Positions 1 to 64,000 of a stretch of 64,000 nt of DNA are shown here, piece after piece. Under the pieces are notes generated by a model, which saw only the letters and a list, made by a program, of their open reading frames with translations, was not told where the DNA came from and searched no databases. The stretch is from positions 42,524 through 106,523 of IMG/VR virus record IMGVR_UViG_3300030117_005808. One strand, written 5' to 3'. The position numbers were made by a program, and so were the translations under genes. The stretch comes from a virus. Numbering within the stretch: position 1 is the stretch's first letter; each line of letters starts with the position of its first letter.

Positions 1-7
1 ATAAATA

Positions 8-457
8 ATGGCTCAAGGTTTAGCAGTAGCACTGCCGCTGGAATTAGACACGACTGACGGTCCGTATAAGTTACATAAGAACTTGACCGATATGGCCGCA
101 CAAAATTTAAAAATGGTTATTTTAACCTCCCCCGGCGAGAGAGTGATGATCCCAGAGTTTGGAGTTGGCATTAGAAACTTTCTTTTTGAGCCAAACAATA
201 ATGACACAAGAGAAAGAATTAGAAACAGAATTCAAGTTCAAGTTGAAAAATACTTACCATATATTGAGCTAGTAAGTCTTGAATTATACAAGCCACAAAG
301 CGCATTAGTGGGCGAGACAGAAGATAATGGTTTAGTCATAAGAATAAAATATTCAATACCAGCCGCAAATGTCGTCTCAGAGTTAACCATAGACGCAGGC
401 ACCGGCGCCTCCACTTCTACTGGAGGTAGCTCTGGCGGTTCTGGCGGCGGCTATTAA
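8..457 (+). CDS. gp25: Baseplate wedge subunit, gp25-like
   Basis: This 149-residue protein matches the gp25/GpW family, the small wedge protein that helps the contractile-tail baseplate nucleate the sheath. The middle carries the family pattern: hydrophobic strand, then a Pro-Gly-Glu-Arg turn, then FGVGIRNFLFEP near residues 54-65, followed by a helix with RIRNRIQVQVEKYLP. T4 gp25 is 132 residues; the surplus is a Ser/Gly/Thr-rich tail ending SGGSGGGY. The ATG is at base 8, so its ribosome site is mostly outside the window. gp6 follows, as expected for wedge genes. The low-complexity tail is unusual and recurs on the 1256-residue protein at 14475. Confidence 0.88.
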   Translation: MAQGLAVALPLELDTTDGPYKLHKNLTDMAAQNLKMVILTSPGERVMIPEFGVGIRNFLFEPNNNDTRERIRNRIQVQVEKYLPYIELVSLELYKPQSALVGETEDNGLVIRIKYSIPAANVVSELTIDAGTGASTSTGGSSGGSGGGY

Positions 458-484
458 TCTATGTGTTTAAATGTTTGTTTGAAT

Positions 485-492
485 ACTATTTA
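485..492 (+). promoter_or_regulatory. Candidate late-promoter motif before gp6
   Basis: ACTATTTA inside TACTATTTAAAG, 19 nt before the gp6 ATG at 512. It is one of ten copies found in short gaps before virion genes. Promoter function is inferred from this placement only. Confidence 0.45.
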
Positions 493-511
493 AAGAGTGG
501 AGAAACACTAG

Positions 512-2308
512 ATGGCTAGAAGAAATGTACCCATAGATTATACCAGTAGAGATTTTGATTCCATTAGGGATGATCTCGTAAACTATGCAAAAAGATACTA
601 TCCTGATACTTTTAAAGATTTTAGCGAAGCCTCTTTTGGGTCTCTAATGCTGGATACAGTCGCCTACGTCGGTGACATTATGTCATTCTATCTTGATTAT
701 CAGGTCAACGAGTCATTCATTGACACGGCCGTCGATTTTAAAAATATCCTTCGATTAGCCAAACAAATGGGATATAAATATACCGGAGCCAAAACGACTT
801 CTGGTATGGTGTCTTTCTACGCCATTGTCCCAGCAACATCAATCGGGCTTGGTCCAAAAACAAGCCATATGCCAATCCTAAAAGCAAATACTGTAGTTAA
901 GTCAGATTCGGGCGCCTCGTTTATCTTGACAGATGATGTTCGTTTTGATGATCCATCTAACGAAACTGTAGCTGCACAAACAAATGCTACAACAGGAATT
1001 CCAATAAGCTACGCTGTTAAAGCCGAGGGCCAAGTAATATCAGGCATATTTAATCAAACCACTCAAACTATAGGTGCCTTTCAGAAGTTTCTCCCAGTCC
1101 GTATAGACAATGCTAATTTGATAGAGATTGTTAGTGTGTTCGATTCTGAGGGTCATGAATATTTCGAGGTTGAATATTTAACACAAGATGTAGTTTACAA
1201 GGCTGTCCCCAATAGGGATGAAAATACAAGACAAAATGCCCCATCCCTTATGAGGCCATTCGTTGCCGCTCGACGATTTACAGTCGAAAGAGACATTAAC
1301 GGAGTTACTCTTACATTTGGACATGGCTCTGACTCGGAGTCAGGATCCCAGACGATTGCGGATCCGGCAAATGTTGTTTTGCAGAGAGCAGCAAAAGATT
1401 ATACCACCGATGAATCTTTTGATCCGTCAAACTTAGTTGGAAACGATAAACTAGGCATAGGCCCTGCAAACACTACTCTAACAATCAGGTACAGGGAAAA
1501 CACTGCCTCAAGTGCAAACGCTGCGATCGGATCGATCACTTCGGTGACAAGTCCTATCTTTGAATTTAACGACCCATCTATAGCAAACACGTCAGCAGCA
1601 AGAGATGTTGTTGCAAGTATAGAGTGTTCAAACGAGGAGCCATTGGTCGGCTCAACTGCTATCCCATCACGGGAAGAAGTGAGACAAGAGGCCATGATGG
1701 CCTTCTCTAGTCAGAATAGAGCGGTAACCTCACAAGATTATGAGGCTCTTGTTTATATGATGCCCGGTAAGTTTGGTTCTGTTAAGCGTGCGAGAGTGGT
1801 TAGAGACCAAGACTCACTAAAAAGAAATCTGAACATTTACGTTATTTCTGAAAACTCTTTTGGTAAGATGGCAGCTACAAACAGCGCGATCAAAGAAAAC
1901 TTGAAAGTTCACTTAAATAGATATCGCATGATTAACGATACGGTAGATATTTTAGATGCAAAAGTGGTTAACATAGCTATTGACTTTGAGGTTGTTTCTA
2001 GTGAAGAGGTTAATAAATATGAGGTCCTTGATTCCTGCATACAAGCACTCAGGAGAAAATATTCTTCTCCAATGTTTATAGGAGAAAGATTTTATCTTAC
2101 AGATGTGTATACAGAACTCAATAAAGTGCGCGGTGTCGTGGATACTTCTAGAGTCAAGCTTGTTAACAAATCAGGTGGCAATTATTCATCCTCGGCTCTT
2201 AATATAGATCAATATATGTCCCTCGACGGTAGATACTTATCAGTCCCAGACAATGTAATACTTGAGATCAAGTTCCCAAGAATAGATATTAAAGGAACTG
2301 TGAGATAA
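512..2308 (+). CDS. gp6: Baseplate wedge subunit, gp6-like (baseplate J family)
   Basis: A 598-residue protein (T4 gp6 is 660) of the gp6/baseplate-J family, which forms the inner ring of the baseplate wedges. The N-terminus has the family signature IDYTSRDFDSIRDDL followed by FSEASFGSLMLDTVAYVGDIM, then a helical stretch with NESFIDTAVD. The C-terminal half has VTSQDYEALVYMMPGKFGSVKRARV, here cited only as residues about 405-430, typical of baseplate J proteins. The start is preceded by GTGGAGAAACACTAG. It ends in a TAATG overlap with the next gene, so the two are translationally coupled. Confidence 0.9.
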   Translation: MARRNVPIDYTSRDFDSIRDDLVNYAKRYYPDTFKDFSEASFGSLMLDTVAYVGDIMSFYLDYQVNESFIDTAVDFKNILRLAKQMGYKYTGAKTTSGMVSFYAIVPATSIGLGPKTSHMPILKANTVVKSDSGASFILTDDVRFDDPSNETVAAQTNATTGIPISYAVKAEGQVISGIFNQTTQTIGAFQKFLPVRIDNANLIEIVSVFDSEGHEYFEVEYLTQDVVYKAVPNRDENTRQNAPSLMRPFVAARRFTVERDINGVTLTFGHGSDSESGSQTIADPANVVLQRAAKDYTTDESFDPSNLVGNDKLGIGPANTTLTIRYRENTASSANAAIGSITSVTSPIFEFNDPSIANTSAARDVVASIECSNEEPLVGSTAIPSREEVRQEAMMAFSSQNRAVTSQDYEALVYMMPGKFGSVKRARVVRDQDSLKRNLNIYVISENSFGKMAATNSAIKENLKVHLNRYRMINDTVDILDAKVVNIAIDFEVVSSEEVNKYEVLDSCIQALRRKYSSPMFIGERFYLTDVYTELNKVRGVVDTSRVKLVNKSGGNYSSSALNIDQYMSLDGRYLSVPDNVILEIKFPRIDIKGTVR

Positions 2309-3822
2309 TGGCTATTAAAAGATACTATGCAAAAATAGACAATACTATAACTAACGCTTTCAAAGAAAATTTAGTTACTCGCGGCACAGGGTCTAATATG
2401 GGGGCCTCAGATATTCTTGAGGTGTTTTCTATTTATGGTCAAGCTAGTTCGGCATCAGCCGAAGAGGCTAGAGTGCTTATTAAATTTAATTGTACAGCAT
2501 CAACAGATTCTATTAAAGCAGACAGAGATGCCGGCGTTCTACCAGCTAGCGGAAGTGTGAATTTTTATTTAAGACTTTACAATGCGCCTCATAGTCAAAC
2601 TCTTCCAAAATCTTATACAATGGATGTCTCTGCAATTTCCGGCGGATGGACAGAGGGCACCGGTCTTGATATGGAGGGCTATAAAGATATAGGAATATCT
2701 AATTGGGTGAATAGGATAGCTTCTCGATCTGCTGGCGACCACGCGTGGAGCACCACCGGTGGAGACTACTATTCAGACGCGTCGTCATCTTTTACTGCTT
2801 CTTTTGATGGTGGAGTCGAGGACATACAACTAGATATCACATCACTTGTCGAACAATGGATCGCGGCCGATAAAGAGGACGACGGCATAGGCATATTCCT
2901 GTCCAGCGAATACTCCAGCGCCGCTCGCTCTTATTACACAAAGAAGTTTTTTGCGCGTGGCACAGAATTTTTCTATAAGCAACCAAATATTGAGGCACGA
3001 TGGGATTCTTCTATAGAGGACGACCGAGGTAACTTTTATTATAGTAGTTCCCTAGCCACCGCCGGCGAAAACTTAAATACCATTTATTTCTACAATTATT
3101 TTAGGGGCCGACTTCGTAATATTCCCGATATCGGAACAGGAAACATAGGTGTAAGTGTCTTTTCTGCAAGTGCTGGAACCCCCAACGGTTCGGCTATTCG
3201 TTTGGTTGCAGATGGCGCACATGTTCTATCAACCGGCCTGTTTGCTGTGACAGGCGGGCATGTATCAACAGGTATTTACTCTGCGTCTTTTGCCATGACT
3301 GCGGCCACCACCCCTTTGCCCGTTGTTAATGATGTATGGTTTAAATTAGACAACGCAGTCGCCGATGCATCAACGGGTGTTCAATATGGCACTGGAACAA
3401 TCGAGCCTAGAACCATTACAAACATGTACAACGCCCCCACAAATGATTATGTGGTTACGATAACAAACTTGCGAGAAAAGTATCGCCCTGATGAGACAGC
3501 ACGTTTTAGAGTCTACAGTCGCCAAAAAGATTGGACACCAACTATTTATACTAAGGCGGTAAGCACGCCAGAGGTTCAAATTGTTGAAAGCGGCTCTTTC
3601 GAAGTCTTCAGGGTTATAGATGATCTAAAAGTTATACCACACGGAACGGGAAGCACACCATATTATACTTTCCTTTCATACGACACATCCGGATCATATT
3701 TTGATTTAGATATGGCACTCTTTGAGCCCGGATATGTCCACGGTATAAAACTAGCATTCTATAACGAAGATATAGGGAGTTGGGTTGAGCAATCAGAAAC
3801 CTTTAAATTTAGAGTTGAGTAA
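2308..3822 (+). CDS. Virion structural protein with DNRLRE-like beta domain
   Basis: A 504-residue protein that shares one base with the gp6 stop codon. Residues about 55-140 resemble a DNRLRE-type beta-sandwich: ARVLIKFN, then VNFYLRLYNAP, then a Trp-Thr-Glu-Gly segment (GGWTEGTGLDM). Such domains are found in secreted and viral surface proteins. The remainder is Ser/Thr/Tyr-rich and predicted beta. Lying between gp6 and the giant tail protein, it is most likely a baseplate or tail-surface component. There is no clear T4 counterpart, and the exact role is not shown by the sequence. Confidence 0.6.
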   Translation: MAIKRYYAKIDNTITNAFKENLVTRGTGSNMGASDILEVFSIYGQASSASAEEARVLIKFNCTASTDSIKADRDAGVLPASGSVNFYLRLYNAPHSQTLPKSYTMDVSAISGGWTEGTGLDMEGYKDIGISNWVNRIASRSAGDHAWSTTGGDYYSDASSSFTASFDGGVEDIQLDITSLVEQWIAADKEDDGIGIFLSSEYSSAARSYYTKKFFARGTEFFYKQPNIEARWDSSIEDDRGNFYYSSSLATAGENLNTIYFYNYFRGRLRNIPDIGTGNIGVSVFSASAGTPNGSAIRLVADGAHVLSTGLFAVTGGHVSTGIYSASFAMTAATTPLPVVNDVWFKLDNAVADASTGVQYGTGTIEPRTITNMYNAPTNDYVVTITNLREKYRPDETARFRVYSRQKDWTPTIYTKAVSTPEVQIVESGSFEVFRVIDDLKVIPHGTGSTPYYTFLSYDTSGSYFDLDMALFEPGYVHGIKLAFYNEDIGSWVEQSETFKFRVE

Positions 3823-3838
3823 CTAAGGTAGTTAAAGT

Positions 3839-6800
3839 ATGAGTATCAAAAAACTATTTGATTCAAATAAAACAAACGACATACTCGTCTCAACTAATCT
3901 AGAAGAAGAGGTAGTCAAAAACGTCCCCGAGCTTGAATCTGCGGATAACGTCAGAGAGCAGATCGAGAGGATCAATCGTTTTATACCACAGGTGGATTAT
4001 AGTGATCCAGCCAACTTTGCTGTTTATGGATCAGCCGAGCGATATTATAGGGATTCATTCCACAGAATCGCTACTCAATACCCGTATGATGGTTCCGAAG
4101 AAGAGATAACTCGCTACGACAACGAGTCCAACTATCTTGACCTTCATATCCTTGAGAATGAGTATCCTAGGACGCTTGGGCACGTTCGGTTTCCTTCAAA
4201 CAATCTTGGCCCAAACGCTACCGCTAACCAGTTTGGTCAGAACACCCACGCAGCAAACATTACATTTTTTGGTGGACCAAATGCTATAGCAGGTGGGATG
4301 ACAACTGGCTCATTCCACCTACAGTTCACTGGTTCCAACTATTACGATACAGATATTTATCAAACTGATGGTACGCTTGCATTAGACAGAGTTGGGTCAA
4401 GAGAAAGTAACTTAACTTATAACCTTCCTAGCAAAGGACTCACAGTTGAGTTTTGGCAAGGAACCGAAGGAAACCTGATAGGTGGGACCGGCGCGTTTGG
4501 CCGACAAGCCAGACACGCTTTGTTTGATTTGTGGAACGGAGAAGCCTCAAGTTCGGCTCAATATGGTCGCCTAACTGTATACGCTTCAGGTTCTACAACA
4601 GCCTTTAAAGGCATTTATCTAAACGCATATTCAGGCACTGTTGGAATCCAAGAACTTAAGTTATTGGATCCTGCTGTAGCTGCTCAAATCCCACCACAAT
4701 ATGTTGATACTTCATCTCCCACGCCGGGTCACTTGGCTTTTGCTTTTAGTTCTGGGTCAACTCTGGGCTTAACTGTTAAGACATATATTAATGGTGTTCT
4801 AACCACAACAACAGGCTCTTCAATCGCCCTAAATGAAGTCACTGGCGCCCTCCGAGGCCGTATTGGTGCTCTCCTAACGAATCCATCAGGCACTTCTATA
4901 GGCACAGATATGGATGGTTATGGTACCAGTATTCGCAGTGCCTACGACGAGTTTAGGTACTGGAAAGCCGAGAGAACAGAAAAAGAAATACAACAAAACT
5001 ATTGGACACAAGTTCGTGGCGGCACAAATAACGAAATAGCAAACGCAGAACTTGGTGTATATTACAAGTTTAACGAGGGCATTACAGGGGACGCAACAAC
5101 TGATGCGACTGTTTTAGACTATTCTGGCCGTATTACAAACGGAACCATCACAAACTACGGCACTGATGCTACCAGTACGCTAGTAAGAAATGCCCATCCA
5201 GCCCCCGCACGCAGTTCGCTTATTGTTGCTGCTGGAGCAGCTACATCAGAGTTCAAAGACCCAATCATTTATGCAAGCCACCCGGATGTTGTCTCTGCAC
5301 TTGACAGATTGGTCGCATCTGGTAGCGTCCACGACTTTGAAAACCAAGCAAGCATAAAAGATTCTATCCCAAGCTGGATTATAGAAGAAGACGAAACATC
5401 AGGCGGTGAAGAGTTAGGCAAGCTTACACAGATCCTCGGTTCCTATATGGATACTCTCAACCTGCAAATCCAGTCCCTGCCTACATTAGCAGACAATACA
5501 TACTTAAGCGGCAGCGATAAGCCTACACCATTTATGAAAAATCTGTTAAGCTCCCGAGGCCTAGCAGTCCCAGAAATCTTTGTGGATGCTGACCTTCTCC
5601 AGCGATTCGCCAACAGAAGCGACACCGAAAGCTACACTCTTGATATTAACGATACCAAGAATCTTATTTACAAGAATATCTACAACAACCTTACTTACCT
5701 TTACAAGTCAAAGGGCACAGAAAAAGCATTTAGAAACCTTATCCGTTGTTACGGTATTGGCGAAGATGTCATTAGATTCAACGCATACGCAAGCAATCAA
5801 ACCTTTGACATCCAAGAAACAAGACAAGACAGAGTTATTAGAAAGAACTATGTTGACTTTAACCACCCTGATAGGTTTGATGGCGTTGTTTACCAGAGAG
5901 GCAACAGCATTGTGCCAGAGGCAGATGGCATTTCTTTCTTCTCGGCATCCTCACCAGACGCCGCCTTTGCTCAAACCGCAGAACTAGAAGTTATATTCCC
6001 AAGAAAGTTTGAGTTCGCTAACTCACAATATTTTGATACACCTTTTGTTACAGCATCTCTCTACGGTAAAGCATCAGCATCAGCAGACCCAGCATCCTTT
6101 GACGCATCATTCAGTAATAACCCAGCCAACGCGCCTTGGCTTGTTGCTTATGCTGTTCGGACCCATCAGAATTCAAAGGACGCTTATTTTGTTCTTGATT
6201 CTAACTTATTTACAAATCCGCTCACAAGTGATATTTACTCAAACATTTATGATAATCAGAAATGGAATCTGGCGATAAGAGTTAACTCTAAAGCTTGGCC
6301 ATACGCAGCATCCTCCAGTGTTAACGGTGCGTTAGATGATCAAGACATAAGTTTTATTGGATATAATGTAGAGAACGGAGTCGTAAAAAATAGTTTTGTC
6401 TTAACAACTTCATCAGTGTCTTCCAACTTGGGGCCAAGTTTACCTTACCGCTACTTTGTTGGATCACAAATAACAAACTATACCGGTGCAGTAGACCATC
6501 GAACTGATGTTTTGGCATCCTCACTGCGAGTGTATACAACCTACCTAGATGACGATGTTATCAAATCACACGCCCTTGATCCCGAAAACTACGGAACAAG
6601 AAACCCAAGCAGAAACTTTTTATTTTACAACGACTCTGGTCCCCAACTCGCGAGCGTTGTTGGAGGCATTAAAAACTCTATCCCAGAGTCTGTTTCTCTT
6701 GCTCTTAATTGGGATTATTCGCAGGTCACCACAACAGACCCCAACGGCCGCTTCATCGTCCAAGATGCATCATCTGGTTCAACAGGACTAACCAGCAGAT

Positions 6801-9800
6801 ACCCGCAAGAGAATGTTCTTACAAATGTTAATAAACAGTTCGCAGGCCGAGGTCAGTTTGGGGCTAGCGCATACAGTTCAACGGATGTCATCTCCAAGCA
6901 ATTTGTTCAATCAGCACAACAAAGACTACCCGAAGTTGTTAATACCAACGACGACGTAAACGTTCTATCCAGAGATGATGAACTTTATCCAAGAGATGCG
7001 TCTATTTCGCAGACCTACTACACCTTTGAAAAGAGCATGTACGGTATTGTTTCACAAGAAATGATCAATATGTTCTCGTCTATTGTTGAGTTCAACAACC
7101 TTATCGGTGAAGTTGTCCATAAGTATCGTGGCGAGTACAAGAGTTTAAGGCTTTTAAGAGAACTTTTCTTCGAGAAGATTCAAAACAACCCTGACCTCGA
7201 CAAGTTTATTGATTACTATAAGTGGATTGATTCCTCACTCAATATTTTCCTACAGCAGTTTGTTCCTGCTTCTGCTGATGTTTCCGATGAGATTCGCACT
7301 GTGGTTGAAGATTATGTTCTTAACCGCTCCAAATACCAGCACAAGTACCCACAACTAGATTATAAGGGCAACGCTCGCTTTGGTGGCGACGAGGCCAAGT
7401 TAGAAGGCAGAGTCAAGGGCATTAGAGAACTAGAGTACAACTGGCAGTTTGGCCACGCGCCAACAACTAACTCTCAGACTGAACATTCTACTTGGTGGAA
7501 AGAACGAGCAGAAAGAAACAACACAGCATTTAATACCGCTGCGCTTATTGATACAGCAAGAGAAGACATCCTCAACATCATCCAGCTATTCAACTCTGCA
7601 AGCGCCCCATCGCTTAATGACGGCACCGGAGCCTCTGGGGTATACGAAGGGTCCACTTACGCCACAAGACGCTTCACAAGGCAATATAAGCTTGATGCAG
7701 CCATCGTCCCTGACATCGGCGGTGGCTACAACTACCCAAGGGGCCATAAGCCGGATGCTATTTATTCTATAGTTTACGACCGGCCGGTCGACGTGTCAGG
7801 CCTGACAAACGAGGAAGCAATACAGTTTGAAAAACAAGCGACGTTCACGCTTCCAAGCGAGGAACTAAGGCCTGTCACAAAACAAGAAAAAAGAAGAGTC
7901 TCTGCCATTAATCCAAATGGCGTGTATTCCTCCAATTTGGGACCCCAAACGCCCGGAGGTGGATCAAAACTTGTTGCGCCTTTCATAGCGTTTAGCTCCT
8001 CTGTTTCTCCTGCTGGCGGTTACGGTACACAATGGCAAGAATACAATCGTAGACCAGACGTTAGTAAAGAAGAGTTGGCTGGGTACCATAATGATTCTTA
8101 TGGTGACGACTATGAAGTTCCAATGCAAGGGCCGTTTACTAATCAACACGTTGGAGGCAATAGGCACAGGCATACAGATTTAAATCAAGGTTCTGACAAT
8201 CTAAAAACTCGGGCCGAGGCTTGGCTCGTTGCCGGCGCCGGTAACGATGGCATCTTCGCGCCGGCCAAGACCGCCTTCGCCAACCCGCCTGCTCCATTGA
8301 ACCCAACCGTACCCGGATCTAGCCCCAACTACCGCAGAGACCAAACAGCCAAGCGCCCTGTTAACATCAAAAACATCAAACACAGAACAGGCTCACTCGG
8401 AACCATCGCGATGGGCAACTATTCTGCAAGTTATGAAATCGTTCAAACAACCGGCAGAACTCAAAACAACTCTGCGTTTGTAAAGTCAGAAGGTATAAGA
8501 GACAACTTTACCATCTCTGTTGCAGGCGCTGATGAGGTTGGTTATATCGATCACGTCACAGACTACGCCAAGCCTACCCGCCGTAGAGCAGCCCATGTTA
8601 TAGTTAACCGCTTCTCCGCACCCGGCGGTCCTGAAACAGCAGGTGATAGTCAGGGTGGACCGGGCCTCGACTTTGAAGCAGCAGAGTTTAGCCCTTACAA
8701 CAACTTAAACTATAGAAACACTACAGTCCGAGATCCATTAAGAACGCTTTTGACCGACCACACAGCGTTTGGCGGTATTGAGTCTGGGTCTGCTGTCTCC
8801 GCGCTGAACTATACGGACGTTACGGCTAGTTATCACAAGGTTAATCGAAACCCGCTGCATCGTTTGGAAGGATATGATAACGGACAAGAAACGGCAGTTA
8901 CCGGAACAGTGTTCGATAATTATTTTGTGCAGCATATGATTCCAAGATCTGATTTTCAATATTCTTGGATAACAGCATCAACAGATAGATTTAATGCCGC
9001 CCTCGGCGCAGCAAATAATATATATGGATATTTTCCTTACGATGGACTTGCAAGAGTTTCAAGTTCTGCTAATGGCTTTAGGTACGAAGCAGCAGTTAAT
9101 TTTGCTAGCGCAAGCGAAGTAGGCTCTGGCAATCCATTAGGAGTCCAGCAAGCGACAAGGCAGATCAGATTGATAACAAGTGCGCTGATGCAAGATGCAT
9201 CATTCGTCCCAACTGACTTTGCTGGCATAAACTCAAATGTTATAGAGCCTATTAGCGCATCTGAATTTACTATTGGTTATCCTCTGGATGCGGATCCTAT
9301 GAATTATTATAACTACGGACCCTTTGGACAGGTTCCAGCCTTTGGTTCAGCTCATCGTGGTGGGTTTATAACTAGAATAAACTCTAATGTCGCCGCAAAC
9401 TTTAATGCATATTTTACTATGTTGATGGCTCATAGGGGAGGTAATGTTGGGCACCCAACTTGGAAACAGATCAGAGTCGGAGAGACTCAACTTGCACGAC
9501 ACTATCGTAAAAATAACTTATATACTAATACTTATGAGCCTGTCATAGCATCAAGCGTGGCCGATTTGTCTGGGACAAGACAAAAAATTTCTTCAACGAC
9601 CGAAAGTGTTATACTAACTCAATCTGTTGTTACCGACCGATACTTCCCAGTCGTGTTTGAGGTTGAAGCAAGAGATGATGAGCAAAATAGTAAAGTCCTT
9701 AAATCATCAAATTTTGTTATTCGAACTTCTTTTGTGAATGATACTATTACTTTTGACGACGCCACTATAGTCAACAGGCTGCTAGACGAGAACGTTATAA

Positions 9801-12800
9801 GTAATGCGGCAAGAAAATCCTCATATAAACAAATCATTGATGATTTTAGCATTTATGATAGTTTCTTAGACGAACAGAAGCCTATACTTCAAATTAATAG
9901 TTTAAAATATAGAGAAACTGTGTTCCCTCCACAACTACATGCTTATACTAGTAAAATACGCGGAAGAACAAACTATGAAAATGATTTCTGGCGTGACAGC
10001 CGAACAGATAGGACTGCTAAGGGAGCCTTGAAAAAAGCCAAAAACAGTCAAGGTACCGCCGTTCTTCAAAGCGCGTGGTCACTTGATGGCCTAGAATCTA
10101 ATACAAATTCTAATATTGCAACTGGCCTGATTGGATATCCAACAGGTGGCATCAACGCCAATAACGCAACTGGGTACAAACCCGGTGAACTTCAGAACTT
10201 ATATACACATTTTGTAAGAGCACCTGACGGCCGAGATGTTAATTCCGAATTAAGGAATCAGTTGAGAACAGGCGCCTTATACTCTAGAAAGCATCTCATG
10301 CCTTTTACTTCATCAGTTGTTGGTATGTCAGGGATGAGGAAACAAATCGGTATTGAACCATTTGTATACGGCGGCACAAGTTATTTGCTGTTAACATCAT
10401 CTATTGGGGCTGGTGAAGCTTTTTGGGACGCAGGAAACTTAGCAGGTAAATACGAGGGTACGTCTAGCATCTTTGTTACAACCCCAGCGAAACCATTTTA
10501 TGATGATTACGATCAATATTTTGCAGATATAAAAAATAAAAATCGAGGTAAAGCGATTTTGCCAGAGTTTAGAATAACAGAACATTTAGATTTTTATGAA
10601 AATGAGGGCAACAATTTTCTTGTTGAAAATGAAAAACTTTTTTCTTTCGCCGGAACCCCCTCGGGCTCTTCTTTGCCGCAAAATAGTTCAGAGGCAGACT
10701 TTTTCTCGATTTACACAAACTCAGATTTTATGAAATATTTTGAAGTAGTGAGAGAGGATGGAGCCAAAGAGGGTGGCATTTTGGAGCCCACAGCAGTTAA
10801 ATTGCGATGTAGGGGGATCAAAAAGTTTATTCCGTATGATGGCTTTTACCCTGCCGAAAGAACCATCCAATTGGCGAACGCATTTTCAGCGTCAATAGCA
10901 CCTACAACAGGCTTGACGGGCGATGACGCAGCAAAGCAAGTTGCTTTCCGTAGCATGCTCAAGCCTTTTTTCGCCCCCGGAATTGTATACAATACTATCA
11001 AGTCGGGTGTTGCTGTTGACTATCCAATAATGACTGGCTCTTTTAATAGAGCAAACTTAATCAACTCTGCTGCTAATGCGGGTATTAGATTTTGCACTAC
11101 AGCCTCTGCTGGAATATTTTCTAACTCAAGGGCTGTTTCGGTGACACCCTCTGGTGATGGTAGCGGCTTTGGAACGGTCTCACACAATGATGGTTGGGAT
11201 TATCGTGTGCCGTTTGAGGCTGTGGTTGATCCAGCAAAATATGTATACGCCAAAAACATTGTCGATGACGAGCCCAGTGCTTATGCTAATATTCACTCAA
11301 CAGCTTCGTGGGCCACCTCTCTGGCCACCAATAAATATAAATATATGATGCACAATTTCCTAGCTTCGTCTTTAGATTTCTTTATTAAAGACGGCAAACC
11401 AACAGAAATTATATCAGCACCAGAAAGTGAATTTAAGTCTGTCACACCCGGCCAGCCTTACGGCCTACGCATTAAAATGTTTAAGAGTTATGAAACGGGC
11501 TCACAAAATCCGACCTCTGGTGACTGGGGCGACTTTTCTGTGCCTCAGTTTGTTAGTGGCTCACTATCAAACTTTACAATGTATAGTCGCCCCTCGGCCT
11601 TCGGTCCTCCCGTCTTGGCCGGCTCCGGATCTAGTACACTGGCACAACAAAAATACGTTGTCACAGGATCAAGAGAGATGACCCCGGCTCGCGGCCGCTA
11701 CCTGTCCCATACACCACCGTATTATGATGGTGAATCTTGGATTGATTTAATTTATTATCCGTACAAGTCTTTCGATACAGGATCCGGCGGTTTGCTTATA
11801 GAAAACAATCAAACCAAAGTAGTGCGAATTGATGAACTACACAACCTTGCACTATCTGAATTTAACACTGGGTCAGCAATCTTACAAATAGAGGATTACG
11901 AAGGCACTAGATTTGGAGGAGAGGGAACTTATGTTGTTCGCTGGCGTTTTGACCAAGAGGCCCTTCGAGTCGATCGGCCAGACCTTTCATCTTATCACGA
12001 CATTGGCAAAGACATCGGCCCTATGGGAGGCCCATGGGCAAACCGGTGGGCAATGCAACTAGATGCATCTCTCAATATCTTTACTAAGCTTCGTGGTGCC
12101 GGCAGTCTTGCGTCTGAGGCAGTCTCTGCTGATTTGGCAGGCCTCGGTGCGACCGGAGCGACCGAACCTCAAGATGATCGTTGGAGAATCCAAACTAAGT
12201 TTGAAACACCAATGTTAAATTTCCAACATGTAAAAACCGCCGATATAACAGTTAATGGCACTCTTGGTAGCTTAACACAATATCAAAAGGCAGTGAATAG
12301 TGTTATACCAAGAGGTATGTGGCACCAATTTGGTAGAATTCCAAAACCTGACGAAGGAGTATACTTGCAGGTAACAGATATTCCAGACGATTTTATAAAC
12401 AATCACCCATCATCAAGTATCGTGTTTGACCCAGCCGGTCATTTTGACTCAAGAAATAGTGCCTCAGAAGCAATAAAAGCTTTGGCTGATGTTAATGCAG
12501 GCGCAAATATACGCGATATAATTGCAAAAGATTTGAACGGATACAGGATACCTCAGAATTTACAAATACCCGCCTCTGCATTCTCTGTAGCCACCGACCG
12601 CCCACCAGCACCAACTACACCTCCCCCTTTATCACTTGTTGACATATGTGGCTTCCCCACAGATCCAGTAAAAATTGGAGAGTTGCCAGAAGCTAAAACT
12701 GTTTATGAGGCTGTTGTTGCGGTGCCCTTTGTTGAGAAAGAAGGTGAAAGAGAGTTCTTTAAAATTATGTCTCCAAAACAAGGAGATATATTTGACGATT

Positions 12801-13396
12801 ATGCTGGCAAAAGTATTAAGAGACAAGCTGAGTTAATGGAGAAATATGTTTTTCCACCTACTTTTGATTTTGTTCAAAATATTTCTGTGGACCCAATAGC
12901 TATGTATATTTTTGAATTCTCACATAAGTTTACACAAGATGATTTATCTCACATGTGGCAGAACCTATCGCCAAAAGTTGGCACCCAAGCAGAAAATGCC
13001 ATGGCAACAGTCTCTCATCCGCTCTTAGCTAATCAGCTTTTAAACTTTGATTTTGCAGAAGCACAGGATGCTTTTGAAGAATCCCGTAAGCCAGCAAAGG
13101 CCGAGTTCCCAGAAAATCTCCAGTGGATGGTTTTTAAAGTTAAGCAAAGAGCAAAAACAAATTATTATGAACAGATTGCTAGCACTGAATCTGCCGTAAT
13201 TCCATTTTACACTCAAAATTGGCCGTATGACTTCTTTTCTCTTATTGAGGTAGCTGAGATTGATGCTGAAGTTAATCTTAAGCCTACACAAAATAATTTA
13301 GATATGAAGACTCAACAACGCACCGCTGCTCAAGAAGCCCTGAATGAAGTGACAAGCAGGCAACAGCCGCTAGATATCGGACCAGCGGAGGACTAA
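3839..13396 (+). CDS. Giant baseplate/tail protein with two LamG-like regions
   Basis: A 3185-residue protein, the largest in the window. Residues about 155-385 look like a LamG/concanavalin-A-like jelly roll: a GSFHLQFTGSNYYD strand, LTVEFW, ALFDLWNG and a closing YDEFRYWKAERT. A second, weaker one spans about 680-910 (KWNLAIRV, SLRVYTTYLDDDV). Between them, around 480-660, is a helical region with NLIYKNIYNNLTYLYKSKGTEKAF, residues about 600-625. The rest shows no recognised domain. Its place after gp6 is that of T4 gp7, so it may be the wedge/baseplate arm protein with carbohydrate-binding surfaces; that is inference. The SD (AAGG) lies in the loop of a weak TAACT/AGTTA hairpin at 3820-3834. 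Confidence 0.6.
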   Translation: MSIKKLFDSNKTNDILVSTNLEEEVVKNVPELESADNVREQIERINRFIPQVDYSDPANFAVYGSAERYYRDSFHRIATQYPYDGSEEEITRYDNESNYLDLHILENEYPRTLGHVRFPSNNLGPNATANQFGQNTHAANITFFGGPNAIAGGMTTGSFHLQFTGSNYYDTDIYQTDGTLALDRVGSRESNLTYNLPSKGLTVEFWQGTEGNLIGGTGAFGRQARHALFDLWNGEASSSAQYGRLTVYASGSTTAFKGIYLNAYSGTVGIQELKLLDPAVAAQIPPQYVDTSSPTPGHLAFAFSSGSTLGLTVKTYINGVLTTTTGSSIALNEVTGALRGRIGALLTNPSGTSIGTDMDGYGTSIRSAYDEFRYWKAERTEKEIQQNYWTQVRGGTNNEIANAELGVYYKFNEGITGDATTDATVLDYSGRITNGTITNYGTDATSTLVRNAHPAPARSSLIVAAGAATSEFKDPIIYASHPDVVSALDRLVASGSVHDFENQASIKDSIPSWIIEEDETSGGEELGKLTQILGSYMDTLNLQIQSLPTLADNTYLSGSDKPTPFMKNLLSSRGLAVPEIFVDADLLQRFANRSDTESYTLDINDTKNLIYKNIYNNLTYLYKSKGTEKAFRNLIRCYGIGEDVIRFNAYASNQTFDIQETRQDRVIRKNYVDFNHPDRFDGVVYQRGNSIVPEADGISFFSASSPDAAFAQTAELEVIFPRKFEFANSQYFDTPFVTASLYGKASASADPASFDASFSNNPANAPWLVAYAVRTHQNSKDAYFVLDSNLFTNPLTSDIYSNIYDNQKWNLAIRVNSKAWPYAASSSVNGALDDQDISFIGYNVENGVVKNSFVLTTSSVSSNLGPSLPYRYFVGSQITNYTGAVDHRTDVLASSLRVYTTYLDDDVIKSHALDPENYGTRNPSRNFLFYNDSGPQLASVVGGIKNSIPESVSLALNWDYSQVTTTDPNGRFIVQDASSGSTGLTSRYPQENVLTNVNKQFAGRGQFGASAYSSTDVISKQFVQSAQQRLPEVVNTNDDVNVLSRDDELYPRDASISQTYYTFEKSMYGIVSQEMINMFSSIVEFNNLIGEVVHKYRGEYKSLRLLRELFFEKIQNNPDLDKFIDYYKWIDSSLNIFLQQFVPASADVSDEIRTVVEDYVLNRSKYQHKYPQLDYKGNARFGGDEAKLEGRVKGIRELEYNWQFGHAPTTNSQTEHSTWWKERAERNNTAFNTAALIDTAREDILNIIQLFNSASAPSLNDGTGASGVYEGSTYATRRFTRQYKLDAAIVPDIGGGYNYPRGHKPDAIYSIVYDRPVDVSGLTNEEAIQFEKQATFTLPSEELRPVTKQEKRRVSAINPNGVYSSNLGPQTPGGGSKLVAPFIAFSSSVSPAGGYGTQWQEYNRRPDVSKEELAGYHNDSYGDDYEVPMQGPFTNQHVGGNRHRHTDLNQGSDNLKTRAEAWLVAGAGNDGIFAPAKTAFANPPAPLNPTVPGSSPNYRRDQTAKRPVNIKNIKHRTGSLGTIAMGNYSASYEIVQTTGRTQNNSAFVKSEGIRDNFTISVAGADEVGYIDHVTDYAKPTRRRAAHVIVNRFSAPGGPETAGDSQGGPGLDFEAAEFSPYNNLNYRNTTVRDPLRTLLTDHTAFGGIESGSAVSALNYTDVTASYHKVNRNPLHRLEGYDNGQETAVTGTVFDNYFVQHMIPRSDFQYSWITASTDRFNAALGAANNIYGYFPYDGLARVSSSANGFRYEAAVNFASASEVGSGNPLGVQQATRQIRLITSALMQDASFVPTDFAGINSNVIEPISASEFTIGYPLDADPMNYYNYGPFGQVPAFGSAHRGGFITRINSNVAANFNAYFTMLMAHRGGNVGHPTWKQIRVGETQLARHYRKNNLYTNTYEPVIASSVADLSGTRQKISSTTESVILTQSVVTDRYFPVVFEVEARDDEQNSKVLKSSNFVIRTSFVNDTITFDDATIVNRLLDENVISNAARKSSYKQIIDDFSIYDSFLDEQKPILQINSLKYRETVFPPQLHAYTSKIRGRTNYENDFWRDSRTDRTAKGALKKAKNSQGTAVLQSAWSLDGLESNTNSNIATGLIGYPTGGINANNATGYKPGELQNLYTHFVRAPDGRDVNSELRNQLRTGALYSRKHLMPFTSSVVGMSGMRKQIGIEPFVYGGTSYLLLTSSIGAGEAFWDAGNLAGKYEGTSSIFVTTPAKPFYDDYDQYFADIKNKNRGKAILPEFRITEHLDFYENEGNNFLVENEKLFSFAGTPSGSSLPQNSSEADFFSIYTNSDFMKYFEVVREDGAKEGGILEPTAVKLRCRGIKKFIPYDGFYPAERTIQLANAFSASIAPTTGLTGDDAAKQVAFRSMLKPFFAPGIVYNTIKSGVAVDYPIMTGSFNRANLINSAANAGIRFCTTASAGIFSNSRAVSVTPSGDGSGFGTVSHNDGWDYRVPFEAVVDPAKYVYAKNIVDDEPSAYANIHSTASWATSLATNKYKYMMHNFLASSLDFFIKDGKPTEIISAPESEFKSVTPGQPYGLRIKMFKSYETGSQNPTSGDWGDFSVPQFVSGSLSNFTMYSRPSAFGPPVLAGSGSSTLAQQKYVVTGSREMTPARGRYLSHTPPYYDGESWIDLIYYPYKSFDTGSGGLLIENNQTKVVRIDELHNLALSEFNTGSAILQIEDYEGTRFGGEGTYVVRWRFDQEALRVDRPDLSSYHDIGKDIGPMGGPWANRWAMQLDASLNIFTKLRGAGSLASEAVSADLAGLGATGATEPQDDRWRIQTKFETPMLNFQHVKTADITVNGTLGSLTQYQKAVNSVIPRGMWHQFGRIPKPDEGVYLQVTDIPDDFINNHPSSSIVFDPAGHFDSRNSASEAIKALADVNAGANIRDIIAKDLNGYRIPQNLQIPASAFSVATDRPPAPTTPPPLSLVDICGFPTDPVKIGELPEAKTVYEAVVAVPFVEKEGEREFFKIMSPKQGDIFDDYAGKSIKRQAELMEKYVFPPTFDFVQNISVDPIAMYIFEFSHKFTQDDLSHMWQNLSPKVGTQAENAMATVSHPLLANQLLNFDFAEAQDAFEESRKPAKAEFPENLQWMVFKVKQRAKTNYYEQIASTESAVIPFYTQNWPYDFFSLIEVAEIDAEVNLKPTQNNLDMKTQQRTAAQEALNEVTSRQQPLDIGPAED

Positions 13397-13399
13397 TAG

Positions 13400-14440
13400 A
13401 TGAAGTTTTTTAACCCAAAAGAGGAAGTGTTAGATATAAAGATGACCCAATATGGTCGCCATTTGCTTTCAAAAGGAGAGTGGAGACCAGAGTTTTATGC
13501 ATTTTTTGATGATAATGTTCTTTATGATTCGCAGTACGCTGGCACCACCGAAAATAAAAATAGCACCGAGGGTAGGATTCAAAACGAAACTCCGTTGCTA
13601 AGAACTCAACATACTTTTACCGGCCGCGACGAGTATCTATTTGACGGGGCTAACGATATCGTTGATAGAGTTAGACTAAGCACTTATGAAAAACTTAATG
13701 TTATGCCGATGTCCCTTGGCACTTCTGATTATGAGTCAACAAAAACTCCCGCCTTTCGAGCACAATTTTTAGCGGGGGAGATAAAAAGTTTAGAATATAA
13801 TCTTACGGGGAGTTCTAGAACGGTGTCAGGAGTCTCGTCAACAGCCCATCAACTACAAAAAATACCCCAGTTAGAGTTTGATATTGAATATAAAATACAA
13901 ATAATCGATCCAGAGTTCCCAGACGAAGAAGTGGTTCAATTTGAGGTAGACCCAGCATTAACACCGGGCACAACATATAGCGACGGAAAGCAGGTTGTTG
14001 TCGGCCCAGAACAGATAATATTTACTCTTGAAGAACTAAATGCACCATTTGATTTTAAAAACTATGATATAGAGGTTTTTGAAATAACAGATGAATTTGG
14101 TGAGAGTGGAGAGCGAATATTAAATCCACTTAATTTTGTTAAACCTCTTGAGATGGTTGAGAACAATATATTGATAGATAAAAGAGATGCCGAAATAAAG
14201 GCTGGAAGAGTAGCAGGTTCTATACCTGAAACTGATCCAACTTTTGTTAGTTACTTTTTTGATATCAATGTGGACGACGAGATATCTGAAACCATTCTAT
14301 GCAAGTCAGTAAGCGAACTTAAAGCCAAAGGCAAAAGCCTATATACAGATATTGATATTAATTGTCCCGATCTCTCAATTCCTGTGCGTCAAAATATTTA
14401 CGGATCCGACGCACTTGACGAAGATTGTTCAGATTATTAA
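13400..14440 (+). CDS. Virion structural protein, GR-motif N-terminus
   Basis: A 346-residue protein of unknown function, 3 nt after the giant tail protein, with SD GGAGGAC before the ATG. The N-terminus reads MTQYGRHLLSKGEW followed by FYAFFDDNVLYD. The same spacing (T-x-x-GR-x-x-L-x-x-G ... DD) recurs at the N-terminus of the protein at 20746, so the two share a module. The C-terminus is acidic and has two cysteines (NCPDL, DEDCSDY). The setting among baseplate genes suggests a virion protein; no T4 homologue is recognised. Confidence 0.55.
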   Translation: MKFFNPKEEVLDIKMTQYGRHLLSKGEWRPEFYAFFDDNVLYDSQYAGTTENKNSTEGRIQNETPLLRTQHTFTGRDEYLFDGANDIVDRVRLSTYEKLNVMPMSLGTSDYESTKTPAFRAQFLAGEIKSLEYNLTGSSRTVSGVSSTAHQLQKIPQLEFDIEYKIQIIDPEFPDEEVVQFEVDPALTPGTTYSDGKQVVVGPEQIIFTLEELNAPFDFKNYDIEVFEITDEFGESGERILNPLNFVKPLEMVENNILIDKRDAEIKAGRVAGSIPETDPTFVSYFFDINVDDEISETILCKSVSELKAKGKSLYTDIDINCPDLSIPVRQNIYGSDALDEDCSDY

Positions 14441-14474
14441 TGGAAAACTACTTAGATATGTGAGGTTCTAGTTT

Positions 14475-17400
14475 ATGCGAATACAAGTCGATTTTCCAAG
14501 TATTTTTAATACGGCGCTTCCAAAAGTTTATATTAAAAGGGTGTCGTTGATGCCTACTGTTGAGGTAGGTAATAGAAATGGGGTGTCCTATGATCTAGAG
14601 GCTAACGATGGCCTCCGGACCAACAAATATGGAAAGAAAAAACCAAAAAGAACTTCTCCAAGATTTAACGCATCCGGCGAAAAAGGTAAAGCCCTAGAGG
14701 TAAAAACCGAGGTTACTATAAAAGAACGCATAAAAGAAGATGGTGACACAACTTGGTATGGCAATGACGAGTTTAGGAAGTTTTTAAAACTAAAAGTTGT
14801 GTTAGCAAAAAATAGAGGCGCCATAGAAGACCTTGAAGACGGCCGCTTTACACCTAGATTCTTGAGACGCCTCAAGGCGCGGAACTTTGTGATGGAAAAA
14901 ATCATCACATTAAGAAAAGATAATACATCAATATTAAAACAAAAAATTGAAATAATAGATGGTAGAGAAGTTTATTGTACGACGTATGAAGTAAGTTTTG
15001 TCATTCCTAATTACAGGCCCCGGAACATGTCAGTTTTTGCTGCGACTTTTGTTGATCTTAGAGAATATTACTCATATAAATCACCGGGCACAAAATCTTC
15101 TCGACGTTTTTTGCAAGGCACTGCTGTGTCGCAAAAAATAATCAAAGCTGGCGATGTGATAACGGACGCAAACATTTATTTACTTCCTAACAATAAGCTT
15201 TGGGCCGGCCCTATACACTATCATGAAGGCACTGGGTACATGGCCGGCGCATTTCATTCGGCCAAACCTCACAGCACTCTTCAGCAGAGAAAAGTTCCTA
15301 ATTTGGTCATCCGAGATTTTAGAATACTTGACACGGTGAGGAAGGCAAACTTTTTGCTACGTCCTGAAAGAAAAACTAGAAACAAAAAACTCGAAAATAA
15401 AAGGGCACAAGGAAATAGAAATATTACAAAAAATCTATACATATCTGAGCCCGACTATGCATTTGATGAAAAAAACGAACTTAGATTTATTTTTCATCTT
15501 GATATGCATAAATTAATAGCAGAAAAGTCCCAGTTTGGGGCTTTGTTTCGTCAAGCCGACGCAGCCGCGCAAAAACAAATTATGACGGACACAAAAATAA
15601 AAAACTTAGTTATTTTACGACGACGCGTAAGAGAGGGGTTATCTGATAAAGATATTATCATTGTTGATAACGCTGATCAAGATGAGACTGTGGCACAAAG
15701 CAGCGATGGTAAACGAAACCGGTTGAGGCCGCGAAGAACCACAAGACCCCTAAATCCTCAGTTGGTAGACTCAGAAAAAATATTAGTTGGCGGAATAAGA
15801 GAGGTAAAACTGGATGTTCCCGGCGCCGTAGGCATTAGAACTTTTACAGTTTCTGATTTTGGAATGTCAAGCAAAACTGACGGTATATTTTCATATAGTG
15901 TCGATTTTGATATACAAGATGGTACAATAACGTTTGTAAATGACCAGAAGAAAAAATTATCACAAGCTATTAATGCTTTGACAGAATATTATGATGTTGC
16001 GAAAAGGCCTGAAAATACAAATATCGCAACTGGCCTATTTACTGATGAATTTATTAAAATGATGGAAGAGCAGTATAGTATACCAGAGTTTGCATCAGTT
16101 AACATACCTAACCGCCGCCGGCGGCGCCGCATAGTTCAGTCGAGTATCGCAAAGGCGCCATGGCTAAATGCAATAGCAGTTTATACTGATGTTATGAAAA
16201 ACTTAACAAATGTTCAAACAAATGACATAACACGCGCAGCTTTTCTCCTACATAGCTTAGTGGAGCCATCAAGCGGCACAGTGGGAGGGATTGAAATACT
16301 GATGTCAACGTTGCAGGCCACTCAAAGCAAGATATCTACATCCGTTATAGGCGGAAAAAATAGATCTGGTTCTCCAACACCTAACACAAATATGCAAATG
16401 GAGGACGAGGTTGATTACAATGCCAAAACTCCTGCCTTCAAAGGCAAAGCACCAAAATCAGAAATTCGACTTAAAAAGCATTTTAAAACAGTTCACGACA
16501 GTAACATACAAAATTCTGTTGGATACGATTTTCTCAACTTACGTCGTTCAAAAAACTTAGGTTTAAGAGTGCTCACTACTGAGCAGTTATCTCAAAGATT
16601 GTCATTAGAAAATCAGAAGTATTATAGTAGAAATATAACTGACGAGGCACCGGACGATGTAGCCGACAATACCACTCCAGAAGATTTTACTAGATTCATT
16701 AATTTAGAGGATGCATATTATTCATATTTGACGCCTGCTAGGGTATTATATGGAAATAAAAGGCTTAAACTAATTAATCGCGGCCGTCGCTTGTGGAATG
16801 TAAAACAATATCAGTCATTTATTTCGAACATAGAAAATTCAACACGAACAAGAGGCGGTCTTGCGTCCAAGGGTGGCCCTGCCGGCAGAACTCCAAGAAC
16901 AAGCCCATACATGCCGTCATTCCCAGTATTAGATTACGGTTCAGACTATGATAGAGGAAGAGCAAAAGTACGCGCCGAACAATATGAAGTAAATTCTATT
17001 AATAGTGTTGTGGTAGCGAAGTATGGTGTTTCAATGTCTACAAAAAAAACCGAGAAACAGTTTGTTAGGTCAGAAAACAAACTAAATGGCATTGATTTGG
17101 AGGAGGCTGGAATCCTGACATCAAATCAATATCTGGGCGAAAGTTCTACTTTTGTATCAGGTGGGTTGAATGTTTTGGAAAATGTCTTAGAGAAAATTGA
17201 CGATTCGCAGCAAAAAGATTTTTCTTCAGTTTCAAATATATTTATTGGCGCCTCAAGAAAAGCGAAAAAGGATAAGCTTGCTGCAAAATCAAGCCTTACA
17301 ATTAAATCTTTTAGGCCCTCAGATGAAAATAACGTTATGGATCAAGAACTAGAAAAATACAATGATATGGAAAACCCAAACAGCAAAAAACAAAGGTTTA

Positions 17401-18245
17401 TTTCTAGAATTCCAAATCAGATAAAATCTATTTTCTTAGGAGATGATCCAAGAGTTAATAAGAATTGGTTTACTTTTTTAGAGGACAAAGGTCTTGATGT
17501 ATCCAGTTCCTCTAGATATACGGGATTATATTATTTTAACTACAACCATATAAACCAAATAGAAGTGTTAGTTGGTTTTAAAGAGGACAGGGATGGAAAC
17601 GCACAAGTTTCTTCCCCATTATATAGGCTTATGACGAGAGAGGAATTTGATAAGATATCAAATTCAAATAGGCCGTATGTGTGCCGCATGCGTACCGCCA
17701 AGGTACCCTTTTTCAGCAAAAGTAGGAAACTTAATTTGCCAGAATACAATGAAACTTTTATTGTAGTGTCTAGAGCAAGTCAAGAAGATTTAACCGCTGA
17801 TGCAGAGATGATAGAACTGCAAGACGAAGCAGCAGAAGATTTTGATTTTGAAACAGAGCAAGAGTCTATATTTGTAAGCCGCTTAACGGAATATGAAGAC
17901 CTGAATACAACTGGTAGGAGAATACTTCGTAGGCTTATTCGAAGAAACACACGTTTAGGAGGATTAATGCCAGAGTTTACATCTACGGCTTTTGTGCAAC
18001 AACCAGAACGCATTTCAAGAACCGGAGCAACGTTTGGGGTTGACACAGAACAACAACGTGGTCAGAACGTGTCTAACGTCACTAGCGAGGCTATTACAAC
18101 CAGCCGACGCGTCCGGACCCCACGGGCCGCTCCCACTCAGGCACAAGCCCAGACAACAACAGCCGCAAGGAGAACTAGCACAATGCCTCCACGCCCACGC
18201 GTTACAACTTCGACGCCTTCTGGCGGCGGGGGAGGAGGCTACTAA
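14475..18245 (+). CDS. Large virion protein of unknown function (1256 aa)
   Basis: A 1256-residue protein with no domain that I recognise. It is Lys/Arg-rich, with several basic clusters (NRRRRRRIVQ near residue 550, TRRILRRLIRRNTR near 1155), and mixes beta-rich parts in the first 500 residues with longer helical segments later. The last 60 residues are Thr/Ala/Pro/Gln-rich and end in SGGGGGGY. The codons of that glycine run (ggcgggggaggaggc) also form the Shine-Dalgarno site of the next gene, which overlaps by one base. By context it is a tail or baseplate component. Confidence 0.5.
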   Translation: MRIQVDFPSIFNTALPKVYIKRVSLMPTVEVGNRNGVSYDLEANDGLRTNKYGKKKPKRTSPRFNASGEKGKALEVKTEVTIKERIKEDGDTTWYGNDEFRKFLKLKVVLAKNRGAIEDLEDGRFTPRFLRRLKARNFVMEKIITLRKDNTSILKQKIEIIDGREVYCTTYEVSFVIPNYRPRNMSVFAATFVDLREYYSYKSPGTKSSRRFLQGTAVSQKIIKAGDVITDANIYLLPNNKLWAGPIHYHEGTGYMAGAFHSAKPHSTLQQRKVPNLVIRDFRILDTVRKANFLLRPERKTRNKKLENKRAQGNRNITKNLYISEPDYAFDEKNELRFIFHLDMHKLIAEKSQFGALFRQADAAAQKQIMTDTKIKNLVILRRRVREGLSDKDIIIVDNADQDETVAQSSDGKRNRLRPRRTTRPLNPQLVDSEKILVGGIREVKLDVPGAVGIRTFTVSDFGMSSKTDGIFSYSVDFDIQDGTITFVNDQKKKLSQAINALTEYYDVAKRPENTNIATGLFTDEFIKMMEEQYSIPEFASVNIPNRRRRRRIVQSSIAKAPWLNAIAVYTDVMKNLTNVQTNDITRAAFLLHSLVEPSSGTVGGIEILMSTLQATQSKISTSVIGGKNRSGSPTPNTNMQMEDEVDYNAKTPAFKGKAPKSEIRLKKHFKTVHDSNIQNSVGYDFLNLRRSKNLGLRVLTTEQLSQRLSLENQKYYSRNITDEAPDDVADNTTPEDFTRFINLEDAYYSYLTPARVLYGNKRLKLINRGRRLWNVKQYQSFISNIENSTRTRGGLASKGGPAGRTPRTSPYMPSFPVLDYGSDYDRGRAKVRAEQYEVNSINSVVVAKYGVSMSTKKTEKQFVRSENKLNGIDLEEAGILTSNQYLGESSTFVSGGLNVLENVLEKIDDSQQKDFSSVSNIFIGASRKAKKDKLAAKSSLTIKSFRPSDENNVMDQELEKYNDMENPNSKKQRFISRIPNQIKSIFLGDDPRVNKNWFTFLEDKGLDVSSSSRYTGLYYFNYNHINQIEVLVGFKEDRDGNAQVSSPLYRLMTREEFDKISNSNRPYVCRMRTAKVPFFSKSRKLNLPEYNETFIVVSRASQEDLTADAEMIELQDEAAEDFDFETEQESIFVSRLTEYEDLNTTGRRILRRLIRRNTRLGGLMPEFTSTAFVQQPERISRTGATFGVDTEQQRGQNVSNVTSEAITTSRRVRTPRAAPTQAQAQTTTAARRTSTMPPRPRVTTSTPSGGGGGGY

Positions 18246-20686
18246 TGGCCAAAAAAACTACAAGATTAGCAAATCCAAGTGTTATGAATGCTCAAGATAG
18301 GTTTCGCCTGTTGTTTGGCAGGTGGACACAAAACACAGACGGAATAAGCTTTTCAGTTTTAGAAAATGATAACACGGTTCAGCTTGATAAAATATTTGAT
18401 CCCGTCCCACTAGAACCAGATCTTGCTACCGGTAATGTGTCGTTAACTGATGGCACGGAAAGTTTTACGGACGCTATAACAAGTACAAGTGACGAGAACA
18501 CATCTCTCTTCCGTCCCACTGAAGAGATAGAGAGGCCACTCGGCTCGGTAAGCGATAGAACAGGAAACCCAATCCCATTTAATCCATATCCAACATTAGT
18601 GCCTACACATGTGCAAACAGTAAGATTGTTAGATACTAGGGATAAGAACACCACTACTCATCAATCTTGGGTGGATATTGTTAACAATTTGTTTGATCCC
18701 ACCATAGTGTACGAAGATTATGTAACTTCTTTCGATGCGCCTGCTACAAAAGAGGAAATGCTAAACATAGAAGGTAGTCCTGTATCTGCACCAGCTACAA
18801 TTGATTATGTATACAATTTTAGCGACATTCCTTATGAGAGGGTCGCGGCTAATGTCACAAACCATGTTGTCTTGCCGAACTTATACTCTATGCTAGATGA
18901 AAGCACAAAAATAGGGACAACACCAGTAACAGATGATACAGATATTAATGTTCTTAGATCCCCTACTGCTAGGCAACTAAGGCGAAACATTAGAAATAGA
19001 AATCAAAGATTGGGCCTTCAAAACAAAATAGTGCCCATTGAAAATATGCCATTATTAGCTGACTATGAGGGCAGTAAGTATTTATTTCAAATGTATGTGA
19101 ATATGAATATACCACTTGATAAGAATAAGAAATTTGCTGAGGTGATGAAAGACAGTACGATGGGGATCGCTTTAACAAGAGATGTTGAAGGGGTGCCAGA
19201 TGTCGCATCACAGCTAAAATCTGAACCTTTTGTTTTTTCTACGCAAGTCATAGCAAAACGATCTGGAGTAGAGGAGACTAACATCTCCGAAATACAAGTT
19301 AAAACATTAAATCTTTTAGATTGGACCCTAATAGATGCTCCCTCGTATGTCACCGAAACAGACACCCTGTATGAAGCTCCTTTTACTTTCAGCTTTGTCG
19401 GCGCCGACGCAGGATCATTCCAAGAGTTAGGCAATTTTAATTCTGTTTCTACTGCGATTGCAAATAACGATGCTTTTGCACTAGCATTAGAAAATTGCTA
19501 CGATGGGCTAAAAGATCTTGCGGACAACAATCGACGAACATTCCAAGACTTGATAGGCGGCAAAGAGGCATATTCTGAAATGCTCATGTACAAGGTGGAA
19601 AAGAGGCTAGGACCAGTCCAGCCAGTTTTGCAAGATCCAATACAAACATTTCATTTTATGAACTCTGCTGAAGTCGAAGAATTTTTATCAAATGAAAATC
19701 AATTTAAGTTTGTTGATACACAGGTTAAGTATGGCACCGAATACATCTACACGGTGACCGGATACAGAGCAGTCATTGGAACTCGCTACCAGTATGGTAA
19801 CCCAACCACAGTCTCGGACTCGTTTGAGAATCCAAATAATCGCACTGCGTCGGTACCCGTATTTACCACCCCGATGATTAAGTTAGTAGAAGTGCCTCTT
19901 CTTTCTTCAACAGGTAGAATACTTGACAACCCACCTCTAAAACCAGAGGTAAGATTTTTTCCAGTTGTTGGCGATAGAAGTAGTATAAAAATGTTTTTCA
20001 CCACATCCACAGGGATGAAAGATGTTGAGCCTATAGCGTTCTCTCAAGAAGAAGCTAGCGAGCACGCACAAATTGCCATTAATCAAAACAGGAACGATGG
20101 TAAACTAACATTTAAAACCGATGACTCAGCCTCAGCTTTTGAGATATATAGAATATCGGAGCCTCCAGTCACTATTGATGATTTTGCGGAACAGTTGTTT
20201 GCAACAGTCTTAACCAGTTCTCCAACTAGTGTTCCCCTGAATGGCTCATCAGCCACAGCTTTAGTATCACAAATTCCAAATCAAAAGTATTATTATGTAT
20301 TCCGAACGGTGGACACGCACGGCCACAAATCAAATCCAAGTGCAGTTTTTGAAATAGAACTATATAATGATGGAGGGGCAGGATATCCAATCATAAGACA
20401 TTATGATATGGCTTCACCTGATCCCACTACAACCACTAAATCAGCAAGGAAAATAATACAGATTATTCCAAGAATATCTCAAGTATATTTAAATGAGGCA
20501 GCATCTGGCTTGTTAAATGAAGACGGTCAAACACAGCCCGCCGGCGGAAATAGGAATATTCAACTTGGAACCGAGGACGAGCCTTTATTTGGCAAAAAAT
20601 TTAAGGTGCGGATAACATCTAGATCAACCGGAAAAAAACTTGATTTAAATATTGATTTTAAGACAAAACAACTCAAGAGTTCATAG
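18245..20686 (+). CDS. Virion structural protein (813 aa), possible FN3-like modules
   Basis: An 813-residue protein starting inside the TAATG stop of the previous gene. No full-length family is recognised. Two segments look like fibronectin-III strands: KYGTEYIYTVTGYRAV around residues 495-510, and QKYYYVFRTVDTHGHKSNPS around 680-700. Such modules are common on phage tail surfaces. The N-terminal 200 residues are acidic. It belongs to the run of large virion genes after the gp6 block; the exact position in the particle is not evident. Confidence 0.5.
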   Translation: MAKKTTRLANPSVMNAQDRFRLLFGRWTQNTDGISFSVLENDNTVQLDKIFDPVPLEPDLATGNVSLTDGTESFTDAITSTSDENTSLFRPTEEIERPLGSVSDRTGNPIPFNPYPTLVPTHVQTVRLLDTRDKNTTTHQSWVDIVNNLFDPTIVYEDYVTSFDAPATKEEMLNIEGSPVSAPATIDYVYNFSDIPYERVAANVTNHVVLPNLYSMLDESTKIGTTPVTDDTDINVLRSPTARQLRRNIRNRNQRLGLQNKIVPIENMPLLADYEGSKYLFQMYVNMNIPLDKNKKFAEVMKDSTMGIALTRDVEGVPDVASQLKSEPFVFSTQVIAKRSGVEETNISEIQVKTLNLLDWTLIDAPSYVTETDTLYEAPFTFSFVGADAGSFQELGNFNSVSTAIANNDAFALALENCYDGLKDLADNNRRTFQDLIGGKEAYSEMLMYKVEKRLGPVQPVLQDPIQTFHFMNSAEVEEFLSNENQFKFVDTQVKYGTEYIYTVTGYRAVIGTRYQYGNPTTVSDSFENPNNRTASVPVFTTPMIKLVEVPLLSSTGRILDNPPLKPEVRFFPVVGDRSSIKMFFTTSTGMKDVEPIAFSQEEASEHAQIAINQNRNDGKLTFKTDDSASAFEIYRISEPPVTIDDFAEQLFATVLTSSPTSVPLNGSSATALVSQIPNQKYYYVFRTVDTHGHKSNPSAVFEIELYNDGGAGYPIIRHYDMASPDPTTTTKSARKIIQIIPRISQVYLNEAASGLLNEDGQTQPAGGNRNIQLGTEDEPLFGKKFKVRITSRSTGKKLDLNIDFKTKQLKSS

Positions 20687-20710
20687 AATAAGACAAAACC
20701 TTTTTAATAT

Positions 20711-20718
20711 ACTATTTA
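20711..20718 (+). promoter_or_regulatory. Candidate late-promoter motif before the 20746 gene
   Basis: ACTATTTA within TACTATTTATT, 27 nt before the ATG, in a 59-nt gap. A CCTTTTT run lies just upstream. Same motif as before gp6, sheath and tube. Confidence 0.45.
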
Positions 20719-20745
20719 TTATGATGCCTTTAGGAGAGGAAACGA

Positions 20746-21675
20746 ATGGCTTTTTTAGATAATTCGGGTGATATTATACTCGACGCTGTGCTGACCGATA
20801 CTGGTCGAATGAGACTTGCAAGAGGAGACGGCAGTTTTAAAATTGAAAAGTTCGCCCTTGGCGACGATGAAATCAATTACGAACTTTACAATAAGAACCA
20901 TTCAAGTGGTTCTGCTTATTATGATTTAGAGGTTTTGCAGTCTCCTGTCCTTGAGGCTTTTACTGATAATGCAGCCTCCATGAAGTCTAAGCTTATTTCT
21001 ATTCCAAGAAATAACCTGCTATATCTCCCAGTATTGGCACTTAATGAAGTTTTTGATACAACTGCAACAGCTAAACACACCTCTGGATTTTTTCTTGTGG
21101 CGGTTGATTCTGATACACAAACTGAGCTAGAGGTTAATACTTCTGGTGAGTCTGTGGCCGGTATCCTTTTTGGCGAGGATCCGGGCGCAAATGGCAATCG
21201 TATTCGAGTAGACCAAGGTTTGAACACAACAGCGATATCTCCGGGTAAAACTATTGGACCCCTATTACTTGAAACTCAATATTTGATTGAGATAGATAAC
21301 CGTCTTGGGTCTGTTTCTAACCTTAAGGGCGGTGAAGCATCACCATCATTTATTGACGACGATAACCTTGCGTCTTACTATCTTTCTAGGGGAACAGACC
21401 GAGAATTTGTAACAAACAATACAGACACTACCAACTCTGCTAATCAGATTATTAGTGGCCCGCGCGGCACTATTCTTGTTTTTAAACTCGCCGCGTCCCT
21501 AGAATTGAATACGAGTGATTATTTGTTTGATACAATCGGCACTACCGAAACTATTTCTACTTCTAAGACCGCAAGTCAAAACTTTAAGACTATTAAGTCA
21601 AACATTAGAGTCACTGGCGTGAACACCGGATACCGTATCGATATCCCCGTCAAATTCTGCAAGAAGACAACCTAA
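20746..21675 (+). CDS. Virion structural protein (309 aa)
   Basis: A 309-residue protein with a strong SD (AGGAGAGGA). The N-terminus, LTDTGRMRLARGDGSF followed by FALGDDEINYELY, matches in pattern the start of the protein at 13400. Similar N-termini are known to me from structural proteins of marine T4-like phages, but with no assigned role. The remainder is beta-rich with Ser/Thr/Asn. The late-type motif upstream and the neighbours support a virion role, possibly baseplate or fibre attachment. Confidence 0.5.
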   Translation: MAFLDNSGDIILDAVLTDTGRMRLARGDGSFKIEKFALGDDEINYELYNKNHSSGSAYYDLEVLQSPVLEAFTDNAASMKSKLISIPRNNLLYLPVLALNEVFDTTATAKHTSGFFLVAVDSDTQTELEVNTSGESVAGILFGEDPGANGNRIRVDQGLNTTAISPGKTIGPLLLETQYLIEIDNRLGSVSNLKGGEASPSFIDDDNLASYYLSRGTDREFVTNNTDTTNSANQIISGPRGTILVFKLAASLELNTSDYLFDTIGTTETISTSKTASQNFKTIKSNIRVTGVNTGYRIDIPVKFCKKTT

Positions 21676-21691
21676 AGGATAAGGATTAACA

Positions 21692-22804
21692 ATGGCTACG
21701 ACATTTAAAGATTTTCAAAGTAACGACTTAGCGAACACAAGAACCCTTCTCCATGAGGCGATTCCTATTACAGGGTCCATTGTGTCCGGAACATACGCCG
21801 AGACTAATATTAAAACATATGGACATGGAATGTTTTCGAGCGTATATGATTATCCTTTCCTAAGTTCTTCGGCAAACCATATCTTTGATACAACTCTCGG
21901 CATCTCAGCAACATCAAGCTTGTACGCCTCGGTTACTTCACAGAAAGCTAAAAAACTTAACATCTATAATCAAATGGCTCAAACTCTTGTTGGCTATGAT
22001 GATTCCGGAAACATTAAGAAGTTTGTGATCCCCGAAACAAACGCCACCATGCATGATGTTTATGTGATACCATTCAGTCGGCTTTTATCGAAGGACGAAA
22101 TTAAAAAAGGCTCTTTTAGTCTTGAACTTGCCGTGAGTGGTACTTTTGGCCATGGCGGACCTTTGTTCAACAAGCGCATTCAGTTATCTGATGCATCTGG
22201 ATCAGATGGTTATTACGTTGACTCTCCAGCCGGCGAATATGGAGTTTTGTTTGCGACAACCTCTGCCCCCTCGGGTATTTCACTTATTGATGGTGAAGTT
22301 TCTTCAGCCGGTACTAGGCCAAGCGTTGGGCTTGTATACTATCAGGCGGGCATCGCTATTGTTTCATCTTCGGCATTTAACACTACGAGTAGTGGTGGTA
22401 TTTTGAAAGATATTGATGGTGATGATGAAACTGGTGTTGAACTAGGTAGTGGCTTGGGTCGTGTTGGATTCGCTGCCGCCACAGCATCTACAATCGCAAC
22501 TATGAACACTGGCTTGAGAAATCGTATTTATAATATATCATTCAATAATACAACTGAGCTTAACTCAACGATTTATTTCTGCCGCGCAGGACATACGGAC
22601 TTTAACTACAGTTCAAACCCAACTTATCTCAATGGCAGCGAGATCAGAGTTAAGACACGCCCATCAGACACACCCGTCGCATATTTTACAACAGTCGGAT
22701 TGTATTCCGCAGATAACGAGTTGCTTGCGGTTGCCAAGTTGTCTGAGCCGCTTCGTAAAGACCCCACGAACGAACTAACACTCCGAGTGAGGCTTGACTA
22801 CTAG
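21692..22804 (+). CDS. Virion structural protein, paralogue of the 22816 product
   Basis: A 370-residue protein of unknown function. Its C-terminus (VGLYSADNELLAVAKLSEP then LTLRVRLDY) lines up with that of the next gene (IGIYDDKKKLIGVASVAKP then LTFKLKLDI). Before that, FNYSSNPTYLNGSEIRV matches LNYTNNPTYIEFGQ in the neighbour. The two are therefore tandem paralogues that diverged in the N-terminal half. SD is AAAGGATAAGGA. The context suggests an exposed virion protein. Confidence 0.55.
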   Translation: MATTFKDFQSNDLANTRTLLHEAIPITGSIVSGTYAETNIKTYGHGMFSSVYDYPFLSSSANHIFDTTLGISATSSLYASVTSQKAKKLNIYNQMAQTLVGYDDSGNIKKFVIPETNATMHDVYVIPFSRLLSKDEIKKGSFSLELAVSGTFGHGGPLFNKRIQLSDASGSDGYYVDSPAGEYGVLFATTSAPSGISLIDGEVSSAGTRPSVGLVYYQAGIAIVSSSAFNTTSSGGILKDIDGDDETGVELGSGLGRVGFAAATASTIATMNTGLRNRIYNISFNNTTELNSTIYFCRAGHTDFNYSSNPTYLNGSEIRVKTRPSDTPVAYFTTVGLYSADNELLAVAKLSEPLRKDPTNELTLRVRLDY

Positions 22805-22815
22805 GAGGTGCGAGC

Positions 22816-24156
22816 ATGCCTCTTTATAAGTTCGGGGCCGGGGATGTATTTTACAATCAGTTAAGAACATACCCCAGTTGTTCTTTTTTGATTATGTCGG
22901 GTAGCGAAACAGGCGCCGGCACAGTTTTTTATCAGGGAAAGTCAACAGAGCCCGGCTCAATCGTTGCAAATGTTAACGGTGTTCCTGTTGGTAATATAAG
23001 CTTATTTGAGCTTAATGTTGATCGTGCCGCAACTTCTACTGGTAGAGTTATCGGTTTGTCATCATCTGTTGGTACACAAAACGTTGTGGATAACGGAACA
23101 ATATATCCGTTTATAGAAAAAGGTTTGTCTAAAGTAGGCTTTAAGGGTCTTACAAGAGAACAGTTTATCAACGACTATGCCCAAGGCGACGTTATAACTG
23201 GTTCTTATTTTATGTCTGCCAGCTTAACAAGAAGAAAATACATTGCCTCCGCAGGTTTTAACGACGCTAATAGAGATGGCGCTGCTCTTAAAAACAGTCT
23301 AGATTTTGCAAAACGCCTCGGAGATCATTATGATTTCCCATCTGGATCATCTGGTACCACTACTACTATTGACATTCCATCTATATATTACGGATCAGGT
23401 ATCAAGCCGGGTACTGTATCTCTCGAAGTGTATGTCACTGGAACTCTTCATACGCGATGTCGGGATTCTAGATACGATGGCGCATTGATACAAGATTTTG
23501 TGGTTGGGTCAGACCACGGCGCCTCCAGCACCCCAACTAATGGCACAGTTGTCGGTTGTATATTATATAAAGAGGGCGTTATAATACTGAACAATACTAC
23601 TAGCTTCCTCGGCCCTAGCACTAGTGTCCCCAACACACCCGGCACCGGTACCGAGAGCCGATATTCAAGCCCAGATAACCAATCTATTTCATCTACTGGT
23701 AACAATTGGAATTGGACAATATTTGGAGTGGGGATTCAGAATGGTCCTAACGTGCCGAAACTCGATACTCTCTCTAATGGATGGCAGGTAGCAAAAAAAG
23801 TTTATTATAAGATTAATTTCGCAGGCACCCACAAAATCCCAACCGTCACAATGCTTGCCAACGCAAACCGAGGCGAGTTAAACTATACGAACAACCCAAC
23901 TTATATTGAGTTTGGCCAAACGGCTTACAACCCAGTAACAAGTTCTACATTCTTTGGTGAGCAACAGTTAAATATCAAGAATATTCACTCTTCTTCCTAT
24001 TCAGATCCTACTGGGAGCTTAAAGAAGACCACATATATTACCAAGATTGGCATTTACGATGATAAGAAAAAGCTTATCGGTGTTGCTTCTGTAGCCAAGC
24101 CAGTCAAGAAAACTGAAGATAGAGACTTGACATTTAAATTAAAGCTTGACATCTAG
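22816..24156 (+). CDS. Virion structural protein, paralogue of the 21692 product
   Basis: A 446-residue protein, 11 nt after its paralogue, with SD AGGAGGTGCGAGC. The shared part is the last ~110 residues (LNYTNNPTYIEF, IGIYDDKKKLIGVAS, LKLDI). The N-terminal part (MPLYKFGAGDVFYNQLRTYP) differs from the paralogue. It is the last virion gene before the DNA-metabolism block. The -35 box of the next gene's promoter overlaps its final Leu-Asp-Ile codons. Confidence 0.55.
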   Translation: MPLYKFGAGDVFYNQLRTYPSCSFLIMSGSETGAGTVFYQGKSTEPGSIVANVNGVPVGNISLFELNVDRAATSTGRVIGLSSSVGTQNVVDNGTIYPFIEKGLSKVGFKGLTREQFINDYAQGDVITGSYFMSASLTRRKYIASAGFNDANRDGAALKNSLDFAKRLGDHYDFPSGSSGTTTTIDIPSIYYGSGIKPGTVSLEVYVTGTLHTRCRDSRYDGALIQDFVVGSDHGASSTPTNGTVVGCILYKEGVIILNNTTSFLGPSTSVPNTPGTGTESRYSSPDNQSISSTGNNWNWTIFGVGIQNGPNVPKLDTLSNGWQVAKKVYYKINFAGTHKIPTVTMLANANRGELNYTNNPTYIEFGQTAYNPVTSSTFFGEQQLNIKNIHSSSYSDPTGSLKKTTYITKIGIYDDKKKLIGVASVAKPVKKTEDRDLTFKLKLDI

Positions 24157-24173
24157 CATAATCGTGTTATAAT
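24146..24173 (+). promoter_or_regulatory. Sigma-70-type promoter for the RuvC-like gene
   Basis: TTGACA at 24146-24151 and TATAAT at 24168-24173, both perfect, with a 16-bp spacer. The ATG at 24179 starts 6 bases after the -10 box, where transcription itself should begin, and there is no SD. A leaderless mRNA is the direct implication. Confidence 0.75.
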
Positions 24174-24178
24174 ATAGT

Positions 24179-24706
24179 ATGATATTAGGTTTAGACGTTT
24201 CCACAAGCATCACCGGATACACAATCGTAGATAACGGTAATATAATCCTTAACGGTGCTTGGGACACAAGAAAATACAAAAACTTTTTTGATAAGGTCGT
24301 TCACGTTAAAGACGGTCTTGATAAGATAAGGAAAGAATATGGAACACGGATTACAGCAGTTTACATCGAACAATCACTCCAATCATTTAGATCAGGGTTT
24401 TCATCTGCCAAAACTCTCTCGACTCTTTCTCGTTTTAATGGCATCGTCTCTTGGTTGGTTTTTGATCAATACGGAATCCAGCCAGAATACATTGCGGCTA
24501 CTTCTGCAAGGAAACTTTGTGGAATCAAAGTAAGCCGGGGACAAAAGGCAAAACAAGTTGTTTTAAATTTTTTACTTGACAACGAGCCTAGTTTCGTGAT
24601 AGAATATACTCGTAACGGTAATCCTAAACCCGAGTCCTATGACAAAGCTGACTCGATAGTGATTGCAAGGGCGGGGGCCATATGCGAGCAGAAAAACTCA
24701 AAATAA
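24179..24706 (+). CDS. RuvC-like Holliday junction resolvase
   Basis: A 175-residue nuclease with the RNase H/RuvC fold. The acidic residues fall where RuvC needs them: Asp6 in the first strand (LGLDVSTSITGY), Glu64 (VYIEQSL), and Asp155/Asp158 near the C-terminus (SYDKADSIVIA). It would cut four-way or branched DNA made during phage recombination and clear it before packaging, the task done in T4 by the unrelated endonuclease VII. Start choice is forced because the catalytic Asp is only five codons in. No Shine-Dalgarno exists; see the promoter entry. It overlaps the primase gene by 25 nt. Confidence 0.85.
   Translation: MILGLDVSTSITGYTIVDNGNIILNGAWDTRKYKNFFDKVVHVKDGLDKIRKEYGTRITAVYIEQSLQSFRSGFSSAKTLSTLSRFNGIVSWLVFDQYGIQPEYIAATSARKLCGIKVSRGQKAKQVVLNFLLDNEPSFVIEYTRNGNPKPESYDKADSIVIARAGAICEQKNSK
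24576..24605 (+). promoter_or_regulatory. Sigma-70-type promoter for the primase and leader-gene block
   Basis: TTGACA at 24576-24581, 18-bp spacer, TAGAAT at 24600-24605, with an extended -10 TG at 24597-24598. It lies inside the RuvC-like gene, about 77 nt before the primase ATG. Confidence 0.5.
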
Positions 24707-25611
24707 TAAAGAATGTTCTTGGACGAGGCTATCAGTCTGGTGAAGAGCATCTATTCAGTTGTCCATTTTGCGGCCATCACAAGAAGAAGATGTCTGTCAA
24801 TGTGGACAAATCTGTATTCAAATGTTGGATTTGTGACAAGTCAGGCCGAGATCTAGGCTACATTGTCCGCAAGTTTGGAACCAGAGAAGATCGTGACGAA
24901 TGGTCCAAGTATGATGACCGTGTTGAAATCACAGATTTTGACTTCTTATTTGCGGAGCCTGAAGCCCCTTCTGAGCAGCGCGTCTCTTTACCCGACCAAC
25001 TAGTCACCTTAACAGGTAAGACGCCTTCTGTGGCCTCACAGATTGCTTTAAACTACTTATCGAAGCGTGGGATCACAAGAGACGACATTCTCAAATGGAA
25101 GATCGGGTATTGCCCTGACGGAGAGTATGCTGGTCGTGTGGTTATCCCATCATTCAACGAGAACGGCTATGCAAACTACTTTATTGCACGCTCATACGGT
25201 GATGCTTGGCCAAGATATAAGAACCCGCCAGCCTCCCGTGACATTATTTTCAATGAACTGTATGTAAACTGGGATGAAGACATAGTTATAGTAGAGGGCG
25301 TCTTTGACGCCATAAAGGCCGGTAATGCAATTCCTCTTCTTGGATCAACGCTTCGTGAATCTTCTGCTCTTTTTCAAACCATTATTAAAAGCGGCTGCTC
25401 TGTGTATCTGGCTTTGGATGAAGACGCATCCAAAAAGACGCGCTCCATCACTCGCTTACTTATGAAATATGGGGTCGAGGTTTACGAGATAGACACATCC
25501 GGTGTTGAAGATGTTGGAGAAATGACAAAAGAAGAGTTTAAGCACAGGAAAAACAACGCGGCGATTATAGAAAAAGACAACTATTTATTGCAAAGGCTTT
25601 TTGCTGTTTAG
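24682..25611 (+). CDS. gp61: DNA primase (gp61/DnaG-type, zinc finger plus Toprim)
   Basis: A 309-residue primase that would lay down RNA primers for lagging-strand synthesis. Residues 27-51 hold a CHC2-like zinc site (CPFCGHH, then CWIC: Cys27, Cys30, Cys48, Cys51). Residues 200-250 hold the Toprim fold: IVIVEGVFDA with Glu205, and LALDEDAS with Asp246/Asp248 for metal. Size is close to T4 gp61 (342). It starts within the end of the RuvC-like gene behind the SD-like GGGCGGGGG. Pairing with a resolvase suggests a replication/recombination operon. Confidence 0.87.
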   Translation: MRAEKLKIIKNVLGRGYQSGEEHLFSCPFCGHHKKKMSVNVDKSVFKCWICDKSGRDLGYIVRKFGTREDRDEWSKYDDRVEITDFDFLFAEPEAPSEQRVSLPDQLVTLTGKTPSVASQIALNYLSKRGITRDDILKWKIGYCPDGEYAGRVVIPSFNENGYANYFIARSYGDAWPRYKNPPASRDIIFNELYVNWDEDIVIVEGVFDAIKAGNAIPLLGSTLRESSALFQTIIKSGCSVYLALDEDASKKTRSITRLLMKYGVEVYEIDTSGVEDVGEMTKEEFKHRKNNAAIIEKDNYLLQRLFAV

Positions 25612-25620
25612 GGTCACAAA

Positions 25621-25848
25621 ATGAAAACCACCAAATCACAGTTAAAACAAATCATTAAAGAAGAAATGTCAAATGCCCTCAAGGAGCAAGACGGTGAAGA
25701 AATAATGTCTGCCATAGAGGACGTGCCAAAGGCAGCAGAGGACATAGCAGATAAGGTGCGTGATGAGGTTGAAAAAATGGCAGAGCCATCTGGCCTCGAC
25801 CCATCAGTTTTAATGCAGGCTATTGCAGCGTTGTTACAAGCAGATTAA
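25621..25848 (+). CDS. Leader-family protein 1 (75 aa), candidate internal head protein
   Basis: First of six tandem genes whose products begin with the same leader, here MKTTKSQLKQIIKEE. The remaining 60 residues are acidic and helical, with no recognised domain. The leader resembles in length, MKT start and glutamate ending the capsid-targeting peptide of T4 internal proteins, which the prohead protease removes. A role as a protein packaged into the head and delivered with the DNA is inferred, not shown. The first 45 bases are nearly identical to those of the next gene. Confidence 0.6.
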   Translation: MKTTKSQLKQIIKEEMSNALKEQDGEEIMSAIEDVPKAAEDIADKVRDEVEKMAEPSGLDPSVLMQAIAALLQAD

Positions 25849-25861
25849 GGGAAAATAAACA

Positions 25862-26359
25862 GTGAAAACCACCAAATCACAACTGAGACAAATCATTAAA
25901 GAAGAAATAAGCAGCATGCTGAACAAACCAAGAACAGCAGACCAGTTTTTAGAAATGATTAAGTCTCAGTTTAGGCGGGCGGCAACAGAAAAAACTCTTG
26001 AAATGATGGCTAAATACTATGATGCAATGGTTAAGACCGCAGCCGAAAGAGCACCGCTTCAACCCAGCGACCCAAAAGAGATCGCAGCAGAGATTGGTAT
26101 TGCACAGGACAGTCCTTACCTACGGTGGGCTACTTTCCACCTAAACAAGCTTCAACAAGTACCCAGAGAGGCTTATGAAATGCTGCCCGCAAGTGACGAA
26201 CTTACCGCTATGCATTACGACCGCCTCGCAGCAAAAGAGAAAAAGCGAGCAGAGCGAGAGGCAGAGTTGCGCCGCCCGCGTACACCCGAAGAGAAAAAAG
26301 CAGCAGCAATCAAATTTGGTCAAGATATGGCCGCAGGCAAATACGGCCCGCTAGATTAA
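25862..26359 (+). CDS. Leader-family protein 2 (165 aa), candidate internal head protein
   Basis: Starts with GTG behind SD AAGGGA; the GTG is chosen because it places MKTTKSQLRQIIKEE exactly at the N-terminus, as in the neighbours. The body is helical and strongly basic in its last third (REAELRRPRTPEEKKAAAIK). No domain is recognised. Nearly the same leader as in the gene before, but an unrelated body: the leader behaves as an exchangeable cassette. Packaging into the head is inferred from the analogy with T4 internal proteins. Confidence 0.6.
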   Translation: MKTTKSQLRQIIKEEISSMLNKPRTADQFLEMIKSQFRRAATEKTLEMMAKYYDAMVKTAAERAPLQPSDPKEIAAEIGIAQDSPYLRWATFHLNKLQQVPREAYEMLPASDELTAMHYDRLAAKEKKRAEREAELRRPRTPEEKKAAAIKFGQDMAAGKYGPLD

Positions 26360-26370
26360 GGAACAGTATT

Positions 26371-26952
26371 ATGAAAATCACAAGATCACAACTTAAACAG
26401 ATTATCAGAGAAGAGTTGGAAGAAGGCGGTCTCGCTGGGCACTACGACAAGGATCGCGACATCGCCGTATCTGACGCTCTCGTTAATGCGGTGCTTGACA
26501 TGCAGGAGATGCGTGGCGATGCGTATGCTGTAAAGGTTCTTAGAGAGATGGCTAACGACATTGAAAAAGAAATGGCCGCAAAAGACGGCCCCACTATGCA
26601 AGAGGAAGTGAAAAAACAAAGTATAAAGGCAATAATCAAGCCCATTGGTCGTATGACTCGGTACATCTTGAAAACACTCAATTATGATGAAGATCGCGAT
26701 GTTGACTACGGCATACCGGGGGAAGATCCGGGATTTGTAGATGATAAACAGTGGGTTGAACTTAAAAGTCTTGTTCAAACAACTCTTTCCAAGATTCCAA
26801 AGGCAGGAAGGGCCGATGCTATGTATGATGAAATTATGACCAACATTCAAAAACCTCGCCTTCATCGCACAGAGATTGCCGACTTTGCGTCTGCTTTTGA
26901 TGAGTATTTTATCGGGTTAGAGGCTATGGTAAGGGATGGAGATTTAAGATGA
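26371..26952 (+). CDS. Leader-family protein 3 (193 aa), candidate internal head protein
   Basis: Begins MKITRSQLKQIIREE and continues with a 178-residue helical body with no domain that I recognise. It has acidic and basic stretches, no cysteines and no membrane segment. SD is AAGGAA after the previous stop. It overlaps the next gene by ATGA, so translation is coupled. The context of five other leader-bearing genes is its only functional clue. Confidence 0.58.
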   Translation: MKITRSQLKQIIREELEEGGLAGHYDKDRDIAVSDALVNAVLDMQEMRGDAYAVKVLREMANDIEKEMAAKDGPTMQEEVKKQSIKAIIKPIGRMTRYILKTLNYDEDRDVDYGIPGEDPGFVDDKQWVELKSLVQTTLSKIPKAGRADAMYDEIMTNIQKPRLHRTEIADFASAFDEYFIGLEAMVRDGDLR

Positions 26953-27569
26953 AAATCACCAAAGAACTTTTAGAGCAAATGATTGAGGAAGCAGCATCGG
27001 AGTATGTCTATGGTGTTAAAAACCCCGGTCGTGTTGCTAATCAATACAAGATCAAAACAATCAAAAAAGTTATCTTTGAAGAGTTATCCGCAAACCTTAC
27101 TGAGGACGGACACGAAGATACATCCTCAGCTATAAGAAAGTTAAAGACTTCTATTGAAGACGCAGGAGAGATCCTACAAGGTCTCCAAGCACACCACGGT
27201 GATTTACCATCTTGGTGGATGGGCAAAGTAACTATCGCTGCTGACTATCTTAACAAAGCCAGAGACTATTTCCTTGTTTCCGGTGATGTGATGCAAGAAG
27301 AAGAGTTGGACGAGCGATGCCAGAAAGGTTACAAGACCCATCCAACACGCAAAACAAAAGAGATGTACGGCAAGACTTACCGCAATTGTATTAAAGCAGA
27401 AGGCGAGGAAGTTGAAGAGCGCAAACTAAAACCGGGCGAGAAAAGAAAACTTAAACGACTTGAAAAAGAAGTTCCCAAAAAAGACTTTACTGACCAGTAT
27501 GGAAAGGAAGGCGAATCTATTTATTATGCTACCTTGACTAAAATGGCGAAAAAGGATAAGAAAAAATGA
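26949..27569 (+). CDS. Leader-family protein 4 (206 aa), possible double-leader chimera
   Basis: Begins MKITKELLEQMIEEA. Here Ile12-Glu13-Glu14/Ala15 exactly fits the T4 prohead-protease consensus (L/I-x-E before A/G), unlike its neighbours, which read IKE/E. A second leader-like segment, IKTIKKVIFEEL, appears near residue 40, as if two leader proteins had fused. The middle (LPSWWMGKVTIAADYL) and a paired-cysteine segment (RCQKGYKTH ... YGKTYRNC, residues about 120-147) look like conserved modules whose function is unknown. The C-terminus is very Lys-rich. It overlaps both neighbours by ATGA. Confidence 0.58.
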   Translation: MKITKELLEQMIEEAASEYVYGVKNPGRVANQYKIKTIKKVIFEELSANLTEDGHEDTSSAIRKLKTSIEDAGEILQGLQAHHGDLPSWWMGKVTIAADYLNKARDYFLVSGDVMQEEELDERCQKGYKTHPTRKTKEMYGKTYRNCIKAEGEEVEERKLKPGEKRKLKRLEKEVPKKDFTDQYGKEGESIYYATLTKMAKKDKKK

Positions 27570-28183
27570 AAATCACTAGAGAAAAACTAAAGCAAATCAT
27601 CAAGGAAGAACTTGAGAGTGCCCTTAGTGAACAACCACGCGCCATGATCGGCGCAGGTATACCCGGCATTATGAAACGCCTTAGCCCCGTTCCGGACCAT
27701 CTGGTACAAAGCTATAAAGGAAAAAAGAAAGTCTATAACACGAATAATGGAAATATTGTGGCATTAGATGATAGGGGCATTCCTTTTGTTGCATATGCTG
27801 ATGAGATAGAGAAGAACCCCAATGCGGACTACCAATTCGCGATAGACACGCTTAAAAAAAATGGCTATGTAGAAGCTTCTCTAAGTGTCCCTATGTCTCC
27901 GGCAAATCTTGAAGCACTCACTCTCGGAGCTATCAAAGGGGAAGAGATCGACCGTGGCTATGTACAAAGAGCGCGCCCAAACTTTAAGAATCAGGACAAA
28001 GATATCCCCCGGATTAAACAAGTCATCGGCAAGAGAGAACTATCAGACCCAAGTATGCCTAACTGGGATCCCAGCAAAAATCAAATAGTTTACTTGGGAT
28101 CACGGACACTTCGTTCCGGAGATCAGGAAATCTACTTTAAGACATCAAATACTCACAAGTATTATAAAGCATTGTCCAGATAA
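27566..28183 (+). CDS. Leader-family protein 5 (205 aa), candidate internal head protein
   Basis: Begins MKITREKLKQIIKEE. The body starts with a Gly/Pro-rich linker (MIGAGIPGIMKR) and continues with a globular-looking domain of mixed strands and helices, ending YLGSRTLRSGDQEIYFKT. No family is recognised. Of the six it looks most like a folded enzyme or binding domain carried behind the leader, so a structure comparison is likely to be informative. It overlaps the preceding gene by ATGA. Confidence 0.58.
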   Translation: MKITREKLKQIIKEELESALSEQPRAMIGAGIPGIMKRLSPVPDHLVQSYKGKKKVYNTNNGNIVALDDRGIPFVAYADEIEKNPNADYQFAIDTLKKNGYVEASLSVPMSPANLEALTLGAIKGEEIDRGYVQRARPNFKNQDKDIPRIKQVIGKRELSDPSMPNWDPSKNQIVYLGSRTLRSGDQEIYFKTSNTHKYYKALSR

Positions 28184-28196
28184 AGGGAATAACATT

Positions 28197-28646
28197 ATGA
28201 AAACCACCAAACAACAACTTAGACAAATCATCAAAGAAGAGTTAGAGGTCATCCTCACAAACGAGGAGGCAGGCGAACTCTTTGGCGAGGGTGTTGAAGC
28301 AGAGTTAGAAGAAGAGTTGAACGAAGATCTGACTACTATTATGCAGAATCTTACACCTGAGAATCTTGATTTGATTGTTAGGTCTATCATTCAGGTTGGC
28401 ACAACATTTGGTGTTCCGATGCTCGCCGCCGCCCTTGGTAAGTTGGGCCTTGAAGCAGCACAGGCAGCAAGAACAGCCGGCAAGGCGAAAACGATGATTG
28501 GTGATAAGGATTCCGGCAGGTTAGTTGATTTTCTGTATCATGAAATAACAGGTTATAGAGATTTTAAAGGGCAGGATAAGCAGTCACTTGAAGATGCCGA
28601 AAAAGAGTTCCCAATGGCGCCCGCCCGTCCCCCTATGCCTAAATAA
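28197..28646 (+). CDS. Leader-family protein 6 (149 aa) with a hydrophobic helix
   Basis: Begins MKTTKQQLRQIIKEE, with SD AAAGGGA before the ATG. An acidic helical segment follows (residues 20-45). Next comes a long hydrophobic helix at about 62-90 (IIQVGTTFGVPMLAAALG), which could insert in or cross a membrane. The C-terminus is Pro-rich. Among internal-head candidates, a membrane-active one could act during DNA entry; that is speculation. It is the last gene before the promoter of the gp47/gp46 fusion. Confidence 0.58.
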   Translation: MKTTKQQLRQIIKEELEVILTNEEAGELFGEGVEAELEEELNEDLTTIMQNLTPENLDLIVRSIIQVGTTFGVPMLAAALGKLGLEAAQAARTAGKAKTMIGDKDSGRLVDFLYHEITGYRDFKGQDKQSLEDAEKEFPMAPARPPMPK

Positions 28647-28656
28647 AAAATAATCC

Positions 28657-28685
28657 TTGACAACAAGTTTGTAACAGGTTATAAT
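28657..28685 (+). promoter_or_regulatory. Consensus sigma-70 promoter for the gp47/gp46 fusion
   Basis: Perfect TTGACA (28657-28662), 17-bp spacer, perfect TATAAT (28680-28685). It lies in the 65-nt gap before the TTG start at 28712. This is the best sigma-70 match in the window and implies early transcription by unmodified host polymerase. Confidence 0.85.
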
Positions 28686-28711
28686 ATATTATATTCAAGT
28701 AAGGGGTTACT

Positions 28712-31700
28712 TTGAAGATAGCACATATCGCGGATACACACATCCGCAACTATAAGTATCATAGAGAGTATCGTGAGATATTCGATCTTATCTATGATAG
28801 ACTGAAAACAGAGAAAGTTGACTACATTGTTCACTGCGGAGATCTCGCACACACAAAGACACAACTTTCTCCTGAATACTTTGACTTGGCGACATCGTTC
28901 TTAAAGAACCTTGCCGACATTGCGCCGACCTACATCATTCTTGGCAACCACGACGGTAACCTAAAGAATGAACACAGGCAAGACGCAATCACGCCAATCG
29001 CAAACGCACTCCGACACCCGAATCTCAACCTGTTAAAGAACGCAGGCGAGACGATTGTCGAAGGCAACATAGCGTTTAACGTTCTTTCCGTCTTTGATGA
29101 AGAGAACTGGGTGAAGCCGACAAGCGACAAACGCATTAACATTGCGCTGTATCACGGCTCTGTGTCCGGTGTTACAACCGACACAGGCTGGGTAATGACG
29201 CACGGCGACCACCCTATCACAGTCTTTGAAGGGCACGACTATGTGTTCCTCGGGGACATCCACAAAACAAACCAAATCCTCGATGACGAGGGACGTGTAA
29301 GGTATCCGGGCTCCACTGTTCAGCAGAACTTTGGTGAGACGGATGACAAAGGCTTCCTGCTCTGGAACATCCAAAGCAAAGAAGACTTTACTTGTGAACA
29401 CGTTGTAATCCCAAACCCCAAGCCTTTTATAACAATAAACCTAACCCCCACTGGGCGTATGCCCAAAGGCTTGACCGTGAAGAAGGGTGCAAGATTACGA
29501 CTTGTGTCTAACAATAATCTATCTCTTGAAGCGATGCGAAAGGCAGTTGATGTCGCAAAGCAACGCTTCAAGCCCGATACTATTACATTCTTAAACCGCG
29601 CAGCAGGGGAGCGTGGTAATGTTGAAGAAATCACGGACAGTATTCAACAAGACGATATGCGTAATCCACAGATCCAAGAGGAACTTATCCGCGAGTATCT
29701 AGTAGATTACCAAGCCAGCGAAGAACTGATGAAAAAGGTTCTGGACCTTAATACTCTCTACATTAAGAAGGCAGAAGAGTCCGAGGAGATCTCTAGAAAC
29801 ATCAAGTGGCGTATCAACGATCTACAGTGGGATAATCTGTTTAACTACGGTGAAGGCAATAGAATTGATTTTAATAAACTAAACGGAACAGTTGGTATCT
29901 TCGGTAAGAACTACTCCGGTAAATCCAGTGTGGTGGACAGCTTATTATATACTTTGTACAACACAACGTCTAAGAATGAGCGTAAGAATGTCAACATTAT
30001 TAATCAAAACAAGGACGAAGGCTCTGGCGAGGTTGTAATTACTATTGGCGATGAGCAGTATTACGTCCGTCGCGGCTCGTCAAAATACACAAAACGACTC
30101 AAGGGTGTGGAAACTCTTGAAGCCAAAACTGATCTTGACTTCTTCAAGGTCGGCCCAGACGGAGAAAAGGTAAGTTTAAATGGCCTCACAAGAAACGACA
30201 CAGACAAAAACATCAGAAAGGTATTCGGAACTCTTGATGACTTCCTTCTCACTAGTTTGTCTAGCCAGTTGGATAGTCTTTCCTTTATTAGGGAAGGTAG
30301 CACAAAACGGAAGGAAATCTTGGCAAAGTTTCTCGACTTGGAAATCTTCGAGAAAAAGTTCAGACTAGCGAAGGAAGATGCATCTGATATGCGAGGTGCT
30401 TTGAAGCGCCTTGAAGGACGCGACTATGATACAGAGATCGAAGAAGCAGAACAAGAGCACACTCAATGTGAAGAGGAGTTGGATGACCAAAAGGTTAAGT
30501 GCGCCGACTTAAGGCAAGAAGTTATTGATCTTAGAGACAACATTACAGAGATAGAAGGTAAGATTGCATCTATCCCTGCTGAGATGATTGATATTGCAAA
30601 AGTCAAAATAGATATTAGACAAAGGCGTCTGGACCTCACCTCGGCACAAAAAGATCTTGAACAAGACAAGAAAACACTCAAAGATAAAAAGAAACTTACC
30701 AAAGATATTGATAAGTTCTTGGCAGGTTATGACGTTACAGATCTTGGCGATAAAGAAAAGAGGTGCGATCAGCTAGGCTTTGAGATAATGGATTTGGACA
30801 GAGAAATGATCCAGATCGTGAAAAAAGCTGCATCTCTCGACGATCCCGGCTTCTTGCGTGGTTGCAAGTGTTTGCACGAAGCAGAAGAAGCTTTAGCACA
30901 GAAGCCAGACCTTGAACAAAAAATCGAAGAACTTTCTCAGGAACTTGAAGGGCTTGATGTTGAATCTGTCAAGAAAAGCCTTGAGCAGTATCGTTCGCTA
31001 GCAGATAAAAAGAACCAAACGACGAGAGATATCACAACCACAGAACTTGCTATTGCTCGTAACCAGAATACGATCAATCGTCTGGCCACAGAGTTGTCTA
31101 ATCTAAAAGACAAAGAAACATCTTATGAAGACAACCGTGAAGCTATTGAAAACTTGGAAGCACTCCTGACTGAGAAAGACGGCTTAGACGCAGATATATC
31201 TATTAAGGAAGGTAAGCTAGAGGCTTGCAAAGATAAAATTGTTGATTACCACAGAAGAGTTGGCTCGTTAGAGCAAAAAGTTATCAACATTAAGGATCAG
31301 AAGAACGACTATCTTGAGCTACGCGAACAGTTCGCAGCCTACGATCTTTACATGCGTTGTATGCACCCTAACGGTATCGCATACGATGTTATCAAGAAGA
31401 AGCTTCCAGTTATCAACCAAGAGATAGCAAAGGTTCTTACAAACCTAACAAACTTTGAAGTCCTTTTTGAAGAGGATGGAAATAAGCTTGATATCTTTAT
31501 CAAGCACCCGAAGCATGACCCTCGTCCACTCTCTATGGCTTCGGGAGCAGAGAAGACAATGGCCGCAATGGCTATCCGTCTTGCTTTCCTTGCAGTGTCA
31601 AACCTGCCTACAAGCGACATTATGGTGCTTGATGAACCGGGGACAGCATTGGATGAGGAGCACTTACAAGCATTTACCCAACTTTTGGACATGATTAAGG

Positions 31701-31810
31701 TGCATTTCAAGACAACACTTTTGATTTCCCATTTGGATTCTTTGAAAGATGTTGTTGATTTAACACTTGACATTTCCAAAAAAGAAGGTTATGCTTATAT
31801 AAACCAATAA
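28712..31810 (+). CDS. gp47-gp46: Fused gp47-gp46 recombination nuclease (Mre11/SbcD + Rad50/SbcC in one chain)
   Basis: A 1032-residue protein joining two subunits that T4 encodes separately. Residues 1-240 are the Mre11/gp47 phosphodiesterase: Asp8/His10, Asp44, LGNHD at 77-81, His148 and GDIH at 181-184. Residues about 370-1032 are the Rad50/gp46 ATPase: Walker A GKNYSGKS at 398-405, long coiled coil at about 540-900, ABC signature SMASGAEK at 941-948, Walker B VLDEP near 972-976 and the H-loop at about 1007. The coiled-coil apex has Cys-Lys-Cys at 718-720 rather than CxxC. It would resect DNA ends for recombination-dependent replication. The TTG start is fixed by the catalytic Asp8 and SD AAGGGG. 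Confidence 0.93.
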   Translation: MKIAHIADTHIRNYKYHREYREIFDLIYDRLKTEKVDYIVHCGDLAHTKTQLSPEYFDLATSFLKNLADIAPTYIILGNHDGNLKNEHRQDAITPIANALRHPNLNLLKNAGETIVEGNIAFNVLSVFDEENWVKPTSDKRINIALYHGSVSGVTTDTGWVMTHGDHPITVFEGHDYVFLGDIHKTNQILDDEGRVRYPGSTVQQNFGETDDKGFLLWNIQSKEDFTCEHVVIPNPKPFITINLTPTGRMPKGLTVKKGARLRLVSNNNLSLEAMRKAVDVAKQRFKPDTITFLNRAAGERGNVEEITDSIQQDDMRNPQIQEELIREYLVDYQASEELMKKVLDLNTLYIKKAEESEEISRNIKWRINDLQWDNLFNYGEGNRIDFNKLNGTVGIFGKNYSGKSSVVDSLLYTLYNTTSKNERKNVNIINQNKDEGSGEVVITIGDEQYYVRRGSSKYTKRLKGVETLEAKTDLDFFKVGPDGEKVSLNGLTRNDTDKNIRKVFGTLDDFLLTSLSSQLDSLSFIREGSTKRKEILAKFLDLEIFEKKFRLAKEDASDMRGALKRLEGRDYDTEIEEAEQEHTQCEEELDDQKVKCADLRQEVIDLRDNITEIEGKIASIPAEMIDIAKVKIDIRQRRLDLTSAQKDLEQDKKTLKDKKKLTKDIDKFLAGYDVTDLGDKEKRCDQLGFEIMDLDREMIQIVKKAASLDDPGFLRGCKCLHEAEEALAQKPDLEQKIEELSQELEGLDVESVKKSLEQYRSLADKKNQTTRDITTTELAIARNQNTINRLATELSNLKDKETSYEDNREAIENLEALLTEKDGLDADISIKEGKLEACKDKIVDYHRRVGSLEQKVINIKDQKNDYLELREQFAAYDLYMRCMHPNGIAYDVIKKKLPVINQEIAKVLTNLTNFEVLFEEDGNKLDIFIKHPKHDPRPLSMASGAEKTMAAMAIRLAFLAVSNLPTSDIMVLDEPGTALDEEHLQAFTQLLDMIKVHFKTTLLISHLDSLKDVVDLTLDISKKEGYAYINQ
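31767..31795 (+). promoter_or_regulatory. Possible sigma-70 promoter before the small membrane genes
   Basis: TTGACA at 31767-31772, 17-bp spacer, TATGCT at 31790-31795, inside the 3' end of the gp47/gp46 gene. The -10 matches only four of six consensus bases. A late-type motif follows at 31810. Confidence 0.35.
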
Positions 31811-31817
31811 CTATTTA
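31810..31817 (+). promoter_or_regulatory. Candidate late-promoter motif before the 31834 gene
   Basis: ACTATTTA within AACTATTTATT, starting on the last base of the upstream stop codon and ending 16 nt before the ATG. Confidence 0.42.
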
Positions 31818-31833
31818 TTACATTGGAGGAAAT

Positions 31834-32025
31834 ATGAATATGATTAAGGGAGCAGTCGATAAGACTTTGGAAAAGGTTGTATCGCGCAAGCTACTTGTCT
31901 GGGCAACTGCAACCGGCCTTGCGGCTGGTGGCTTTTTGACTAGCGGAGACTGGGTTGTCATCTCTTCGTTATACCTCGGTGGCCAAGCTGTCATCGATGC
32001 CGTTGTTAAGCTTAAGAGCGTATAA
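31834..32025 (+). CDS. Small membrane protein, holin-like
   Basis: A 63-residue protein with a basic N-terminal helix and two hydrophobic stretches (LLVWATATGLAAGGFL, VVISSLYLGGQAVIDAVV). Size and layout fit a small holin, the timer that opens the inner membrane at lysis, but holins have little sequence conservation, so this is an inference. SD GGAGG is 5 nt before the ATG. It overlaps the next membrane gene by TAATG, and the three small membrane genes together look like a lysis cassette without an adjacent endolysin. Confidence 0.45.
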   Translation: MNMIKGAVDKTLEKVVSRKLLVWATATGLAAGGFLTSGDWVVISSLYLGGQAVIDAVVKLKSV

Positions 32026-32402
32026 TGCGAAGCCTTATGAGATTCATAAGCACCTACTGGAAGGAGATCGCTCTGGCGGGACTGCTATTTGCGGTCTCCT
32101 TCTTTTGGTGGCAAGACCACAAGGGTCTTGTTGATGCATACGACGCGTCCGTAGAAAGCTACGAGACAAGACTAAAAGAACTAAAAAAGAGCCACCAACG
32201 CGAGACTGAGCGTAAGGAAAAGGCTCTGGAAGATTACAAAGCAAAGCTGGAGGAACTAGAAATGGAATACACAGAGTACCAGCAAGCAGTAGCAGAGGCA
32301 AAAGAAGAACGAGTACGAGACTTCGTTACACTACGACAAAGCAATCCAGATCAACTGATCGTGGAGATTGAGGCAAAGTTTGGTTTTGAACACGTTGATT
32401 AA
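32025..32402 (+). CDS. Membrane-anchored coiled-coil protein, i-spanin-like
   Basis: A 125-residue protein with one N-terminal transmembrane helix (residues about 12-29, EIALAGLLFAVSFFWW) followed by a charged coiled coil at about 45-105. This is the topology of Rz-type inner-membrane spanins, which help disrupt the outer membrane of Gram-negative hosts. The next gene overlaps its 3' end, also as in Rz/Rz1 pairs. Sequence identity to known spanins is not evident, so the call rests on topology and context. Confidence 0.45.
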   Translation: MRSLMRFISTYWKEIALAGLLFAVSFFWWQDHKGLVDAYDASVESYETRLKELKKSHQRETERKEKALEDYKAKLEELEMEYTEYQQAVAEAKEERVRDFVTLRQSNPDQLIVEIEAKFGFEHVD

Positions 32403-32817
32403 AACATTGTTTTTATTTCTCTTGATGATCCCCGTAGCTTACGGTGGCGATGGTAAGTTTACCCTCGTTCCGCAAGGCGGGGTTGTCCCATTTGAAGCAA
32501 CCTGTTTTGACACCGAGGCTACAGCCAAACTATTAACTTGGAAAGAGTTTCTGGCAGAGGAAGCTAAGACTCAATGTGAGTTTGAGAAGCGAGCCTTAGT
32601 GCTAGACTCAGAGTTAGTCATTAAAAATATGCAGATTACACTTGATGAGACACAGGTTCGCTATCAGGTAGAGATTGATACGAGGGACGAAGAGATCGAA
32701 TCCCTTAGAGACATTATCAAGAAAAACAAAAAACTAAATATACCCGTAGTCGTTGCAACCAGCGTGGCCGTTGGTTTTGGAGTTGGCTTCGGCACTTATC
32801 ATTTTGCGAGCCGGTAA
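32368..32817 (+). CDS. Exported coiled-coil membrane protein overlapping the spanin-like gene
   Basis: Up to 149 residues with a signal-peptide-like start (TLFLFLLMIPVAYGG) and an acidic coiled coil at about 80-120. A C-terminal transmembrane segment follows (VVVATSVAVGFGVGFG). It starts within the previous gene in another frame. Several in-frame TTG codons between 32368 and 32395 could be the start, and no SD settles it. No lipobox cysteine follows the signal peptide, so it is not a classic o-spanin. Partner of the preceding protein in a lysis or envelope function is plausible. Confidence 0.45.
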   Translation: MRQSLVLNTLIKTLFLFLLMIPVAYGGDGKFTLVPQGGVVPFEATCFDTEATAKLLTWKEFLAEEAKTQCEFEKRALVLDSELVIKNMQITLDETQVRYQVEIDTRDEEIESLRDIIKKNKKLNIPVVVATSVAVGFGVGFGTYHFASR

Positions 32818-33215
32818 TGAAAAAAGATTTAGATTTAAATGACATTGCTAAGTTTGAAAAAGCGATCGCAAAGAAATACGGTCCAGAGGCCATAGAGAAC
32901 CCAAGGAAACATTGGAACGATGAAAAGGAAAAGTCTTATCAAGACCAGATTAAAAAGCTTGCCGAAAAAGAGCTTGCATTCGAAGAAAAGGACGATAAAG
33001 TAGAACAAGACGGCTTTTTAATCTCTAAAAAACTACTTAATAAAGACGCAACTAGGAGATCTTGTCCAGTTTGTAAAACATATTCTTTTAAAATAAAAGA
33101 TGATGTTTACATGAATAAGTTTGAATGTTGTGAAAAATGTTATGTACAGTGGGTTGAAAACCGAGAGGAACGCTGGTTGTCAGGCTGGCGTCCCAAAAAG
33201 CAGGAGAAAAATTAA
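32817..33215 (+). CDS. Zinc-ribbon protein upstream of terminase
   Basis: A 132-residue, strongly charged protein. Residues 83-108 hold a probable zinc site with two Cys pairs (CPVC at 83-86 and CCEKC at 104-108). The N-terminal 60 residues are helical. No named family is recognised. It starts in a TAATG overlap and ends in another with the next gene, so it belongs to the operon leading to the terminase. A DNA- or protein-binding role in packaging or assembly is possible. Confidence 0.5.
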   Translation: MKKDLDLNDIAKFEKAIAKKYGPEAIENPRKHWNDEKEKSYQDQIKKLAEKELAFEEKDDKVEQDGFLISKKLLNKDATRRSCPVCKTYSFKIKDDVYMNKFECCEKCYVQWVENREERWLSGWRPKKQEKN

Positions 33216-33829
33216 TGGCTACAACAATGGAAATCGTTCAAGGTATCTCGCAAGTAATGGCAAACAGTTACGATGGAGCCCTTGACGAAAATGGTGAGCC
33301 TATCAAGGTTGGCCTCAAAAGAGAGGAGGGTCACCCAATTTTAGACTCTCGCGTCATGGACGGGTTTAAAATTTCTTTTCATGGCAACAAACTTTGTATC
33401 CACTATCATGCTGAAATTAAACTTAAAGATGTTTATGCGAATGGATTTGAGTCTGACTTGGAGCAAATGATTGAAGACATCGCTTCCTTTGTCAAGAAAG
33501 AATATAGAAAGGTTACTGGCAGTTCGTTAACTCTGACTAAAGATGGGGAAATGGATGCACTTGTGCAAAACACATCTAGAGTCCGCACTTTTGTCCAAGC
33601 CAAATGTTTCTATATCATTGGCGGATTAGATGATAGTACCGAGGGTATTAGCGATCCATCCGAAGATAAGCTTGAAGACAACTTCCGCAAGTTTTTAGAA
33701 CAGGACGCTGGCGATAAGAAGGCCAAAAATGACAAGCGCAAAGCACCTACCCCCGGCCAGCCCGTTTACGCAGGCAAGGGCAAAGTCCACGCTAGAAAGG
33801 ATGTAAATAGCACTTACAAGGCTGAGTAA
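33215..33829 (+). CDS. Conserved protein of unknown function before terminase
   Basis: A 204-residue protein beginning MATTMEIVQGISQVMANSYDGA. It has an alpha/beta N-terminal domain of about 145 residues and a Lys/Gly-rich, probably unfolded tail (KGKVHARKDVNSTY). It resembles a conserved hypothetical protein of marine T4-like phages. It occupies the position where T4 has the small terminase gp16, but I see no helix-turn-helix or central coiled coil to support that identity. TAATG overlaps on both sides couple it to the terminase gene. Confidence 0.5.
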   Translation: MATTMEIVQGISQVMANSYDGALDENGEPIKVGLKREEGHPILDSRVMDGFKISFHGNKLCIHYHAEIKLKDVYANGFESDLEQMIEDIASFVKKEYRKVTGSSLTLTKDGEMDALVQNTSRVRTFVQAKCFYIIGGLDDSTEGISDPSEDKLEDNFRKFLEQDAGDKKAKNDKRKAPTPGQPVYAGKGKVHARKDVNSTYKAE

Positions 33830-35415
33830 TGCCAGCGGGTCTATCCAAAAAAGAAACTGTCAAAGAGATAGTTAAGTGCGGTAAAGACCCGTCTTACTTT
33901 ATCAACAACTATGCTAGAATCTCGCATCCCCTGAAAGGTTTGATACCATTTAAGACGTATCCCTTTCAGGATGAGTTGCTTGTAGATTTTAACGACTACC
34001 GCTTTAATGTTATTCTTAAAGCTAGACAGTTGGGCATCTCAACTATCACAGCCGCATACATTGTGTGGCTTTTGCTATTTTATCGAGACAAGAATGTCTT
34101 GGTTATTGCAACTAAGTTCCAGACTGCTGCAAACTTGGTCAAGAAAGTCAAAAACATTATGCAGAATGTTCCCCCTTGGCTACGCATCGCAGACATTAAG
34201 ATTGATAACCGCACGTCGTTCGTCCTGACTAACGGCTCCGAAGTTAAGGCTGCTTCTACATCTGGTGATGCTGGTCGTTCGGAAGCTTTGTCCCTTCTCG
34301 TTATTGACGAGGCCGCACACGTTGATGGGTTAGAAGAGTTGTGGACCGGCTTGTATCCTACGCTATCTACTGGTGGTCGCTGCATTGCTCTATCTACACC
34401 AAACGGTGTTGGCAACTGGTTCCACAAAACCTATATTGAAGCCGAGCAAAATGTAAACGACTTTCATCCTACCAACTTACCGTGGAATGTTCACCCTGAC
34501 CGTGACGATGAGTGGTTTGAAAAAGAGACAAGAAATATGTCTCGTAGACAAATTGCCCAAGAGCTAGAGTGCAACTTCAACGCTTCGGGCGAAACTGTCA
34601 TACATCCGGAAGACTTAGAAAGACTAGTATTCGGCGCTACAGAGCCGATGTATAGAACCGGCTTCGATCGTAACTTGTGGCTTTGGGAGCAATACAACCC
34701 AGAGGCCACATACATGATGTCCGCAGACGTTGCCCGTGGAGATGGGGCAGATTTTTCTGTTTTCCACATAGTTAAATTAGAAACTATGGAGGTCATAGGT
34801 GAATATCGTGGCAAACCAAACCTTGAGGAATTTGCTTCTATTCTTGATTCCACAGGTAGAGAATTTGGCAATTGTCTGCTGGTGGTTGAGAATAACAGTC
34901 TAGGAATATCAATCCTAGAGAAGCTGCAAGACAGAGAATACCCCAATCTTTATCACTCGATAAAGGGTACTCATGAGTACATTGATCAGTTACGAGCAGA
35001 ATCAATCAACAATTCAGTTCCCGGTTTTACTACTTCATCCAAGACTCGTCCACTTATCGTGGCGAAAATGGAGGAATTCATACGAAATAAACTAATTACA
35101 ATATATTCTTCACGCATAGTAGACGAGTTTAAGACATTTATATGGAATAACAACAAGGCACAGGCTATGAGAAGTTATCACGATGACTTAGTTATGGCAT
35201 TGGCAATCGCTTGTTGGGTTAGAGACACAGCCTTAGAGGTTAGCAAGAAAGACATAGAGTACAGAAGGGCTATGATGGATTCAATGAGGCTCAACACAAG
35301 ACAAATCAAGACTACAATACCGGGAATGGAAGGGCACCAACAAGGCGTGTGGAGCGAAAAGGCTAAGAAAGAAATGCAACAACACAAAGATTTTATTTGG
35401 CTTATTAAGGGATAG
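33829..35415 (+). CDS. gp17: Terminase large subunit, gp17-like
   Basis: A 528-residue DNA-packaging motor that pumps DNA into the prohead and cuts it. The N-terminal ATPase has a Walker A-like segment KARQLGIST at 64-72 and Walker B LLVIDEA at 156-162 (Asp160, catalytic Glu161). The coupling motif is LSTPNG at 188-193. The C-terminal RNase H-like nuclease has SADVARGDGADFS with Asp300, VVENN with Glu354, and HDDLVMA with Asp452/Asp453. It is shorter than T4 gp17 (610), mainly at the N-terminus. The portal gene follows 4 nt later. Confidence 0.95.
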   Translation: MPAGLSKKETVKEIVKCGKDPSYFINNYARISHPLKGLIPFKTYPFQDELLVDFNDYRFNVILKARQLGISTITAAYIVWLLLFYRDKNVLVIATKFQTAANLVKKVKNIMQNVPPWLRIADIKIDNRTSFVLTNGSEVKAASTSGDAGRSEALSLLVIDEAAHVDGLEELWTGLYPTLSTGGRCIALSTPNGVGNWFHKTYIEAEQNVNDFHPTNLPWNVHPDRDDEWFEKETRNMSRRQIAQELECNFNASGETVIHPEDLERLVFGATEPMYRTGFDRNLWLWEQYNPEATYMMSADVARGDGADFSVFHIVKLETMEVIGEYRGKPNLEEFASILDSTGREFGNCLLVVENNSLGISILEKLQDREYPNLYHSIKGTHEYIDQLRAESINNSVPGFTTSSKTRPLIVAKMEEFIRNKLITIYSSRIVDEFKTFIWNNNKAQAMRSYHDDLVMALAIACWVRDTALEVSKKDIEYRRAMMDSMRLNTRQIKTTIPGMEGHQQGVWSEKAKKEMQQHKDFIWLIKG

Positions 35416-35419
35416 ATAA

Positions 35420-37393
35420 ATGGCAGATCAAAATAGAAACCCAAGAAACCCAAGATCAGAATTGTTTAAGGCTCTGACTAGAGTTTTCTCTGGTCCACTA
35501 ACAACTAGAAGAACACAGACCGGCCGTAGACTGAGAAGGTATCAACTGGACAAATTCCAGAGTAGATTTACTTCTGCTAGTGGTCAGTCTTTTAAAACCG
35601 CTCGTTCATATAATGCATACAATATGCAACTGGGGATTATGAACCAACACAACCGCACCGAGAGGTATGTTGATTTTGACCAGATGGAGTACACTCCAGA
35701 GATAGCGTCAGCCCTTGATATTTATGCTGATGAGATGACCACGCATTCCTCGTTACAGCCAATGCTTAATATTAAATGTTCGAATGAAGAAATTAAAGCG
35801 GTCCTTGATTCCTTGTATCACAATATTTTAAATATCGATCACAATCTTTTCGGCTGGTGTCGCTCTATGTGCAAGTATGGGGATTTCTTCCTGTATCTTG
35901 ACATAGATGAGAAGTTCGGTATTAAGACCGGCATTGGACTGCCTTCTAGGGAGGTGGAGCGCCTCGAAGGTGAGGACGAGACAAATCCAAACTATGTCCA
36001 GTACCAGTGGAACACAGCGGGTATAACTTTGGAAAATTGGCAAATGGCCCACTTCCGAATCCTTGGGAACGACAAGTATGCACCATATGGAACGTCTGTT
36101 TTAGAACCTGCCCGTCGCATCTTTCGTCAACTAATTCTTTTGGAAGATGCTATGATGGCATACCGTATTGTTCGCTCTCCGGAGCGCCGAGTAATAAAAA
36201 TTGATGTTGGCCAGATCCCTCCTAATGAAGTAGAGCAGTATGTTCAAAAAGTCATCACATCAATGAAACGAAACTCTGTTGTTGACGAAAACACAGGCCG
36301 AGTTGATCTTCGATACAACCCTCTGTCTATTGAGGAAGATTATTACATCCCCGTTCGCGGAGAATCAAAAACAGAAATTACATCTTTACCCGGTGGAACA
36401 TTTACCGGTGACATCGACGACGTTAAATACCTCAGAGACAAACTATTCTCTGCTCTTAAAATTCCTGCTTCCTATCTAACAAATGCTGAAGGTGCTGAGG
36501 AGGATAAAACAACGCTTGCCCAGAAAGATATTCGTTTCGCCAGAACAATTCAGAGACTACAGAGAGTTGTGGTGTCTGAGCTAGAAAAAATTGGTATTAT
36601 CCATCTTTACACTTTAGGATTTAGAGACGAAGATTTGTTAAATTTTGAGCTTGCACTTAATAATCCGTCCAAAATCTCGGAATTACAAGAGCTAGAGCAC
36701 TGGGATAAAAAGTTTGCAGTCGCGGGCGCAGCCACAGAAGGCTTCTTCTCACGCCGTTGGGTCGCCGAGCATCTATTCTGTATGTCCCACGAAGAGTTTG
36801 AAAGAAACCAAAGAGAAATCTTCTACGATCGTAAGTTTGATGCTTCGCTTGCAGCCGTTGCAGAGGCGATGCAAGAAGAGGCAGCAGGAGCAGGCCTTGG
36901 TGATCTTGGAGGCGATGAAGGCCTTGGAGATCTTGGGGATCTTGGCGATGAGGACCTTGGTGGCGATCTCGAAGATCTCGGCGGTGATGAGCCCGCAGCA
37001 GAGGAGCCAGCAGAACCTGAGATTGGTGATGACCCACTCTTAGCCGCCCCCGGTCGAAGAGAAGATGATGGTTATACGACCCCCGGATCCAAAGGTAAGG
37101 TTTATTATCCTGTTAAGAAAGGACGCGACAACAGGGCAAAAGGTGCCATGAAGCGTCACCGTTCATCTGTAGCAGGTACAAATATGGATCCTCGCAAGAC
37201 TTTCCCCGGTAAGAGTGGTTATGGAGGCTTAGATTCCTTAGCCAAGGGGATGTTTGAATCGAAAGAAACTAATTATGATAATGGTTTTAGAACCGAGGAA
37301 GAAAAGATACATAATACTAACTTTGAAGTCAAAAGACTATTGGAAAGTTTAGGTAACTCAACGGAGATTAGCAATGAAACTAAGGCACAATAA
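35420..37393 (+). CDS. gp20: Portal vertex protein, gp20-like
   Basis: A 657-residue portal protein, the dodecameric ring through which DNA enters and leaves the head. Conserved parts include MEYTPEIASALDIYADEMTT (about 90-110), the APYGTSVLEPARRIFRQL region (about 215-232) and PASYLTNAEGAEEDKTTLAQ (about 350-370). T4 gp20 has 524 residues; the excess here is a C-terminal extension with an acidic Gly-Leu-Asp repeat region (about 490-537, units like GDLGGDEGLGDLGD) and a basic segment. The 3' end overlaps the next gene by 20 nt. Confidence 0.93.
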   Translation: MADQNRNPRNPRSELFKALTRVFSGPLTTRRTQTGRRLRRYQLDKFQSRFTSASGQSFKTARSYNAYNMQLGIMNQHNRTERYVDFDQMEYTPEIASALDIYADEMTTHSSLQPMLNIKCSNEEIKAVLDSLYHNILNIDHNLFGWCRSMCKYGDFFLYLDIDEKFGIKTGIGLPSREVERLEGEDETNPNYVQYQWNTAGITLENWQMAHFRILGNDKYAPYGTSVLEPARRIFRQLILLEDAMMAYRIVRSPERRVIKIDVGQIPPNEVEQYVQKVITSMKRNSVVDENTGRVDLRYNPLSIEEDYYIPVRGESKTEITSLPGGTFTGDIDDVKYLRDKLFSALKIPASYLTNAEGAEEDKTTLAQKDIRFARTIQRLQRVVVSELEKIGIIHLYTLGFRDEDLLNFELALNNPSKISELQELEHWDKKFAVAGAATEGFFSRRWVAEHLFCMSHEEFERNQREIFYDRKFDASLAAVAEAMQEEAAGAGLGDLGGDEGLGDLGDLGDEDLGGDLEDLGGDEPAAEEPAEPEIGDDPLLAAPGRREDDGYTTPGSKGKVYYPVKKGRDNRAKGAMKRHRSSVAGTNMDPRKTFPGKSGYGGLDSLAKGMFESKETNYDNGFRTEEEKIHNTNFEVKRLLESLGNSTEISNETKAQ

Positions 37394-38201
37394 GAAAAGA
37401 AATACTGCTTTCTTGTATGAGGCGCTTGTTAAAGAGTTGACGAAGGCCATCGTTAATAAAGATATAAAAAAGAAAAACGCTTTAGTTTCCACGCTGAAAG
37501 AAAATTTCTCTACTGGGCAAGTTCTTCAAAAAGAGTTGGAACTGATTAGAACTTTGTCCGAGACCAAGAGAGTAGATATGTTCACAGCAGAGCGGTTGTT
37601 ATCAGAATCGGTTTCTCGTTACTCCAAATTGGACGCAGACAAAATTTTTGAAGCACAGTCTAGACTTATAGAAAATATTAATAAAAACTTTGGTAAAGAA
37701 GTTTATAGCAATTTTGTACCAAACTACAAGCACCTCGCTACTATCTGGCAATTGTTTACACAAAATACTTCTGTAAAAGAAAAAGTTCTTTTAGAGAAAG
37801 CCTTAGTTTTTTCTATGACTACAAAAGGTAAAGAACCCGTTAAGGCAAAACAAATGCCCCATGTTGACAAGCTAGTGTTTAAAACTGTTATTGAAAATTT
37901 TAACAAGTCTTATGATGGTGAACTTTTAACAGAACAAAAACAATTATTAAATAACTATATTGTCTCGTTCGGCGCAAATGAAGTGGAATTCAAAGTATAC
38001 CTTAATGAAGAGCTTGGAAGGCTAAAAAACGAAATATCTTTACTTAAAGAAAAAGAAATAATGCTTGAAAATAAAGACCTTTTTAGCAAGTTAGGAGACG
38101 TTAGAGTAACGCTTGATAAATTTCAAACTGAAAAAATTAATCCCACAATGCTAGAAAAAATTATGCAGGTGCAAAAACTTGTGAAGGAATGTTCTGAATA
38201 A
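37374..38201 (+). CDS. Conserved prohead-region protein (275 aa)
   Basis: A 275-residue, mostly helical protein that starts in the last 20 bases of the portal gene. It begins MKLRHNKKRNTAFLYEALV and is rich in Lys and Glu throughout, with a coiled-coil stretch at about 215-240 (RLKNEISLLKEKEIML). It has no recognised domain. In T4 the genes between portal and protease (67, 68) encode prohead core proteins, so a core or scaffold role is possible but is argued from position only. Confidence 0.5.
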   Translation: MKLRHNKKRNTAFLYEALVKELTKAIVNKDIKKKNALVSTLKENFSTGQVLQKELELIRTLSETKRVDMFTAERLLSESVSRYSKLDADKIFEAQSRLIENINKNFGKEVYSNFVPNYKHLATIWQLFTQNTSVKEKVLLEKALVFSMTTKGKEPVKAKQMPHVDKLVFKTVIENFNKSYDGELLTEQKQLLNNYIVSFGANEVEFKVYLNEELGRLKNEISLLKEKEIMLENKDLFSKLGDVRVTLDKFQTEKINPTMLEKIMQVQKLVKECSE

Positions 38202-38743
38202 TGGCTATCAAGATCACCGTTGGCTCCAAGCGACCACCAGAACCTAAAAAGCCGAACCCAATAGCAACGGTTGAACTTCAAATAAGAAGAACTGCTAATG
38301 GTGATTATTATATTTCTGATCATGCTGATATTGACATCATAATAATGGCAAACAAAGTTTTGGCCATTGCAAAAGATGTTATGTCAGAAATGGTATACGG
38401 TGCCCAAGACAGGCTATTCTCTTTTCTGGTAAAAAAGGGTCTTATCTCGGCCGAATCTATACAGGGTGGTTCCGTATATGGCTCTATGGAAGGTGCTTTA
38501 CTACCATCTGACGAAATAAACGTCATCAATTTGACCATACTTAATATTTCAAAGTACATAGACGAAGAGCGTCCATACTTTGAGTTTGTTGAAAAGTTTG
38601 ATGAAATGGAAACGGAGTACTTCACAGAGCCTGACGAAGAAGATTCAACTGAGCTTGGAGAAGTCCCACAAGAAGTTGAAAAGGGTACCTTGCGACCCGG
38701 TTACAGCTACGGCCCGTATTGGCAATCTTATACCTATGAGTAG
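38201..38743 (+). CDS. Conserved prohead-region protein (180 aa)
   Basis: A 180-residue protein starting within the previous stop codon (TAATG). It has an alpha/beta N-terminal domain (VELQIRRTANGDYYISDHADIDI) and an acidic C-terminus ending in an aromatic segment (RPGYSYGPYWQSYTYE). No domain or T4 homologue is recognised. The position between portal and protease suggests a head-assembly function. Confidence 0.48.
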   Translation: MAIKITVGSKRPPEPKKPNPIATVELQIRRTANGDYYISDHADIDIIIMANKVLAIAKDVMSEMVYGAQDRLFSFLVKKGLISAESIQGGSVYGSMEGALLPSDEINVINLTILNISKYIDEERPYFEFVEKFDEMETEYFTEPDEEDSTELGEVPQEVEKGTLRPGYSYGPYWQSYTYE

Positions 38744-38751
38744 AGGTTAAA

Positions 38752-39057
38752 ATGGAATTATTGTGGTTTGCGCTCGCTTGCTACGGCTTGACTTATCTTG
38801 TCGTGTATGCGAGCATTTTTAATAGAATCCGACCAAGCAGAGAATGGCTTGGTGGTTTTGGCAAGTTATTTAACTGCACCCTGTGCTTTGGCTTCCACGC
38901 AGGCTGGTTTTTGTTTGTCATAAACCGTTGGACAGAACTATTTACTTTTGACTATACTATCGCAAACTTTTTTATTTGTGGTTGGGTAGGTGCTGGAGTT
39001 TCTTACATTCTTTCAATGATTGTTGGTGACGAAGGTATTCGGATAACAAAGGAGTAA
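38752..39057 (+). CDS. Small membrane protein with Cys-x-x-Cys-x-Gly motif (DUF1360-like)
   Basis: A 101-residue protein with three or four hydrophobic segments (residues about 2-22, 38-56, 64-92). Between the first two is FNCTLCFGFHAGW, reminiscent of the Cys-x-x-Cys-x-Gly-x-Trp signature of the DUF1360 membrane family; that match is tentative. A membrane protein in the prohead cluster could anchor the assembling prohead to the cell membrane, as T4 proheads do at the portal. That function is inference. Confidence 0.45.
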   Translation: MELLWFALACYGLTYLVVYASIFNRIRPSREWLGGFGKLFNCTLCFGFHAGWFLFVINRWTELFTFDYTIANFFICGWVGAGVSYILSMIVGDEGIRITKE

Positions 39058-39060
39058 ACA

Positions 39061-39111
39061 ATGCGACGTAGAAACATACCAGAGGTTCGACGCTGCTGTA
39101 GCGGCTCTTAA
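39061..39111 (+). CDS. Possible 16-codon leader peptide before the protease gene
   Basis: An ATG behind a good SD (AAAGGAG, 6 nt spacing) opens a 16-codon frame ending in TAA: MRRRNIPEVRRCCSGS, rich in Arg and containing two adjacent Cys. It is followed by a GC-rich hairpin and then the protease gene. The arrangement resembles a translated leader with an attenuator-like stem. It may also be a remnant with no function. Confidence 0.3.
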   Translation: MRRRNIPEVRRCCSGS

Positions 39112-39115
39112 CTCG

Positions 39116-39132
39116 GGCGGGTCGCGCCCGCC
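39116..39132 (+). promoter_or_regulatory. GC-rich hairpin upstream of the prohead protease
   Basis: GGCGGG / CCCGCC with a TCGCG loop, 20 nt before the protease ATG. A weaker hairpin (GCTGC, TGTA loop, GCGGC) lies at 39092-39105. There is no U-tract, so it is not an intrinsic terminator; an RNA-stability or translation-control element is more likely. Confidence 0.45.
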
Positions 39133-39152
39133 AACGTCAATTGGAGATAACT

Positions 39153-39767
39153 ATGGGAAAATCACTTTTACGAGAATATTACGCACTTTGTGATGGTGGC
39201 GTCTGTCAAGACTTACTGACTGAAGAAGAAAAGAAGTTGATGTCCGCCGGCAAGAAGTTTTACATGACCGGCTGCATGCAGAAGTTTGATACACCAAACG
39301 GAAACGGTCGCGTTTATTCCAAAGAGATCCTCCAACGCGAAGTAGAAAACTATTGGAAACTTGTCAAGGAGCGTAGAGCACTTGGTGAGTTAGACCATCC
39401 CGATGACTCTGTTATTAACTTAAAGAATGCATCTCACCTTGTAACAGACATGTGGTGGGACGGCCCCGCTCTTATGGGCAAGGTCGAGGTTCTAGATACA
39501 CCATCAGGCAACATTTTAAAACAACTGGCTAACTCTGGTGTCACACTTGGCATTTCATCCCGTGGCCTTGGGTCAGTCAAAGAGGTTCGCGGAACTACAA
39601 TGGTCGAAGACGATTTTCAACTTATCTGCTTTGATTTCGTCTCGGAACCATCTACTCCCGGTGCTTTCATGCATTCCGATAAAAGAATGCGAGAACACAA
39701 AGAACCAAATATTTTTACAAAAGCAGATAAGATAAACAGAATCTTAAATAATATTTTGAGAGATTGA
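39153..39767 (+). CDS. gp21: Prohead protease, gp21-like
   Basis: A 204-residue serine protease that matures the prohead by cutting scaffold, core proteins and capsid protein. It has the family pattern NGNGRVYSKEIL (49-60), ELDHPDD with the probable catalytic His82, and GISSRGLGS with the probable catalytic Ser at 135/136. The start is the ATG at 39153 because GGAG sits 7 nt before it; an upstream in-frame TTG at 39141 would overlap that SD. Two bases separate it from the next gene, whose product has a strict gp21-type cleavage site. Confidence 0.92.
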   Translation: MGKSLLREYYALCDGGVCQDLLTEEEKKLMSAGKKFYMTGCMQKFDTPNGNGRVYSKEILQREVENYWKLVKERRALGELDHPDDSVINLKNASHLVTDMWWDGPALMGKVEVLDTPSGNILKQLANSGVTLGISSRGLGSVKEVRGTTMVEDDFQLICFDFVSEPSTPGAFMHSDKRMREHKEPNIFTKADKINRILNNILRD

Positions 39768-39768
39768 G

Positions 39769-40197
39769 ATGAAAAGAACAGAACTTAAAAAATTAATAAA
39801 GCCATTAGTAAAAGAATGTGTCCAAGAGACGATTTTAAATGATGGTCTTTTATCAAATATAGTCTCTGAGGTAATGCAAGGAATGGGAAACCAGTTCCTC
39901 GTAGAAAATAAAGAACAGGTTGTTCCCACAATGTCTAACGAAAACAGTGTACAACTAGAACAACTAAAAGAAAGACAACAAGAGACTAGAAAACGATTGC
40001 TTGATGAAATAGGTCACGATGCTTACAATGGTGTTGACCTTTTTGAAGGCACGACGCCTATTAGAGATAGCGGGCAACCCTCCGCGACGGCTCAAGCGAA
40101 CCCAATGTTTGGTCAGGATCCTGACGATGCAGGCGTGGACATTTCATCGATCGTCGCATTAGGTGGAAAAAACTGGAAAGCTTTAGCGAGTAACTAA
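39769..40197 (+). CDS. Probable prohead core protein with leader-like N-terminus
   Basis: A 142-residue protein beginning MKRTELKKLIKPLVKECVQE, a basic amphipathic start resembling the leaders at 25621-28197. It has the sequence Leu91-Phe92-Glu93/Gly94, an exact fit to the T4 prohead-protease consensus. The middle (residues 60-80) is a charged helix and the C-terminus is Gly/Ala/Asp-rich. Placed directly after the protease and before the scaffold, it is most likely a head-internal or core protein processed during maturation. Confidence 0.5.
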   Translation: MKRTELKKLIKPLVKECVQETILNDGLLSNIVSEVMQGMGNQFLVENKEQVVPTMSNENSVQLEQLKERQQETRKRLLDEIGHDAYNGVDLFEGTTPIRDSGQPSATAQANPMFGQDPDDAGVDISSIVALGGKNWKALASN

Positions 40198-40204
40198 CTA
40201 TTTA
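40197..40204 (+). promoter_or_regulatory. Candidate late-promoter motif before the 40224 gene
   Basis: ACTATTTA within AACTATTTAAAG, overlapping the upstream stop codon and ending 19 nt before the ATG. The sequence after it, AAAGGAAGAGAGG, supplies the SD. Confidence 0.42.
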
Positions 40205-40223
40205 AAGGAAGAGAGGAAAAACA

Positions 40224-40682
40224 ATGGCAACAGATCCCAAAACAGGACAGCAAATATTTGGTGGCTCTTATGGTGTAGGATTCAACAACGTCGGAAGCTA
40301 TCAGGCCAGCGCCAAACCATATATTCAGACAGAACTTGTAGTGCCAGCATCTTCTAGTAACGCAGGCACTGCACTCGAAGTCGCGTTCCCGAAAGTGACA
40401 AAATTTATAACTGTACGAAATGATGGTACAGCATCGGAAGAAATTAGGCTTGCTTTTGCATCTGGCGGACTTGGAGTCAATAAGCTTGGGGCGACATCTG
40501 GTAACAACTACATCAAAATCGCACAATCTGCATCATTCTCAGCAGACTTTAGGGTTACAAAACTTTATCTAATGTCAGAGGATGGCCACACTCCAAACGC
40601 CACCGTCATTGCCGGCTTAACCCAAATAGATGCTACGCGACTTCCAGACTCTTGGAAGGGCGATAATGGTGTTGGCGATTAA
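40224..40682 (+). CDS. Small beta-rich virion protein, possible head decoration protein
   Basis: A 152-residue protein with Gly/Asn-rich N-terminus (FGGSYGVGFNNVGSYQASAKP) and a body that reads as alternating beta strands (KFITVRNDG, EIRLAFASGGLGV, FRVTKLYLMS). No domain is recognised. It has its own late-type motif and lies among head genes, which would fit an abundant capsid decoration protein; this is inference from size and context. Confidence 0.42.
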   Translation: MATDPKTGQQIFGGSYGVGFNNVGSYQASAKPYIQTELVVPASSSNAGTALEVAFPKVTKFITVRNDGTASEEIRLAFASGGLGVNKLGATSGNNYIKIAQSASFSADFRVTKLYLMSEDGHTPNATVIAGLTQIDATRLPDSWKGDNGVGD

Positions 40683-40696
40683 CACAAAGAGGAACA

Positions 40697-40972
40697 ATGA
40701 GCTACCATAATAGAAGAGGCAATCGAGGACGCAATCCAAAAAAGTTTTATTATAAGACAAGACGACCTGCCCACGTTGCTACCTACGCCAAAGAAGGCGA
40801 ACATCCAGAACGCACTATAAAACGTTTCCTTAAGAAGTGTAAGAAGGAAAAAATCATAGAGCAAGTAAGAAAATACGATTATTACGAAAAGCCATCTGTT
40901 AAGCGAAAACGAGCTAGATCTAGACGCAAAGCGGTTCTAAAAAAGCTAAATGAGCAAAACAAGAAGACATAA
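40697..40972 (+). CDS. rpsU: Ribosomal protein bS21 homologue
   Basis: A 91-residue, very basic protein. Residues 38-85 follow the bS21 pattern: IKRFLKKCKKEKII lines up with the bacterial LRRFKRSCEKAGVL, and YYEKPSVKRKRAR with FYEKPTTERKRAK. The first 30 residues are an extra basic extension. bS21 binds the 30S platform next to the anti-Shine-Dalgarno end of 16S rRNA; phage copies are known and can presumably replace the host protein in ribosomes. It sits between two head genes, one gene before the scaffold and two before the capsid protein, so it would be made together with them. Confidence 0.9.
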   Translation: MSYHNRRGNRGRNPKKFYYKTRRPAHVATYAKEGEHPERTIKRFLKKCKKEKIIEQVRKYDYYEKPSVKRKRARSRRKAVLKKLNEQNKKT

Positions 40973-40993
40973 AGGTTTTTCTACAAATAGGGT

Positions 40994-41001
40994 ACTATTT
41001 A
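40994..41001 (+). promoter_or_regulatory. Candidate late-promoter motif before the scaffold gene
   Basis: ACTATTTA within TACTATTTATT, 40 nt before the gp22 ATG, in a 69-nt gap. Confidence 0.45.
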
Positions 41002-41041
41002 TTTATGACAAAATAAGTGTTTCCAACACGAGGATTAAGGT

Positions 41042-42013
41042 ATGCCAACACTCTTAGAACAAGCTATTATTGATGCACAAGAACTTAGAGACGCCGCGCT
41101 AAAGAACGCCGAGTCTACTATTCTAGAAAAGTATAACAACGAAGTGAAGAATGTTGTTGAAACCCTCTTGGAGCAGGAAGAGGAAATGATGGGGGCTATG
41201 GAAGAACCTGCCTTCGCCGCTGCCGAAGAAGAGGAAATGTGTCCTTGCCCGGACAAGGAAGAGGAAGAGACCGTAATGTTCAGTCTTGATGACCTAAAAG
41301 CCATGGCTGATGAACTTGACGGTGATGCTCTTGGGACTCCCGAGGATCAAGAAGATCTTATGACTGATCTTGGAATGGAGCCCGAAGAAGAGGAAGACAC
41401 ACTTCCCCTTCAAGAAGATCTTCAGTTGGTTGAAGAAGAAGTTGAACTCGATGAAGCTACAATCAAAGAACTTGTTGAAGAATTGGTTGTTGATGTTGTG
41501 CCTACCAAGAGTGGCTGGCTAGCAACTCCTCAAGGCGAGATGCAATATGCAGAAGAATTAGAATTGGCTAGACTGGCTAGCACAGAGGCCCAAGAGCAGA
41601 TTAAAGCTCTTAAGGATGCCCGTGACCGTCTAACCATCACAAACGAATCTTTGACAAGCGACAATAAGAAGCTTGTTGAGGGCATCTTAGCATTGAAAGA
41701 GAAGGTTGAACAAACCCTCTTGGAAAATGCGAAACTACTCTATATGAATCAGGCATTGAATAGTGCCTCCCTGAATGAGCGACAAAAGTCAAACGTTGTC
41801 GAGTCTATTCGCAAGGCTGATTCTGTTGAAGAGGCGAAGGTAATATTTGAAACCCTTCAAAGCGCAGCGGGCGATTCTACTCGTAGAAAGCCAAAATCGT
41901 TGAGCGAAGCAATCAGTAGACCTTCATCGACATTGCCAAGACGAAGAAAAGAAAGAGCACAAGGGGAAACCATTGTGAAGGATCGATTCCAAAGATTGGC
42001 AGGACTTAAATGA
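41042..42013 (+). CDS. gp22: Prohead scaffold core protein, gp22-like
   Basis: A 323-residue scaffold, very acidic in the first half (repeated Glu runs at about 40-150) and helical in the second. The conserved part is NAKLLYMNQALNSASLNER (about 235-253), then a helix with SIRKADSVEEAKVIFETLQ, and a basic C-terminus ending VKDRFQRLAGLK, as in other gp22 proteins. It would form the inner core on which capsid protein assembles, then be digested by gp21. It is directly upstream of the capsid gene. Confidence 0.88.
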   Translation: MPTLLEQAIIDAQELRDAALKNAESTILEKYNNEVKNVVETLLEQEEEMMGAMEEPAFAAAEEEEMCPCPDKEEEETVMFSLDDLKAMADELDGDALGTPEDQEDLMTDLGMEPEEEEDTLPLQEDLQLVEEEVELDEATIKELVEELVVDVVPTKSGWLATPQGEMQYAEELELARLASTEAQEQIKALKDARDRLTITNESLTSDNKKLVEGILALKEKVEQTLLENAKLLYMNQALNSASLNERQKSNVVESIRKADSVEEAKVIFETLQSAAGDSTRRKPKSLSEAISRPSSTLPRRRKERAQGETIVKDRFQRLAGLK

Positions 42014-42038
42014 CAGAATAATCCAATAAATTTAATAA

Positions 42039-42050
42039 AAGGAGGTGATT
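42039..42050 (+). promoter_or_regulatory. Exceptionally strong ribosome binding site of the capsid gene
   Basis: AAGGAGGTGATT, 4 nt before the gp23 ATG. The first eleven bases are fully complementary to the 3' end of E. coli-type 16S rRNA (anti-SD). No other gene in the window has such a long match. Confidence 0.8.
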
Positions 42051-42054
42051 AAAA

Positions 42055-43854
42055 ATGTCAGTATTAAATAAATTAACTGAAGGAATCGTTAACCGCGATC
42101 TCCGTCAGGAAGGCGATGCTCTTATCTCCAAGTGGGAAAAGACCGGACTCCTCGAAGGCCTCAATAACGATGTCACGAAGAACGGTATGGCTCGTCTCCT
42201 TGAAAACCAAGCCAAGCAGCTTCTGAAAGAGGCTTCTTCTATGGCAGCAGGCGATGTGGAAGGTTTTGCTTCCGTCGCTTTCCCGCTCGTTCGCCGCGTG
42301 TTCGGTGGTCTTTTGGCCAACGATCTCGTTAGCGTTCAGCCGATGAGTCTCCCAAGTGGTCTCATCTTCTTCCTCGATTTCACTTACGAGGCTGGTAAGC
42401 TCGGCCTCGCCGCCGGCGAATCCGTCTACGGTGGTGGAGTTGTTGGTAAGGGCATCCAAACGGGTGTCACAGACATCACCGAAGAGGGTGGTGGCCTGTA
42501 TAACTTGCAGAATGGTTACTCGCAAGTAAGTGCTTCGACAACTGTTGCAACTACCATTGTTGCTTCTGGTAACGTCGGTGTGGGTGGTATTCCCGAGTTT
42601 GGTGATACAACTGTTTCTGGCTTTACTGCTGGTTATGACCTTGCTCGTCTTCTGAAGTTCGACGTGGACCTTGTGTCTGGTTCGGCTTTCGCAGCAGCAA
42701 CAGTGCCATTGGCTACACTCACAGCAGCAGGCGTGCGATTCAACGAGGATGACTTTGTTGATATCAAGCTTGCCGACCAAAGCATTGACGGTGGTCTCGG
42801 TACTCTTACTGATGGTCTTCAAGTTCGTCGCTTGACCCAGCTTGACCCAACTGAGAATGCAGCTTCGGCAACTAGGCTTCTGTTTGTTGTCGCCGCAACT
42901 GGTTCGGAAACAACCGCGCAGATGACGACCTCGCTCAACGCTGTTGATCTTGCACTTCACACCATCGTGGATGACTTCATCGCTGGCGGCGCCATCGGTG
43001 CTGTTGTTGGTGATGATACTTGGGGTCTTGAAGAGCCTCAGTTCGGTACCGGCAATGCTGGTTCTACGACGGCTAAGAACGAGATCCCCGAGATCGACAT
43101 CAAGGTGGACTCGATTGCTGTTACGGCACAAACCCGTAAGCTGAAAGCTAAGTGGTCGCCGGAACTTGGTCAGGACTTGAACGCCTACCACAACCTTGAT
43201 GCCGAGGTTGAGTTGACTAGTGTTCTCTCTGAGCAGATTGCTCTTGAGATCGACCGTGAGATCGTTTCTGATCTTATTAACGGTGCAACTGCTGGTACGT
43301 TCTATTGGTCGCGCTCTCCGGGCATGTTCCTGAACCGCACAACCGGTGCAGAGATTGGCGCTTCAACCGCCGCTCCTGACTTCACTGGTACGGTTTCCGA
43401 ATGGTACGAGACCCTTATCGAGACTGTTAATGATGTCTCGGCACAGATCCACCGCAAGACTCTGCGGGGTGGAGCTAACTTCATCGTGACCTCACCTGAA
43501 GTTGCTAACATCCTTGAGTTCACCGCTGGTTTCCGTGCAAGCGTCACCGCTGATGCTGATCGTGGCACCGCAGGTGCTGTGAACGTTGGTGCTATCTCGA
43601 AGAAGTTCGACGTGTACGTCGATCCTTACTTCCCTCGCAACGTGCTGCTTGTCGGCCGTAAGGGTGGTAGCTTCCTTGAGTCGGGCTATGTTTACGCTCC
43701 GTATGTGCCGTTACAGGTCACGCCGACTATCTTCGGTACCGAGGACTTCATCCCCCGCAAGGGCGTGATGACTCGCTACGCTAAGAAGATGGTCCGTCCT
43801 GATATGTACGGTCTGGTCATCTGTCGTGGCCTTCTCGGTGAGTCTGGCGCTTAG
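42055..43854 (+). CDS. gp23: Major capsid protein, gp23-like
   Basis: A 599-residue HK97-fold capsid protein (T4 gp23 is 521). The landmark FPLVRRVFGGLLANDLVSVQPM around residues 75-97 matches the T4 MVRRAIPNLIAFDICGVQPM segment. By that alignment the pro-peptide would be cut at Leu57-Lys58-Glu59/Ala60. Two further strict protease sites, E9/G10 and E34/G35, occur upstream. Codons are strikingly biased to C- and G-ending forms compared with neighbours, as expected for the most abundant protein. An intrinsic terminator follows. Confidence 0.95.
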   Translation: MSVLNKLTEGIVNRDLRQEGDALISKWEKTGLLEGLNNDVTKNGMARLLENQAKQLLKEASSMAAGDVEGFASVAFPLVRRVFGGLLANDLVSVQPMSLPSGLIFFLDFTYEAGKLGLAAGESVYGGGVVGKGIQTGVTDITEEGGGLYNLQNGYSQVSASTTVATTIVASGNVGVGGIPEFGDTTVSGFTAGYDLARLLKFDVDLVSGSAFAAATVPLATLTAAGVRFNEDDFVDIKLADQSIDGGLGTLTDGLQVRRLTQLDPTENAASATRLLFVVAATGSETTAQMTTSLNAVDLALHTIVDDFIAGGAIGAVVGDDTWGLEEPQFGTGNAGSTTAKNEIPEIDIKVDSIAVTAQTRKLKAKWSPELGQDLNAYHNLDAEVELTSVLSEQIALEIDREIVSDLINGATAGTFYWSRSPGMFLNRTTGAEIGASTAAPDFTGTVSEWYETLIETVNDVSAQIHRKTLRGGANFIVTSPEVANILEFTAGFRASVTADADRGTAGAVNVGAISKKFDVYVDPYFPRNVLLVGRKGGSFLESGYVYAPYVPLQVTPTIFGTEDFIPRKGVMTRYAKKMVRPDMYGLVICRGLLGESGA

Positions 43855-43881
43855 TAGCTAGCCAGCCTTTCTAAGACTATA

Positions 43882-43914
43882 CCCCGCTATCTTCGGATAG
43901 CGGGGTTTTTGTTT
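43882..43914 (+). terminator. Intrinsic terminator after the capsid gene
   Basis: Perfect 10-bp stem CCCCGCTATC / GATAGCGGGG closed by a TTCG tetraloop (43882-43905), followed by TTTTTGTTT. It lies 27 nt after the gp23 stop and separates capsid from tail transcription. Confidence 0.95.
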
Positions 43915-43922
43915 ATATACAA

Positions 43923-43930
43923 ACTATTTA
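43923..43930 (+). promoter_or_regulatory. Candidate late-promoter motif after the capsid terminator
   Basis: ACTATTTA within AACTATTTATT, only nine bases beyond the terminator U-tract and 19 nt before the ATG at 43950. A promoter is expected here because the terminator would otherwise silence the tail genes. Confidence 0.55.
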
Positions 43931-43949
43931 TTATTAGGAGGAATGTAAA

Positions 43950-44129
43950 ATGCACATTCGTAAAAGAAAGTGGCTTAGAGCCCAAGCAATCAAGAAAGCT
44001 GAAGCATCCCAATCGGTCGCCCCAGCCCCAGCCCCAGCACCAGTGGAGGCCCCAGCCCCAGCCCCAGCACCGGCTAAGAAGGCCAAAGCTACAAAAACTA
44101 AAAAAGCTACAAAAAAAACCATTAAGTAG
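43950..44129 (+). CDS. Histone H1-like Pro-Ala/Lys-rich basic peptide (59 aa)
   Basis: A 59-residue peptide: basic start MHIRKRKWLRAQAIKKAEA, two Ala-Pro repeats separated by Val-Glu, and a Lys/Ala/Thr tail (AKKAKATKTKKATKKTIK). The composition resembles H1-like or AlgP-like DNA-binding tails. It has its own promoter-like motif, an excellent SD (AGGAGGA) and a terminator upstream, all signs of a real gene despite its size. It may be a DNA-condensing or head-internal peptide; function is inferred. The alternative frame at 43909-44172 lacks such signals. Confidence 0.7.
   Translation: MHIRKRKWLRAQAIKKAEASQSVAPAPAPAPVEAPAPAPAPAKKAKATKTKKATKKTIK
44019..44071 (+). repeat. 30-bp tandem repeat encoding Ala-Pro runs
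   Basis: A 23-base unit made of gccccagccccagccccagc plus acc occurs at 44019-44041 and, identically, at 44049-44071, a 30-base period (ten codons). It encodes the two APAPAPAP blocks of the 59-residue peptide. Confidence 0.85.
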
Positions 44130-44143
44130 AGGGAGAACTTTAA

Positions 44144-45460
44144 ATGGCAGTGCCTACACTAACGCCTGTTAGTACAACAAGCAAAGTAATATTAACTTCT
44201 ACAGGTAGCACGACTACCGTAGGCAATGGTGCAGGCTCAACCACTCATTATCCTTTTGGCATGTATGTCACAACAACATCTGCCTTATATGATACAAACT
44301 TTATTTCAGGAGCAGCCGATCAAGTCGCGTATACATACAAGAAGCTTGGCGGTGATGTGCTTGATATTGAACTAACAGTTGGGAATGTGTATGCGGCATA
44401 TGAAGAGTCAGTGCTAGAGTACACTTATCATGTTAATAAACATCAGGCAAAAAATGTTCTTGGTAGCTTGTTAGGCTTTGCAACTGGCACATTTGATCAT
44501 GATGGTCAGATGACTGGAGGCGATGCATCCGGATCTGCTGTTAACCTTGCGTTTCCAAAATTTAAAGTGGAATATGCTCGTAAGGTTGGCGAGGGCTTCG
44601 CGGAAGAGGCAGGCATTGGTGGTGATAATACTTTTTACTCGGCATCATTTGCATTAACTGCCGGCGTGCAAGACTATGATTTACAGGCTATTATATCAAA
44701 GTCTGCCGCTGATAATTACGATCAAGCCGAAGCCGGCGGTCCAGTGCCATACGCTGACCTAGTTGGTAACAGAAAAGTAAAGATACAACGAGTATTTTAC
44801 AAAACACCGGGCGCAATGTGGAGATTTTACGGCTACTATGGTGGGTTAAATGTTGTTGGTAACTTAAATTACTATGGCCAATACTCTGATGATACTACTT
44901 TTGAGATTGTCCCCGTATGGCAGAATAAACTTCAATCTATGGCCTATGAAGACCACTTATTTACCAGATTGTCTCACTATTCATATGAATTGTTTAATAA
45001 TAAATTAAGAATTTTTCCTATTCCTCACGGCTTTGTTCCATTCATGCATGTCCAATTTACCATTGATAGCCAGCCATGGACCGAAGACGCTGACAGGAAG
45101 AATGGTACAGATGGTATTAACAACATGAGTACGTTGCCATTCGATAACATACCGTATGAGAATATTAACGCTATCGGCAAGCATTGGATCCGCCGCTATG
45201 CTCTTTCGCTCTGCAAAGAGATGTTAGGTCAAATTCGTGGCAAGTTCGGTGGCGGTATCCCGATCCCCGGTGATAATGTTACACTTAACTCAGGTGATTT
45301 GCTTTCGCAAGCAAAAGAAGAACAAGACTATCTCAAGGAAGAATTAAAAACTATTCTGGATGAAATGACGTACAAAGCACTTGCACAACAAGACGCTGAA
45401 AAGATCGAAGCTATAGATAAGGTGAATGGTGGTATTCCATTAATGATTTATCAGGGGTAA
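44144..45460 (+). CDS. gp13: Neck protein, gp13-like
   Basis: A 438-residue protein placed after the capsid gene and before tail-completion genes. Its C-terminal third resembles gp13 neck proteins: WIRRYALSLCKEMLGQIRGK (about 346-365), then a Pro-Ile-Pro-Gly-Asp loop, LNSGDLLSQAKEEQ and a closing helix. The N-terminal part is longer than in T4 gp13 (309). gp13 and gp14 close the filled head and form the tail docking site. Tyr-rich segments around residues 225-275 are probably the beta core. Confidence 0.65.
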   Translation: MAVPTLTPVSTTSKVILTSTGSTTTVGNGAGSTTHYPFGMYVTTTSALYDTNFISGAADQVAYTYKKLGGDVLDIELTVGNVYAAYEESVLEYTYHVNKHQAKNVLGSLLGFATGTFDHDGQMTGGDASGSAVNLAFPKFKVEYARKVGEGFAEEAGIGGDNTFYSASFALTAGVQDYDLQAIISKSAADNYDQAEAGGPVPYADLVGNRKVKIQRVFYKTPGAMWRFYGYYGGLNVVGNLNYYGQYSDDTTFEIVPVWQNKLQSMAYEDHLFTRLSHYSYELFNNKLRIFPIPHGFVPFMHVQFTIDSQPWTEDADRKNGTDGINNMSTLPFDNIPYENINAIGKHWIRRYALSLCKEMLGQIRGKFGGGIPIPGDNVTLNSGDLLSQAKEEQDYLKEELKTILDEMTYKALAQQDAEKIEAIDKVNGGIPLMIYQG

Positions 45461-45464
45461 GTAA

Positions 45465-45959
45465 ATGTCAAATGAAAACAAATGGTCACAGCCTGATGCT
45501 CCACCCCCTCCCTTGTTCACAGGTAAAAAAGAAAGAGATCTTGTAAAACAAGTCAATGATGAGCTTATTGAGCGCGTCATAGGCCAAACCATCGCCTATT
45601 ATCCAATAGACACACAAACAACAAACTTTCATTCTCTTTATGGAGAAGCTATCCACAAGAACTTTTTGCCTCCAATCAGAGTTCAGGCCCTAGTCGAGTT
45701 TGAGGGGATAAATACAAAGTTTGAAAACAGTATTGGCTTAGACAAAGAAACTAATATTACAGTTCATTTTCATAAACGTCGCCTAACCGAAGATCAAGAC
45801 CTTTTTGTGCGAGAAGGTGACTTTGTAGCATACGGAAAGTTTTTCTACGAGATAGTTAGTTTATCGGAACCAAGACCACTCTATGGTCAAGTAGATCATC
45901 TTTTAGAGATTTCTGCTAAATGTATCCGAGCACGGGAGGATTTATTCGATGCCAGCTAA
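45465..45959 (+). CDS. Neck/head-completion protein, probably gp14-like
   Basis: A 164-residue protein, shorter than T4 gp14 (256). The pattern LFVREGDFVAYGKFFYEIVSL followed by PLYGQVDHLLEI (residues about 115-150) is typical of neck or head-tail connector proteins of this phage group. Position between gp13-like and gp15-like genes supports the gp14 role, but the match is weaker than for its neighbours. It overlaps the next gene by 11 nt. Confidence 0.52.
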   Translation: MSNENKWSQPDAPPPPLFTGKKERDLVKQVNDELIERVIGQTIAYYPIDTQTTNFHSLYGEAIHKNFLPPIRVQALVEFEGINTKFENSIGLDKETNITVHFHKRRLTEDQDLFVREGDFVAYGKFFYEIVSLSEPRPLYGQVDHLLEISAKCIRAREDLFDAS

Positions 45960-46884
45960 AAAGCCCGACTACTCGTTCACAGACTTGCCAGATCACGGTG
46001 ATGTATTGAAAGATTTAACTTTCATGCCCTCTACTGCTGAAAACATTGATCAGGCCATATTTAAATTTATCAATGAAGAGCTTGATTTATTTACAACCAC
46101 AAATAAAGGCAGAAAAAAGGTTCCTATTATTTGGGTTTCTGCCGAACGTGCTCATCAAATAAAAAACAATCGAGACCTAAGAGACAATAATGGTGTGTTA
46201 AAGCTACCACTTATTACAATTGAAAGAACGGGCCTAACAAAAGACCCAGCCTTCAAAGGCACTTGGCAAGCGCATATGCCAGACTTCGGAAAAACATATC
46301 ACAAAGTTAGAAGAGTTAATGTCCCGGCAGCAAGAAAAATAAACCATGAGAAGACATCAAACTTTGCGAATGCTTTTTCGGGCAGAAGATCAGGGGTTAA
46401 TAACAATGTTGGCATTGGCCAACAAAACTTTCCAGCCCAACCTAATAGGAAAAATCCAACTGTGCTAGAAACAATATACTTGCCAATACCAATCTGGGTT
46501 AACGCAACATATTCCCTAAAGCTAAGAACTCAATACATACAACAAATGAACGATTTAACACAGCCTTTTTATACTTTTACAGGACAGATGAATTCGTTTT
46601 TTGCGACTAACGAAGGTCACAGATATGAAGGGTTTGTTGAGGGCGACTTTGGTAAGACAAATAATATTGCTGATATGGGGGAAGAAGAAAGAACTTATGT
46701 AACAGACGTTACCTTAAAAGTTCTTGGCTATCTTATGGGCGAGGGTTCCAACGATAAGAAGCCTAAAATTACCGTGACTCAAAACTTTGTAGACGTAAAA
46801 ATACCAAGGGAAAGAGTTATTGTTGGAGACATTAATGAGTTCTTAAGAGAGGACGAGGAAGGAAAAGGTTTTTATAGAGAGTAA
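45949..46884 (+). CDS. gp15: Tail completion and sheath stabiliser, gp15-like
   Basis: A 311-residue protein matching gp15, the hexamer that caps the finished tail and joins it to the neck. Shared features: KVPIIWVSAERAHQI (about 57-71), LPLITIERTG, LPIPIWVNATYSLKLRTQY (about 178-196), and GFVEGDFGKTNNIADMGEEE followed by VTLKVLGYLMG. T4 gp15 has 272 residues. The neighbours (gp14-like upstream, sheath downstream) agree. Confidence 0.72.
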   Translation: MPAKKPDYSFTDLPDHGDVLKDLTFMPSTAENIDQAIFKFINEELDLFTTTNKGRKKVPIIWVSAERAHQIKNNRDLRDNNGVLKLPLITIERTGLTKDPAFKGTWQAHMPDFGKTYHKVRRVNVPAARKINHEKTSNFANAFSGRRSGVNNNVGIGQQNFPAQPNRKNPTVLETIYLPIPIWVNATYSLKLRTQYIQQMNDLTQPFYTFTGQMNSFFATNEGHRYEGFVEGDFGKTNNIADMGEEERTYVTDVTLKVLGYLMGEGSNDKKPKITVTQNFVDVKIPRERVIVGDINEFLREDEEGKGFYRE

Positions 46885-46905
46885 GGGTCTTTGCTTCTAT
46901 ACAAT

Positions 46906-46913
46906 ACTATTTA
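46906..46913 (+). promoter_or_regulatory. Candidate late-promoter motif before the sheath gene
   Basis: ACTATTTA within TACTATTTATA, 51 nt before the gp18 ATG. The upstream sequence GGTCTTTGCTTCT is shared with the copy at 52604. Confidence 0.45.
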
Positions 46914-46964
46914 TAAAGTGAAAGGAACCATATCGAGACTATTTGGTTTTAAGGAGACATAGTA

Positions 46965-49946
46965 ATGCCATCAGACGCTAGAAAATTTAGATTCGTATCC
47001 CCCGGTATTTTCATTAATGAAATCGACCAGTCGCAGATCCCTGCACTCCCTGAAGCTGTAGGGCCTGTGATTATTGGCCGCGCAGAAAAAGGCCCCGGAA
47101 TGACCCCAACAAAGGTCGGCTCATTTTCTGAATTTGTTGAAAGATTTGGAAACCCACTCTCTGGTATAGGCACGGACGGTGATGTCTGGCGCTTAGGTAA
47201 TGGTTACGCTGCTCCGTCATACGGTGCATACGCCGCACAAGCTTATCTCCGCGCTGGTGTTGGTCCTGTTACTTTTGTTCGTCTTATGGGCACGCAGTCT
47301 CCTGATGCTACCACTGCCGGCAAAGCAGGCTGGACCACAACTGCTACTAGTCCCACTAGTCTTGCATCCACCAACGGCGGCGCATATGGTCTCTTCTTGT
47401 TCGAGTCTGCTTCAGCAGGCGGTACAACGACTGCACCGGGCACACTTGCCGCTGTTTGGTATTTGAATAGTGGCGCGATTGTCCTTTCTGGAAACGTTGC
47501 TGGCTCTACAGCGACAACTGGCGCAGCAGCAGTGGCAGTCAAAGCGGATTCCACTGGCAACTTCAAAGCGCAGATTTATAGCACTGCCGGCGTCCCACTT
47601 ACGGGCGCAGGAAAACTAGAGGACATTACCTTTAACCTTACTGAGGGTAGTCGCCACTTTATCCGTAATGTGTTCAATACGAATCCCGAGAACGCCGGCG
47701 CAATGGCAGATACAACCACTTCCAAAAACTATTGGCTTGGACAAACGTTTGAAAGCTATGTTGCACGCGCTGGAACGGCTGGTGCATCCTTAGCAGGAGA
47801 CGCTGCTTCGTTTGGCGCAATTCTTGCGATCGCGAACAGTTCAGACGACAACGGCCCACATGAGCAAAGAATCCCTTACCGTGATGCACACTCTGGTTGG
47901 TTCTTTGCACAGTCTCTCAACGCCGACACCGCTTCATATACTCATGAAAATCAACAAAAACTTTTTAAGTTTGTTGGCATCAATGGTCACGGCGCATGGC
48001 TGCATAGAAACATTAAAATCTCTATCAATAACATCAAAGCACCAAGCAATGACAACGTGAAATATGGAACGTTCGATGTTGAAATTCGTAAAGCACAAGA
48101 CACCGACCTTGGTCCAGTAATTCTTGAAAGATTCTCTAACTGTAACTTGGACCCAAGAAGCGCCAACTTTATTGCTCGCAAGATTGGTGACATCTCCGTT
48201 GAGTTTGACAATGATGAAAAGAGATATAGAGAGTTTGGGGATTATGCCAACAATTCTGAATACGTTCGCGTCGTTCTACATGAGAATGTTGGTGTTATCG
48301 ATCCAAAGTTCTTGCCATTTGGTGTCTTTGGGCCGCCAAAGTATCCGGGCTGGACTTCTACTGCTGCTACCGCACCGACCAACGGTAATGCAAGCACCAA
48401 CGCATTTGCTCTTGGCTCTAATGAGATCCCATTCTCTGCTTGCACAACTGCGAACTTCTTAACTGGTGGCGCAGATTCTGTTCTTGGTGCTTATGGTACT
48501 GCTGATATTACATATCCTAATGTCCTGACCCGCTTAAGTTGCTCTAATGGTGGCGACGGCGCTAGCCCAACCACTAATGCCTATTTTGGGCTGCAAACTA
48601 CTAAGGCTAGAACTAGCACAGTGTTTGATAACGGGTATGTTGATTATCTTCGTCCTCTCGGAGCGGACGTTGTGAGTGACGCAGCTTGGGTAGATACTTT
48701 TGGAATCAGTGGCTACACTAGTCCGCTTATCCCACAGTTTAAGTTTACCCTTGATGAAGTGTTTGTTACTTACGATACAAGCACCTACTCCTCAACGACC
48801 CCAACTCTCGGTATTCAAGACGCTGCATATATCTCTGGATCTTTTGCAAACGGCACCTCGTTTACCGCAACCAGTTCTGTTGGTGGTACAGCAAACTTTG
48901 AGAATATTCTTAATGCCAAGGTTAATCGTTTCACATCGCCTCTCTTCGGCGGCTTTGATGGTGTTGATATCACAGAGCGTGATCCGTTCCGCAATACTCT
49001 TATTGATGGCACCTCACCTACGGAAGAGACTAACTATGTGTTCTTCTCGCTCCGCAGAGCCATTAACACTATTGCAGATGCAGAGGTCGTTGAGATGAAT
49101 CTTGCTTCTCTCCCCGGTATTTGGCACGAAGAAACCACCAAGTATCTTATCGATACTTGTGAAGCTCGCGGAGATGCATTGGCCGTCATCGACCTTAAGG
49201 GTGGCTTTACCCCAAGGCACGAAAGCACTGATTCCAAGTCTACTAGAAAGGGATCGTTAGGTAATGTCCTAACCAACATTAAGGCTCGTAATCTTAACTC
49301 CTCCTATGGCGCGGCTTACTACCCATGGGTGAAGGTCAGAGACGATCAAAGTGGCACCATTGTTAATATGCCTCCTTCGGTTGTTGCCCTTGGTGTTCTT
49401 GCCAACACAGAGAGAGCAGCAGATGTCTGGTTCGCGCCAGCAGGTTTCCGTAGAGGTGGCCTGTCACTTGGAGCGGCTGGTCTAACTGTTAGCGGCGTTG
49501 AAACCAAATTAACTTCGCGCAATAGAGATGATCTCTACGAGGTCAATGTTAACCCGATTGCTTCTTTCCCCGCAGAGGGCATCGTGGTCTTCGGACAGAA
49601 GACATTGCAAGCCACTCAGTCGGCACTTGACCGTATCAACGTGCGTCGTCTGTTGATCTTCCTCAAGAGAGGAATCTCCAGAATCTCCAGCACCACGCTG
49701 TTCCAGCCAAACGTGCAAGCTACTTGGAATAACTTCAAGTCTAGAGCAGATCAGTTCTTGGGCGATGTCCAAACTAGATTCGGTCTCGATGACTTCCGGG
49801 TTGTTCTTGACGAAACCACCACTACTCCTGACTTAGTTGATCGTAACATCTTGTATGCTAAGATTTTTGTCAAGCCCACAAGAGCCATTGAGTTCATTGC
49901 TATTGACTTCATTATTACAAGGTCAGGTGCGTCTTTCGACGACTAA
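46965..49946 (+). CDS. gp18: Tail sheath protein, gp18-like
   Basis: A 993-residue contractile sheath protein (T4 gp18 is 659). The N-terminus has VSPGIFINEIDQSQIP and then PVIIGRAEKGPGMTP, typical of the family. The conserved C-terminal core has LDRINVRRLLIFLKRGISR, LFQPNVQATWNNFK and a final RAIEFIAIDFIITRSG. The extra 330 residues fall in the middle (about 95-300 and 440-620), which are Ser/Thr/Ala-rich and probably form surface domains on the outside of the tail. SD is AAGGAGACATAGTA. Confidence 0.93.
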   Translation: MPSDARKFRFVSPGIFINEIDQSQIPALPEAVGPVIIGRAEKGPGMTPTKVGSFSEFVERFGNPLSGIGTDGDVWRLGNGYAAPSYGAYAAQAYLRAGVGPVTFVRLMGTQSPDATTAGKAGWTTTATSPTSLASTNGGAYGLFLFESASAGGTTTAPGTLAAVWYLNSGAIVLSGNVAGSTATTGAAAVAVKADSTGNFKAQIYSTAGVPLTGAGKLEDITFNLTEGSRHFIRNVFNTNPENAGAMADTTTSKNYWLGQTFESYVARAGTAGASLAGDAASFGAILAIANSSDDNGPHEQRIPYRDAHSGWFFAQSLNADTASYTHENQQKLFKFVGINGHGAWLHRNIKISINNIKAPSNDNVKYGTFDVEIRKAQDTDLGPVILERFSNCNLDPRSANFIARKIGDISVEFDNDEKRYREFGDYANNSEYVRVVLHENVGVIDPKFLPFGVFGPPKYPGWTSTAATAPTNGNASTNAFALGSNEIPFSACTTANFLTGGADSVLGAYGTADITYPNVLTRLSCSNGGDGASPTTNAYFGLQTTKARTSTVFDNGYVDYLRPLGADVVSDAAWVDTFGISGYTSPLIPQFKFTLDEVFVTYDTSTYSSTTPTLGIQDAAYISGSFANGTSFTATSSVGGTANFENILNAKVNRFTSPLFGGFDGVDITERDPFRNTLIDGTSPTEETNYVFFSLRRAINTIADAEVVEMNLASLPGIWHEETTKYLIDTCEARGDALAVIDLKGGFTPRHESTDSKSTRKGSLGNVLTNIKARNLNSSYGAAYYPWVKVRDDQSGTIVNMPPSVVALGVLANTERAADVWFAPAGFRRGGLSLGAAGLTVSGVETKLTSRNRDDLYEVNVNPIASFPAEGIVVFGQKTLQATQSALDRINVRRLLIFLKRGISRISSTTLFQPNVQATWNNFKSRADQFLGDVQTRFGLDDFRVVLDETTTTPDLVDRNILYAKIFVKPTRAIEFIAIDFIITRSGASFDD

Positions 49947-49959
49947 AAAACATTTGAGT

Positions 49960-49967
49960 ACTATTTA
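49960..49967 (+). promoter_or_regulatory. Candidate late-promoter motif before the tube gene
   Basis: ACTATTTA within TACTATTTAAAA, 24 nt before the gp19 ATG, in the 45-nt gap after the sheath gene. Confidence 0.45.
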
Positions 49968-49991
49968 AAATAGATAGGGAGACACTACAAC

Positions 49992-50561
49992 ATGGCAAAT
50001 AACTTCTGGACAAATGTCCCGGCTCAAGATCCAAAGAGAGGCTTTCGCTTCCGGGTTTTAATTCCCGGTATTGATTCTAACTTTCTTTGGTACGCTAAGA
50101 CTGCCACGAAGCCACAGATTTCTTTTGGCGAAGCATCACACTCTTACTTGAACCACACCTACTATTGGCCCGGCCGAGCAGAGTGGAATGAGGTGGATGT
50201 TACCCTTGTTGATCCTGTCGAGCCAAATCTCGCCGGAAACATGTCAGCCCTGATCGTTGCTGCTGGTTATGAGATTCCCTCTGATTCCAATCAGTTTAGT
50301 ACAATGTCGAAAGCTAGAGCCTCACAGCCGCTTGGAGTTGTTACAATCGAACAAATTGATGAGAGTGGAAACACTTTAGAGAAGTGGAACCTGAATAATG
50401 CTTGGGTGAAAGAACTCACTTGGGGAGAGCTTGATTACTCTAGTGATGATCTTACCGAGTGTACTATTAAGTTCCGATATGATTGGGCATCCCTTACTTC
50501 CGCAGCCGATGGTCCACAAAACATCAGTGGCCCCTTCTTCGCAGGACCTACAACCAGTTAA
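49992..50561 (+). CDS. gp19: Tail tube protein, gp19-like
   Basis: A 189-residue tube protein (T4 gp19 is 163). Family features are RGFRFRVLIPG near the start, FLWYAKTATKPQISFGE, VDVTLVDPVEPN, VTIEQIDESGNTLEKWNL and LDYSSDDLTECTIKFRYDW. It forms the hollow inner tube of the contractile tail, inside the sheath encoded just upstream. The next gene encodes a longer relative. Confidence 0.93.
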   Translation: MANNFWTNVPAQDPKRGFRFRVLIPGIDSNFLWYAKTATKPQISFGEASHSYLNHTYYWPGRAEWNEVDVTLVDPVEPNLAGNMSALIVAAGYEIPSDSNQFSTMSKARASQPLGVVTIEQIDESGNTLEKWNLNNAWVKELTWGELDYSSDDLTECTIKFRYDWASLTSAADGPQNISGPFFAGPTTS

Positions 50562-50574
50562 TAGAGGTGATTAA

Positions 50575-51519
50575 ATGGCTAGTGGTACAGATGGCAAGCC
50601 CGGTGAGAGGTTCGTTATACCCAGCCAAAGATTTCTGGAAACGGTCAATCGTATTGAAGGCGGGGGAACTTTTGACGCCTCTTCCATTCCAGACGCTGAT
50701 TTTGAACAAGCTTTTGGTTTACCTAGTGATGAAGAACTTGTAGCTGACGCACTACTTAGTTCGGCTAAAGCCACTACGAAAGCTAAGGATAAGGCACATT
50801 TTTGGACAACGCCATCGGTATTTTTGGACTTTGATCCTAAATCACAGTTTCGTTGGAGAGTCCGCATACCGGGCCTGAATTTAAAAGATACCTCTGCTAG
50901 CCCCGACGAGGTTGATGTTGTACGCCGCTCTATACTTGCTGATGCAAGTGGTGATACAGTATGGTATGCGAAAACAATTGATAAACCAACTTATGCTGTG
51001 AAAAACATGGTTGACGGTAGATACCCTGTAGATGGTGTGTTGGCAACACCAAAGATAACCGCTACATCGCCAGAACTTAAGCCAGTAACAATGACATTGG
51101 TTGACCCTGTAAGTCCCGGCTCAACAAGAGCACTTGCTAGATATTTGCGTAACGCAGGGTTCCAAGAGAAAGCAAAACCTGACAACGCTACGCGAGCCTA
51201 TCTAGGGACCAACTATCCATCGGCTTTACCCGGAGGCCCAGAACCTACACACGGAGAGATGTATATAGAACAGCTAGATGCGAGAGGCGTTATTCTTGAA
51301 CGCTGGACACTTATCGATCCTTATCCGATTGAAGTGAACTTTGGAAAGCTTGATTACTCTAGTGATAATCTAGTAGAAATCTCCGTTACTTGGGGATACA
51401 GAACATTTAAGGTATTTTTCCCAGCTATTGGGGATGAGCCAGAAATGGAATACTTTGCAGAAATACCAGCCGCCAATAGTTTGGGTGGTGGCGCCGCCGG
51501 CGGATTACCCGGCACATAA
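50575..51519 (+). CDS. Tube-like protein, possible tail-tube/baseplate initiator (gp54/gp48 type)
   Basis: A 314-residue paralogue of the tube protein. Matching blocks: FRWRVRIPGLNLK, TVWYAKTIDKPTY, VTMTLVDPVSPGSTRAL, YIEQLDARGVILERWTL and LDYSSDNLVEISVTWGYR. It has an extra N-terminal domain of about 80 residues and a Gly/Ala-rich tail. T4 caps its baseplate with gp48 and gp54, which share the tube fold and start tube growth, so the most likely role is the tube initiator; which of the two it replaces is not decidable here. Confidence 0.62.
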   Translation: MASGTDGKPGERFVIPSQRFLETVNRIEGGGTFDASSIPDADFEQAFGLPSDEELVADALLSSAKATTKAKDKAHFWTTPSVFLDFDPKSQFRWRVRIPGLNLKDTSASPDEVDVVRRSILADASGDTVWYAKTIDKPTYAVKNMVDGRYPVDGVLATPKITATSPELKPVTMTLVDPVSPGSTRALARYLRNAGFQEKAKPDNATRAYLGTNYPSALPGGPEPTHGEMYIEQLDARGVILERWTLIDPYPIEVNFGKLDYSSDNLVEISVTWGYRTFKVFFPAIGDEPEMEYFAEIPAANSLGGGAAGGLPGT

Positions 51520-51540
51520 TAATTTTAACCTAGAGAGGTA

Positions 51541-52386
51541 ATGATGAGAGACAATAATAAGCGGCTATCAGCCGGTGCAGATCCAGCACCTGCCGTAGCT
51601 GATGATGCAAAGCCGTCCTTGGACTTTGCTACACCAACAGAGTTGGTGGACTTGCCATCAAAAGGCAAGTTTTATTCTGAAGGGCATCCCCTTTATAATC
51701 AAGAAACAATCGAAATCAAGTATATGACAGCCAGAGATGAAGATATTCTAACATCTCCTTCGTTATTGAAGAAAGGTGTTGCCATTGATAGATTCCTACA
51801 AAATGTTATTCGTAATCAACGGATTAACGTCAATTCGTTGCTATCTGGTGATAAAAATGCTATTCTTGTTGCATCGCGCATCAATGGTTTCGGAGCAGAC
51901 TATACAACTAAGGTAACATGTCCGAACTGCATGGCTGTAAACGAACATACTTTTGATTTGGATGCTGTTGAACAATATTCTGGAGATGTACACGATGGGT
52001 ACGATATTGTTGCAACCGATCGTGGAACCTTTCTTGTTAAACTTCCAAGAACCGAACTTGAAGTTGAAGTGAGGCTGCTAACCAGTAAAGATGAAAATGA
52101 ACTCGCTGCAAAAATGCAAGCAAACAAAAAACGTTCTAATGTGGTAGAAACGAACCTAACAGATCAGCTTAAAAAAGTGATTGTATCTATTAATGGTGTT
52201 GATGATATGCAATCAATCCATAAGGTTGTTAACAATTTACCGGCTTATGATTCTCGATATCTGCGTGGTGCCTTTGTAAGGATCACGCCCGGTTTGGACA
52301 TGACACAAGATTTTACTTGTGATTCCTGTGGTTTCGAGAAGGAGGTAGATATACCGTTAACGGTTGACTTTTTTTGGTCTAAATAA
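51541..52386 (+). CDS. Baseplate hub assembly protein, gp26-like, with zinc ribbon
   Basis: A 281-residue protein of the T4 gp26/baseplate type. It has DLPSKGKFYSEGHPLY near residues 39-54, YMTARDEDILTSPSLLKKG, and two cysteine pairs, CPNC (about 130) and CDSC (about 262), which can bind one zinc. T4 gp26 is needed for assembly of the central baseplate hub. The last codons GAC TTT TTT TGG TCT AAA TAA contain a run of seven T where a +1 shift would lead into the 70-residue frame that follows. Confidence 0.65.
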   Translation: MMRDNNKRLSAGADPAPAVADDAKPSLDFATPTELVDLPSKGKFYSEGHPLYNQETIEIKYMTARDEDILTSPSLLKKGVAIDRFLQNVIRNQRINVNSLLSGDKNAILVASRINGFGADYTTKVTCPNCMAVNEHTFDLDAVEQYSGDVHDGYDIVATDRGTFLVKLPRTELEVEVRLLTSKDENELAAKMQANKKRSNVVETNLTDQLKKVIVSINGVDDMQSIHKVVNNLPAYDSRYLRGAFVRITPGLDMTQDFTCDSCGFEKEVDIPLTVDFFWSK

Positions 52387-52576
52387 CGAGTATATCGCTT
52401 CGGTATATGAAGAGTTATTTCTTTTAAAATATCATGGCAACTGGTCATTTATGGAGGCATATAATCTTCCGATTACTATTCGTAGATGGTTCCTTAAACG
52501 CCTCAGCGACCAGATAGAAAAAGAAAACAAACAAGTCGAAGAGGCTCAAAACAAATCTAAGTCCGGAAGGCGTTAA
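52364..52576 (+). CDS. Small tail-assembly protein or frameshift extension of the gp26-like protein
   Basis: A 70-codon frame overlapping the previous gene by 23 nt. It codes for a helical, aromatic sequence (YIASVYEELFLLKYHGNWSF, then PITIRRWFLKRL), a pattern I associate with small proteins next to gp26 in marine T4-like phages. Upstream it is closed by a TAA at 52358, and the only start codon near its beginning is TTG at 52364, with the nearest SD-like GGAGG 18 nt away. It is either made by re-initiation or as a +1 frameshift fusion to the gp26-like protein. Confidence 0.6.
   Translation: MTFFGLNNEYIASVYEELFLLKYHGNWSFMEAYNLPITIRRWFLKRLSDQIEKENKQVEEAQNKSKSGRR
52369..52375 (+). other. Possible frameshift site (T7 run)
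   Basis: TTTTTTT in the zero frame as TTT TTT TGG, four codons before the gp26-like stop. tRNA-Phe can re-pair one base downstream and continue GGT CTA AAT AAC into the 70-codon frame. The position upstream of the tape-measure gene is where many phages use frameshifted tail chaperones. Confidence 0.4.
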
Positions 52577-52593
52577 TGTCTTCCGGTCTTTTT
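52563..52593 (+). terminator. Intrinsic terminator after the tube-hub gene group
   Basis: Seven-base stem CCGGAAG (52563-52569) / CTTCCGG (52580-52586) with a 10-nt loop containing the stop codon of the 70-codon frame, followed by TCTTTTT. Confidence 0.7.
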
Positions 52594-52603
52594 GCTTCTC
52601 GAA

Positions 52604-52611
52604 ACTATTTA
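52604..52611 (+). promoter_or_regulatory. Candidate late-promoter motif after the 52563 terminator
   Basis: ACTATTTA within AACTATTTACAT, 21 nt before the ATG at 52633, directly after a terminator, which makes a promoter here likely. Preceded by GGTCTTTTTGCTTCT, similar to the sheath-gene copy. Confidence 0.52.
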
Positions 52612-52632
52612 CATACAGGGAGAATATAGGCT

Positions 52633-53631
52633 ATGGACGATATTAGTGAACAAATAGATCTGGTTTTAGAATCATCTTTAGAAGAGTTTGTTAGAGCCGG
52701 TTCTCTCAAGGGAGCATCGAAGGCCAAACAATATGACCCTGATGCTTTTCTAAGAGGAGGGCAGAAGAGATTTGGCTTCTTGCCAACAACGTACAAGTCT
52801 CGCGCCACAAAATCTTTAGCTCGTACCGCCGCCGGCCCTTTAGCCCGAACGGATCGTCTCGTAGCAGCCGACGCAGCAGTAGATGTTGAGCCTAGAGAAC
52901 AGAGTCCAGAGAGGCTTGTCCCGACACCCATCCCCCCAAACCTTGAAAGAGATGGCGACAAGTGGAAGCCAAAAGAGGGATATATGTGGGCTATCCCTAG
53001 CAGTGACCCAGATTTTGAAGAGGCAGACGCGGAGGCATACTATGCAGTCGAGGAAATGCCAGAACTTGAACCATCACCAGAACCCGAACCAGATCCAGCA
53101 TCGGACACCGAAGATGATGATGACCTCTTACGCATGCTCGCAGACCTCATCGACGACGATGAAGATGAGGATACACCATCCACCCCTAGCCCGTCATCAA
53201 CTGCCACGCGCACATCCGGCGGTCTGGGTCCAGCGTTAGGCGGCGCCGCCCGAGCCATCCGAAACCGTTTCCGCCGCAACGAGAATGTTAACGAAAACCG
53301 CAAACCAGCCGATGACCTTGTTGAAATCGTGATTGATTTTGAAGAGCTAAAGAAACAAGAACTAAATGAAAGCTTTTTAGCTATGTTTGGTGGCTGGGTT
53401 GAACAGATATTGGGTTCTATATTCACAGGCCGTTCTTTACCGCTAGCTGTTAAAGGTAGCTCTAGAGATGTTAAGGCTTTTGCAAAAGCAATCGGTGGTG
53501 AAAAAGATTATATCGAAGCAGCCAGAAAGTATGGCCTCGATCACCCTACAACATATAAGAACAAAGCAAAACTCAATAACGCTATTAGAGGTTTTGAGAA
53601 AGACACTGGCTTAAAGTGGCCATTTAAATAG
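52633..53631 (+). CDS. Unknown tail-region protein with acidic Pro-rich linker (332 aa)
   Basis: A 332-residue protein in three parts: an N-terminal region of about 130 residues, a Glu/Pro/Asp-rich linker (about 140-185, for example LEPSPEPEPDPASDTEDDDD), and a C-terminal helical domain (about 235-332, FLAMFGGWVEQILGSIF). No domain is recognised. Directly before the tape-measure gene, it could be a tail chaperone or hub component. The 9-nt gap to the next gene implies cotranscription. Confidence 0.48.
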   Translation: MDDISEQIDLVLESSLEEFVRAGSLKGASKAKQYDPDAFLRGGQKRFGFLPTTYKSRATKSLARTAAGPLARTDRLVAADAAVDVEPREQSPERLVPTPIPPNLERDGDKWKPKEGYMWAIPSSDPDFEEADAEAYYAVEEMPELEPSPEPEPDPASDTEDDDDLLRMLADLIDDDEDEDTPSTPSPSSTATRTSGGLGPALGGAARAIRNRFRRNENVNENRKPADDLVEIVIDFEELKKQELNESFLAMFGGWVEQILGSIFTGRSLPLAVKGSSRDVKAFAKAIGGEKDYIEAARKYGLDHPTTYKNKAKLNNAIRGFEKDTGLKWPFK

Positions 53632-53642
53632 GAGACATTTAG

Positions 53643-55928
53643 ATGGCCTTAACACCAGAAGAAGCACGCGCCATAGCTAGAGCTAATGCTGAAATAGCCA
53701 GAGAACAACAAGAGAATGATGATCAAAGACTAAAGAGACTAGAAGACCAGCGCAACGAACTCGCTGGCCAAATTGAAGCTTTAGATGAGATAGCAAAAAA
53801 AGGTCAGACTGTTGTCGGCATTGGTGCCGAGCGCATTAAGCTTTTAGAAGCAAATCTAGAAATAGAAAAAGAGCTACTTAAACAAGGCGATGCAAGAGCA
53901 AAATATAACGCACAAGAGATTGCCGATTTAGAGCGCAAGCTTGAAATCCAGCGTCAGGGATATAATGATGCCGAAGGCTTTGCTAAAAAGTTTATGGGCA
54001 TCACCAGAGAGCCTTCCTCCGAGTTTGGTAAATTTATTGTTGGAGGTGGTGACAGGCTAGCCGGCCTTAGTGCTGGCCTAGCTGAGACCGTTGATACTCT
54101 GAGTATCATGACATCTACTATCGATAAGATTGTGGAAGCTTCCGTCGCGCTCGCCATCGAGCAAGATCAAGTAACGACCGGGTTTGCAAAGAACACAGGA
54201 CAAGTTGGTAAATTTGATAAACAAATTGTGGACCTTGAGAGAAATTTTGTTACTGCCGGCGTTTCAGTAGCAGAATCCGGAGAGGCATTCCAAAGTCTAT
54301 TTGATAATGTTAATGACTTTACTATGATGACGCAGGAGACACAAACCGAGCTTGCAGAAACGGCAGCTATTTTAAATGAGTTTGGTATATCTTCTGATCT
54401 AACTGCTAAAAACATTCAACTTTTAACAAAAACACTCGGTATGGCAGCGCCCGAAGCGGCGGAACTAACAAGAGAGTTACTAGATTTTTCACAAGCTTTA
54501 GGCCTTTCACAGCAGCAGGTAGCAGAGGATTTGTCTAACTTTGGGTCTATGTTAGCAGCATTAGGTCAAGAAGGACCAGAGGCTTTCCGTAAGCTGCAAG
54601 TTCAAGTCAAGGCTACAGGGCTGGAGATAAATGAGCTTCTACAAATAACAGACCAATTTAACAAGTTCGATACAGCGGCTCAGTCCGTTGGTAGGCTGAA
54701 CGCCCTCCTTGGCGGGCCGTTCTTGAATACACTTGAACTTGTGAATGAGACGAATCCAGCTAAGAGATTTGATCTTTTAAAGAGGAGTATAGATAAAGCA
54801 GGCCTATCTTTTGACACAATGGATTTTTATCAAAAGAAAGCCCTAGCCAGCGCGATGGGACTGAACGAGCAACAGTTAGCCCTTATGATGCGAGGCAGAA
54901 TGGATCTTGTGTCGGAGCCTGAACGATCTGCCCGAGAAATAGAAGAGTTGGCACAAGTAACAAGAGACTTTCAAAACCTTCAAGAAGAGATGATGCAAAC
55001 GTTTATGAGTTTGGCCGTCTCTTTTACACCCGCAATAAAACTTCTTAAAGAATTCTTAAATGTTATTCAAGAGCTAGCGCCTCAAATTCAGCTTATCACC
55101 GCTCTATACGCTGGTTATAGGGTGGCCATGATGGCATTTAGTTTGCAAACGAAAATAGCCGCGATGCTTAGTTTTGATTTTACAGTAGCTGAATTTGGAA
55201 GGACAGCCGCGACCGGATCAAGTATTCCAGTTACCAATGCAGCAACAGGCGCTATGACTCTGTTTGGATTTTCTATGAAAGCGGCTTTTGGAATAGTTGG
55301 CATCCTCATAGCCGGATTGTTTGCTCTTGCACACGTTTTCCTTCATGATGCTGGCTCACCGGGCCTGATAACAATCTTAGGTATGGTCTCTGCTGCCCTT
55401 ATTGCCATGGGTATTGCGTCAAGTTTATTTGGATTCTCTTTGGGTCCTGTGATGCCTATCTTGTTAGCTTTTGCGGCCGCAATAATGGCTGTTGGGGTGG
55501 GCATAGGTATTGCTTCGGCAGGACTTAGTTTGATGGTTAACTCTCTTGGCTCGTTTACTACAGGCATCGCAGAAAGTATGATATCAACCGCTATGGCCGT
55601 GCGAAGTATCGTTGATTCAATCAATGAAGTGAAGGCTGGAAAAGCAGTTATCTTTACCGCTGCAATGGCCCCTGTCGCCGCGATTGCAATGAGCCCCGTA
55701 GGAGCAGCAGCAGCAGTCGCTGGCATGGTTGGCGGCGCTACGGGGGGTGAAGCAGGTGGTGGAGCAGGTGGAGCGTCACCAACGATCAATATCACACTAA
55801 GTATTGATGGTGATGAGATATCAACCGCTGTAAATTCTGTTGAGGTATCTAAATACAATAAGGGTAGACAAAGTGATATGTACAACTCAATTGTCGCTAT
55901 GATCGAGCAAGGCTTGGTGAAGGGGTAA
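53643..55928 (+). CDS. Tail tape measure protein
   Basis: A 761-residue protein with a coiled-coil N-terminus (residues 1-120) and a long helical middle. A hydrophobic region spans about 480-650 (GIVGILIAGLFALAHVF, ALIAMGIASSLFGFSL, LAFAAAIMAVGVGIGIASAG). The C-terminus is Ala/Gly-rich, followed by a short beta segment (TINITLSIDGDEIST). This is the usual build of tape-measure proteins, which set tail length and are ejected into the host envelope. T4 gp29 is 590 residues. The gene lies between tube/chaperone and hub genes, as expected. Confidence 0.8.
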   Translation: MALTPEEARAIARANAEIAREQQENDDQRLKRLEDQRNELAGQIEALDEIAKKGQTVVGIGAERIKLLEANLEIEKELLKQGDARAKYNAQEIADLERKLEIQRQGYNDAEGFAKKFMGITREPSSEFGKFIVGGGDRLAGLSAGLAETVDTLSIMTSTIDKIVEASVALAIEQDQVTTGFAKNTGQVGKFDKQIVDLERNFVTAGVSVAESGEAFQSLFDNVNDFTMMTQETQTELAETAAILNEFGISSDLTAKNIQLLTKTLGMAAPEAAELTRELLDFSQALGLSQQQVAEDLSNFGSMLAALGQEGPEAFRKLQVQVKATGLEINELLQITDQFNKFDTAAQSVGRLNALLGGPFLNTLELVNETNPAKRFDLLKRSIDKAGLSFDTMDFYQKKALASAMGLNEQQLALMMRGRMDLVSEPERSAREIEELAQVTRDFQNLQEEMMQTFMSLAVSFTPAIKLLKEFLNVIQELAPQIQLITALYAGYRVAMMAFSLQTKIAAMLSFDFTVAEFGRTAATGSSIPVTNAATGAMTLFGFSMKAAFGIVGILIAGLFALAHVFLHDAGSPGLITILGMVSAALIAMGIASSLFGFSLGPVMPILLAFAAAIMAVGVGIGIASAGLSLMVNSLGSFTTGIAESMISTAMAVRSIVDSINEVKAGKAVIFTAAMAPVAAIAMSPVGAAAAVAGMVGGATGGEAGGGAGGASPTINITLSIDGDEISTAVNSVEVSKYNKGRQSDMYNSIVAMIEQGLVKG

Positions 55929-55931
55929 ACT

Positions 55932-56717
55932 ATGGCAGCTACAATAACCATAAAACATGTTGCAACCGGATTAACCACTACTTTGTCAAACTATTATATG
56001 ACCGAGTTTTCGGACAATATCAGTACAAGCTACAATAAAGTTCAAACCTTCGGGCGTATGGACCCTCTTGTAAACTATCAAGGCAGTACAAGAGATATAT
56101 CAGTTGGCTTACTGTTTACACTGACAGATCGAGCAGAACACGTTAGAATGCATAGGATTATCACAAAGCTACAGAAAATGCAATACCCAGTTTACGAAAA
56201 CAAAGCTAATGCACTCACCATTCAAAGACCTCCTCTTGTTGAGGTAACTTTTGGAAACTTGATTCGAGGAAACAGTGGCGGCGCTCTTCTTTGTGCAATG
56301 GAAGGATTTTCATTTACACCCAAAGTTGGGTTCACCCCAGAAGATTCACCGTATGTGAGGTTTGGCGCCCCGAGAGGCCAGCAAAATGGCAAAGGCCAAA
56401 AAACAGATATTAATCAAGTGGGCACGGCAGATGAGATATTCTTCAAAGAATACTCATTCGCATTTAAGTTTACAGTTCTGCATCAGCAGCCAATGGGTTT
56501 TGCAATAGATTCATCTATGCGAGACAGAGAAACCGATTTGGGCAAAGACAGCAGCTATAGTGACAAGAATATGCGTTTTATCGGCGGCTATTACTTTGGA
56601 TCAGATGTCGAAGAACTCACAGCAGTTGGAGTGCAACCAGCAGCAGCGTCAACAGGGGCAGATGACCAACACGGCGCCGCCGAAGAAGCCGACGCAGTTG
56701 AAGGAGATAGTGAATAA
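55932..56717 (+). CDS. Baseplate/tail-hub protein (261 aa), partner of LysM protein
   Basis: A 261-residue protein with the pattern FSDNISTSYNKVQTFGRMDPL followed by YQGSTRDISVGLLF and LQKMQYPVY (residues about 26-95). I associate this pattern with tail-tube-associated baseplate proteins encoded next to small LysM proteins in contractile phages. The last 30 residues are an acidic Ala/Asp tail. It overlaps the LysM gene by TAATG. A hub or tube-baseplate junction role is probable; no T4 name can be assigned safely. Confidence 0.52.
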   Translation: MAATITIKHVATGLTTTLSNYYMTEFSDNISTSYNKVQTFGRMDPLVNYQGSTRDISVGLLFTLTDRAEHVRMHRIITKLQKMQYPVYENKANALTIQRPPLVEVTFGNLIRGNSGGALLCAMEGFSFTPKVGFTPEDSPYVRFGAPRGQQNGKGQKTDINQVGTADEIFFKEYSFAFKFTVLHQQPMGFAIDSSMRDRETDLGKDSSYSDKNMRFIGGYYFGSDVEELTAVGVQPAAASTGADDQHGAAEEADAVEGDSE

Positions 56718-57061
56718 TGCCAAGACACGGAACAGAAGATCTTATAACAAACAGAAACGAGTTCTATGAAGAGTTTTTTGAAGCTAGAGGTGTGGATAGG
56801 ATTCGCCACTATCGATCCCCGATGTTACCTCCAATAACAGTCGATGTTATTAGAAGCTTTACAAGAGAGAAATATGTTTGGAAACTCGGAGATAAATACT
56901 ATAAAATCGCAGCAAGAGCATATGGCGATCCTAAGTTATGGTGGGCCATCGCTTGGTTTAATCAAAAACCAACAGAAAACGATGTAAAACAGGGAGATGT
57001 TATTTATATTCCAAGACCAGTAAACAAGCTCTTGACTTATTTAAATATGGGGTCGATGTAA
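56717..57061 (+). CDS. gp53: Baseplate wedge protein with LysM domain, gp53-like
   Basis: A 114-residue protein whose second half is a LysM fold: KLGDKYYKIAARAYGDPKLW, WAIAWFN, then VKQGDVIYIPRP (residues about 54-105). T4 gp53 is also a LysM-like wedge protein that locks wedges together around the hub, and similar small LysM proteins sit in most contractile-tail operons. The N-terminal part (GVDRIRHYRSPMLPPIT) is typical too. It is followed after one base by the large hub gene. Confidence 0.75.
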   Translation: MPRHGTEDLITNRNEFYEEFFEARGVDRIRHYRSPMLPPITVDVIRSFTREKYVWKLGDKYYKIAARAYGDPKLWWAIAWFNQKPTENDVKQGDVIYIPRPVNKLLTYLNMGSM

Positions 57062-57062
57062 T

Positions 57063-60000
57063 ATGGCTGACAATTTAACGCAAGGCGAACAAGAGGCTCG
57101 CCAGAATGCGATTAATAATATTAACGACACACTGTCCGATATAAATGATGCACAGATCCAAGCATTAGCTGATATATATGGGATTGAGGTTGAAAGCACA
57201 AGCGGAGATTTCATATCTTTAAGCAACACCGGTGCAAATATTGGTGGAATTCAGGCAGAGATTGGCAGTTTTAGGAAGGGAAAAAGTTTAGCAGAGTGGG
57301 CTGAACTGGGCGACGGTGGAAAAGAGAAATGGATCACAAATTATTATAAACAGGGGCGCGGCCGCGCAGGTGAAGCTAGAGGAATAGACGAAGGTCAAAT
57401 ATTTGCGAATACCACACAACAGTTAGCTGCGGTTGTCCAAGCATGCAAAGAAGATCCTCCTGCACCCGGATCTGATAGAGCAGAACAATGTCGAATAGCC
57501 AACGAAACACTTCAAGCGAGTGTCGAAAAAGTAAATGAGGCATATGCAGATGCCGAAGGAGAGGGAGTTGATACTTCTGCTCTCCCTATCGGCGGACAAA
57601 CAACTATACAGCCTATTCTTGCAGCAAAAGCCGATGGACAGAATACTGATTCAGCGATCGCGGACGTAAACACAGATACTAATCAAGACCAACAAGACCG
57701 CGCCGAACGTGCTTTAGTTATTAGGGACGCTGTTAACTGTTGGCTTTTATATAATATGGAGGCTTTTGCAGAGTGGCACAAGAACAATATATCTGTTAAC
57801 GAAAAAGGTGATATAGATTCCCCCGGATTCATTGGAGTTAGGATGGACCCGGCAACACATGATCAAAGAATTATGTTAACAAATGAAGAAACACCCGGCA
57901 CAACTCTAGCAAGCAGGTTCCACTCTAGAAAAGGGTCTCTTAATTTTGTTGATATTGAGCCCCACCAATATGCTGATTTAATGCCAATGTTGCGGATATT
58001 CAAAGTATACTTGGAGGAAGACAACTCAAGAACGACAGTTGAGATGGATTTTAGCAACCAAAGCTCATTGGATGGCATCGCGAGACAACTTGTATCTTCA
58101 AGCCCTTATGGGATTAAACAATCTCTTTATACCAGAGGGTCAGAGGTTGGAGTTAAGTCTTTTGAGTGGCAAATTCTTGGCACTGACCCATTCACAGCCA
58201 CTAAAGATGTTGAGGCAACTCTAACACTCACAGCACAAAACTTTGCCGCATTATCAAAAGTTCGTAAAGGCCGAACAAATAGTGCCAACCCTGTCACGTC
58301 TAGAGAGTATGATTATCGTTATCTTGACTTGTGTGTTATACCAGACTGCGAAGATGATTATTCTCCAACATGCTTTGAGGTAAGGGTTGATGTTGGGTAT
58401 GCAACCAATCCTGATTTTCCAAACATTGCCTCGCAAAAAGACATTCTTTATTTAACGCTCGTCGATCATGGCTTCACTATTAATGATGATGGTACACTTG
58501 ATTTAACTATTAGCTACAGAGGCCGACTCGGCGGGCTAATGAAGAGCAGAAAAATGAATATTTTACTACCCGCCGGCGGTACAATGGCCAACGAATTTAG
58601 GTTTAGGGTCGAGGGTTTTGGTCTTTTATCAGCGCAAGAGTGCGAAGATAAATTAAAAAATTTAAGTAACAAAAGAAGACAAACCGAAAGAGATAAAACT
58701 CAAATTAAAAATCTTGAAAAAGGCCTGTCAGATTTTTCTACTAAGTACAAACAATTGATTCATGGTGGAATTTTAGATAGGCTTCTAAAAGCTGGGAAAC
58801 TACACTTTTATAATGTGCCGGATGGTGAACTCACACAATTCAGAGAATTTATATCAGAATTAGAGAAGCCACCAAAGCTCCCAAAGCCCGCCACTTATGC
58901 GACACTTCAGAGTGGCATTAGGACCGCCTCGGGCGCGTCTTTCACAGGCGCCGAATCATCATTCGCAACCTTTGATGCAACCACCGCCGAAGAAGCTGAG
59001 GACGCTGTGGAGGAGGTCATTACTAGGCTAAACCGAACTAATCTCGCGAACCCTAATCAGGCTAGATTTTTTTTCTTAGGAGACCTATTAGGCATAGTTT
59101 TAGATCATGTAGTCGGTGCCAATACCATTGTTGGAGATATTGAAAGGAGAAAGCTACTAAAACTTATTAACGTTGGGACCGCGACAACCTCAAAAAATGT
59201 AACTGAAGTTAGAAAAGATTTAAATAAGCTTAGGATAATTATGGGCAATATGGATATAGATTCCAACAGAAGCCCTGCTGCTGTCGGTGTGAGCAAAGTA
59301 AACTTAGCACACATACCGATTTCTCTTGACCAATACAGTTCTTTTTTTCTAAATTCGGTACTCGCCAAAGAACGCACTAATTATCCTTTTTTTGATTTTG
59401 TTGATGATATTTTGTCTGAATTGATAATGGACCCTGCTACCAACGCTTGTTTCGGTGGCTTGTTTAATTTAAACTTTAACCCAAGAGTTCAAAAATACAC
59501 AGTCCCAAATGTGATTAATATGGAGGAACGCTATAGCAATTTTATTACTAACGGCGCGTTTGGATCAGGCTTATCTCGGTATAAGGCATTAAACTTTACC
59601 GACGTAGGACCAAACAATCCTTTGTTCGAGTATGGAGCAGAGTCAACCTCGATAGATAAATTACACGAATATTTGATAATCTCGGCAGAGGCTACAAACT
59701 TTGACGAACTAGAGGGTGACCCAGTTGCAGATCGATCCCAAGGCATTTTTCATCTTTATTTTGGTAATCATCGTGGGTTGGTAAAGAAAATTACTTTTAA
59801 CAGAACAGACCAAGAGTACCTGCCAGAGGCTCGTTATGCGGAAGAGGGCAATTTTATATTTAATCAGTTAGCAAATGTCTATGATGTAAACATTGAAATG
59901 CTTGGTAATAACTTGTTTAAGCCGGGACAATATGTTTACATTGATACAAGCCTTATTGGTGCCGGCGAGTCGTGGGAGCTAAAACAAAATGCAAAAGGTG

Positions 60001-60185
60001 ATGTGATTCACCGATCTTGGGCTAACCTTATGGGGCTTGGTGGGTACCATTTAGTAACTGAAATAGCACATTCTATATCAAACGATGGTTTTAACACTTC
60101 AATCAAGGCCCGGTGGGTTTCGTCTGGTCAACGTGGTGAGGATGAGCCCACAGGCTTAGTCTTTGATGATGAAGAATCCGACTAG
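57063..60185 (+). CDS. Large baseplate hub-region protein (1040 aa)
   Basis: A 1040-residue protein without a clear named domain. It has an N-terminal helical, Gln/Asp/Ala-rich region (1-210) and then a beta-rich core (about 260-520) with FHSRKGSLNFVDIEPHQYAD, VKSFEWQILGTDP and LTISYRGRLGG. A helical insert follows (about 525-590), and the C-terminal domain ends GGYHLVTEIAHSISNDGF. The core and ending resemble hub proteins that carry gp27/VgrG-like beta barrels, but I cannot prove this. It may combine roles that T4 splits between gp27 and gp5. Confidence 0.5.
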   Translation: MADNLTQGEQEARQNAINNINDTLSDINDAQIQALADIYGIEVESTSGDFISLSNTGANIGGIQAEIGSFRKGKSLAEWAELGDGGKEKWITNYYKQGRGRAGEARGIDEGQIFANTTQQLAAVVQACKEDPPAPGSDRAEQCRIANETLQASVEKVNEAYADAEGEGVDTSALPIGGQTTIQPILAAKADGQNTDSAIADVNTDTNQDQQDRAERALVIRDAVNCWLLYNMEAFAEWHKNNISVNEKGDIDSPGFIGVRMDPATHDQRIMLTNEETPGTTLASRFHSRKGSLNFVDIEPHQYADLMPMLRIFKVYLEEDNSRTTVEMDFSNQSSLDGIARQLVSSSPYGIKQSLYTRGSEVGVKSFEWQILGTDPFTATKDVEATLTLTAQNFAALSKVRKGRTNSANPVTSREYDYRYLDLCVIPDCEDDYSPTCFEVRVDVGYATNPDFPNIASQKDILYLTLVDHGFTINDDGTLDLTISYRGRLGGLMKSRKMNILLPAGGTMANEFRFRVEGFGLLSAQECEDKLKNLSNKRRQTERDKTQIKNLEKGLSDFSTKYKQLIHGGILDRLLKAGKLHFYNVPDGELTQFREFISELEKPPKLPKPATYATLQSGIRTASGASFTGAESSFATFDATTAEEAEDAVEEVITRLNRTNLANPNQARFFFLGDLLGIVLDHVVGANTIVGDIERRKLLKLINVGTATTSKNVTEVRKDLNKLRIIMGNMDIDSNRSPAAVGVSKVNLAHIPISLDQYSSFFLNSVLAKERTNYPFFDFVDDILSELIMDPATNACFGGLFNLNFNPRVQKYTVPNVINMEERYSNFITNGAFGSGLSRYKALNFTDVGPNNPLFEYGAESTSIDKLHEYLIISAEATNFDELEGDPVADRSQGIFHLYFGNHRGLVKKITFNRTDQEYLPEARYAEEGNFIFNQLANVYDVNIEMLGNNLFKPGQYVYIDTSLIGAGESWELKQNAKGDVIHRSWANLMGLGGYHLVTEIAHSISNDGFNTSIKARWVSSGQRGEDEPTGLVFDDEESD

Positions 60186-60188
60186 GAT

Positions 60189-60195
60189 CTATTTA
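60189..60195 (+). promoter_or_regulatory. Variant late-promoter motif before the 60200 gene
   Basis: CTATTTA within TCTATTTATAT, only 4 nt before the ATG. The first base of the motif differs and the distance is too short for a leader, so this copy is the weakest of the ten. Confidence 0.25.
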
Positions 60196-60199
60196 TATT

Positions 60200-61537
60200 A
60201 TGGCAATAACAATATCAGGAAATAATAATCTAGGCGCCAGAGACATGTACCTTCAAAGGAGCATGTACAATGGATATATTCTAACAGCACTTAATAAGGT
60301 CAACTCCCCGCAGATAGAAACAATACAAATAAAAGACTTCCTTAAGGATGAGAAGTTGTTAATTGGTCGAGTTGATCCGTTTGGTAACCCAATTTTGATT
60401 GATAGGAATTATTTAAAAAGCTTCTCGTCAGGCGTCGGAGGCTCACAAGTAACAGCAGTGAACTTTGTCATCGACGCTTTTCAGGACATGCAGAACAAGT
60501 TTCAAAATGCTCTTCGTCTTGGAAAAGTTGATAATGACTCACAAGCACTGGGCGAACTTTCGGCTAAAAAAGGTTACAATGATCCATCGGATGGCTATTT
60601 TAAGCATCGGCAAAGACTTACCAAGATATTCAGAAGATACATACTTGGATCAGGTAAAATAGACGAAATAAGAGATTTTGAAACATTCGTTCCTATATTT
60701 TTAGATTTTGTGACTCAGATGACACCAAGGAATCCAATCACAGAGACGATGTATATATTAACAAGTAAAAGTTCTGTTTTGGATTCTGGCTTGGCAATAG
60801 AGATTTATGAAGGTGATTATGGCGATGATGTACTCAAGTATGATTTGTTTTATGATGACATTAATTTTGAGTATTTAAAAAACTTAGCTTATGGACACGG
60901 TTTTGTTATTGATAAACACATTCCGTGGAGACTTGTAGCCGATTTAAACTCCCCACAAATGGCTCCGTATATAGAGAATGCACTTACAGTACCGGGCGCC
61001 AAGGCTGGTTTTGTTTTGGAGGCCATGTATAATCGCCCTCATCTTGACGATATTGATAACGTAGCTGATATAATGCTAAAGATGTACAACATGGCTGCTA
61101 GACTTCGACCGCGATCGATTAAAAAAGCATCAAGTGCAACCACTTCTCTTGGATCTTCTAAAACCGTGTTTAAAAAATGCACCAGAAGTCAGTCTTTTGC
61201 GAGAAAATTGACATCTGCAAGAGAAGTAACACAACTGCCCCTATCGTATTGGATTGATAAATACGTTAAAGTCAGAAACGCTGAAACAGGACTTCGATAT
61301 GATAATGCTACTCTTGATGTTATCATTAAAAATGCAACTGATTTAGCGAATTCGCTTGACATCAGTGCGGCAGTGCGTTATACTGCTACTAAGTTCGACA
61401 ACTTTGAACACTTTAACGGCTCACTATTTCACGATGTTGTTAGGTTTGAGATGCGAGAAGATCCAAATGCGACCGGTGACTCGGTGGATGAAAGGGTGCA
61501 ACGAAGTGTTCAGGCATCAAACTTTGTGATATACTAA
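60200..61537 (+). CDS. Virion or tail-region protein of unknown function (445 aa)
   Basis: A 445-residue protein with no recognised domain. It is largely helical, with conserved-looking aromatic patches (YFKHRQRLTKIFRRYILGSG, YGHGFVIDKHIPWRLVADL) and two cysteines at most. It lies after the hub gene and before the polymerase, and has a weak late-type motif. A baseplate role is likely by context. A sigma-70 promoter for the polymerase is embedded in its 3' end. Confidence 0.45.
   Translation: MAITISGNNNLGARDMYLQRSMYNGYILTALNKVNSPQIETIQIKDFLKDEKLLIGRVDPFGNPILIDRNYLKSFSSGVGGSQVTAVNFVIDAFQDMQNKFQNALRLGKVDNDSQALGELSAKKGYNDPSDGYFKHRQRLTKIFRRYILGSGKIDEIRDFETFVPIFLDFVTQMTPRNPITETMYILTSKSSVLDSGLAIEIYEGDYGDDVLKYDLFYDDINFEYLKNLAYGHGFVIDKHIPWRLVADLNSPQMAPYIENALTVPGAKAGFVLEAMYNRPHLDDIDNVADIMLKMYNMAARLRPRSIKKASSATTSLGSSKTVFKKCTRSQSFARKLTSAREVTQLPLSYWIDKYVKVRNAETGLRYDNATLDVIIKNATDLANSLDISAAVRYTATKFDNFEHFNGSLFHDVVRFEMREDPNATGDSVDERVQRSVQASNFVIY
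61356..61384 (+). promoter_or_regulatory. Sigma-70-type promoter for the polymerase gene
   Basis: TTGACA at 61356-61361, 17-bp spacer, TATACT at 61379-61384, inside the end of the upstream gene and 175 nt before the polymerase ATG. A second possible start is the extended -10 TGATATACT at 61527-61535, with a poor -35. Confidence 0.55.
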
Positions 61538-61558
61538 TTATAGGTCCGTGGGGGACGA

Positions 61559-62746
61559 ATGTATTTTCAAACGCTCGACGATAAGGGCGAATGTGTAGGA
61601 GTGTATAAAGATGGAAACCTGTATTTCGAGGACATCCCAAGTGGGTGTGCCCGGACGTGGAAATACGCCGAATATCTTGAAAAAGATGATGTGGACTACG
61701 GCAGTATTTTCTGCGGAAATCGGAGTCTTAATGACGCTTGTCCAGCTTTCCTGATCGACGATTGGGTTGCTGTTGAAGACAAGTTAAAGGCATTTTATCG
61801 CTCGTTTGTGTTGGCCAAGGTCAATATGGACGAGAATTGTTTTTTTGACCTTGTTCCAAAGCCATTTTTGCTTGAATATTGCGAAATACGCAACAAAATC
61901 ACGCAATATGTCTTTGAAAACTACGAAAAACCGCAAAACTATGACTTTATGGTCGATTTGACCAAGGTATTGGCACGCATACGACACCAAAGGCTAAACA
62001 TTGATGTATCATCCCTCTCTAATCAGGCTCATTTGGCCAAGTTTCGGAAGGCAATGAAGAAGTTTAGCCAGATTGACCCGTATTGCCGCTACAACATCAA
62101 CGGAACCAAGACAGGTCGGCTAACAACCCAGAAGAACTCGTTCCCCGTTATGACAATGGACAAAGATTTTCGCTCTATCGTCAAACCGACTAACGACTGG
62201 TTCGTGGAGCTAGATTTCAATGCCGCAGAGGTGCGAACACTTATGGCACTAGGAGGCTCTGAGGTGCCCCTAGAAGACATTCACGACTGGAATGTGCGTA
62301 ACCTATTTAACGCGCACACGACACGCGAGGAGGGCAAACAGAAGTTCTTTTCGTGGCTATACGATGAGAATAAAATCAACCCAAGACTCTCCAAGTATTA
62401 CGACCGAGATAAGGTGCGTGAAATGCACTGGGATGGGCAAGTTGTCAAGACTATGTTTGGACGAGAGATTGAAGCAGACCGCAAGCACGCCCTAAACTAC
62501 ATTATTCAGAGCACCACAGCAGATCTTGTGCTCCGTCAGGTTATCAAGGTCCACGAAATGCTCCGAGATATGAAGTCTTTCATTGCATTTACGATTCACG
62601 ACAATATAGTGCTTGACATCGTAGACGAAGAGCGTTATATTATTCCTAAGTTAATTGAAAAGTTCTCTGATACTGACCTTGGCGAATATCTCGTAAATGT
62701 CAAAGCAGGAAAGAACTTCGGTAATCTAAGGACGTTAAATCTATGA
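61559..62746 (+). CDS. Family A DNA polymerase, polymerase domain only
   Basis: A 395-residue protein with the palm and fingers of Pol I-type polymerases but no 3'-5' exonuclease domain. Motif A is VELDFNAAEVRTL with Asp219. The O-helix has the exact spacing Arg256-xxx-Lys260-xxx-Phe264-xxx-Tyr268. Motif C is IHDN at 346-349, where the usual HDE glutamate is replaced by Asn. The segment NINGTKTGRLTTQKNSFP (about 179-196) is typical of the thumb-palm junction. T4 itself uses a family B enzyme. SD is GGGGGAC. It overlaps the next gene by ATGA. Confidence 0.88.
   Translation: MYFQTLDDKGECVGVYKDGNLYFEDIPSGCARTWKYAEYLEKDDVDYGSIFCGNRSLNDACPAFLIDDWVAVEDKLKAFYRSFVLAKVNMDENCFFDLVPKPFLLEYCEIRNKITQYVFENYEKPQNYDFMVDLTKVLARIRHQRLNIDVSSLSNQAHLAKFRKAMKKFSQIDPYCRYNINGTKTGRLTTQKNSFPVMTMDKDFRSIVKPTNDWFVELDFNAAEVRTLMALGGSEVPLEDIHDWNVRNLFNAHTTREEGKQKFFSWLYDENKINPRLSKYYDRDKVREMHWDGQVVKTMFGREIEADRKHALNYIIQSTTADLVLRQVIKVHEMLRDMKSFIAFTIHDNIVLDIVDEERYIIPKLIEKFSDTDLGEYLVNVKAGKNFGNLRTLNL
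62613..62641 (+). promoter_or_regulatory. Sigma-70-type promoter for the tubulin-like gene
   Basis: TTGACA at 62613-62618, 17-bp spacer, TATATT at 62636-62641. It is inside the polymerase gene, about 100 nt before the ATG at 62743. Confidence 0.5.
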
Positions 62747-63573
62747 ACATTATCGGTCTAGGACAAGCAGGCTGCAATATCGCGGACGCAATGGCGCAAT
62801 ACCCACAATACAACATCTACAAGATTGATGTTGGATTGGAGGGTAAGAAATGCTTGGGCATTAAGCAACAATCTGGTCCCGAAGAGTACGAGGCCAATGC
62901 ACCATCAATGAAAACTTTCTTCCGTAACATCAAGGGTGATACTCTTCTTATTGTTGGAGGTTCAGGGAGTATTTCTGCTATGTCTCTTCGTATTATGGAG
63001 ACAATCAAAGACAAATGCAAGATAGATTTGCTTTATATCAAACCAGATGGAAGCCTCTTGACTGGAAAGCGCCAGATGCACGAAAAAGTAACATATAATG
63101 TGTTGCAAAACTATGCCCGTTCTGGTGCCATCAGCCGGATGTATCTTATTTCAAACTCACAGTTGGAGAACATCCTCGGTGATGTGCCGATTATGGGCTA
63201 CTTTGATAAGTTGAACGAACTCATTGTTTCAACGATACATATGATTAACGTTTTTAAGAATTCTACCCCTGTTCTTGGTGGGCTCCGTGAGCCTGCTGAG
63301 ACACGACGGATTTGCACAGTTGGAATCTACGATATGGAAAAAGATGAAGAAAAGTTGTTTTTTTCGCTTGACACCATCCGTGAGACGTGCTATATTTATA
63401 GTGTTGGGGAAAGAAGACTGCGCGAAGATGGATCTCTTCACAAGACCATCATTTCGCAGATGAAGGGCAAGACAAATGATGAGACACCAAATGTCTCGTT
63501 TGGCGTCTTTCCTACCAACTACGAGACGGATTATGGGTATGTCATTGCTTATAGTCCCAATATACAAAACTAG
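62743..63573 (+). CDS. FtsZ/tubulin-like GTPase-fold protein
   Basis: A 276-residue protein that follows the FtsZ/tubulin N-terminal fold step by step. IIGLGQAGCNIADAM (3-17) is the first nucleotide loop. DTLLIVGGSGSISAM (66-80) is the tubulin signature loop (GGGTGSG-like). TGKRQMHEKVTYNVL and MYLISNSQLENILGD match the FtsZ segments around GRRRM and VIPNDRLL. PIMGYFDKLNELIVSTI would be the long central helix. The catalytic NxDxxD/E loop is not evident, and the C-terminal domain is short (FtsZ is over 380 residues). It may polymerise, or bind host FtsZ. It is coupled by ATGA to the polymerase gene. Confidence 0.78.
   Translation: MNIIGLGQAGCNIADAMAQYPQYNIYKIDVGLEGKKCLGIKQQSGPEEYEANAPSMKTFFRNIKGDTLLIVGGSGSISAMSLRIMETIKDKCKIDLLYIKPDGSLLTGKRQMHEKVTYNVLQNYARSGAISRMYLISNSQLENILGDVPIMGYFDKLNELIVSTIHMINVFKNSTPVLGGLREPAETRRICTVGIYDMEKDEEKLFFSLDTIRETCYIYSVGERRLREDGSLHKTIISQMKGKTNDETPNVSFGVFPTNYETDYGYVIAYSPNIQN
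63368..63396 (+). promoter_or_regulatory. Sigma-70-type promoter for the SSB gene
   Basis: TTGACA at 63368-63373, 17-bp spacer, TATATT at 63391-63396 with an extended -10 TG (63388-63389). It lies inside the tubulin-like gene, 225 nt before the SSB ATG. Confidence 0.55.
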
Positions 63574-63597
63574 TAGAACGGAAAATTTGCTGTTCTA
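63574..63597 (+). promoter_or_regulatory. Leader hairpin upstream of the SSB gene
   Basis: An 8-bp stem (TAGAACGG / CTGTTCTA, one G-U pair) with an AAAATTTG loop, in the 48-nt gap before SSB. T4 gp32 represses its own translation through a structured leader, so this may be a similar operator. The U-run after it is too weak for a confident terminator. Confidence 0.4.
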
Positions 63598-63621
63598 ACT
63601 TTATTAAGGAGAAAAAACAAA

Positions 63622-64000
63622 ATGGCTATTGATCTAAACAAGATGCGTGCAAAACTGACTGCACTTCAAAACCGAGGCGAAAAGAAGGATTCTGCTTTCT
63701 GGCGTCCAGAGGATGGCGAACAAACGATTCGTATCGTCCCGACTGCTGATGGCGACCCCTTCAAGGAGTATTGGTTCCACTACAACTTGGGTAAGAACCC
63801 CGGTTTCCTGTCCCCGAAGCGTAACTTCGGTATTGACGACCCGCTGAACGATTTCGTTCGTCAGTTGTTCAAGGATGGAACAGAGGATTCTATCAAGATG
63901 GCGAAGAACCTTATGGCTCGTCAACGTTTCTTTGCTCCCGTGTTGGTTCGCGGTGAGGAAGAGAAGGGAGTCCGTATCTGGGGCTTTGGTAAGATGGCGT
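63622..64000 (+). CDS. gp32: Single-stranded DNA-binding protein, gp32-like (truncated by window end)
   Basis: The first 126 residues of a gp32-type SSB, which coats single strands during replication and recombination. It starts MAIDLNKMRAKLTALQNRG, then has FWRPEDGEQTIRIVPTADG, FKEYWFHYNLGK and KGVRIWGFGKMA, matching the gp32 core (IRFLP strand and following). No cysteine is present in the visible part, so the zinc site of T4 gp32 is absent at its usual place (GIDDPLNDFV stands there). SD AAGGAG precedes the ATG. The rest lies beyond 64000. Confidence 0.78.
   Translation, partial: MAIDLNKMRAKLTALQNRGEKKDSAFWRPEDGEQTIRIVPTADGDPFKEYWFHYNLGKNPGFLSPKRNFGIDDPLNDFVRQLFKDGTEDSIKMAKNLMARQRFFAPVLVRGEEEKGVRIWGFGKMA

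What the first reader, a model, noticed from the sequence alone, without database searches (positions are those of the whole stretch)
62743..63573. Compact FtsZ/tubulin-like protein beside the polymerase gene
Seen: nucleotide loop GLGQAGCN, signature loop VGGSGSIS, and FtsZ-like order of the following segments. Known: PhuZ and TubZ are tubulin-like proteins of jumbo phages and some plasmids or phages. Here the protein is only 276 residues, lacks a clear NxDxxD/E catalytic loop, and occurs in a T4-like genome between polymerase and SSB. It may be a minimal filament, a non-hydrolysing cap, or a decoy that blocks host division.
Basis: partly seen in the sequence, partly recalled or inferred. Interest (0 to 1): 0.82.

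Follow-up and report, generated by a model that had tools for sequence, protein, structure and literature searches.

The report
Tubulin-fold partner of phage polymerase
Hundreds of uncultured phage genomes carry a small protein with the fold of tubulin and FtsZ that has lost the parts normally used to stack into GTP-splitting filaments, and whose gene follows, and evolves in step with, the gene of a compact DNA polymerase, so it may be a cytoskeletal fold reused in DNA replication or repair.

Summary
The ORF at 62743-63573 is a real gene. At least 578 relatives exist in IMG/VR; none was found in cultured phages or plasmids. An AlphaFold2 model (pLDDT 93, pTM 0.91) has the tubulin/FtsZ fold: all 50 listed PDB matches are FtsZ or TubZ (best E 5.5e-13, TM 0.74). 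The T1 loop and the two guanine-contact asparagines (N138, N158) are invariant, so nucleotide binding is likely. The catalytic T7 motif NxDxxD/E is absent in 107/107 members (present in 23/23 control FtsZs), and helices H8 and H11 are missing from the model, so ordinary GTPase filaments are unlikely. The gene lies behind a compact family-A DNA polymerase (often with a small MazG-like gene between) and before a gp32-like SSB in every informative locus: 129/129 anchored on this gene, 78/78 anchored on the polymerase. Its divergence tracks the polymerase's beyond shared phylogeny (partial r 0.67; other pairs at most 0.35). A host-division decoy is disfavoured because the gene behaves like a core replication gene. 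Best reading: a nucleotide-binding, non-treadmilling tubulin-fold accessory protein of the polymerase/SSB/RecA module. The structural part is strong; the function is inferred and untested.

The parts
62743..63573 (+). tubulin-fold protein, 276 aa
   Evidence: ORF; 62 to at least 578 relatives; AF2 model pLDDT 93.1; PDB Foldseek hits FtsZ/TubZ
62728..62732 (+). AAGGA, Shine-Dalgarno-like, 10 nt before the ATG
   Evidence: read from the sequence
62743..62746 (+). ATGA overlap of this gene's start with the polymerase stop
   Evidence: sequence; overlap or gap of 20 nt or less in 55 of 78 polymerase-anchored loci
62755..62778 (+). T1 loop, residues 5-12 GLGQAGCN
   Evidence: G5 L6 G7 invariant in 62 sequences filtered at 80% identity
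62956..62976 (+). T4-equivalent loop, residues 72-78 GGSGSIS, degenerate against GGGTG(S/T)G
   Evidence: G73, G75 and S78 conserved; GGGTG in 0 of 107 members
63154..63156 (+). N138, T6/H6 guanine-contact asparagine (by alignment)
   Evidence: invariant 62/62; aligns with the FtsZ IPN asparagine
63214..63216 (+). N158 in H7, guanine-contact position (by spacing)
   Evidence: invariant 62/62
63238..63261 (+). conserved end of H7, residues 166-173 HMINVFKN
   Evidence: among the most conserved stretches of the protein
63262..63306 (+). residues 174-188, stretch that replaces loop T7 and helix H8
   Evidence: no NxDxxD/E in 107/107; least conserved region; no helix here in the model
63307..63570 (+). 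C-terminal domain, residues 189-276, without H11
   Evidence: strands and helices in the model
61559..62746 (+). compact family-A DNA polymerase, 395 aa, the constant upstream partner gene
   Evidence: Pfam DNA_pol_A E 7.4e-14; invariant motif residues; model and PDB matches to Pol theta, Klenow, KlenTaq
63622..64000 (+). gp32-like single-strand DNA-binding protein, start of gene (runs off the window)
   Evidence: Pfam gp32 E 5.4e-5, below the gathering score; its full-length relative in L049 E 3.2e-14

Best explanation
A minimal tubulin-superfamily protein repurposed as an accessory factor of a compact family-A DNA polymerase in the phage's polymerase / SSB / RecA / 5'-exonuclease module. Proposed working: it binds a guanine nucleotide (or related NTP) in the usual T1/T4/T6/H7 pocket and uses nucleotide state, or the conserved end of H7 (HMINVFKN), to bind the polymerase, tuning its activity or placing it on SSB-coated DNA. 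Shown here: the gene is real, its predicted fold, conservation of the pocket, loss of T7, H8 and H11 in sequence and model, fixed gene order, overlap with the polymerase gene, and co-divergence with it. Inferred: nucleotide binding, no GTP hydrolysis, no canonical filament. Speculative: direct contact with the polymerase and what that contact does.
For: Fold; invariant N138, N158, G5-L6-G7 and nearly invariant D29; T7 motif 0/107 against 23/23 in control FtsZs; order polymerase or MazG-like gene - this gene - SSB in 129/129 loci and 78/78 polymerase-anchored loci; overlap or 20 nt or less to the polymerase gene in 55/78; evolves at the polymerase's rate (mean identity 46% against 47%); tub-pol partial distance correlation 0.67, highest in all 300 subsamples.
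Against: No biochemical or structural evidence of contact with the polymerase. Co-divergence and gene order would also follow from co-transfer of a two-gene block. The polymerase-anchored sample is the 80 polymerases closest to the query. DnaE in 7 of 8 long records means the family-A enzyme is probably not the only replicase, so a strict 'polymerase subunit' is one of several readings.
Confidence: 0.42

Rival explanations
1. A PhuZ/TubZ-like filament protein, shrunk and with a non-canonical subunit interface, that positions or segregates replicating phage DNA; lying beside replication genes reflects shared timing.
For: Same fold as TubZ and PhuZ; nucleotide pocket kept; part of the family has a short acidic C-terminal tail, a feature that matters for PhuZ assembly (PMC3678025).
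Against: T7 motif, H8 and H11, which make the protofilament contact in FtsZ, tubulin and phiKZ PhuZ (PMC3678025), are absent; T1-T4 is 68 residues against 86 in FtsZ; no chimallin match in 8 long records (no positive control); PhuZ itself is accessory, in 66.2% of chimalliviruses (PMC10299810), unlike this gene.
Confidence: 0.22
2. A free nucleotide sensor or regulator of the replication/nucleotide-metabolism genes: it binds (d)GTP/GDP and signals through another partner, not through the polymerase.
For: Pocket kept while hydrolysis motif lost; a MazG-like gene is the neighbour in 44 loci (assigned by eye, no Pfam or PHROG hit).
Against: Does not explain why the strongest co-divergence is with the polymerase.
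Confidence: 0.16
3. A decoy or cap of host FtsZ: it keeps the nucleotide ('top') face, lacks the T7 ('bottom') face, and so could end a host filament and block division.
For: Anatomy: top pocket kept, T7/H8 lost. Phages do encode FtsZ inhibitors (lambda Kil, PMC3961180 abstract).
Against: Only indirect, but against: core gene with fixed order, rate and divergence tied to the polymerase, 36-47% identity across relatives with constant motifs rather than rapid host-driven change; the H2-T3-H3 part of the top face is also shortened.
Confidence: 0.12
4. A plain Rossmann-fold nucleotide-binding enzyme.
For: 17 of 48 members match Pfam TrkA_N (best E 8.8e-6) in the N-terminal glycine-loop region.
Against: Full-length model matches only FtsZ/TubZ in the 50 listed PDB hits; an H7-like central helix and a C-terminal domain are present; the most frequent NCBIfam hit is FtsZ (7/48 members, best E 0.0018).
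Confidence: 0.03

Closest known systems
PhuZ (phiKZ gp39, 201phi2-1) of nucleus-forming jumbo phages
   Same: Phage-encoded, tubulin/FtsZ fold, no N-terminal extension, resemblance around T1
   Different: PhuZ is larger (327 aa in phiKZ), has a T7 aspartate, H8, and a C-terminal helix H11 with acidic tail (PMC3678025), sits in other genomic surroundings and is accessory (PMC10299810); this family has none of those parts and is fixed behind a DNA polymerase gene
FtsZ (bacterial cell division)
   Same: Best fold match (4dxd, TM 0.74); T1, T2 aspartate, T6 asparagine
   Different: No GGGTGTG, no NxDxxD, no H8; about 14% identity; H7 carries N158 where FtsZ has aspartate
TubZ of Bacillus plasmids/phages
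   Same: Fold (2xka, 4ei7; TM about 0.67)
   Different: TubZ is about 380-410 aa in the solved chains; no polymerase-linked context known to me (own knowledge)
A0A6J5RW92, 'FtsZ Cell division GTPase' of an uncultured Caudovirales phage (BFVD)
   Same: Closest viral model (TM 0.82 of the query)
   Different: 452 aa, 11% identity; sequence and context could not be fetched here
FtsZl1 / FtsZl2 families (PMC2875224)
   Same: Precedent for divergent tubulin-superfamily families, FtsZl1 without recognisable T6-H7
   Different: Found in cells, keep the GGGTG(S/T)G signature; FtsZl1 operons with vWA-domain proteins, not DNA polymerases

Membership tests
Tubulin/FtsZ superfamily (fold level) | N-terminal nucleotide domain, central H7, C-terminal domain | tested here: met
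   AF2 model pLDDT 93.1; all 50 listed PDB hits FtsZ/TubZ, best E 5.5e-13
Tubulin/FtsZ superfamily (fold level) | T1 glycine loop and guanine-contact residues in H6/H7 | tested here: met
   G5-L6-G7, N138, N158 invariant in 62 sequences; equivalence by alignment and spacing
Tubulin/FtsZ superfamily (fold level) | T4 signature GGGTG(S/T)G | tested here: not met
   GGGTG in 0 of 107 members; degenerate GxGx(I/V)S(G/A) instead
GTPase-active FtsZ/TubZ/PhuZ | T7 catalytic motif NxDxxD/E | tested here: not met
   0/107 members, 23/23 control FtsZs
GTPase-active FtsZ/TubZ/PhuZ | Helix H8 at the protofilament contact | tested here: not met
   Model goes from H7 (153-172) to strand 190-197 with no helix between
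GTPase-active FtsZ/TubZ/PhuZ | GTP hydrolysis and polymerisation | not testable with these tools
   needs purified protein
PhuZ | C-terminal helix H11 and acidic knuckle | tested here: not met
   Model ends with the last strand; at most a short acidic tail in part of the family, none in the window's protein
PhuZ | Occurs in chimallin-encoding phages | tested here: inconclusive
   No match to phiKZ gp54 in 8 long related records, without a positive control
FtsZ inhibitor / decoy | Binds host FtsZ and blocks division | not testable with these tools
   only indirect evidence, which is against it
DNA polymerase accessory protein | Obligate genomic linkage with the polymerase | tested here: met
   78/78 polymerase-anchored loci with room have it next; 129/129 in the other direction
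DNA polymerase accessory protein | Physical complex with, or effect on, the polymerase | not testable with these tools
   co-divergence is consistent with it but is not proof

The most novel reading that the evidence does not exclude
A tubulin-superfamily protein that is not cytoskeletal at all: it has lost the filament and GTPase machinery, kept the nucleotide pocket, and become an obligate accessory subunit of a DNA polymerase (comparable in logic to thioredoxin with T7 DNA polymerase), fixed in a large group of uncultured phages.
Probability: 0.33. Interest if true: 0.93.

Novelty: new variant of a known kind. Interest (0 to 1): 0.74.

Why it matters
Tubulin-superfamily proteins are generally understood as filament formers. 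A widespread family that keeps the fold and pocket but has lost the catalytic and interface elements, and that is fixed beside and co-diverges with a DNA polymerase, would be the first link between this fold and a polymerase that I know of. It would show what the fold can do without filaments, and it offers a small, confidently modelled protein on which the question can be tested directly.

Tried and rejected
Single-sequence and member-wise Pfam, PHROG and NCBIfam scans gave nothing decisive; the best were FtsZ E 0.0018 and a Rossmann-like TrkA_N hit. PDB sequence search with the profile gave only chance hits. hhalign against FtsZ recovered the expected register over residues 2-168 but with low probability (2%, p 0.024), and against a single PhuZ only the T1 region, so homology rests on fold plus motif order and not on sequence statistics. 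The single bacterial hit (WOR-3 MAG) is a phage piece between two 100-N gaps: a scaffold join, not evidence of a prophage. I first took the compact polymerase for the main replicase in need of a processivity partner; DnaE-type Pol III alpha in 7 of 8 long records makes a Pol I-like role (repair, gap filling, recombination) more likely, so the clamp-substitute idea was dropped; the gp45 clamp search also lacked a viral positive control. T4 replication proteins found only a helicase, UvsX and gp46 relative in one related record. Literature searches found no description of this family.

Full report
Observation. The ORF 62743-63573 encodes 276 aa and starts inside the last codons of the upstream gene with an ATGA overlap and an AAGGA 10 nt before the ATG. 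The window is bases 42524-106523 of a 106,523-base uncultured virus record. A search with the single protein found 62 IMG/VR contigs at 36-100% identity. No relative was found in 50,697 phage records (best E about 1), in plasmids, or in 84,980 species genomes apart from one piece of a MAG that lies between two 100-N gaps.

Fold. AlphaFold2 with A1 gave mean pLDDT 93.1 and pTM 0.91. Foldseek against the PDB returned 712 matches at E <= 1e-3; the 50 listed are all FtsZ or TubZ, best 4dxd (E 5.5e-13, TM 0.74 of the query, 14% identity). Among viral models the closest is a 452-aa 'FtsZ Cell division GTPase' of an uncultured Caudovirales phage (TM 0.82), followed by further phage tubulin-like models including PhuZ of phage Noxifer. 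Sequence methods alone are weak: FtsZ (TIGR00065) is the most frequent NCBIfam hit (7 of 48 members, best E 0.0018), Pfam Tubulin touches 4 members, and hhalign against bacterial FtsZs gives the right register for T1, T4, T6 and the start of H7 but low probability.

Nucleotide pocket. In 62 sequences filtered at 80% identity, G5-L6-G7, N138 and N158 are invariant, D29 (position of the T2 aspartate, D46 in S. aureus FtsZ) is 60/62, and G73, G75 and S78 of the T4 region are conserved, though T4 is no longer GGGTG(S/T)G. By alignment and spacing N138 and N158 match the two guanine contacts of tubulins, with an aromatic residue usual at 154; this equivalence is inference from alignment and established tubulin structure. 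Nucleotide binding is therefore likely but not shown.

Loss of filament machinery. No member of 107 has NxDxxD/E within 22 residues after the H7 signature; all 23 control FtsZs have it. Residues 174-188 are among the least conserved stretches, whereas the end of H7 (HMINVFKN) is among the most conserved. The model passes from H7 (153-172) to strand 190-197 without H8 and ends with the last strand, without H11. T1 to T4 is 68 residues against a median of 86 in FtsZ, so part of the upper interface is trimmed too. In FtsZ the T7 aspartates of the neighbouring subunit position the attacking water (PMC8936486). [quoted passage not shown] From this I infer no GTP hydrolysis by the known mechanism and no canonical protofilament. 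A non-canonical polymer is not excluded, and part of the family has a short acidic tail.

Context. The upstream gene is a 395-aa family-A DNA polymerase (Pfam DNA_pol_A E 7.4e-14; PHROG DNA polymerase). Motif residues are invariant across 20 diverse copies, and its model (pLDDT 92) matches Pol theta, apPOL, KlenTaq and Klenow. Downstream are a gp32-like SSB, a RecA/UvsX-like recombinase and, in several loci, a 5'-3' exonuclease. In 129 of 129 loci where both neighbours are on the contig, the neighbouring recognised genes are the polymerase (85) or a small MazG-like gene that follows the polymerase (44) on one side and SSB on the other (154 loci from about 141 distinct contigs). In a few loci other ORFs lie between polymerase and this gene. 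As an independent test, loci were collected by the polymerase alone: 78 of 79 have this gene as the next recognised one or after the MazG-like gene, and the remaining contig stops 2 nt after the polymerase match. In 55 of 78 the two genes overlap or lie within 20 nt. The sample is limited to the 80 polymerases closest to the query alignment. By contrast PhuZ occurs in 66.2% of chimalliviruses and can be deleted (PMC10299810).

Co-divergence. Over 79 loci with all four genes, mean pairwise identity is 46% for this protein, 47% for the polymerase, 63% for SSB and 71% for RecA. Over 55 non-redundant loci, with the upstream gene as a further control, the distance correlation is 0.89 for tub-pol. 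After regressing out the other genes it is 0.67 (5-95% range of subsamples 0.58-0.75), against 0.31 for tub-SSB, 0.12 for upstream-pol, 0.01 for pol-SSB and 0.35 for SSB-RecA; tub-pol is highest in all 300 subsamples. A physical or functional partnership would give this, but co-transfer of a pol-tub block would too, and the upstream gene is strongly diverged, which weakens it as a control.

Kind of phage. Eight long related records (147-194 kb) gave no Pfam-tubulin match at E <= 1 except one 73.7-kb record with a weak match (E 0.0045) inside this family's own gene position range; this means no second, canonical tubulin was seen. They have no family-B polymerase, no recognised Pol I-type 3'-5' exonuclease domain, and 7 of 8 have a DnaE-type Pol III alpha. 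The family-A polymerase is therefore probably a Pol I-like repair or gap-filling enzyme, and this protein its companion. No chimallin match was found (no positive control).

Mechanism and rivals. The best-supported explanation is a nucleotide-binding accessory protein of the polymerase/SSB/RecA module (0.42). A non-canonical PhuZ-like filament (0.22), a free nucleotide sensor (0.16) and an FtsZ decoy or cap (0.12) remain. The decoy idea fits the anatomy (top face kept, T7 face lost) but not the fixed, polymerase-linked evolution. A plain Rossmann enzyme is nearly excluded (0.03).

Novelty. It belongs to the tubulin/FtsZ superfamily by fold but fails defining features of FtsZ, TubZ and PhuZ, so it is not filed as any of them. 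I found no paper describing it (open-licence literature only).

Noticed in passing
window 25621-28646: Six ORFs in a row share an N-terminal peptide close to MK(I/T)TKxQLxQIIKEEL but differ after it; at least eight ORFs of the related record G043 carry the same start. It could be a shared targeting or packaging tag.
   Followed up: no
L064 and L065 (same virus record, outside the window), about record positions 2351-31516: About 30 contiguous ORFs that look like sugar and surface-glycan biosynthesis genes (glycosyltransferases, epimerases, a NeuB-like sialic acid synthase at 12720-13565), read by eye; a smaller set is in G043 at 134-148 kb.
   Followed up: no
L272/L273, record G043 37127-40579, and 7 of 8 long related records: The phages encode a DnaE-type DNA polymerase III alpha in addition to the compact family-A polymerase.
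   Followed up: partly
L272, record G043 27054-28625: A 523-aa ORF on the minus strand that looks like the chaperonin GroEL, read by eye.
   Followed up: no
L145 (CP070664.1, WOR-3 MAG) 7588-12827: The only bacterial 'genome' hit is a phage piece between two 100-N gaps, so the MAG scaffold is probably a false join.
   Followed up: yes
window 28712-31810: 1032-aa ORF with an SbcD-like start; its relative in G043 matches T4 gp46 (E 1.8e-5): apparently an SbcD-SbcC fusion.
   Followed up: no
window 3839-13396: A 3185-aa ORF, with a 3117-aa counterpart in G043 (110522-119875), unassigned; possibly a structural or fibre protein.
   Followed up: no
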